Assembly: GCA_903941205.1 (NCBI GenBank)
Contig: CAJAOB010000066.1
Location: 1-36,453, forward strand
Direction of reading: 5' to 3'
DNA: 36,453 nt
Origin: an uncultured Burkholderiales bacterium
GTDB lineage: Bacteria; Pseudomonadota; Gammaproteobacteria; Burkholderiales; Burkholderiaceae_C
Positions 1-36,453 of this stretch are shown here, one piece after another. The notes beneath the pieces were generated by a model. It saw only the letters and a program-made list of their open reading frames with translations, did no database searches and had not been told where the DNA came from. Every line of letters begins with the position of its first letter. The first letter of the stretch is position 1. A program made the translations under genes and the position numbers.

Positions 1-44
1 CGGGGACCGACAAAGCCGACAGGGTTGGGCGCTGCAAATTAGCT

Positions 45-65
45 CCCTCCCCCTCTGGGGGAGGG
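45..65. repeat. GC-rich perfect hairpin CCCTCCCCC-TCT-GGGGGAGGG
   Basis: Direct reading: 9-bp perfect stem with 3-nt loop, just beyond the glcD-like stop codon. No T-run on the minus strand, so more like an interspersed repeat than a classic terminator. Confidence 0.6.
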
Positions 66-109
66 TTGGGGTGGGGGCCAGCCACCGAGCCAGCCTCACC
101 CACGCGCGC

Positions 110-1612
110 TCAAAACCGCGGTAAGTCGGGGTGGGCGATCTGGCCGCCGCGCACCAGCATCTTTCCGTACTCGGCACAGCGCTGCAGCGTGGGAATGACC
201 TTGCCCGGGTTGAGCAAGCCGCGCGAGTCAAACGCGCGCTTGACGCCGAACATCTGCTCGTTTTCAGCAGCCGAAAACTGTACGCACATGGAGTTGAGTT
301 TTTCCACGCCCACGCCGTGTTCGCCCGTCACGGTGCCGCCCATGGCCACGCTGGTTTCCAGGATCTCGGCGCCAAAGAGCTCGCAGCGGTGCAGCTGGTC
401 GGGGTCGTTGGCATCGAACAGGATCAACGGGTGCAGATTGCCGTCGCCGGCATGAAAGACATTGGCGCAGCGCAGCTGGTATTTCTTTTCCATCTCGCCA
501 ATCGCCAGCAAGATGTCTGCGAGGCGTTTGCGCGGGATCGTCGAGTCCATGCACATGTAGTCGGGGCTGATGCGGCCGCTGGCCGGGAAGGCGTTTTTGC
601 GGCCGCTCCAGAACTTCAGGCGCTCGGTTTCGTTTTGGCTGACGGCGATGGCGGTGGCGCCGCAGCGCCGCAGCACTTCGCTCATGCGGCCAATTTCTTC
701 CTCGACTTCTTCGGCCGTTCCATCGCTCTCGCACAGCAAGATGGCCTCGGCGCTCAGGTCGTAGCCGGCATGCACAAAGTCTTCCACTGCGGCGGTCATG
801 GGCTTGTCCATCATCTCCAGGCCGGCCGGGATGATGCCGGCGGCGATCACGGCGGCGACCGCGTCGCCGGCTTTGCGCAGGTCGTCGAAGCTGGCCATGA
901 TGCAGCGCGCCAGCTGCGGCTTGGGCACCAGCTTGACGGTCACTTCGGTGGTTACCGCCAGCATGCCTTCGCTGCCGATGATGACGCTGAGCAGGTCGTA
1001 ACCCGGCGCGTCCAGCGCGTCGCTGCCGAACTCGATCTCATCGCCTTCGATCGTGAAGCCGCGCACCTTGAGCACGTTGTGAACAGTCAGCCCGTATTTG
1101 AGGCAATGCACGCCGCCCGAGTTCTCGGCGACGTTGCCGCCTATGGTGCAGGCGATCTGGCTGGACGGGTCGGGCGCGTAGTACAGGCCGAAAGGCGCGG
1201 CCGCTTCAGAGATGGCGAGGTTGCGCACGCCGCCTTGCACCAGGGCCGTGCGGCTGGCCGCGTCGACTTTCAGGATCTTGTTGAACTTGGCCAGCGACAG
1301 GGTCACGCCCATGCGGTGCGGCATGGCGCCGCCCGACAGGCCGGTTCCGGCGCCGCGGGCGACCACCGGCACCTCGAGCGCGTGGCAGGTTTTGAGTACC
1401 GCTTGCACCTGCGCATAGGTTTCGGGCAGGACCACCACCAGCGGCCGCTCCCGGTAGGCCGTCAGGCCGTCGCATTCGTAGGGCGTGATGTCTTCGCGGT
1501 TCCACAGCAGCGCGTGCGCCGGCACCACTTGCTGCAAGGCCGCCACGACCCGGGCCTGGTGCTCGGCGCGCGCCAGCAGCGCTTGTTGTTCGGGGGAAAC
1601 GGGTGCGTTCAT
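110..1612 (-). CDS. glcD: FAD-binding oxidase, glycolate oxidase subunit GlcD-like
   Basis: Translation from MNAPVSPEQQ has FAD-binding motifs (VPVVARGAGTGLSGGAMP, IGGNVAENSGGVHCLKYG) and the C-terminal HAGDGNLHP and TGEHGVGVEK motifs. The ORF track extends upstream only because the frame stays open; start set at the ATG at 1612. Confidence 0.9.
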   Translation of the reverse strand: MNAPVSPEQQALLARAEHQARVVAALQQVVPAHALLWNREDITPYECDGLTAYRERPLVVVLPETYAQVQAVLKTCHALEVPVVARGAGTGLSGGAMPHRMGVTLSLAKFNKILKVDAASRTALVQGGVRNLAISEAAAPFGLYYAPDPSSQIACTIGGNVAENSGGVHCLKYGLTVHNVLKVRGFTIEGDEIEFGSDALDAPGYDLLSVIIGSEGMLAVTTEVTVKLVPKPQLARCIMASFDDLRKAGDAVAAVIAAGIIPAGLEMMDKPMTAAVEDFVHAGYDLSAEAILLCESDGTAEEVEEEIGRMSEVLRRCGATAIAVSQNETERLKFWSGRKNAFPASGRISPDYMCMDSTIPRKRLADILLAIGEMEKKYQLRCANVFHAGDGNLHPLILFDANDPDQLHRCELFGAEILETSVAMGGTVTGEHGVGVEKLNSMCVQFSAAENEQMFGVKRAFDSRGLLNPGKVIPTLQRCAEYGKMLVRGGQIAHPDLPRF

Positions 1613-1786
1613 CAAAGCTCCTGGAGTCGGCGGCCGGGGGAAGCCCGCCGCGTGGCTCACTTTAAACCATGGCGCCAGAGCAGCGCGTGAGGAAATTTCG
1701 ATGGGTTTGTGAATGGGGCGCAAGGCGCCGGCGAGCCCGGCGCTGAGGTAAGGTGCTGGTTTTGGCTTTTCCCTTGCCCGCGCACC

Positions 1787-2818
1787 ATGACCCCCCTTAA
1801 AACCACGGCTGAATTGTTTGGCGAGCATCCGTCCATGGTGGACTTGCGCAAGCTGATTGGCCGGGTGGCCCGCAGCAAGGCCCGCACGGTGCTGATTTAT
1901 GGCGAAACCGGCACCGGCAAGGGACTGGTCGCGCGCAGGGTCCACGAGGAATCCCAGCGCGCTGCCGCGCCTTTTGTGGACATCAACTGCGCCGCCATTC
2001 CGTCGGCGCTGCTCGAGTCTGAATTGTTCGGCCACGAAAAAGGGGCTTTCACGGGCGCGGTCAGCCGCAAGCAGGGGCTGATCGAAGCGGCTCACGGGGG
2101 CACCTTTTTCCTCGACGAGGTGCGGGAGCTGGACCCGGTGATGCAGGCCAAGTTCCTGACCTTGCTCGACACCCGCAGGATGCGCCGGCTCGGCGGCGTG
2201 CGTGATGAGGCGGTCGATGTGCGCTTTATTGCCGCCACCAACAAGATTTTGCTGGGGGAGGTCAAGGCGGGGAATTTTCGGGATGACCTGTATTACCGCT
2301 TGCAGGTGATTGCCATCAACATTCCGCCGCTGCGGGAGCGCGGCGACGACGTGTTCTTGCTGGCCGGGAATTTTCTGGAGAAGTACAACCGCGAGCATGG
2401 CAGCCAGCTGCGCGAGATGGACCAGGCGGTTCGGGAGGTCTTCAGGCGCTACAGCTGGCCGGGCAATGTGCGAGAACTCGAAAACCTGATCGAGCGCTTG
2501 TGCCTGCTTGAAGACGGGGAGCGGATTCGCCTGGAGCACCTGCCCCAGCGCATCCTGCGCGAGACCCAGGCGGCGCAGCCGCTGGCTGGCACGGGCTCGG
2601 CCCCGCCAGCTCGGTCGGGGCTGGTGGTCGGGCCGGTCGGGTCGATGGAGCCGGGTGAGCCCGGCTACCACCTGGCAACGCAGCAGTTTCAGCGCGAGCT
2701 GATCGCCGGGGCACTGGCTGCCTGCGGGAACAATCTGGCCATGGCCGCGCAGCGCCTGGGGCTGAGTCGCCATGCGCTGCGGCATCAAATGGCCAAGTTG
2801 GGCTTGCGGGCGCCTTGA
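1787..2818 (+). CDS. Sigma-54-dependent transcriptional activator (AAA+ domain plus Fis-type HTH, no N-terminal sensor domain)
   Basis: Walker A GETGTGKG, sigma-54 contact motif GAFTGA, Walker B FFLDE, and C-terminal Fis-like HTH (AACGNNLAMAAQRLGLSRHALRHQMAKLGL). Start MTPLKTTAELFGEHPSM at 1787 puts the AAA+ domain at the N-terminus. Confidence 0.92.
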   Translation: MTPLKTTAELFGEHPSMVDLRKLIGRVARSKARTVLIYGETGTGKGLVARRVHEESQRAAAPFVDINCAAIPSALLESELFGHEKGAFTGAVSRKQGLIEAAHGGTFFLDEVRELDPVMQAKFLTLLDTRRMRRLGGVRDEAVDVRFIAATNKILLGEVKAGNFRDDLYYRLQVIAINIPPLRERGDDVFLLAGNFLEKYNREHGSQLREMDQAVREVFRRYSWPGNVRELENLIERLCLLEDGERIRLEHLPQRILRETQAAQPLAGTGSAPPARSGLVVGPVGSMEPGEPGYHLATQQFQRELIAGALAACGNNLAMAAQRLGLSRHALRHQMAKLGLRAP

Positions 2819-2860
2819 AGGAAACCTTGACCGGCGCCCTGCCCGGCGCGCGGGCAGATT

Positions 2861-2901
2861 TGGCGTGAGAAGCACGCCAGAATGCGTGCGTTACACGCAT
2901 T
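2861..2901. promoter_or_regulatory. Tandem inverted repeats, candidate upstream activating sites for the adjacent sigma-54 activator
   Basis: TGGCGTG-AGAAG-CACGCCA (2861-2879) and AATGCGTG-CGTTA-CACGCATT (2881-2901). Both arms pairs are perfect, share GCGTG-N5-CACGC, and have centres 21 bp apart. Confidence 0.65.
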
Positions 2902-2971
2902 TGCTGGCGCCGCGTGCCCCGGCTGCTGGCCAGAGCCTTGATTTATATGAAGTTTTTCAAGGATCGGCGTC

Positions 2972-2986
2972 TGGTACGGATTCTGC
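2972..2986 (+). promoter_or_regulatory. Candidate sigma-54 (-24/-12) promoter TGGTACG-GATT-CTGC
   Basis: Compared with consensus TGGCACG-N4-TTGC, 9 of 11 specified bases match and the invariant GG and GC are at correct spacing. Located 57 bp upstream of the ATG at 3043. Confidence 0.65.
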
Positions 2987-3042
2987 GGAGAAGAAGGCTT
3001 GTTCACTCACCCGCTGGCGCACACAAAGCCCCAAACCCTCGC

Positions 3043-4404
3043 ATGAAATCCCTGAAAATCATCTGCCCCAACGGCCATCTCGGGTTTGCGCCCTTGCGCC
3101 TTGAAAGCTTTCTGCTCGGCGTCAAGGCGGGCCCGCACTACATCGCGGCCGATTCGGGCAGCGACGACGTCGGCCCGGTCCCGCTGGGCTCGGACACCTC
3201 CACCAGCCCCCGCTCCTGGCAAATGCAGGACCTCGAACACATGCTGCTGGCCGCGCGCAAGCTGGGCGTGCCCATGATCATCGGCTCGGCCGGCGACACC
3301 GGCTCGAACAGCCGGGTCGACATGTACGTGGCCATGATCCAGGAATTGGCCCTCAAACACGGCCTGGGCCCTTTTCGCCTCGGCTATTTTTACTCTGAAG
3401 TGCCCAAGGAGCGCGTGCGCCAGGCCATTCGGGGCGGCAGCCCGGTGCGCGGTCTGGACGGCTATGCCGACTTGACCGAGTCCGAACTGGACGCCACGGA
3501 CCGCATCGTGGCGATGGCCGGTGTTCATCCCTTCATGGAGCTGCTGCGCCAGGGCGCTGACGTGATCATCGGCGGGCGCAGTTCGGACGCCGCCTTGTTT
3601 GCTTCGGCAGCCTTGCACCACGGCTTTCATGCCGACCAGGCTTACTACCTGGGCAAGGTGCTCGAATGCGCGTCTTTCTGCGCCGAGCCCTACGGCGGCA
3701 AAGAAACCGTGATGGGCGAGATCACCGAGCAGGATGTTCGCGTCACCGCCATGCTGCCGGCGCAGCGCTGCACCATTGCCTCGGTGTCGGGCCACGCCAT
3801 GTACGAGCGCTCCAACCCCTATGAAGAATTTTTCGCCGGCGGCAAGCTCGACATGACGAACTGCCACTACGAGCAGCTCGACGAGCGCACCACCCGGGTC
3901 ACCGGCTCACGGTTTTTGCCCGACGCCAAGGTACGCGTCAAGCTCGAAGGCGCGGGCAGGGTCGGCGAACGTTTTGTTGGTCTGTGCGGCATCCGCGATC
4001 CGTACACGATCGCCAATGTGGACAAGGTGATCGAGTGGGCCCGCGAGCAGGTGCGCGCCCGCTTTGGCGAGACCGGCTATGAGCTGCACTACAACGTGTA
4101 CGGCCGCGACGGCGTGATGGGCGACCTTGAGCCGCTGCGCGACCAGCCCGGCCACGAGCTATGCGTGATGGTGCAGGGCGTGGCGCCGACCCGCGAGATG
4201 GCCGAGGAACTCACCATGATCGGTCTGCGGCAAATGTTTTACGCACGCCTGCCGGACGTCAAGGGAACGGCCGGCTCGGTATCGTTTCCGCTGGACGAGG
4301 TCTTGCCAGCCAGCGCAGCCTACCGCTGGACGCTCAATCACACGCTCGAAGTCGACAACGCCATGGAGCTGTTTGCGACCCATCTGATCAACGTCGGCGC
4401 CTGA
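3043..4404 (+). CDS. AtuA-like (DUF1446, acyclic terpene utilization) family protein
   Basis: Translation MKSLKIICPNGHLGFAPLRLESFLLGVKAGPHYIAADSGSDDVGP... GSAGDTGSNSRVD... resembles the DUF1446/AtuA family. Confidence 0.82.
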   Translation: MKSLKIICPNGHLGFAPLRLESFLLGVKAGPHYIAADSGSDDVGPVPLGSDTSTSPRSWQMQDLEHMLLAARKLGVPMIIGSAGDTGSNSRVDMYVAMIQELALKHGLGPFRLGYFYSEVPKERVRQAIRGGSPVRGLDGYADLTESELDATDRIVAMAGVHPFMELLRQGADVIIGGRSSDAALFASAALHHGFHADQAYYLGKVLECASFCAEPYGGKETVMGEITEQDVRVTAMLPAQRCTIASVSGHAMYERSNPYEEFFAGGKLDMTNCHYEQLDERTTRVTGSRFLPDAKVRVKLEGAGRVGERFVGLCGIRDPYTIANVDKVIEWAREQVRARFGETGYELHYNVYGRDGVMGDLEPLRDQPGHELCVMVQGVAPTREMAEELTMIGLRQMFYARLPDVKGTAGSVSFPLDEVLPASAAYRWTLNHTLEVDNAMELFATHLINVGA

Positions 4405-4433
4405 GGCGGCACCGAACCGCACCGGAACATCCC

Positions 4434-4754
4434 ATGACCACTGAAAAACTTCACCAGCTCGCCAAGACCATCCGCAGCAAGAATGCCGGCGTCAACAAAA
4501 TCACCTTCGACATCATCTTTCGTGAACCCGCGGTCTATGAGCGCGTCAAGCGCTCGGGCGTGATCACGGCGGCGTCGATGGCGGCGCTCTACCGCATTCC
4601 GCGCGAGCGCATCAGCGACTTTGTCGAGTACGACCCCGGCAACGCGATCAAGTTCACCATCTACCGCCTCAGACCCAGCGGCAGTGCCGGCGACGGCGAC
4701 ATCTTTGGCGCGCAGCAATACGCGCCGCTGCTCGACCTCGAGATTCCGGGCTGA
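4434..4754 (+). CDS. DUF4387-like small protein
   Basis: 106-aa ORF MTTEKLHQLAKTIRSKNAGVNKITFDIIF..., 29 bp after the AtuA-like gene; the pairing with AtuA-like proteins is familiar. Confidence 0.75.
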   Translation: MTTEKLHQLAKTIRSKNAGVNKITFDIIFREPAVYERVKRSGVITAASMAALYRIPRERISDFVEYDPGNAIKFTIYRLRPSGSAGDGDIFGAQQYAPLLDLEIPG

Positions 4755-4843
4755 GCGCTGCGCTGTGTTGGCAGCGCCGGTTTTGGATTTCCCTTTGTCC
4801 TTTCGCCTTTCGCTTTTTCTTTTCGTTTTTGAAAGTGAACCTC

Positions 4844-5821
4844 ATGAAAAAATTTCTCGCTCTGGCCATGCTCCCGCTCAGCATCCTCGCGCTGACGCCC
4901 GCCGCCCATGCCCAGGCTGACGCCGCCAAGCCGCCGGCGGTGATCCGCCTGGTGGTGCCGTTTGCCGCTGGCGGCAGCAACGACGTGATTGCCCGGGTCA
5001 TTGCCCCGGCGCTAGCCAAACGCCTGGGCAACACCATCATTATTGAAAACAAGCCCGGTGCCGCGGGCGCCATTGGCTCGGATGCCGTGGCCAAAGGCGC
5101 CAAGGACGGGTCGGTCTTGTTGCTGACCTCATCAAGCCTGCTGACCGCCGCGGCCACCATGCCCAAGACCACGCCCTACGACGTGCTGACGGCATTTGCG
5201 CCGGTCGCCATGGTCGGCCAGGGGCCCATGCTGGTGGCGGTGTCGGGCACGACAACCCTCAAGACACCGGCCGAGTTTGTTGCCGCCGCCAAAGCCAAGC
5301 CCGGCTCAGTCACCTACGGAACCTCCGGCCAGGGCTCGATTGCACACATGAGCAGCGAAATGCTCAGTGACGCGGCCAAAGTGCAGATGCTGCATGTGCC
5401 CTACAAGGGCGCGGCCCCCGCACTGCTCGACCTGGCCTCCGGACAGATCAACATGATGATCTCCAACTACTCGTCGCTGGCCCCGCAGATCAAGGCCGGC
5501 CGCGTGCGGGCCCTGGCCGTCACGTCCCGGCAAGCCAGCCCGTCCTTTCCAGACTTGCCGCCCATGGAAAGCGTGGCCCCCGGCTTTGCCGCCGAAATCT
5601 GGGTGAGCGTGTTTGCGCCGGCCGGCACGCCCGCGGCGCTGGTGCAACGACTCAATCGCGAGATCATTGAAGTCGCTCGCCTGCCCGAAGTGCGCAGCTT
5701 GCTCGAAGCCGACGGCGCGCAGCCCACGCCGCTGTCCCCAGCCGAAGTGGCGCTGCGCGTCAAGGAAGACCTGGCTGCCTGGAAGAAAATCGCGACTGAG
5801 AAGAACATCTCGGCGGAATAA
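4844..5821 (+). CDS. Tripartite tricarboxylate transporter substrate-binding protein (Bug family)
   Basis: Signal peptide MKKFLALAMLPLSILALTPAAHAQA followed by Bug hallmarks IRLVVPFAAGGSNDVIAR, IIIENKPGAAGAIGSDAVAK, VTYGTSGQGS. Confidence 0.92.
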   Translation: MKKFLALAMLPLSILALTPAAHAQADAAKPPAVIRLVVPFAAGGSNDVIARVIAPALAKRLGNTIIIENKPGAAGAIGSDAVAKGAKDGSVLLLTSSSLLTAAATMPKTTPYDVLTAFAPVAMVGQGPMLVAVSGTTTLKTPAEFVAAAKAKPGSVTYGTSGQGSIAHMSSEMLSDAAKVQMLHVPYKGAAPALLDLASGQINMMISNYSSLAPQIKAGRVRALAVTSRQASPSFPDLPPMESVAPGFAAEIWVSVFAPAGTPAALVQRLNREIIEVARLPEVRSLLEADGAQPTPLSPAEVALRVKEDLAAWKKIATEKNISAE

Positions 5822-5906
5822 GCGGTGGCGCGGCCTGTCGCTGCACGGCAGCACGCCCGCTCTAGGCCACGTTAGACCACTTGGCCGGCCGCGGTGCGGG
5901 CCAGAC

Positions 5907-6851
5907 TCAAAAAACGCTCTTCCTCAACCAGTCCGCAAAAGCCGCGCATTCCCAGCGGTCCATCATGCCGGTGCGCCAGCACAGGTAATGGGCGTGCGGG
6001 CTGGGCACGTTGCGCTCGTAGAGGCGCACCAGCGAGCCGTTTTCCAGCCAGGGCGCGCCGAGCTTGATGCGCACCAGGGCGATGCCCATGCCGGCGGCGG
6101 CGGCGTCGCACATGAGGCCGATGTCGTTGAACTGGGAGCCTTCCAGCGGCTCGGGCCAGTCGAGCTGATGGGCGCCGAACCAGGTGCGCCAGGGCTCCAG
6201 CGGCGAGCGCAGCAGCGCTTCGCCTTCGAGGTCTTCGGGGGCGTCAAAAGGCCCGTGTTCGCGCACATAGGCCGGCGAAGCCAGCGGCGTCACCTCGTCC
6301 TGCATCAGGCTGACATGCTCGACGTCGGCGTAGCGGCCGGTGCCAAAGCGCACCATCAGGTCGGCGTCTTCGGCCACCACGTCGAGCAGCGGAATCGACA
6401 CTTGCAGCGTCAGGTCGATCTCGGGATAAGCCTCGGTGAACTGGCGCAGGCGCGGGATCAGGATGGAGCGCGAGAACGTGGGCGTCACGGCCAGGCGCAG
6501 CTTGCGCTTGCCGGGGTTGGCGCTCTGGCCGGCGGTGCCCGGAAACTTTTGCAGCGTGGCCAGGCCTTCGCGCACATGGGCGAGATATTCGCTGCCCTCG
6601 GTGGTGAGTGAAAAATCGGCGCGCCCGAACAGCTTGGTGCCAATGATTTGCTCGAGCTGCTTGACGCGGTGGCTGACGGCGCTGGGCGTGACGAAGAGTT
6701 CTTCGGCCGCCTGCGTGACGCTGCGCAGGCGGGCCAGCGCCTCGAACGTCAACAGGCACTGGATGGGCGGAATCCGTTTGGCGCCCGAGTTCGGGTTGGC
6801 GTTGGCGTTGGGGTTGGGGCTGGCAACCCAGCTGGCGTTCTGACTGGCCAT
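5907..6851 (-). CDS. LysR family transcriptional regulator (GcvA-like)
   Basis: N-terminal winged HTH LLTFEALARLRSVTQAAEELFVTPSAVSHRVKQLEQIIGTKLFGR and LysR substrate-binding domain. Confidence 0.9.
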   Translation of the reverse strand: MASQNASWVASPNPNANANPNSGAKRIPPIQCLLTFEALARLRSVTQAAEELFVTPSAVSHRVKQLEQIIGTKLFGRADFSLTTEGSEYLAHVREGLATLQKFPGTAGQSANPGKRKLRLAVTPTFSRSILIPRLRQFTEAYPEIDLTLQVSIPLLDVVAEDADLMVRFGTGRYADVEHVSLMQDEVTPLASPAYVREHGPFDAPEDLEGEALLRSPLEPWRTWFGAHQLDWPEPLEGSQFNDIGLMCDAAAAGMGIALVRIKLGAPWLENGSLVRLYERNVPSPHAHYLCWRTGMMDRWECAAFADWLRKSVF

Positions 6852-6874
6852 GACGCGCTCCCGGCAGGCTCGGA

Positions 6875-7735
6875 TTATTTGAAGATCACGGTCTTGTGGC
6901 CGTTGAGCAGCACGCGGTGCTCGCTGTGCCACTTGACGGCGCGGGCCAGCACCTGGCTTTCGGTGTCGCGGCCCATGGCGGTCAGGTCTTCGACCGTGCG
7001 GCTGTGCTCCACGCGGGCCACGTCCTGCTCGATGATCGGGCCTTCGTCGAGGTCGGAGGTGACGTAGTGCGCGGTCGCGCCTATGAGCTTGACGCCGCGC
7101 GCATGCGCCTGGTGGTAGGGCTTGGCGCCCTTGAAGCTGGGCAAGAACGAATGGTGAATATTGATCGCGCGGCCGGCCAGGTTCTGGCACAGCTCGTCGC
7201 TCAAAATTTGCATGTAGCGCGCCAGCACCACCAGCTCGGCGCCTTCAGACTGGATCACCTCGTACTGCCGCGCCTCGGCCTCGGCCTTGGTGGCGGCCGT
7301 CACCGGGATGTGGTGAAAGGGCACGTTGTAGCTGGCGGCGAGCTGATAAAAGTCGCGGTGGTTCGAGACGATGGCGCGGATGTCGAGCTTGAGCAGGCCC
7401 GACTTCCAGCGAAACAGCAGGTCGTTCAGGCAGTGGCCTTCCTTGCTGACCATGAGCACGGTTTTCATGGGCTGGCTGGCTTGGTGCAGGCTCCAGCGCA
7501 TGTTGAAGTCGCCGGCCAGCACGGCCAGGTCTTCCTTGATTGCTTCAAAGCTCAGCTGCTTGCAGGCAAAGCCCACGCGCATGAAAAACAGGCCGGTGGC
7601 GTCCTGGTCCTTGTCGTCGGCGTATTGGGCGGCGTCCAGGATATTGCCGCCGCGCTCGAACAAAAAGCCCGAAACGGCATGAACAATGCCCGGGCGATCC
7701 GGGCAGGACAGGGTGAGTGTGTAGGTGGGGCTCAT
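6875..7735 (-). CDS. purU: Formyltetrahydrofolate deformylase
   Basis: N-terminal ACT domain (LTLSCPDRPGIVHAVSGFLFERGGNI) and formyltransferase domain (INIHHSFLPSFKGAKPYHQAHARGVKLIGATAHYVTSDLDEGPIIEQD). Confidence 0.96.
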   Translation of the reverse strand: MSPTYTLTLSCPDRPGIVHAVSGFLFERGGNILDAAQYADDKDQDATGLFFMRVGFACKQLSFEAIKEDLAVLAGDFNMRWSLHQASQPMKTVLMVSKEGHCLNDLLFRWKSGLLKLDIRAIVSNHRDFYQLAASYNVPFHHIPVTAATKAEAEARQYEVIQSEGAELVVLARYMQILSDELCQNLAGRAINIHHSFLPSFKGAKPYHQAHARGVKLIGATAHYVTSDLDEGPIIEQDVARVEHSRTVEDLTAMGRDTESQVLARAVKWHSEHRVLLNGHKTVIFK

Positions 7736-7870
7736 GGGAGCGACATTGTCGCAGGCGCAGATTTTGTCTGGCCGAGGTCGCCGGGCCAGCCCGCAACGGT
7801 GCCAGAATGGAACTCGCGCGCCCTCCGCTGGGCCCTTCACCGCACTTCATAAACACCCAGGAGATTTGCC

Positions 7871-9211
7871 ATGGCTTACCAGGACTTCAACATGGAGCAC
7901 CACTGGCTCCCTTTCACGCCGAACCGCAGCTTCAAGAAAGACCCGCGGGTCTTTGTGGCCGCCGACGGCATGCACTTCACCACGCACGACGGGCGTCAGG
8001 TGCTCGATGGCATTTCAAGTCTGTGGTGCGTGGGCGCCGGCCACAACCGAAAACCGATCAACGAAGCCATCAAGAAGCAGCTGGACACGCTGGACTACGC
8101 CACGGCCTTCCAGGCCAGCAACGACCAGGCCTTCAAGGCCGCCGAGATGATCGCCAACATGGCGCCCGGCGACTTGAACAAGGTGCTGTTTTGCAACTCC
8201 GGCTCGGAAGCGGCGGACACCTCACTGAAGGTGGCGCTGGCCTATCACCGCGCACGCGGCGAAGGTCACCGCAATGTGTTCATAGGCCGCGAGCGCGGCT
8301 ACCACGGGGTGGGTTTTGGCGGCATGAGCGTGGGCGGCATTCCGGCCAACCGCAAGGTTTATGGCACGGCGCTGCTGCCGCGGGTGGACCACATGCGCTT
8401 CATCCACGACCCGGTGACCCACGCCTACATCCACAACCAGGAGCCGGTCTGGCAGGAAGACATCCTGCTTGAACTGGAAAACCGCATCTTGCCGCTGCAC
8501 GACCCCAGCAACATCGCCGCCGTGATCGTCGAGCCGGTGGCGGGCAGTGCCGGCTGGTACCTGCCGCCGCAGGGCTACTTGAAGCGCCTGCGCGAGATCT
8601 GCGACAAACACGGCATCTTGCTGATTTTTGACGAGGTCATCACCGGCTTTGGCCGCATGGGTACCAACTTTGCGGCCGACTATTACGGCGTGGTGCCCGA
8701 CATGCTGAATTTCGCCAAGTGCGTGACGAACGGCGTGATTCCGCTGGGCGGCGTGATTTGCACCGACCGCATTTACGACTCCATGATGAAAGCCAACGCG
8801 GGCAGCCCGGAGCACGCGATCGAGTTCTTTCACGGCTACACCTACTCGGGCCACCCGGTGGCTTGCGCGGCGGCCATTGCCACACTGACCCTGTTCAAGC
8901 AAGACCAGTTGTTTGAACGCGCCGGCCAGATGGGCCCGGTGCTGGGCGACGCGCTGCACAGCGGCCTCAAGGGCCTGCCATCGGTGATCGGTATCCGCAC
9001 CCTGGGCCTGGCCGGCGCTGTTGAAATGGCGTCTATCCCCGGCGCGCCGGGCAAGCGCGCTTACGACGTTTTCATGACCTGCTTTCACAAGGGCGTGCTG
9101 GTGCGGCCGGCCGGTGAAAACATCGTGCTGTGCCCGCCCTACATCGTCGAAAAAGAGCATATCGAGCGCATGGTCAGCGTGGTCGCCGACGCGATCCGCC
9201 AGCACGCCTGA
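7871..9211 (+). CDS. Aspartate aminotransferase family protein, omega-amino acid:pyruvate aminotransferase-like (class III PLP)
   Basis: Class III aminotransferase signatures: LFCNSGSEAADTSLK, IFDEVITGFGRMG, FAKCVTNGVIPLGGV. Confidence 0.92.
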   Translation: MAYQDFNMEHHWLPFTPNRSFKKDPRVFVAADGMHFTTHDGRQVLDGISSLWCVGAGHNRKPINEAIKKQLDTLDYATAFQASNDQAFKAAEMIANMAPGDLNKVLFCNSGSEAADTSLKVALAYHRARGEGHRNVFIGRERGYHGVGFGGMSVGGIPANRKVYGTALLPRVDHMRFIHDPVTHAYIHNQEPVWQEDILLELENRILPLHDPSNIAAVIVEPVAGSAGWYLPPQGYLKRLREICDKHGILLIFDEVITGFGRMGTNFAADYYGVVPDMLNFAKCVTNGVIPLGGVICTDRIYDSMMKANAGSPEHAIEFFHGYTYSGHPVACAAAIATLTLFKQDQLFERAGQMGPVLGDALHSGLKGLPSVIGIRTLGLAGAVEMASIPGAPGKRAYDVFMTCFHKGVLVRPAGENIVLCPPYIVEKEHIERMVSVVADAIRQHA

Positions 9212-9321
9212 AGCCCGGGCGCCTTGCCGGCGTGCCAAAGCGGCTGCCTTGCCAGCTCTTTGGTCCGCTGGCCGGGCCGGGAACATGGCCGACGAGAAAA
9301 CGCAGCCATAAAACGCAGGCG

Positions 9322-9349
9322 AAAAAAAAAGCAAGCCTCGTGAGCTTGC
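9322..9349 (-). terminator. Rho-independent terminator downstream of tRNA-Gly
   Basis: Minus strand GCAAGC-TCACGAG-GCTTGC followed by TTTTTTTTT. Confidence 0.75.
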
Positions 9350-9386
9350 TTCTTTGGGCTGCCTTTTTGAGGGCGGCCTGATTTTT

Positions 9387-9462
9387 TGGAGCGGGAAAAG
9401 AGGCTCGAACTCTCGACCTCAACCTTGGCAAGGTTGCGCTCTACCAACTGAGCTATTCCCGC
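9387..9462 (-). tRNA. tRNA-Gly (anticodon GCC), CCA encoded
   Basis: Minus strand GCGGGAATAGCTCAGTTGGTAGAGCGCAACCTTGCCAAGGTTGAGGTCGAGAGTTCGAGCCTCTTTTCCCGCTCCA folds as a 76-nt cloverleaf with a perfect acceptor stem. Confidence 0.97.
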
Positions 9463-9568
9463 GAAAGAAGGAGTGTAGCCGCAGAGAGCCCGGGTTTTGA
9501 GCGCCGGCGCCTCTCACGTCAATTTAATTGCCCCAAAGGAGGGCGCCAACTGCCTGCGCGCCCGCCCG

Positions 9569-12500
9569 CTAGGAGCGTTTGCCGTTCAGTCTGGCCAGCA
9601 TGCGCCTGAACCATTGCTCCAGATCGTCGACATAAGTGAACACCGCTGGCACCACCAGCAGGCTCAGGACGGTGGACGTGATCAGCCCGCCGATCACGGC
9701 AATCGACATCGGCGAGCGAAAGCTCGGGTCGGCGGCGCCCAGGCCGAAGGCAATGGGCAGCATGCCGGCGCCCATGGCCAGCGTGGTCATGATGATGGGG
9801 CGGGCGCGTTTGTGGCACGCGTCCAAGAGCGCCTCGCCGCGACCCATGCCCGCCACGGCGGGTCGCCCGTCGCTGCCGTCATGGCCGCGCCTGGCCACGA
9901 TGGCGTATTCCACCAGCAGGATCGAGTTCTTGGTGGCAATGCCCATGAGCATGATCAGCCCGATCAGGGACGGCATGGAAAAGCTTTTTTGCGCCAGCAG
10001 CAGGCCGACGAAGGCGCCGCCCAGCGACAGCGGCAGCGCGGCCAGGATCGTCACCGGGTGCAAAAAGTCCTTGAACAGCAGCACCAGCACGATGTAGATG
10101 CACAGCACGCCGGTCAGCATGGCCAGGCCAAAGCTGGCAAACAGCTCGCCCATGACCTCGGCGTCGCCGATCTCGACCACCTTGACGGCGGCCGGCAGGT
10201 TTTTCACCGCGGGCAACTCCTGCACCGCACGCGTCACGTCGCCCAGCGGCAGCCCTGAAAGCTCGATCTCGAAGTTGACGTTGCGCGAGCGGTCATAGCG
10301 GTCGATCACCGCCGGACCGGCAGCGATCTCCAGACTGGCCACCTGCGCCAGCATGACCGGGCCGGCGCCAGGCCGCAGGCTGGGCACGCTCAGGCGTTCG
10401 AGCACGCTCAGGTCGCGCCTGGCGGCGTCTTCGAGCTTGACCACGATGGGCACCTGGCGCTCGGGCAAATTGAGCTTGGGCAGCGACATCTCGTAGTCGC
10501 CCAGCGTGGCGATGCGCAGGGTTTCGCCAATCGCCGCGCTGGTCACGCCCAGGTCGGCGGCGCGCGCAAAGTCGGGGCGCACGGCGATTTCGGGCCGGGT
10601 CAGGCTGGCGCTGGACGCCACATTGCCCAGGCCGGGCACCGTGCGCAGGTCTTTTTCCACCGCGCGCGCGGCGGTCTGCAAGGCCAGCGGGTCTTCGCCG
10701 GTGAGCACCAGCACGTATTTTTCGCCCGAGCCGCCCAGCCCAACCTTGCTGCGCACGCCGGGCAGGGCTTCGAGGGCGGTGCGCATCTTGTTTTCAATGC
10801 CTTGCTTGCGCGGGCGCTCGCTGCGCTCGGTCAGCAGCACGGTCAGCGTGGCCTTGCGGGTTTCGGCGCTGCCGGCCATGGCAAACGGGTCGGTGCCAGC
10901 ACTGCCGCCGCCAATGGTGGTGTAGATGCTGCGCACATGCTCGACCCGGCTGACCAGCTGGCGCGCCTGCTCGGCGGCGGCCAGGCTTTGCGCCAGCGTC
11001 GAGCCGGGCGGCAGCTCAAGGTAGACCTGCGTTTGCGAGTTGTCGTCTGGCGGGATGAAGCCTGTCGGCAAGAGCGGGATCAGGGCCACCGAGCCAAAAA
11101 AGAACAGCGTGGCGCCGACCATGGTCAGCACGCGGTGCTTCATGCACCAGGCGGCGGCGCGCAGGTAGCGCGTCATCCAGGCCGGGTCCTGGTGCGCCGT
11201 GACGATGGGTTTGAGCAGGTAGGCCGCCATCATGGGCGTGAGCACGCGCGCCACCACCAGCGAAGCGAACACCGCCAGCGAGGCGGTCCAGCCGAACTGC
11301 TTGAAGAACTTGCCGGCCACGCCGCTCATGAAAGCCGTCGGCAAAAACACCGCCACCAGCGTGAAGGTGGTGGCCACCACGGCCAGGCCGATTTCGTCGG
11401 CCGCTTCCATCGCCGCCTGGTAGGGCGACTTGCCCATGCGCAGGTGCCGCACGATGTTCTCCACCTCGACGATCGCGTCATCAACCAGAATGCCGATGAC
11501 CAGCGAGAGCGCCAGCAGCGTCACCACATTGATCGAAAAACCCAGCCAGTACATGCCGATGAAGGCCGGGATCACCGACAGCGGCAAGGCGACCGCCGAG
11601 ACCAGCGTGGCGCGCCAGTCGCGCAGAAAAATCCAGACCACGATGACGGCCAGAATCGCGCCTTCGTAGAGCAGCTTGAGCGAGCCCTGGTATTCCTCGC
11701 GCACCGGCTCGACAAAGTTGAAGGCTTCGGTCAGCACCAGGTCCGGGTGCTGGGCTTGCAGCGACTTGAGCGCTGCCTGCACCGCGTCGCCCACGGCCAC
11801 CTCGCTCTCACCGCGGCTGCGCGAGACCTCGAAACCGACCACCGGCCGGCCGTCGAGCAGCGCGGCCGAGCGTGGCTCGGCGATGGTGTCGCTGACCGTG
11901 GCGACCTGGTCGAGCCGGATGCGCCGGCCGTCGCCGAGCGCCAGTTCCAGCTGGGCGAGCTCCTGCGCCGACTTGACCGTGGCCAGCGTGCGCACGGGTT
12001 GCTCGCTGCCGCCCAGGTCGGTGCGGCCGCCGGCGCTTTCGGTTTGCACCTGGCGCAGCTGGCGCGAGATGTCGGCGGCCGTCGCGCCCAAGGCTTGCAG
12101 GCGCAAGGGATCGAGCGCCACGCGCAGCTCGCGCGTAACGCCGCCCACGCGGTTGACCGCGCCCACACCGCGCACCGCCAACAGCTTGCGGGCCACCTCG
12201 TTGTCAACAAACCAGGACAGCGCCGCCGCGTCCATGCGCGCCGAAGCGATGGTGAAGGCCAGCACCGGCTGGCCGGCCAGATCGACCTTGCTGACGATGG
12301 GGTCCGACAGGTCGCCGGGCAGCTCGGAGCGCACGCGCGCCACCGCCGAGCGCACATCGTCAATGGCTTCCTGCACCGGCTTTTCAAGCCGGAATTCAGC
12401 CGTGACGGTGACCCCGCCGTCTTGCACCTTGGTGTACATGTGCTTGAGGCCTTGCACCGTGGCGATCGAGTTTTCGAGCTTGCGCGCGACCTCGGTTTCC

Positions 12501-12676
12501 AGCTGCGCGGGCGCCGCGCCCGGCAAGGAGGCGGCCACGCTGATGGTCGGCAAATCAATGTCCGGGAAGTTCTGCACCTTCATGGCCTGGAAGGACAGCA
12601 TGCCGGCAAAAGCCAGCAGCACGAACAGCATCACCGCCGGGATCGGGTTCTTGATCGACCAGGTCGAAACGTTCAT
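9569..12676 (-). CDS. RND family efflux transporter, inner-membrane pump (AcrB/MdtB-like)
   Basis: 1035-aa translation with typical RND N-terminus (STWSIKNPIPAVMLFVLLAFAGMLSF), MYTKVQDG, and TM4 motif ALSLVIGILVDDAIVEVEN. Confidence 0.95.
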   Translation of the reverse strand: MNVSTWSIKNPIPAVMLFVLLAFAGMLSFQAMKVQNFPDIDLPTISVAASLPGAAPAQLETEVARKLENSIATVQGLKHMYTKVQDGGVTVTAEFRLEKPVQEAIDDVRSAVARVRSELPGDLSDPIVSKVDLAGQPVLAFTIASARMDAAALSWFVDNEVARKLLAVRGVGAVNRVGGVTRELRVALDPLRLQALGATAADISRQLRQVQTESAGGRTDLGGSEQPVRTLATVKSAQELAQLELALGDGRRIRLDQVATVSDTIAEPRSAALLDGRPVVGFEVSRSRGESEVAVGDAVQAALKSLQAQHPDLVLTEAFNFVEPVREEYQGSLKLLYEGAILAVIVVWIFLRDWRATLVSAVALPLSVIPAFIGMYWLGFSINVVTLLALSLVIGILVDDAIVEVENIVRHLRMGKSPYQAAMEAADEIGLAVVATTFTLVAVFLPTAFMSGVAGKFFKQFGWTASLAVFASLVVARVLTPMMAAYLLKPIVTAHQDPAWMTRYLRAAAWCMKHRVLTMVGATLFFFGSVALIPLLPTGFIPPDDNSQTQVYLELPPGSTLAQSLAAAEQARQLVSRVEHVRSIYTTIGGGSAGTDPFAMAGSAETRKATLTVLLTERSERPRKQGIENKMRTALEALPGVRSKVGLGGSGEKYVLVLTGEDPLALQTAARAVEKDLRTVPGLGNVASSASLTRPEIAVRPDFARAADLGVTSAAIGETLRIATLGDYEMSLPKLNLPERQVPIVVKLEDAARRDLSVLERLSVPSLRPGAGPVMLAQVASLEIAAGPAVIDRYDRSRNVNFEIELSGLPLGDVTRAVQELPAVKNLPAAVKVVEIGDAEVMGELFASFGLAMLTGVLCIYIVLVLLFKDFLHPVTILAALPLSLGGAFVGLLLAQKSFSMPSLIGLIMLMGIATKNSILLVEYAIVARRGHDGSDGRPAVAGMGRGEALLDACHKRARPIIMTTLAMGAGMLPIAFGLGAADPSFRSPMSIAVIGGLITSTVLSLLVVPAVFTYVDDLEQWFRRMLARLNGKRS

Positions 12677-13890
12677 GGTTTGGCTCCTGCCTTGCCGGCC
12701 GGCGCTGCGGGGGCGGCTGCAGGGGTGGGGACAGGTGCGGGCGAGGAGGCCGCAGGGGATGCAGCTGAAGGCGTTGCCTCGGCCACGCGCACCAGATCGC
12801 CGTCATTCAAAAAGCCGGCGCCACTGACAACGATGGACGCATCGGGCGTCAGCCCGGACAGCAGCTCGACCTGCTCGCCCACCAGCCGGCCGGTTTGCAC
12901 CTTGCGCTGGCGCACGCGCTGGTCGGGGCCGAGCTCGAAGACGTAGTTGAAACCGTCGCGCACCACCAGCGCGCGCTGGGCGATGGTTTGCGCGCTGGAG
13001 CTGCCCAGGTCGAACTCGCCGCGCGCGAACATGCCGGGTCGGGCCTGCATCTGGGGCTGTACCGGCAAGTCAACGTAGACCAGCGCCGAGCGGGTTTGCG
13101 GATCGACCGTGGGCGCGATCATGCGCACCCGGCCCTGCAGCTCGCCGCCGGCCACGGGCTGCACGCTCACCCGCATGCCCGGGCGCAAGCGCGCGAGTTC
13201 GGCTGAAGTCACCTCCGCGCGCCACTCGAGCCGGCCCTGGCGGATCAGCCGGAACAGCTCGGTGCCGGTGCCGACGACCGCGCCCAAGGTGGCACTGCGG
13301 GCAGAAATGATGCCGGCGTCGGGCGCCAGCACCGTGGTTTGCTGGGCGCGCAACTCCTGCACTTTCAAGGCGGCGCGGGCTGCGGCAACGCGCGCCTCGG
13401 CGGCTTGCGCGCTGGCCGCGTACTGGCTGATTTGCTGCGCGCTCAGCGCGCCCGAGCCTTGCAGCGTGCGCGCCCGCTCGGCGTTGCTGACGGCTTCTGC
13501 CGCATTGGCCTGGGCTTCGAGCAGGCTGGCGCGGGCCTGCGCCACATCGGCCTGCACGCTGTCACTGGCAAAGACGGCCAGCGTCTGCCCGGCGCTGACA
13601 CGGTCGCCGACATTGACCAGCAGCTGCGACAGGCGCAAGCCGTTGGACTCCGCGCCCACCAGTGCCTCTTGCCAGGCGGCGATATTGCCGTTGGCCGCCA
13701 GCCGGATCGGCAGCTGCACGGTCTGCGTGCGGGCCACCGAGACAGTCAGCGCAGGGCGGCCGGGTGCGGCGGCAGGCGCCGGCGCCGCGCCTTGCGGGGC
13801 GCGCTTGGCGCTGATCACAAAGTAAGCACCAGCGGCCAGCGACACGGCGAGCAGGACCAAGAGCGTGCGCTTGAGCGGAAAAGGGTTCAT
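12673..13890 (-). CDS. RND efflux periplasmic adaptor (membrane fusion protein)
   Basis: Single N-terminal TM, lipoyl/hairpin organisation (VGDRVSAGQTLAVFASDSVQADVAQARASLLEAQ...), and 4-bp overlap with the downstream pump gene. Confidence 0.93.
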   Translation of the reverse strand: MNPFPLKRTLLVLLAVSLAAGAYFVISAKRAPQGAAPAPAAAPGRPALTVSVARTQTVQLPIRLAANGNIAAWQEALVGAESNGLRLSQLLVNVGDRVSAGQTLAVFASDSVQADVAQARASLLEAQANAAEAVSNAERARTLQGSGALSAQQISQYAASAQAAEARVAAARAALKVQELRAQQTTVLAPDAGIISARSATLGAVVGTGTELFRLIRQGRLEWRAEVTSAELARLRPGMRVSVQPVAGGELQGRVRMIAPTVDPQTRSALVYVDLPVQPQMQARPGMFARGEFDLGSSSAQTIAQRALVVRDGFNYVFELGPDQRVRQRKVQTGRLVGEQVELLSGLTPDASIVVSGAGFLNDGDLVRVAEATPSAASPAASSPAPVPTPAAAPAAPAGKAGAKP

Positions 13891-13997
13891 GGTGAATCTT
13901 TTGTCAAAGGGTCAGGAAAGCCCGGGCGCCTGATGCTGCGGGCAGCAGCGACGGCGGGTTGAAGGCGTGAGAAAGCCGGCAAGGCATGGGCAGGGCT

Positions 13998-15506
13998 TCA
14001 GCGCGCCAGGGCCGTGGGCGCCGCTTCGCGGTCAGGCAGGCTGCGCGTCCAGCCGCCGCCCATGGCGCGGTACAGCGACACCCAGGCGGCCAGACGCTCG
14101 CGCTGCAAGCCGGCGTCCAGCGATTGGGCCGCCAGTTGCTGGCGCCGGGCGTCTTCGAGTTCGAGCCCGCTGGCAAGGCCGGCCCGGTGGCGGGCGTCGG
14201 CGCCGGCCAGCGCGGCGCGGTAGTCGGCCAGCGCGCTTTGGGCCTCGCGGCTGCGGTCGGCCGTGGCCTGCAAGTTCACCAGCGCTTCCTCCACCTCGCG
14301 CACCGCCAGCCGGACGCGGGCGCGGTACAAGGCGGCGGCTTCTTCGTAACGCGCCTTCGCGGCCTGCACATTGGCCGCGCTGCGGCCGGCGTCAAAGATC
14401 GGCAAGCTCAGGGCCACCGGCCCGACCGACCAGGTGCTGAGTTCGCTGTTGTCGCCATTGAGGCTCAGGCCCGAGCGGCCGATAGCGCCTGTCAGGCTCA
14501 GGCGCGGGTAACGCTGGGCTTCGGCAGCGCCCACATCGGCGCTGGCCGCGGCCACCTCGCGTTCGGCGGCAAACACATCGGGCCGCTGTGCCAGCGCCTG
14601 GGCCGGCACGCTGTCAAGGCGCAGCGCTGCGGGCGACAAGATCGCGTCACCGGCGGGGGAACGCGCCTGCAACTGCGCGCGCAAAGCCGGCTCGGCCAGC
14701 CCCGTCAGTGCCACGAGAGCCTTGAGCTCAAGCTCGCACTGGCCGCGCTGCTGACTGGCGCGGCCACCGGCTTCGGCCGCGCCGGCACGGGCCAGCACGG
14801 CCAGAGCCGGCGCCGTGAACCCCGCTTGCGCGCTCAAGTCGCTCAGGCGCGCCGTTTGCTGGCGTGACAGCGCTTCGGCCAGCGCCAGGTCTTCGAGCTG
14901 GCGGCAGCTGCGCCAGGCGATGTAATGGTTGGCCAGCTCGGCGGCCACTGAAACGCGCGCCTCGTGCCACTGCGCCTGAGCCCCGGCCAGGCGCTCGCTG
15001 GCAGCGCTCTGGCCGGCCCGCTTGCTGCCAAAAAGATCGATTTCCCAGGACGCCTGCAAGCCGGCCTGCGCGCTGCTGACCGTGGGCGCCGGCCCGGGCA
15101 TGCCGGGCTGCTGCGCCAGGCTTCGGCTGATGCTGGCGTTGGCGTCCAGCCGCGGCAGCGTGTCGGCGCCCGCAGACACCCGCACTGCGCGCGCCTGCTC
15201 AAGCCGCGAGCGAGCGCTCGCCACACTCGGGCTGAGCTCCTGCGCGGCCTGAATCAGCGCCACAAGCACCGGGTCGCCCAGCTGCTCCCACCAGCGCGCC
15301 AACTCGGGCAGCTGGCCCCGGTGCGGCAAACCGGCCGCAGCGACGGGCGCCTGCCACTGCGCGGGCAGCGCCGGTGCGGGCATGGCGGGTGGCGCAGGCA
15401 GCGCGCAAGCGCCCAGCAACACCAGCGCAGCCACGCTGGCCACACCGGGCCGCAAGCGGCGCCACGCCCCCCGGGCCCCTGAACAATCTGACGGTATGCG
15501 CTTCAT
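13998..15506 (-). CDS. Efflux transporter outer membrane lipoprotein, NodT/OMF family
   Basis: Lipobox ALVLLGACALP and OMF repeat organisation (RPDVFAAEREVAAASADVGAAEAQRYPRLSLTGAIG). Start assigned to MKRIPSDC at 15506. Confidence 0.92.
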   Translation of the reverse strand: MKRIPSDCSGARGAWRRLRPGVASVAALVLLGACALPAPPAMPAPALPAQWQAPVAAAGLPHRGQLPELARWWEQLGDPVLVALIQAAQELSPSVASARSRLEQARAVRVSAGADTLPRLDANASISRSLAQQPGMPGPAPTVSSAQAGLQASWEIDLFGSKRAGQSAASERLAGAQAQWHEARVSVAAELANHYIAWRSCRQLEDLALAEALSRQQTARLSDLSAQAGFTAPALAVLARAGAAEAGGRASQQRGQCELELKALVALTGLAEPALRAQLQARSPAGDAILSPAALRLDSVPAQALAQRPDVFAAEREVAAASADVGAAEAQRYPRLSLTGAIGRSGLSLNGDNSELSTWSVGPVALSLPIFDAGRSAANVQAAKARYEEAAALYRARVRLAVREVEEALVNLQATADRSREAQSALADYRAALAGADARHRAGLASGLELEDARRQQLAAQSLDAGLQRERLAAWVSLYRAMGGGWTRSLPDREAAPTALAR

Positions 15507-15842
15507 TCGACGGCCTTTGCCTTGCCAGTGAAAATCCATGAGCTCAATCGGCGGGCAGACTGCTGCGCTGGCCGCCGAAGGCCACGGCCCGAATTGAAAC
15601 ATAGGCGAGTGGCATTTTTGCGTTTGCAGGGCTTTCAGGCCTCGCTTGGCAGACTGGCATGGGGGTGGCTGCGGCGAGGGTTCAGCTTGCGTCGGCCGAA
15701 AAAAGGGGGACCGTTTGATTCGGCTGAATCGCTGAAGGCGTCCATCAGCTCCCGCGGCTCATGGCGCTCCAGCGCCTCAAAGCCCTTATCGCGACGGCAT
15801 CAAGCCTGACCCTGATGACCGGGCGGGACCGGCTTCACGCAC

Positions 15843-18698
15843 TCAGCCAAACACCGCCGACCAGAGCGCCTGGATCGCCTCGCGTTCCTTGTGCAAGGCC
15901 GCCGGGCTGACTTCGGTGGGCTCTTCGTTCAGGCGGGCCTGGTGCTGCACGCGGCGCAGCTCGCGGTAGGCGTCGGCCGCATGCTGGCCCACGCCCGGCG
16001 CGAGCAGGCCGGCTTGCTCGGCGCGTTGCAGCAAGGCGATGTTGCCCACGTTGTCAGCCAGCTCGGCATGCCTGGCCGATTCAGCCAGCACCAGGTATTG
16101 CACGGCGAACTCAGCGTCGACCATGCCGCCCACGGCGTGCTTGACGTCGAACTGCTCGCCTTCAAAGGCCGAGCGGGCGCCGGTGGCCGGCTTGCGGCGG
16201 GCCGGATGGGCGGCGCGGACTTTCTCGCGCATGGCGACGATTTCGGCGCGCAGCGCCTGCGCGTCGCGCGGCGCGGTGATGACGCTGCGGCGCACCGCGT
16301 CAAAGCGCTGACCCAGCGCGGCGTCGCCCAGCACAAAGCGCGCGCGCGTCATGGCCTGATGCTCCCAGGTCCAGGCGGTGTTGCTGCCGCGCTGCTGCTG
16401 GTAATTGGCATAGGCCGCAAAACTGATGACCAGCAGGCCCGAGCTGCCGTTGGGGCGCAGCGCGGTGTCGATCTCGTACAAGTCGCCTTCAGCCGTCTTG
16501 AGCGTCAGCCAGCTGATGATCTTGCGCACCAGGGTGGCGTAGACCTCGCCGGCCTGCTCGTGCTCGTCTTCGTAGACGAACACGATGTCAAGGTCGCTGC
16601 CATAGCCCAGCTCTTTGCCGCCGAGCTTGCCGTAAGCAATGACCGCAAATTGCGGCTGCTGGCGGTGGCGGAACTTCAGCCGTTGCCAGCACCAGTCGGC
16701 GGTCAGGCGCAGCACCGCTTCGGCCAGCGCGCTGAGGTCGTCGGCCACCTGCTCGACGCTGAGCACGCCTTCAACATCGCGCGCCAGGGTGCGAAACACT
16801 TCGGCGTGGTGGGCGCGGCGCAGCAGATTCAGGCAGGCCTCTTCGTCGTCTTCGCCGGTACGCTTGAGCGCAGCCAGGCGCTGCGCCAGCTCGCTGCTGA
16901 AAGCGGCCGCGTCAAAACGCTGGTGCAGCATGTCGTCGCTGGCCAGCTCGTCGATCACGCCTGGATGCTGAAGCAGGTAGCGCGCCGGCCAGCGGGCCGC
17001 GCCCAGCAGGCGCAGCAGGCGTTCATGCACCGCCGGCCGCTCGAGCAGCATGGCCAGGTAACTTTCGCGGCGCAGCAGCGGCTCGACCCAGTCGACCAGG
17101 CGCAGCGCAGCTTCTTCGCTGACCCGGCCTTCGGCCAGCCAGCTGGCCGTGCGCTGCACCAGCCGGACCAGGCGGCCGCGTGATTCGTCGCGCAGCGCCA
17201 GGACGCGCGGATGGCCACGCCAATGCTCGATGCGTTCGCGAAAGCGCCGGGGCCAGGCGGCGGCGGATTGCTCGAGCAGATCGGTCAGCTCCTGCGCGCC
17301 ATTGCCAAGCTTGTTGCAGCCCTTGCAGTCAGTGGTGCCGCCCAGCAGCTTGTCGAACTCGCTGGCGACGAGTTCCCGGTGTGCGTCAAGTTCTGTCAGG
17401 AAAGCGCGGCAGTCTGGAAAGCCCAGGGTTTCGGCAATCCAGACGAGGTCGTCATCACGGGTTGGCAGCAGATGGGTTTGCTGGTCGTCCAGGTACTGGA
17501 TACGGTGCTCGACGCGGCGCAGGAACACATAGGCCCGCGCCAGCGCGTCGGCGGTGTCCTGCGGCATCAGGCCGGCACCGGCCACGCGCTGCAAGGCGTC
17601 TTGCGTGGGGCGCGTGCGCAGTTCGGGAAACTGGCCGCCGCGCACCACCTGCAAAAGCTGCACGGTGAACTCGATCTCACGGATGCCGCCGCGCGAAAGC
17701 TTGACGTCGTTGGCGCGCTCGGGATGGCCGGCGGCGCGGCGCTGGGCCTGCTCGCGGATTTGCCGGTGCAGGATGCGCAGCGCGTCAAACACGTTGTAGT
17801 CGAGATAACGCCTGAATACAAAGGGCAGCACGACGCCGCGCAAGGCTTGCGCCGAGCCGCCGCGCACGCCGCTTCGAAGGCAGGAAGCCGGCGCCACCAC
17901 GCGGCTCTTGAGCCAGGCAAAGCGCTCCCACTCGCGGCCCTGAACCTGCAAATATTCTTCGAGCGCGCTGAGCGACACGGCGGCCGGCCCGGAATTGCCG
18001 TTCGGGCGCAGCGCCAGGTCGACCCGAAACACAAAGCCGTGCTCGGTGGTGTCACCGATCAGCGCATACACCGCCTTGACCTGCTGAGCGAAATACTCGT
18101 GGTTTGAAATGCTGCCGCGGCCGTCGGCGCGGCCGGCTGTGTGGCCGTCGTGGTCATAAACGTAAATCAGGTCGATGTCGCTGGAGACATTGAGCTCGCG
18201 GGCGCCGAGCTTGCCCATGCCGACGACCCAGAGACAGGCGCGGCGCGCCTCGGCGCCGGGCACTTGCGGCGGGCCATACAAGGCGTCGAGCTCTTCCTGG
18301 GAGGCCTGCATGGCGACATCCAGCGCGAGCTCGGCCAGCTCGGTCATGGCCAGCGTGACCACCTTGAGCTGCTCGGGCAGGTGCCGGGTCGGATCGCCCG
18401 CCTCGCAGTCGAGCACCACCAGACGCTCCATGACCAGCTGGCGCAACACCCGCAGCGCCGCCCCGGTGGCCAGGCCCTGCGCCAGCAAGGCGTCCAGCGT
18501 GGTCTGCATGGCGGGCCGCAGGGGCGGGCCCTCGGGCAACAACGGCAGGTGGCCGGGATAGCGCCGGCGCAGGCGCTGCACAAAGCGCGAATAGGCCGCG
18601 CGGCCTTCGGCCGGGCCCACATCCGCAGGCAGGGACGCGTTCGCCGGCGCGGCGAATGTTGTGATTGGGGAGTGCGGCAAAGGGATCGAAGTCATCAA
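15843..18698 (-). CDS. glnE: Bifunctional glutamine synthetase adenylyltransferase/deadenylyltransferase
   Basis: Two nucleotidyltransferase halves: GMGKLGARELNVSSDIDLIYVYD and AYGKLGGKELGYGSDLDIVFVYED. Start could be 18698 or 18695. Confidence 0.96.
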   Translation of the reverse strand: MMTSIPLPHSPITTFAAPANASLPADVGPAEGRAAYSRFVQRLRRRYPGHLPLLPEGPPLRPAMQTTLDALLAQGLATGAALRVLRQLVMERLVVLDCEAGDPTRHLPEQLKVVTLAMTELAELALDVAMQASQEELDALYGPPQVPGAEARRACLWVVGMGKLGARELNVSSDIDLIYVYDHDGHTAGRADGRGSISNHEYFAQQVKAVYALIGDTTEHGFVFRVDLALRPNGNSGPAAVSLSALEEYLQVQGREWERFAWLKSRVVAPASCLRSGVRGGSAQALRGVVLPFVFRRYLDYNVFDALRILHRQIREQAQRRAAGHPERANDVKLSRGGIREIEFTVQLLQVVRGGQFPELRTRPTQDALQRVAGAGLMPQDTADALARAYVFLRRVEHRIQYLDDQQTHLLPTRDDDLVWIAETLGFPDCRAFLTELDAHRELVASEFDKLLGGTTDCKGCNKLGNGAQELTDLLEQSAAAWPRRFRERIEHWRGHPRVLALRDESRGRLVRLVQRTASWLAEGRVSEEAALRLVDWVEPLLRRESYLAMLLERPAVHERLLRLLGAARWPARYLLQHPGVIDELASDDMLHQRFDAAAFSSELAQRLAALKRTGEDDEEACLNLLRRAHHAEVFRTLARDVEGVLSVEQVADDLSALAEAVLRLTADWCWQRLKFRHRQQPQFAVIAYGKLGGKELGYGSDLDIVFVYEDEHEQAGEVYATLVRKIISWLTLKTAEGDLYEIDTALRPNGSSGLLVISFAAYANYQQQRGSNTAWTWEHQAMTRARFVLGDAALGQRFDAVRRSVITAPRDAQALRAEIVAMREKVRAAHPARRKPATGARSAFEGEQFDVKHAVGGMVDAEFAVQYLVLAESARHAELADNVGNIALLQRAEQAGLLAPGVGQHAADAYRELRRVQHQARLNEEPTEVSPAALHKEREAIQALWSAVFG

Positions 18699-18776
18699 AG
18701 GCGTTGAAAGAACATCGCGAAGAACAGTTTTCCGGTTGGGCGCCCGCCAGCTGCGACGGTCATAATTCCAAAGCCA

Positions 18777-21700
18777 ATGGATCCCGCACCCCCTCTTTCA
18801 ACCCTGATGCCGTCTCGCCGTTTGCGCTTGGCCGCCCGGGCAGCGCGGGTGCTGCTCTGGCTGCTCCTGTCGTGGTGGCTGGTGGTGGGCATCAGCTGGG
18901 GGCTGCTACACGGCTGGATTGTGCCGCGAATCAGCGATTTTCGCCCGCGCCTGGAAGCCGAGGCGAGCCGTGCCCTGGGGGTGCCGGTGCGCATCGGCCA
19001 GATCCAGATGCGCTCGCGCGGCCTGATCCCCTCATTTGAGCTGAGCGAAGTTACTTTTCTGGACCGAGAAGGGCGCGCCGCCTTGCGCCTGCCCAGCGTG
19101 CTGGCGGCGCTGTCGCCGCGCTCGCTCTGGAATCTGGGCTTCGAGCAGCTGGTGATCGAAGGCGCCGAGTTGGATGTTCGCCGCCTTGCCAGCGGCCAGA
19201 TTCAGGTCGCAGGGCTTGAACTGTCGCAAAAAAGCACGAATGGCGGCAGCGCTATGGCCGACTGGGCGCTGGAGCAGACCGAGCTGGTCCTGCGCGGCGG
19301 CACCCTGCGCTGGACGGACGACATGAATGCCGCGCCGCCGCTGGCCCTGACGCAGGTGGACGCCGTGCTGCGCAATCCCGGCCAGCGCCACCTGGTGCGC
19401 CTGGACGCCACACCGCCGCCGGCCTGGGGCGAGCGCTTCAGCCTGCGGGCAATGCTGCGCGAGCCACTGCTGGACCGCCAGGGGGCGCCATGGCAGCGCT
19501 GGTCGGGCGAGGTCTATGGTGAGTTCAGCCGCGCCAATGTGTCGCAACTCAAGCAGTACATCCGGCTGGCGCAATTCGGTATCGACGTGAGCAGCGGAGA
19601 GGGTGCGCTGCGCGCCTGGCTGGACCTGAGCAAGGGGCAGTTCACAGGCGGCACCGCCGACTTGGCGCTGCGCGGCGTGAGCGCGCGGCTGGGCCAGGAG
19701 CTGCAGCCGCTGGCGCTGAGTTCGGTGGCCGGACGCTTTGGCGGCAAGCGGCTGAGCGGCGGTTTTGAGTTCCACACCGAGGGGCTGCGCTTCGTGGCCG
19801 ATGACGGGCTGGTCTGGCCGGGCGGCAACGTGGCGCTGCTGCACACCGAAACCGAGGGCCGGCAGCCTGCACGCACCGAACTCAAGGCCGACAAGCTGGA
19901 CTTGGCGGCACTGGCGCGCATCGCCAGACGCTTGCCATTGCAAGCCAGTGCCCACACGCTGCTGGACAGCTTTTCGCCGCAGGGGCTGGTCGAGCAGCTG
20001 GAGGCCAGCTGGCAGGGCGAGTTGTCGGCGCCACTGGCGCTGAGCGCGCGCGGCCGGGTCAGCCGCCTGACGCTGGCCGCGGGCATTGCCGAACCCGGCC
20101 TTGCTGCGAGCCCAGGCGGCAAGCCCCAGCCCGGCCGGCCGGGCATTGAGAACGCCTCGGTCGAGTTCAAGCTCACCCAGGACGGCGGCCAGGCGCAGGT
20201 GCAAATGGCCAGTGGCGCGCTGGAGTTTCCGGGCGTGTTCGAACAGCCGCGGGTGCTTTTCAACGAATTGTCAACCGAGGTCTCGTGGCAGGGCAGCGGC
20301 GCCAAACGCGAAGTGCAGTTGCGCAAGCTACGCTTTGCCAATGCCGATGTGGCCGGCCAGGCCGAAGTGCGCTGGCGCAGCAACGAGGAAGCGCCCGTGC
20401 CGGTCGCAGACGCAGCCGCGGGTGCCGCGCCAGTGCGCCGCCCGGGCGTGCTTGATTTGCAGGGCAGCTTGAGCCGCGGCGACGCCAGCCAGGTTCACCG
20501 CTACCTGCCGCTGGTCTTGCCCGAAGCCGCCCGCCACTACGTGCGCGACGCGGTCACGCAGGGGCGTCTCAACGAGGTCCGGTTCAAGGTCAAGGGCGAC
20601 TTGCGAAAGCTGCCTTTTGCCGACCCGAAGGACGGCGATTTCCTGGTCAGCGCCAATGCCACTAATCTGCGCTACGCCTATGTGCCCGCCGCCGCAGCCG
20701 CCAGCGCCAAGAGCTGGCCGGCGCTGGAGGCGCTGCAAGGTGAGCTGGTTTTCAGCCGGCAGAGCCTGGAATTGCGCGGCGTACAGGGCCGCGTGGCCGG
20801 TCTGGCCGGCTTGCAGCTCAGCCGTGGCAGCGCCCGCATACCCGACCTCGCCCGCAGCGTGGTGGAAGTCAACGCGGTCATCAGGGGGCCACTGGCGCAG
20901 GGCCTGCAATTAGTCAACAACTCGCCGGTCTCGGCCATGCTCGGTGATGGCCTGCTGCAAACCAGCGCAACGGGACCGATGGACTACAGCATGCGACTGA
21001 TGCTGCCGCTGGCCGAGCTCTCGCAGACCAGCGTGCAGGGCAGCTTGAACCTGCCGGGCAACGACGTGCAGTTTGGCCCCGAAACGCCGCTGCTGGGGCG
21101 CTTGCGCGGGACGCTGAGTTTCACTGAAAACAGCCTGCGCGTGAGCAATGCCCAAGCGCGCCTGCTGGGCGGCGACATTCGTTTTGAAGGCGGCTTGCGG
21201 CCGAACCCGGGCGCGGCGCGGCCCGCTGGGACGATTTCTGGCACGGCTTCCAGTCCTGGGAGCGGCTCCGCAAATGGGTCTGGAAGTGGCCTGGGCAACG
21301 CCAATGCGCCGGTCAACATCGAGCCGCTCGAGGCCCCGCTGTTGTTTCGCGGCCAGGGCACGGTTTCGGCCGAAGGCCTGCGGCAGGCGCGCGAGTTGGG
21401 CCTCATCAGCGGTCTGGCGCTGCATGCCAGCGGCAGCACCAGTTACAGCGCGGTATTGGGTTTTCGCCGGGGCCAGACAGAACTGAGCGTCAGCAGCAAT
21501 TTGCAAGGGCTGGCGCTGAACCTGCCCGCACCGCTGGCCAAGCCGGCCGCCGAAGCGCTGCCCTTGCAATTCGAGCGTGCGCTGCTGCGCGAATCACTGG
21601 CGCCCGGCCAGCGACTGCAAGACCAGCTCTCGCTGACGTTGGGCCGGCTTGCCAGCGTGCGCTACGTGCGTGAACTCGGTGGCGCCGAGCCGCGCGTGCT

Positions 21701-23030
21701 GCGCGGCAGCATTGGCGTCGGGCTTGCGCCCGGCGAATCAGCGCCAAGCCCGGAGCGGGAAGTGGCTGCCAATGTGAACCTGACGCGTGCCGACCTCGAC
21801 GAGTGGGGCCGTGTGCTGGAAGCGTCAAAGGCCAGCATGGCGGCTGGCAACGGCGCGGCGCGGACCACGGTCAACGTCAACAACGCCAGTGCAGCGGCTC
21901 AGGCCTATGGGCCCAGCGTGCTGGCGCTGCGCGCGGGCGAACTCAGCGTGCAGGGCTACCCCTTGCACAAGGTCGTGTTGGGCGCTTCGCGCGAGGGCGG
22001 CAACTGGCGCGCCAACATGGACGCCGACGAGCTCAGCGGCTATGCCGAGTTCCGCCAGCCGAGCGCTGCGCCGGGCGGTGCGGACGGGCGCCTTTTTGCC
22101 CGGCTCTCAAGGCTACGGCTAGGCGTCAGCACGGCGCGAGACGTCGAAGCCCTGCTGGAGGACCAGCCGTCGGCGATTCCTGCGCTGGACATCGTGGTGG
22201 ATGACTTTGAACTGCGCGGTAAAAAGCTCGGCCGACTGGACATCGAGGCCGTCAACCGGAGCGCCCAGCAGGCTGCCAGCAGCCTGCGCGAATGGCGTCT
22301 GAACAAGCTCAACCTGACGACGCCCGAAGCGGTGTTTTCAGCCAACGGCAATTGGGCCGCTGGCGCCAGCAGCGAGCGGCGCCGGGTACAGATGAATTTC
22401 AGGCTGGACATTGCCGACTCCGGCGAACTGCTCAAGCGACTGGGCATGGACGGGGCGCTGCGGCGCGGTAAAGGCCGGCTTGAAGGTCAGGTCGGCTGGC
22501 TGGGCTCGCCGCTGGGCCTGGACTACCCCAGCCTGGGCGGGCAGTTCAACGTCGGCATCGAGAGCGGCCAGTTCCTCAAGGCCGACCCGGGCCTGGCCAA
22601 GCTGCTGGGCGTGCTCAGCCTGCAAGCGCTGCCGCGCCGACTCACGCTGGATTTTCGCGATGTGTTCTCCGAGGGGTTCACTTTTGATTTTGTGCGTGGC
22701 GACGTCACCATCGAGCAAGGCCAGGCGCGCACCAACAACTTGCAGATGAAGGGCATCAACGCTGCCGTGCTGATGGAAGGCAGCGCCGACATTGCCCGTG
22801 AAACGCAGGACCTGCGGGTGGTGATCGTGCCCGAGCTCAACGCCGGAACCGCCTCGCTGATCGCCACCGTCATCAACCCGGCCGTCGGGCTCGGCACGTT
22901 TTTGGCGCAAATGTTCCTGCGCCGGCCACTGAGCGAAGCGGCGACGCAGGAGTTCCACATCGACGGCGGCTGGAGCGAGCCGCGCATCGTCCGCGTGGAG
23001 CGCCAGCCTGGCGCCGGGAAGCGTCCATGA
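18777..23030 (+). CDS. yhdP: YhdP/AsmA-like family protein (TIGR02099 type)
   Basis: 1417-aa protein with N-terminal TM (LLWLLLSWWLVVGISWGLLHGWIVPRISDFRPRLE) and C-terminal AsmA-like region (GGWSEPRIVRVER). Start at 18777 or 18807. Confidence 0.88.
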   Translation: MDPAPPLSTLMPSRRLRLAARAARVLLWLLLSWWLVVGISWGLLHGWIVPRISDFRPRLEAEASRALGVPVRIGQIQMRSRGLIPSFELSEVTFLDREGRAALRLPSVLAALSPRSLWNLGFEQLVIEGAELDVRRLASGQIQVAGLELSQKSTNGGSAMADWALEQTELVLRGGTLRWTDDMNAAPPLALTQVDAVLRNPGQRHLVRLDATPPPAWGERFSLRAMLREPLLDRQGAPWQRWSGEVYGEFSRANVSQLKQYIRLAQFGIDVSSGEGALRAWLDLSKGQFTGGTADLALRGVSARLGQELQPLALSSVAGRFGGKRLSGGFEFHTEGLRFVADDGLVWPGGNVALLHTETEGRQPARTELKADKLDLAALARIARRLPLQASAHTLLDSFSPQGLVEQLEASWQGELSAPLALSARGRVSRLTLAAGIAEPGLAASPGGKPQPGRPGIENASVEFKLTQDGGQAQVQMASGALEFPGVFEQPRVLFNELSTEVSWQGSGAKREVQLRKLRFANADVAGQAEVRWRSNEEAPVPVADAAAGAAPVRRPGVLDLQGSLSRGDASQVHRYLPLVLPEAARHYVRDAVTQGRLNEVRFKVKGDLRKLPFADPKDGDFLVSANATNLRYAYVPAAAAASAKSWPALEALQGELVFSRQSLELRGVQGRVAGLAGLQLSRGSARIPDLARSVVEVNAVIRGPLAQGLQLVNNSPVSAMLGDGLLQTSATGPMDYSMRLMLPLAELSQTSVQGSLNLPGNDVQFGPETPLLGRLRGTLSFTENSLRVSNAQARLLGGDIRFEGGLRPNPGAARPAGTISGTASSPGSGSANGSGSGLGNANAPVNIEPLEAPLLFRGQGTVSAEGLRQARELGLISGLALHASGSTSYSAVLGFRRGQTELSVSSNLQGLALNLPAPLAKPAAEALPLQFERALLRESLAPGQRLQDQLSLTLGRLASVRYVRELGGAEPRVLRGSIGVGLAPGESAPSPEREVAANVNLTRADLDEWGRVLEASKASMAAGNGAARTTVNVNNASAAAQAYGPSVLALRAGELSVQGYPLHKVVLGASREGGNWRANMDADELSGYAEFRQPSAAPGGADGRLFARLSRLRLGVSTARDVEALLEDQPSAIPALDIVVDDFELRGKKLGRLDIEAVNRSAQQAASSLREWRLNKLNLTTPEAVFSANGNWAAGASSERRRVQMNFRLDIADSGELLKRLGMDGALRRGKGRLEGQVGWLGSPLGLDYPSLGGQFNVGIESGQFLKADPGLAKLLGVLSLQALPRRLTLDFRDVFSEGFTFDFVRGDVTIEQGQARTNNLQMKGINAAVLMEGSADIARETQDLRVVIVPELNAGTASLIATVINPAVGLGTFLAQMFLRRPLSEAATQEFHIDGGWSEPRIVRVERQPGAGKRP

Positions 23031-23833
23031 AAGTCGCTGCGCTGCAAATGGTGTCCGGCATGGACTTGCAGGCCAATCTGCGTGTAGCCCACGCGCTGCT
23101 GGCCGAAGCCGCCGATCAGGGCGCTGAACTGGCGCTGCTGCCGGAATATTTTGGCCTGCTCGGCCCGAACGAGCGCAGCAAGCTCGGCGTGCAGGAAGCC
23201 GCTGGCAACGGACCGGTGCAGGACTTCCTGGCCAGGGCGGCGCGCGATTTCAAGCTCTGGCTGGTGGGCGGCACGATGCCGATTTCAACGGCCGACCCGG
23301 CGCGCGTGCGCAACGCCTCGCTGGTCTACGGGCCCGGCGGCGGCTGCGTGGCGCGCTACGACAAGATTCATCTCTTTCGCTTCAAGGACGGCCAGCACGA
23401 CCATGACGAGTCGCGCACGCTGGAGCCCGGCGAGCAGGCCGTGACGTTCGAGCTGCCTTCTGTCGACGGCCACTGCTACCGCGTGGGTCTGAGCGTTTGC
23501 TATGACCTGCGCTTTCCCGAGCTGTACCGCCGGCTCAAGGCCGATCTGCTGCTGGTGCCCAGCGCGTTCACCTTCACCACCGGGCAGGCGCACTGGGAGC
23601 TGCTGCTGCGCGCCCGCGCTGTCGAAAACCTGGCCTACGTGCTGGCGGCGGCCCAAGGCGGCCTGCACGACAACGGCAGACGCACCTGGGGCCGCAGCAT
23701 GCTGGTCGAACCCTGGGGCACGGTGCTGGCCCAGCGCGCTGAAGGCGCTGGCGTGGTCTTGGGCGAGGTGCGGCAAGCCGATTTACAGGCCTTGCGCCAG
23801 CAATTGCCAGCGTTGGGGCACGGGGTTTTATGA
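23027..23833 (+). CDS. Carbon-nitrogen hydrolase (nitrilase superfamily, Nit/YbeM-like)
   Basis: Catalytic Glu (LLPEYFG), Lys (YDKIHLF) and Cys (VGLSVCYDLRFPELYR) motifs; 4-bp ATGA overlap with yhdP. Confidence 0.93.
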   Translation: MKVAALQMVSGMDLQANLRVAHALLAEAADQGAELALLPEYFGLLGPNERSKLGVQEAAGNGPVQDFLARAARDFKLWLVGGTMPISTADPARVRNASLVYGPGGGCVARYDKIHLFRFKDGQHDHDESRTLEPGEQAVTFELPSVDGHCYRVGLSVCYDLRFPELYRRLKADLLLVPSAFTFTTGQAHWELLLRARAVENLAYVLAAAQGGLHDNGRRTWGRSMLVEPWGTVLAQRAEGAGVVLGEVRQADLQALRQQLPALGHGVL

Positions 23834-25950
23834 GCGCCATGCTGCCGCTCCAGCAGCCCGCACGGCGTCGCCCGCGCTGGCTGCGCCGGCCGTTCAAATG
23901 GAGCCGGCGCTGGTCGCTGTGGGTGCTGCTGGTGGCGCTTTTGGTGACCATGCTGGGTACGCTGGTGTGGCTGGCAGGGCGCTATGAAGCCAGCCTGGTG
24001 CAGGCCCGGCTCGAGCGCGACACCGCCGAGATCGTCGCCGACATCCACAACGGGCTGGCGCGCAATATCCAAAGCCTGCAAGCGCTGCCATCGGACGAGC
24101 GCAGCGCCGACATCTGGCGGCTGCAAGCCAGCGAGCTGCTGCGCCAGCGGCGGGAAATCGTTCGTATCGAAAGGCGTGACGATTCGCTGGAAACCTTGCA
24201 GGTCGATGAAACCCCTTTCCGGCGTTCGGTGTTTGCCCGCCTGGGCCGCGCCGGCGTGGAGCCAGACACGAGCCAGGCCTGCAACACGGCGCTGCGCCTG
24301 AAAGGCCCGGCTTATTCCAACAGCTACTTTGTGCCGCAGGCCGATGGCCTGGGTCTGGAGCTGCTCGAGTTGTGCCTGCCGCTGATGGCCGACGGCCGCC
24401 TGACCGGTTACACGGTGGCCACCTACTCGCTGCAAAATATCCTGACCGAGCTGGTGGGCCAGCAGCTCGCGCGCGGTCAGGGCTTGTCGTTCACCGAGGC
24501 CGACGGCACGCGTCTGGCGATTGCCGGCATGCCTGCGCGCGGCAGCCGCATCTACAACGCACAGCAACTGCTGGACCTGCCGGGCACCAAGCTGGTAGTG
24601 CGCATGGACAGCTGGCGCGGCACACCGGATTTTTTCCCGAACATGCTGACCGCTCTGGTCAGCGCCATGGCGCTGGCCCTGATTGCCGTGTTGCTGATGC
24701 TCGGGCGCGACATGCGCCGGCGCCTGAAGGTCGAGCGCGATCTGGCCGAGGCCCTGGCTTTCAGAAAGGCCATGGAAGACTCGCTGGTGACCGGGCTGCG
24801 GGCGCGCGACCTGCAAGGCCGTATCACCTACGTCAACCCGGCCTTTTGCCAGATGGTCGGCGTCGAGGCCAAGGAATTGCTGGACCACAAGTTCCCCAGC
24901 CCCTACTGGCCGCCCGAGCTGGCCGGCGTTTATCAAGACCGCCAGGCCATCCGGCTGGCCAGCAACAACTTGCCACAAGGCGGCTTCGAGTCGGTTTTCA
25001 TGCGGCGCGACGGCACGCGCTTTCCGGTGCTCATCATCGAGGCGCCGCTGATCAACGCCAGCGGCAAACACACCGGCTGGATGAGCGCGATTGTCGACAT
25101 CAGCGAGCAGCGCCGCGTCGAGGAAATGTCGCGCGCCAGCCAGGACCGACTCCAAGCCACCGCCCGCCTGGCCATGGTCGGCGAGATGGCTTCCTTGCTC
25201 AGCCATGAACTCAACCAGCCGCTGGCGGCGATTTCCAGCTACGCCACCGGCTCGCTCAACTTGCTGGACGACGCCGGCCGCAGCCCCGGCGGCCTGAGCG
25301 CCGACTTGCGGGTCGCACTCAAGCGCATCAGCGAGCAGGCCGAGCGCGCCGGCAAGGTCATCAAGAGCGTGCATGACTTTGTGCGCCGGCGAGAACAGGT
25401 GCGCGAAGCCGTCGCGCCACGCGCGCTGCTGGATGCCATCATGCCGCTGATCAGCCTGCAGGCGCGCAAGCTCTCGGTGAGTCTGGTGACCGACGTGGCG
25501 CCCAATTGCGAAGCGGTGTTGTGCGACCGCACCATGGTCGAGCAGGTGTTGCTCAACCTGTCGCGCAACGGCATGCAGGCCATGCAGGCGCAGGGCAAAA
25601 AGCTTGCTGCCACGGAGCGCTTGCTGACACTGCGCGCCAGGCCGGCGGCCGGGGACAAGCGCGGCTGGGTCGAGTTTTCGGTGACCGATCACGGCGTCGG
25701 CATTCCGCCCGAGGTCGCTGAGAAGCTCTTCACGCCGTTTTTCACCACCAAGGTCGAAGGCATGGGCCTGGGTCTGAGCCTGTGCCGCACCGTGATCGAG
25801 CAGCACGGCGGCCATCTGGAGTTCGAGCCGGCGCAGCCGCGCGGTACACAGTTCAGGTTCACGCTCCCCTCGGGCTCCCTGCCGGCGCCACAGACCGGTC
25901 TTTCACACCCCACCACGGTCCGCCCGACCACCAGCGAGTTGTCCTCATGA
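23830..25950 (+). CDS. Membrane PAS-domain sensor histidine kinase (DctS/FixL-like)
   Basis: Two predicted TM segments around a periplasmic region, PAS-like region (GRITYVNPAFCQMVGVEAKELL), HisKA (LSHELNQPLAAISSYATGSLNLL), and HATPase motifs (VTDHGVGIPPEVAEKLFTPFFTTKVEGMGLGLSLCRTVIEQHGG). Confidence 0.92.
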   Translation: MSAMLPLQQPARRRPRWLRRPFKWSRRWSLWVLLVALLVTMLGTLVWLAGRYEASLVQARLERDTAEIVADIHNGLARNIQSLQALPSDERSADIWRLQASELLRQRREIVRIERRDDSLETLQVDETPFRRSVFARLGRAGVEPDTSQACNTALRLKGPAYSNSYFVPQADGLGLELLELCLPLMADGRLTGYTVATYSLQNILTELVGQQLARGQGLSFTEADGTRLAIAGMPARGSRIYNAQQLLDLPGTKLVVRMDSWRGTPDFFPNMLTALVSAMALALIAVLLMLGRDMRRRLKVERDLAEALAFRKAMEDSLVTGLRARDLQGRITYVNPAFCQMVGVEAKELLDHKFPSPYWPPELAGVYQDRQAIRLASNNLPQGGFESVFMRRDGTRFPVLIIEAPLINASGKHTGWMSAIVDISEQRRVEEMSRASQDRLQATARLAMVGEMASLLSHELNQPLAAISSYATGSLNLLDDAGRSPGGLSADLRVALKRISEQAERAGKVIKSVHDFVRRREQVREAVAPRALLDAIMPLISLQARKLSVSLVTDVAPNCEAVLCDRTMVEQVLLNLSRNGMQAMQAQGKKLAATERLLTLRARPAAGDKRGWVEFSVTDHGVGIPPEVAEKLFTPFFTTKVEGMGLGLSLCRTVIEQHGGHLEFEPAQPRGTQFRFTLPSGSLPAPQTGLSHPTTVRPTTSELSS

Positions 25951-26573
25951 GCATCAGCCGCCACGCCACCGTCTACATCGTCGACGACGACGCCAGCGTC
26001 CGCGAGGCTTTGGCCTGGCTGCTGCGTTCGCGCCGACTCATGAGCGAATGCTTTGACAGCGCCGAAGCCTTTGACGCACGCATCACTGCCATGAGAGGCG
26101 TACGCGAGCCTTCATGCGCGCTGCTCGACGTGCGCATGGCCGGCCTGAGCGGACTGGCCATGTTTGAAAAATTGATCGGTTACGGGCTGCTGCCGACCTT
26201 GCCGGTGATCTTCCTGACTGGCCATGCCGACGTGCCCACGGCGGTCGACGCGGTCAAGCGCGGCGCTTTCGACTTTTGCGAAAAACCGTTTTCGGACAAC
26301 GCACTGGTGGACCGCATCGAGCAGGCGCTGGCGCAGTCGGCGGCTGGCCTGGCCCAACACAATCAGGCGACCGGCCTGCAAGCCAGGCTCGAAGGCCTGA
26401 CCGAGCGTGAGCGCGATGTGCTGCGGCTGGTGGTCGAAGGCTTGCCCAACAAACAAGTCGCTGACCAGCTCTACATCAGCGTGCGCACGGTGGAGGTCCA
26501 CCGCGCGCGGGTGTTCGAGAAAATGGGCGTGAAGTCGGCGGTCGAACTCGCCAACCTGATGCGCAATGCCTAG
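25947..26573 (+). CDS. Response regulator, receiver plus LuxR-type HTH (FixJ/DctR-like)
   Basis: Receiver VYIVDDDASVRE... LLDVRMAGLSGL... FLTGHADVPTAVDAVKRGAFDFCEKPF and HTH LTERERDVLRLVVEGLPNKQVADQLYISVRTVEVHRARVFEKMGV. Confidence 0.93.
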   Translation: MSISRHATVYIVDDDASVREALAWLLRSRRLMSECFDSAEAFDARITAMRGVREPSCALLDVRMAGLSGLAMFEKLIGYGLLPTLPVIFLTGHADVPTAVDAVKRGAFDFCEKPFSDNALVDRIEQALAQSAAGLAQHNQATGLQARLEGLTERERDVLRLVVEGLPNKQVADQLYISVRTVEVHRARVFEKMGVKSAVELANLMRNA

Positions 26574-26761
26574 CCCTTGTCGCGCTGTTCCGGGTCTTTC
26601 TCGGTTTCAAGCGGGCGCCGGGCGGCGGCTTGCGGAGTTTGGGCGTCAGAGTCTTCCGCGCGCTTGATCTCGCCACCCTCGCGTCCCGAAAACATGGTCC
26701 ACCAGACGATGAACACCAATATCAGCAAAGCCCCCAGGGCTTCGAGCAGCAGCAAGGTCAT
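26570..26761 (-). CDS. Small putative membrane protein, 63 aa
   Basis: MTLLLLEALGALLILVFIVWWTMFSGREGGEIKRAEDSDAQTPQ...: one hydrophobic segment then a charged tail. It fills the gap between the response regulator and mltA exactly. Confidence 0.6.
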   Translation of the reverse strand: MTLLLLEALGALLILVFIVWWTMFSGREGGEIKRAEDSDAQTPQAAARRPLETEKDPEQRDKG

Positions 26762-27911
26762 GGCGAGGTTTTTCCGAGGGGCAGCGAAGGGCCTGATTAT
26801 CGGCGCCGGCCTTGCCTTGAGCGCCTGCGCCGTCAGGATGCCCCTGCCACCGGTAGCCCCACTTCCTGCGGACTTGCCTGCACCTGTCGTCAGCGAGCCG
26901 GGGCCGGCCAGCGGCGTGCTGTTGCAAGGCAAAAGCCGCTGGGTTCCCGTCCGCTGGAGCGAACTGCCCGGCTTTGAAAGCGACGCGCTCCACGAAGCCT
27001 GGAACGCGTGGATCAAAAGCTGTGAACGCCCCGGCCCTGACTTTGCGCCGCTGTGCCCCGAGGTGCGCCGCCTGAGCATCGGCAGCGCGGAGGAGCAGCG
27101 CGCGTGGATGACGACCCGCCTTCAACCCTACCGCGTTGAATCGCTGCAAGGCGCGGCCGAAGGCTTGCTGACCAGCTATTTCGAACCGGTGCTCAAGGCC
27201 AGCCGCCAGCGCTCCGGCGCCTACGCCGTGCCGCTGTACCAGGCCCCGACCGGACTGCGGCGCGGCCAGCCCTGGTTCAGCCGGCAAGACATCGAAACCC
27301 GGCCCGAGGCCCAAGCCGCGCTGCAAGGCCGCGAAATCGCCTGGCTCGAAGACCCGATCGACGCCATGCTGCTGCACATTCAAGGCTCGGGCCGGCTGCG
27401 CCTGAGCGAAGCCGACGGCAGCCAGCGCACCGTTCGCGTGGCCTTTGCCGGCTCCAACGAACAGCCCTACCGCAGCATCAACCAGTGGCTGCTGGCCCAA
27501 GGCGTCACCCGAATCAACCCCTGGCCCGAAGCCACCAAGACCTGGGCAGCGCAAAACCCGCAGCGCGTGCAGCAACTGCTCTGGAGCAACCCGCGCTACA
27601 TCTTTTTCAAGGAAGAAAGCCTGAGCGAGCAAGACGCCAGCACCGGCCCGCGCGGCGCCCAGGGTGTGGCCCTCACCGCCGGCCGCTCCATCGCGGTCGA
27701 CGCCGCCAGCATCCCCTACGGCACGCCCGTCTGGCTGGCCTCCAGCGGCAGCGCCGCGCAACTGCAAAAACTGGTGCTGGCCCAGGACACCGGCAGCGCC
27801 ATCGTCGGCGCGGTGCGCGCAGACTACTTCGCCGGCACCGGTCCCGAAGCCGGCGCCCTCGCCAGCAAAGTGAACCAGCCCCTGCGGCTATGGGTGCTCT
27901 GGCCGCGCTGA
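26760..27911 (+). CDS. mltA: Membrane-bound lytic murein transglycosylase A
   Basis: Lipobox LALSACAVR; MltA/3D domain motifs LLTSYFEPVLKASR, DPIDAMLLHIQGSGRLRL, LAQDTGSAIVGAVRADYFAGTG. Start assigned at MARFFRGAAKG. Confidence 0.93.
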   Translation: MARFFRGAAKGLIIGAGLALSACAVRMPLPPVAPLPADLPAPVVSEPGPASGVLLQGKSRWVPVRWSELPGFESDALHEAWNAWIKSCERPGPDFAPLCPEVRRLSIGSAEEQRAWMTTRLQPYRVESLQGAAEGLLTSYFEPVLKASRQRSGAYAVPLYQAPTGLRRGQPWFSRQDIETRPEAQAALQGREIAWLEDPIDAMLLHIQGSGRLRLSEADGSQRTVRVAFAGSNEQPYRSINQWLLAQGVTRINPWPEATKTWAAQNPQRVQQLLWSNPRYIFFKEESLSEQDASTGPRGAQGVALTAGRSIAVDAASIPYGTPVWLASSGSAAQLQKLVLAQDTGSAIVGAVRADYFAGTGPEAGALASKVNQPLRLWVLWPR

Positions 27912-28101
27912 GCGAAAGCCGCAGCCGTCATCAAGCGCGGGCAGCGCCCATCCCTGCCTTCCCCCGAAGGAAGAAGGGGCCAAACCGAGATGGTCACGCG
28001 AGGAAAGTTGCCCAGCGCCCGGTCAGCCCGTCACCCCGACAGGAAAACATGCAAAAACGGGATCTCCAAGCGGGTTCCGGGTCTTATTCACGGACCCCCA
28101 G

Positions 28102-28785
28102 TCATCCCGGCCGGCGCCAGAGGGTCAGGTCAGTGAGCACGCCAAGGTCCAGGGCCTTGACGGGAAGGCCCTCGCAACCCTGCGGTCGCCTGGCCTCACG
28201 ACCGTCGCAAAAAAAGGTGCGGGCTTCGCCCCATAGGCGGGTTTGCGGATGCATGAATGCCACCATCCCCGTGTTCCTCTCGATGGCGACCCAGCGCTGA
28301 ACCAGCGCCGGGTCAGCTTTGCCGTCAGAAAACTTGATGATCCATTCATACAGGCCCATGCGCTCGACCGATTGGCGGTTGAGCTGGCCGTTGCTGCGGT
28401 AGTGCCCATGAAAGCCCACGTAGGTGCCCGACAGGCCCTGATCGTCTGAAAAAAGTCGCACCTTGCCGCCCAAAAACATGCGCGAGCAGGAAGAGACGCA
28501 ATAACCCGAGACAACGGTCGTCAAGCCCTTCTCGCGGATCAGTTCACCGATGCGGTAGCCAGCGGCCGCGTCGCCGCCATAGGAGTTTTTCAGAACAACT
28601 GTGGTGATGCCAGGTTGCGCGGCCAGCGCGTCCTGAAATTTGGCGAGATCGCCATCAAGCACCGGACCAGACAAGGTCACGATGTTGTCCGCCAACGCCA
28701 TGTCCATGGCCCGGACGGAAACTGGCAGCAACCCTGCAAGAGTGACCGAGGCGAAGGTCGTGAGTCGAAGGAAGAGTTTTGTCAT
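28102..28785 (-). CDS. Predicted periplasmic ClpP/crotonase-fold protein, COG3904-like
   Basis: Signal peptide MTKLFLRLTTFASVTLAGLLPVSVRA, then LKNSYGGDAAAGYRIGELIREKGLTTVVSGYCVSSCSRMFLGG and VGFHGHY. Confidence 0.72.
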   Translation of the reverse strand: MTKLFLRLTTFASVTLAGLLPVSVRAMDMALADNIVTLSGPVLDGDLAKFQDALAAQPGITTVVLKNSYGGDAAAGYRIGELIREKGLTTVVSGYCVSSCSRMFLGGKVRLFSDDQGLSGTYVGFHGHYRSNGQLNRQSVERMGLYEWIIKFSDGKADPALVQRWVAIERNTGMVAFMHPQTRLWGEARTFFCDGREARRPQGCEGLPVKALDLGVLTDLTLWRRPG

Positions 28786-29232
28786 GTCAGTGAACCTGTC
28801 TGTGTTTTGCGTGGTGGCGGAGAGTGGGTCCGCACCTAGGGGCAGGACGATGTCGGGTGTGCGCAAGGTATTTTGAATTACTCAGCGGATCAAGGCCCCC
28901 CAGGCCATTGATTCCGTCAGGATCGCCACGAGCCCGCTAAAAAAGCCCGCGCCACCATACCCCCGGGAGCCCCTCCTCTTAACAGTACGACCGGTACGCA
29001 ACGATCAATGCAGGCGACTCCCCAGCAATCTGAAAAGACTGACCAAAAGGCTGGAAATGATGGTTCAGGCCGTCTTGCAGCGGGGCGCTTGCCTGGTCAA
29101 GCTCAAGACGCGGTGAGACTGTGAGCTCGCCGGGTGAAAGTGACGCCTCTGCCCTGTACGCGCAAGGTGCATGAAAGGGGGCACGGGTGTTTTTACTGGC
29201 CTCACCCCGACAACAGGCAGGTGCCAAATAAC

Positions 29233-29244
29233 ATGGGATCTGAC
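29233..29244 (+). repeat. Left copy of direct repeat ATGGGATCTGAC
   Basis: 11/12 identical, same orientation, to ATGGGCTCTGAC at 31644-31655; the pair brackets the AT-richer islet. Confidence 0.4.
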
Positions 29245-29954
29245 CCATTTACTCAAAGTCCCTGATGATGAGCACCTCGCTTCCACACGCAAATACGGCA
29301 GCCATGCAAACTTCGGGATTATTTGAAAAGGAGATCGCTTCCTGTGTTACCGGGAAAGGAATTCCGTTGACGTTGGCAACGGCGGCTTCTATGGCGCAGT
29401 CAGTATAAATAATATGCCAAATACTCAGACCGACAAAGGTCTGGCTCATAACTCCAGAATACTTTGGGCGCTTTCAGCCAACCATCAGACCAGTCCCCAG
29501 TCCAGCCATCATAACGGCCGATCGAGCATTCCATTATTGGGATTCACTTTTTGGGGATTCCAAACATTCAGGTGCCTTTTGGTCAGTGAGCTCAAGCGGC
29601 ATTCCTTCTGATAGGAACAAGCAAGTTTATGCAGAGGAGTTCATGATTTATCGCTTTTCCGAATGTTATAAAATTCAGGGAATCTCCAGGCGCTCGAAAA
29701 AGCAAGGATGGTCTGCAAGATAGTACAAACGCAATACAAAAACCTGAGAAACGACGGGTAGTTTGAGGTCTTCAAGGAGAATTCGGAAACGATCGAAGTT
29801 CAGGTCATTGCATGCGGAAACATGGGCTTGGTAAATCGATGAACGGGCATTTGCACCCGTCCCATTTTTTGCCGATATTTCAGAGCATCTTTAACGCCCC
29901 GATGACCCTCAAGCACGGTACATACCGCTGCTTTCCAATTACCCCGAGATACCG

Positions 29955-30146
29955 ATGAAGAAAATTTTCATTACCTTCGGCGCAGGCAATTCCGACATAA
30001 GCATGACATCGGTCCGGCTTAAATCAGCCGTCGAGAGAACTGCCATTTTCAAGGAAGTGCCTGGATACACAGAAGCCACGTTCAAGTCCGCACATTTGGA
30101 TTTCTATTTAGTACAGCCGAGCCATCGGTCTATCCAACGGTTCTAG
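29955..30146 (+). pseudogene. Possible N-terminal fragment of a polysaccharide-locus protein
   Basis: MKKIFITFGAGNSDISMTSVRLKSAVERTAIFKEVPGYTEATFKSAH resembles N-termini of proteins found in surface-polysaccharide loci, but the frame stops after 63 codons. Confidence 0.3.
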
Positions 30147-30433
30147 TAACTATGCGTGTGGTTTTATCGATGACCTACGCAAGCATCCTATTATCTAGAA
30201 GAATCAGCGCCTTAGCCTTGTCTCGCGTTGCAATTCCTTACTCATGCTGAAAAAATTTTTCAACAGCAGCTTCTCTTGGGATGGTAATTCCAGGGCCGCC
30301 TTCGTTCCCATAAAAAACCACTGATATATTTCAATATATCTTATAACTCGTTCAAATAAATGAAATCTCGCATTAAATTTAATCGGCGCAGCTGAGCTCA
30401 AAAAGTAAAGCTCAAGATTCTCATTGACATTGA

Positions 30434-31366
30434 CTAATGCAATAAAACCTTGTGTGCTTGATACTGGCTTTCAATCGGAAGCTTACGTGTAACTAGTGCA
30501 GGCGGCAGTGCGGAAGGTATGTAATTCGGAGTTTTGCGCTGACGACTATCCAAATAGGCCTGAACATCTGCCGGCCGCTGTTTACGAGTAGATCCCCATG
30601 CTAGACGAGAATATACTTCGACTGGATAAAACGCCGTGCGCCAGTTTTGCTGAGTCCATGCCCGATAGAATAAATCGTGTTCGTCATTCTCAAGGATAAA
30701 GTTATATTCATCAAGATAGCCAAGTTTTTCTACCATTGATGTACGAAGAACCATTGGCCCGCGGTTTATCGTATGCGATAAGAATATTTGATCATACTTG
30801 TCGAATGGCACGTTGTGGCGGCGCTCTATAGTTGCGCTTATTTTCCCAACTCCTCTGAATGGGCCCGAGAGAGTATGACAACATCGACCCGATACAGCGA
30901 TAATGTCCGGGTATATCTCAAGAGGAGTTGCAAGCAGCACATTGTAGTTTGATGTTTGGATCTGCATATCTGCTTGGATCTCTACAATGTACTTTCCCCT
31001 CGCATTCACAAACCCAAGATTATCACAAGAGGTTTCAAAGATACCATATGGATTCGAAACAATCGTCAACTGACAGAGTTCAGGTGGTATGGTTTGGATT
31101 GCGCGTAAAACTTCCGCACGAGAGTTATCGGTGCAACCATCCAGAATGAGAAAAACATCATATAGCCCATGTGTGTGGATAAACACCTTCATCAGAACAT
31201 CGTAAATGATGGCCTGCTGATTGTGTATGGGCATAACGATACTGAAGGTTGGTCTTTCAAGCCGATATAAAGTATCGCACACCACTTCAGGATCGTGTGC
31301 CCATTGGCGATTCCGTGGATATTTCATTCCTTTTTCCCGATAGATATAAATACCCATTTCATCCAT
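30434..31366 (-). CDS. Glycosyltransferase family 2-like protein
   Basis: GT-A motifs FSIVMPIHNQQAIIYDVL, FLILDGCTDNSRAEVL, GKYIVEIQADMQI, ENDEHDLFYRAW. Start at MDEMGIYIYREKG is one choice; the frame remains open to 31501. Confidence 0.8.
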   Translation of the reverse strand: MDEMGIYIYREKGMKYPRNRQWAHDPEVVCDTLYRLERPTFSIVMPIHNQQAIIYDVLMKVFIHTHGLYDVFLILDGCTDNSRAEVLRAIQTIPPELCQLTIVSNPYGIFETSCDNLGFVNARGKYIVEIQADMQIQTSNYNVLLATPLEIYPDIIAVSGRCCHTLSGPFRGVGKISATIERRHNVPFDKYDQIFLSHTINRGPMVLRTSMVEKLGYLDEYNFILENDEHDLFYRAWTQQNWRTAFYPVEVYSRLAWGSTRKQRPADVQAYLDSRQRKTPNYIPSALPPALVTRKLPIESQYQAHKVLLH

Positions 31367-31643
31367 GGAATTCTCGTTGCTTGGTAAAACAGAGTTTGAC
31401 AGCAAACAAGGCCTGGGCCCGAATCTATCCAAGGCGCTTTGTGAAGTATCTCCTTCTACTTGGATAATATAGCAGTGCCAGGGTCGGGTAAAGACCCTCA
31501 CCCGATTAGCAGGGCCTGCACGGGGATTCCGAAAAGACTGTTTTGGTCACAAAAAACCCCCTCTTCCCGCCGGCACATTCAGCCATGTAGGGGGTCCGGC
31601 AAAGCTGCGTCGGCCAGGCGGGCTCAAGCGCTGCATTACAGAA

Positions 31644-31655
31644 ATGGGCTCTGAC
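31644..31655 (+). repeat. Right copy of direct repeat ATGGGCTCTGAC
   Basis: Near-identical to 29233-29244, same orientation. Confidence 0.4.
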
Positions 31656-31723
31656 ATCGTTAAGTAAGTTGCGCCCGGCGCAAGCGGCTGCCTTGCGATG
31701 CGCCTGAACCCAGGCAATCCGCG

Positions 31724-32216
31724 TCAATTCGCCACGGCCCGCACAACGGTCGGCATGACGGGCACGCCGGCGGCGCGCCAGCTCTCGAGCCCTCCGCGGT
31801 ACCAGCGGGCGTGGGTGTAGCCCAGCTTGCTGGCGCGCAGGGCGGCATTGACGCCGAACCAGGATTTGCGGTTCGTAGGCCAGCTCTTTTGGCGCTTCGT
31901 TAAAAGCGAGGCCGGCAAAAAGCAGGGTTTGGGCGCCCGGCAAGGTCACAGCCGCATGACCGACATCGATCAACACCGGCCCCGCCGGGCCCTTGAGCCC
32001 GCGCACCAGCGCCTGGGTGCCGAGCACCGGAATGCCGTCAAGGCGCTGCGGAGTGATGTCGACCATTTTTTGCGTGCGCAAACCCGTGGCGCTGGTCATG
32101 TTGCCGCCGAATTCATCGTTTGCATAAAAGCGTTCTGCCGGCGGCGTCAGCTGGGCCAGGATGGCTTCTGGCGCGGGGGGCTGGGGATGTAAAAACAAGG
32201 GTAGCCCTGTCTTCAT
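31724..32216 (-). pseudogene. Rhodanese-like domain protein, frameshifted and apparently missing the catalytic loop
   Basis: N-terminal frame MKTGLPLFLHPQPPAPEAILAQ... VLIDVGHAAVTLPGAQTLLFAG... YEPQILV. A second minus frame then gives FGVNAALRASKLGYTHARWYRGGLESWRAAGVPVMPTVVRAVAN*, a typical rhodanese C-terminal half. Junction near 31854-31865. Confidence 0.75.
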
Positions 32217-32368
32217 GCCAGTGGCAAGGCGCAGCGACCGACACGGGGATGGATGCCTGCACCCCGATCAGGTCGAGGTCAGGCTGTGCAGGAATGGCAG
32301 TTGTGCGCCAGAAATGGCCATCAAGCATGACCGCCTCATAATCTCGCGACCCACCAGGAGTCGCTTTC

Positions 32369-33301
32369 ATGCCGCTGCATCCCCTTATCGAATCCGCCTT
32401 GCTCGCCTCTTCGGTGCAGCCTTACCGCGAACTGGGCGTCGCACGGGCTCGGGTGCAGGCCAGGGCGGGGGCGCCGGGCAGGCCGGATGTGGCTTTGGCG
32501 GCGGTTCGCGACTTGATGATTCCGGGGCCTGGCGGCGACATACCGGTGCGGGTTTACACCCCCCTGGGTGAAGGGCCGCACCCGGTGCTGGTGTTTTTTC
32601 ATGGCGGCGGTTTTGTGGTGCTGGACCTCGATTCGCACGACTACATCTGCATGCGACTGGCAGCGGGCGCGACTTGTGTGGTCGTGTCGGTGGATTACCG
32701 GCTGGCGCCTGAGCACAAGTTTCCGGCGGGGCCGGATGATTGCCTGGCGGCCACGCGCTGGGCGGCGGCGCATGCGGGCGAGTTTGGCGGCGACGGCACG
32801 CGCCTGGCCGTATCGGGTTTGAGTGCCGGCGCCACCATGGCGGCAGTGACGGCCTTGCGCGCGCGCGATGAGGGCGGGCCGGCGCTGCGCGGACAGGCGC
32901 TGTTTTACCCGGTCACCGACTACCCGTCCGAGATGCCGGCGTCTTACCAGACCTACGCCAGCGGCTACGGCCTGACGCAAGACAACATGCTCTGGTTTTG
33001 GGAGCAGTACCTTGAAACCCCCGCCCAGGGGGCGCATCCGCATGCCTCGCCGCTGCGGGCGGACTCGTTAGGCAGCTTGCCGCCGGCCTGCGTATTTGTG
33101 GCCGAATGCGACGTGTTGAGGGACGAAGGCGCGGCTTACGCGCAGCGCCTGCAAGCGGCCGGCGTCGCGACACACTTTGAAGTTTGCGCAGGCGTAGGCC
33201 ACAGCTTTTTGAAGTACGCAGACGTGCTGCCCGAGGTGGATGCCGTGCTGGCGACGACTTATGGCTGGTTGCGCGGCGTTTTGTCGGGGCCGGCGGGCTA
33301 A
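32369..33301 (+). CDS. Alpha/beta hydrolase, hormone-sensitive-lipase-like esterase
   Basis: Oxyanion motif VFFHGGGFVVL, DYRLAPEHKFPAGPDD, nucleophile elbow GLSAGATMAA, C-terminal AGVGHSFLKY. Confidence 0.93.
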   Translation: MPLHPLIESALLASSVQPYRELGVARARVQARAGAPGRPDVALAAVRDLMIPGPGGDIPVRVYTPLGEGPHPVLVFFHGGGFVVLDLDSHDYICMRLAAGATCVVVSVDYRLAPEHKFPAGPDDCLAATRWAAAHAGEFGGDGTRLAVSGLSAGATMAAVTALRARDEGGPALRGQALFYPVTDYPSEMPASYQTYASGYGLTQDNMLWFWEQYLETPAQGAHPHASPLRADSLGSLPPACVFVAECDVLRDEGAAYAQRLQAAGVATHFEVCAGVGHSFLKYADVLPEVDAVLATTYGWLRGVLSGPAG

Positions 33302-33509
33302 GACACATTCCACCAGTTACACGGCGACTTTCATGCAACGCCTGGCTGGGCAGGCCCAAGGCCGCGTCGGGCGGGAATGGCTCTGCGGTATGGCCTGAAA
33401 TTGAATGCGGGCTGTTTTTTCATTTGATGGTGAAGAATCCATCGTTCGGGCGTCAACGCGGCTCTTCATATAAGCTGGCCCATTCCTCCCTTTGATTTGA
33501 ATCATCCTT

Positions 33510-34301
33510 ATGTCGCCCACAAAATACACTGCAAGAATCTACCGCCTGTTTTCTATAGCGGTGGCGCTGTTATGGCTTGCCGGCTGCGCCACATTTGAAA
33601 ATCACAAGGGCGAAAAATTCCCGATTTCTTTAAGCCTGATCACGAATCAGACTGCCGCCCCATCCATCATCATTTCTCATGGAGGTTCCTGCCGTTTGCG
33701 GCAGGAGGACGATTGGGCTCAACGGTTCAAGGCATGGGGATATAACGCCATCATCATTGATCACTGCACCGGCCGGGGTATTGCGCCGCATACCGGAGTC
33801 GAGCCGCCGCCGCTGCCATCCAGGGACCGGGTCAATGACTATATTGCTGTGGCCGAGTGGGTTAAAACGCAAACATGGCATTCGGGGAAGGTCGCGGTTT
33901 TTGGCATCAGCCGGGGCGGTGAAGCCGTCCTCAGGGCTGCTGATTCCAAGTTTCGCCAAGTGCGGCGTGGCGATGCGGGACTCGCAGAGCTGGATGTTCT
34001 GGTTGCCTTGTATCCGGCATGCTCCTATGTACCCAGAGCCCCACGCATTCCCTTGCTGATACTGCATGGCGAGGCCGACAATCTGGCGGTTTTTTCCACT
34101 TGTGAATACAGCGGTATCAAGCACGACAACTTGATCCTGAAAACCTATCCAGACACTTACCATGGCTTTGAAGTACCCGGCCCGGACATCACGGGTTCCA
34201 ACAGGTATTTGGGAACCTATATTTCACGCAGGTATAACGCCGAATCTGCCGCTCAAAGCTTTGTGGACACCCGGGCGTTTCTTGAGAAATACCTGAGATG
34301 A
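33510..34301 (+). CDS. Putative lipoprotein, dienelactone-hydrolase-like alpha/beta hydrolase
   Basis: Lipobox LLWLAGCATF; IIISHGG, FGISRGGEAVL, LLILHGEADNL, TYHGFEVPG are consistent with an alpha/beta hydrolase fold. Confidence 0.8.
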   Translation: MSPTKYTARIYRLFSIAVALLWLAGCATFENHKGEKFPISLSLITNQTAAPSIIISHGGSCRLRQEDDWAQRFKAWGYNAIIIDHCTGRGIAPHTGVEPPPLPSRDRVNDYIAVAEWVKTQTWHSGKVAVFGISRGGEAVLRAADSKFRQVRRGDAGLAELDVLVALYPACSYVPRAPRIPLLILHGEADNLAVFSTCEYSGIKHDNLILKTYPDTYHGFEVPGPDITGSNRYLGTYISRRYNAESAAQSFVDTRAFLEKYLR

Positions 34302-34425
34302 ACTGACTAGCTTTGTGACCCTATCCTGCCCCGGCCGCAAAACACACGGCCGACGTTCAGCAGTCTGGCGCCCTCGACGGGTTGGGCGGTTCGGTTTTGA
34401 CAGCGAGGCGACGCCCGCTCTTTTT

Positions 34426-34521
34426 CCGTCATCCTCGCGAAGCATTCCCTCCGGCTGATCGTGGAGCTGAAATCCATCTGCCTGGGGCGGGCATGGATTC
34501 CTGCCTTCGCAGGAATGACGG
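34426..34521. repeat. Imperfect palindromic repeat unit (MITE/interspersed-repeat-like), about 96 bp
   Basis: Outer ends ccgtcatcctcgcgaag and the complement of ccttcgcaggaatgacgg, with a nested aatccat...atggatt pair and perfect hairpin ATTCCTGC-CTTC-GCAGGAAT at 34497-34516. Confidence 0.6.
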
Positions 34522-34546
34522 CATGGTCAGGAATGACGGCATGGAC
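34511..34546 (+). repeat. Tandem 18-bp duplication aggaatgacggcatggtc / aggaatgacggcatggac
   Basis: Two adjacent 18-bp units differing at one position, at the edge of the palindromic element. Confidence 0.75.
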
Positions 34547-34576
34547 GGGGTCCGCAGGATTGACGGTGCGGGGCGA

Positions 34577-36094
34577 TCAGGGCGCTGGGGCTGTGTCGCC
34601 GCCCAGGGCCTGGTACAGCGCCGCCTGCGTGTTGAGGCGGGCCAGTCGGTTGTCGGCCAGGGCGATGTCGGCGCTGCGGCGCTTTTCCTGGGCGTCCAGC
34701 CAGGCTTTGAGGGCGGCGGCGCCTGCGCGGTAGCGCACTTCGTACAGGCGCTCGGCGGTGCGGGCGGCTTGCAGGCTTTCTTCCAGCCACGCGGCTTGCT
34801 GCGCGAGTTGCTGGCGCGATGACAGGGCGTTGTCCACGTCGCCGAGTGCGGTGTAGAGCGTCTGGCGGAAGTTGCCCACGGCTTCTTCGTATTGCGTCTC
34901 GGACACCTGGATGCTCAGCTGCATGTTGCTGCGTTGCAAGAAAGGCAGGGTGACGCCCAGGCCGAGCGCGGCCACCGGGTTTTGCAGCAGGTTGGCCAGT
35001 TGCGTGCTGGACGTGCCCAGGCTGCCGGTCAGACTGAGCGCCGGGTAATAGCTGGCGCGGGTGGCGTCGATGCGGGTGAAGGATTCGCGCAGGCGCAGCT
35101 CGGCGGCGCGCAGGTCGGGCCGGCGTGCCAGCAAGCTGGCGGGCAGACCGGCGTCCAGCGCGGGCAAGGCGGCCGTTGGCAGGGCGGCCGGGTTGACGGG
35201 GGATTTGCCACTGGCGCCCGGTGCGCCGTCCAACAGCAGGGCCAGCGCGGTGCGCGCTTCGACGGCCTGTTGCTGCAAGGCACTCTGGCTGGCCAGTTGG
35301 CTGGCCAGGGCTTGCTGCGCTTCGGCCACTTCCAGCCTAGATGCGGCCCCGGCGCGGTATTGCGTCTGCACCAGTTGGAAGGTGGTTTGCGCGTAGCCAA
35401 TGCTCTCGGCGTTGCTGGCCAAGCGCTGGTTGATGAAAGCCAGCTGCCAGTACAGCCGGGCCGTGGTGCCGACCAGCGCCAGCCGGGTGCTTTGCCGGTC
35501 TTGTTCGGTGGCCAGCGCCTCCCAGCGCGCCACTTCGCGCTGGCTGCCCAGCTTGTTCCACAAATCGATTTCGTAACTGGCGCTCAAGCTGGCGCCGCTG
35601 CTGCGGGTGAGGTTGGCGCCGGCGTCCAGCGCCCGCCGTGTGCCCATGCTGGCGCTGCCACTCAAGGCCGGTTGCAGCGCCTGGTCGGCCAGGCCGGCTT
35701 GCAACTGGGCGCGCCGCACGCGGATGGCGGCAGCGGCCAGGTTGTTGTTGCGCGCCAGCACGTCCGCCACGAGTTGGTCGAGCACGGGGTCACTGAAACG
35801 CGTCCACCACAATGTGCCGGCCAGGGTGGGGGCGGCTACGTCGGGGGCGGCAGCCTGGCTGTATTGCGCCGGCAGTTGCAGCAAAGGGGCCTGGTACGGG
35901 CTGTTGAAAGACGAGGCGCAGCCGCCCAGCAAGAGCGCACCTACCAGAGCAGCCAGGGCGGCGAGGGCGCTACGCGGCAGCGGCAGGGATGCCGATGCCG
36001 ATGCCTTGGCCGGACCAGGCGCCAGAGCATGGCGTTGCAGGGTCTTGACGGCTTTCGCGGGCTTCATGGGGCTCATGGCGTTCACGGTTTTCAT
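34577..36094 (-). CDS. Efflux transporter outer membrane lipoprotein, NodT/OMF family
   Basis: Lipobox ALLLGGCASSF and OMF motifs (RRPDLRAAELRLRESFTRIDATRASYYPALSLTGSLGTSS). Exact start uncertain among several nearby ATGs. Confidence 0.92.
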   Translation of the reverse strand: MKTVNAMSPMKPAKAVKTLQRHALAPGPAKASASASLPLPRSALAALAALVGALLLGGCASSFNSPYQAPLLQLPAQYSQAAAPDVAAPTLAGTLWWTRFSDPVLDQLVADVLARNNNLAAAAIRVRRAQLQAGLADQALQPALSGSASMGTRRALDAGANLTRSSGASLSASYEIDLWNKLGSQREVARWEALATEQDRQSTRLALVGTTARLYWQLAFINQRLASNAESIGYAQTTFQLVQTQYRAGAASRLEVAEAQQALASQLASQSALQQQAVEARTALALLLDGAPGASGKSPVNPAALPTAALPALDAGLPASLLARRPDLRAAELRLRESFTRIDATRASYYPALSLTGSLGTSSTQLANLLQNPVAALGLGVTLPFLQRSNMQLSIQVSETQYEEAVGNFRQTLYTALGDVDNALSSRQQLAQQAAWLEESLQAARTAERLYEVRYRAGAAALKAWLDAQEKRRSADIALADNRLARLNTQAALYQALGGDTAPAP

Positions 36095-36118
36095 GGGTTC
36101 ATGGGTTCCTGGAGCCTG

Positions 36119-36453
36119 TCATTCCCGCGCCAGTGCGTCGACGGGGTTGAGCTTGGCGGCGCTGTTGGCCGGCAAAAAGCCGAAGATCACGCCGATCAGC
36201 GTCGAGCAGACAAAGGCCGCGACCATCGACAGCGTGGAATACACCAGCGTGAAGCTGCTGCCCGACTGCTCAAAGCCCCAACCCACCAACAGCGACAGGC
36301 CGATGCCGAGCACGCCGCCCATCAGACACACCAACACCGCTTCAATCAAAAACTGCTGGCGAATATCGGCCTGGCGCGCGCCCACAGCCATGCGCACGCC
36401 GATCTCGCGCGTGCGCTCGGTGACAGACACCAGCATGATGTTCATCACGCCGA
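36119..36453 (-). CDS. macB: MacB-like ABC transporter permease, C-terminal part, truncated by window edge
   Basis: [50 protein letters not shown]... [17 protein letters not shown] is the typical MacB/FtsX C-terminal region. Confidence 0.85.

Follow-up and report, generated by a model that had tools for sequence, protein, structure and literature searches.

The paired inverted repeats at positions 2861–2901 of an uncultured Burkholderiales contig (CAJAOB010000066.1) very probably form a two-site upstream activating sequence (UAS, enhancer) of the adjacent bacterial enhancer-binding protein (bEBP), from which this activator would drive the sigma-54 promoter of an AtuA-DUF4387 gene pair. This assignment draws on the anatomy of the locus and on its comparison with orthologous loci in alpha- and betaproteobacteria.

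Architecture of the Locus

The window (the whole stretch of 36,453 nucleotides that we analysed) contains the following elements.

1787–2818, plus strand: sensor-less bEBP (sigma-54 activator), assigned by translation, Pfam (PF00158, 7e-64; PF25601; PF02954) and the N-termini and motifs of orthologues
2861–2879, no strand: candidate UAS site 1, TGGCGTG-N5-CACGCCA (TGGCGTG 2861–2867, spacer AGAAG 2868–2872, CACGCCA 2873–2879), centre 2870, about −128; dyad and position conserved
2881–2901, no strand: candidate UAS site 2, AATGCGTG-N5-CACGCATT (AATGCGTG 2881–2888, spacer CGTTA 2889–2893, CACGCATT 2894–2901), centre 2891, about −107; dyad and position conserved
2972–2986, plus strand: −24/−12 (sigma-54) promoter TGGTACGGATTCTGC, TGGTACG-N4-CTGC, score 9/12; position conserved across loci
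3043–4404, plus strand: AtuA-family protein (PF07287), first gene of the predicted target operon
4434–4754, plus strand: DUF4387 protein (PF14330), second gene of the predicted target operon
4844–5821, plus strand: TctC-type solute receptor (tripartite tricarboxylate family; PF03401, 1.6e-56)

A first-pass annotation of this DNA had described two perfect inverted repeats with a common GCGTG-N5-CACGC core about 107–128 bp upstream of the start site implied by the TGG at 2972. Both statements are accurate. The perfect arms measure 7 bp in site 1 and 8 bp in site 2, and the centres lie 21 bp apart. With C2986 taken as −12, transcription would start near 2998 and the repeats would be centred at −128 and −107, within the range of about 80–150 bp upstream of −24/−12 elements that is expected for UAS dyads. 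The promoter itself presents GG and GC 10 bp apart in a TGGCACG-N4-TTGC context. Scored against TGGCACG-N4-TTGCA it is among the weaker elements of the loci compared, and taken alone it is weak evidence because matches to the consensus with two mismatches are no commoner than chance; its positional conservation (see below) backs the assignment.

The pair is rare. Three GCGTG-N5-CACGC matches occur in the window, compared to 0.31 expected from shuffled sequence (1 of 100 shuffles reached three). The home genome (4.02 Mb) holds 34 single matches versus 14 for a reversed control pattern, and a close pair with 3–9 bp between the sites occurs in it exactly once, as the array at 2861–2901 (control: 0). 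The third match in the window (23080–23094) lies within a run of YhdP, hydrolase and kinase genes and is probably due to chance. Two other combinations of perfect site and promoter in the home genome were discarded: C36 proved on reading to be coding sequence, and C386 was unconvincing.

The protein encoded at 1787–2818 (P0001) carries the AAA+ domain of a bEBP with the motifs GETGTGK, FFLDE and the loop GAFTGA, followed by an AAA lid (PF25601) and a C-terminal Fis-type HTH (PF02954, 7.6e-7) with the recognition helix SRHALRHQM. Neither Pfam nor the N-termini of orthologues revealed an N-terminal regulatory or sensor domain; orthologues with readable starts likewise begin about 35–45 residues before Walker A. 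Since this bEBP has no sensor domain, regulation of its activity or level would have to act in trans or through transcription. Our leading guess is that the signal reaches the protein through a partner encoded in the cluster. Downstream, the gene for the TctC receptor probably belongs to the AtuA-DUF4387 operon both here and in the Rhodoferax and Cupriavidus loci, as judged by synteny (L031, L078–L080). The literature searched contained no mention of DUF4387.

Conservation of the Repeats and the Promoter

AtuA relatives were gathered from genome contigs, sampled whole genomes and plasmids. The order activator–intergenic region–AtuA–DUF4387 is kept in about 40 alpha- and betaproteobacterial loci, and in most loci from these classes the activator gene lies directly upstream of the pair with 140–370 bp between. 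To these intergenic regions we applied an enumeration of all 5+5 dyads (1024 × 17 = 17,408), using 25 non-redundant regions from which the window was excluded. GCGTG-N5-CACGC emerged as the most frequent dyad, present in 18 of the 25 regions, whereas no dyad reached a count above 5 in any of 20 dinucleotide-shuffled sets. Of 26 non-redundant loci, 25 have a −24/−12 element scoring at least 9/12 at a distance of 52–89 bp upstream of the AtuA start (2.8% of shuffles). Sites matching in at least 9 of 10 positions occur in 19 of 25 loci (null mean 0.14, maximum 2), and nine of the 25 contain two sites spaced by 20–22 bp (null mean 0.007). Counted from the promoter, the site centres cluster at −127, −106, −95 and −84, that is, on one favoured helical face (Rayleigh R about 0.8 at a period of 10.5–10.75 bp with one site per locus, a figure that overstates independence because the loci are related by descent).

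Since relatedness also inflates the motif statistics, we scored an out-of-sample set of 12 further non-redundant loci with the pattern fixed. The promoter was present in all 12 and a site of at least 9/10 in nine (null 0.04), with R at 0.63–0.65 and the same phase as in the first set. All of these statistics derive from scoring against a fixed consensus, because an iterated position weight matrix drifted to GC-rich registers 2 bp off. The check that the first-pass annotation had proposed, conservation at orthologous loci, came out in favour of its claim: the repeats are strongly conserved, as are their placement and helical phasing with respect to a sigma-54 promoter that is itself conserved.

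The closest relative checked (G297, AtuA 83%) illustrates this pattern. It contains perfect sites, GCGTGAATATCACGC and GCGTGATATTCACGC, 20 bp apart at −126 and −106, and a promoter, TGGCACGGTGCATGCA, that is better than the one in the window, while the intergenic flanks have diverged around the kept sites. At L002 (1319–1353), each of the two sites GCGTGAATATCACGC and GCGTGATATTCACGC is the exact reverse complement of the other. Perfect or paired sites are not universal: three loci (L033, L038, L057) have weak sites, and in one (L077, genome G699) the activator is present but the interval between it and AtuA is free of sites; the promoter there lies at the operon head, where the nearest repeat has an 8-bp spacer. 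L051 contains a 9/10 dyad and lacks both activator and promoter.

Co-occurrence of Motif and Activator

Two loci, L045 and L071, have the motif and the promoter although no activator gene adjoins them, and in both cases an orthologue is encoded elsewhere in the genome (64% and 68% identity); in L071 the orthologue lies some 2 kb past the operon and is convergent with it. Conversely, six genomes or plasmid records without the motif–promoter pair encode at most paralogues of 42–47% identity, or nothing, and in the later set L184 and L202 have AtuA and lack the pair as well as an activator orthologue. By enumeration and by co-occurrence, the site sequence is specific to this activator and inherited with it. 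The recognition helix, S/TRHA(L/M)RH, is near-invariant among orthologues. These observations strengthen the earlier proposal that the repeats are the target of the 1787–2818 product: the motif follows the activator even where its gene is unlinked, and binding by this protein is predicted. Sites, promoter, phase, activator domains and co-occurrence are all features that can be read from the compared sequences.

One locus departs from the pattern in two respects. In the activator of L049 the loop GAFTGA is replaced by GSFAGA, and L049 is the only locus without a −24/−12 element; L200 carries the same intergenic sequence (L049, 2367–2519). The threonine of GAFTGA is required for contact with sigma-54, as known from PspF. 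Because of this requirement, the joint loss of GAFTGA and the promoter fits the model, and the change at L049/L200 may represent a switch away from sigma-54.

Alternative Explanations

A dyad of this kind would suit any dimeric HTH protein, and the window does encode a LysR-type regulator (5907–7190). One alternative is that a different dimeric regulator, whether encoded at the locus (LysR- or GntR-type, for example) or acting globally, binds the repeats while the bEBP uses other sites. This explanation appears improbable. The LysR gene is not conserved at other loci, the bEBP is the sole regulator common to them, and the motif follows the bEBP orthologue in linked and unlinked cases alike. 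Moreover, the sites fall within the UAS range and in phase with a sigma-54 promoter.

The stretch also folds well (z −2.75), as would be expected if the repeats acted as RNA hairpins, either as the terminator of the activator gene, an alternative named by the first-pass annotation, or as a leader structure. The good folding is explained by the palindromes being perfect in this genome. We searched 2780–3060 for an intrinsic terminator (GC-rich stem and T run) and found no terminator-like site and no T run after the stems. The arms in orthologues are often imperfect, yet the GCGTG sequence is kept and compensatory changes do not occur. The position of the repeats counts from the promoter, and further genomes have such sites ahead of another operon. 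Since they lie upstream of the presumed +1, the repeats would not be part of the AtuA leader. We regard the hairpin explanation as very unlikely, and the terminator version fails on both the missing site and the absence of covariation. Even less can be said for chance repeats in GC-rich DNA. The 34 single sites in the home genome do show that isolated matches arise, but the pair is unique there and the conservation across alpha- and betaproteobacteria is far above that of shuffled sequences, which makes coincidence a negligible explanation.

Proposed Mechanism and Comparison with Known Systems

If the repeats are the UAS of the bEBP, dimers of this protein would bind GCGTG-N5-CACGC through the Fis-type HTH, and two sites spaced by two turns on one face of the DNA could nucleate the AAA+ hexamer about 107–128 bp upstream of the start site. 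Looping of the DNA would then allow the GAFTGA loops to touch sigma-54 RNA polymerase at the −24/−12 element (2972–2986), and ATP hydrolysis would open the promoter and switch on AtuA-DUF4387, here probably together with the TctC receptor. Binding, looping, activation and the extent of the operon are what the model predicts. The feature constitutes a new regulon of the well-known bEBP–UAS–sigma-54 kind; the mechanism is not new.

PspF of E. coli is a sensor-less bEBP that binds upstream sites (the pspA UAS) of a sigma-54 promoter. Like PspF, the bEBP of the window consists of AAA+ and Fis-type HTH without an N-terminal domain, and it matches PspF structures by sequence over residues 9–238. Unlike PspF, it scores 250.5 bits against a TIGR02974 cut-off of 443.55 and so falls short of the PspF equivalog; its predicted target genes are others, no PspA neighbour was seen, and its candidate site in the window is GCGTG-N5-CACGC. 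Paired dyads about 100–150 bp upstream of −24/−12 in helical phase are shared with the NtrC, NifA and NorR systems, but the window protein lacks a receiver, GAF or other sensor domain and stays below the corresponding equivalog cut-offs (306, 321 and 322 bits versus 559, 529 and 476). The dyad presumably also differs from the sites of these three regulators. L049/L200 resemble TyrR-type bEBPs without GAFTGA, which are sigma-70 regulators, in that the orthologue has lost GAFTGA and the promoter −24/−12; the window retains both.

In this way an unassigned bEBP clade gains a candidate binding motif, along with a predicted target promoter and a regulon that spans two classes of proteobacteria, and the regulation and the substrate of the AtuA-DUF4387 genes become directly testable. 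L049/L200 amount to a natural experiment on the function of GAFTGA.

A Probable Larger Regulon in Alphaproteobacteria

At many loci an AAT/C45-family acyltransferase gene ends immediately upstream of the activator and is itself preceded by a dipeptide-type ABC transporter. A second −24/−12 element stands at the head of this transporter–AAT–activator operon in all eight genomes examined. The associated sites, mostly in the same phase, lie at −107 (Bosea), −118, −147/−127 (three genomes), −148/−128 and −119/−96; the eighth genome is G699, with the 8-bp-spacer repeat described above. The presence of a second promoter with sites at the activator operon implies positive autoregulation, and in several alphaproteobacteria the bEBP appears to activate its own operon. 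Searches of 24 genomes for combined site and promoter patterns returned mostly single unsupported matches, among which the second site in Bosea was useful. L151, L152 and L101 show a second sigma-54 promoter with GCGTG-N5-CACGC-type sites; the operon behind it encodes an SBP_bac_5/Dpp-type transporter and an AAT/C45 acyltransferase.

In some Rhodobacteraceae an rpoN gene (PF04552, PF04963) adjoins the operon, and in most of these genomes it is additional to a copy elsewhere. The paralogue lies directly upstream of the transporter–acyltransferase–activator operon at the following positions.

L153, 2389–3798, plus strand: rpoN paralogue
L154, 8049–9362, minus strand: rpoN paralogue
L155, 8038–9363, minus strand: rpoN paralogue
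L156, 8070–9470, minus strand: rpoN paralogue

This ties the cluster-borne rpoN to a single activator and a pair of candidate target promoters. The home genome has no AAT-family gene and a single RpoN match, so that the window represents a compact version without second operon or extra rpoN.

Tentatively, and with more doubt than confidence, we suggest a self-contained, self-amplifying sigma-54 regulon in which the bEBP would drive AtuA-DUF4387 and also its own operon in many alphaproteobacteria, with a dedicated rpoN in some Rhodobacteraceae and the role of sensor taken by the AAT acyltransferase, AtuA or DUF4387. If true, such a regulon might explain one of the unassigned Rhodobacteraceae pairs, for example RpoN4 with RSWS8N_04525 in C. 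sphaeroides. In this family, RpoN3–AprX of Cereibacter sphaeroides likewise couples a bEBP to an rpoN paralogue of its own, and AprX, which contains a REC domain, regulates xrpA (PMC11999139). Unlike AprX, the module described here would combine a sensor-less bEBP with predicted metabolic targets.

Other genes of the window include a GlcD-like FAD-linked oxidase (110–1612) that is divergent from the activator and has no conserved counterpart at the other loci, and a run of genes for YhdP, a carbon–nitrogen hydrolase and a PAS histidine kinase (18777–25950). An RND efflux system is encoded on the minus strand at 9569–15602 (AcrB-type pump, HlyD-type fusion protein and OEP outer membrane protein), and a second OEP protein at 34577–36094.
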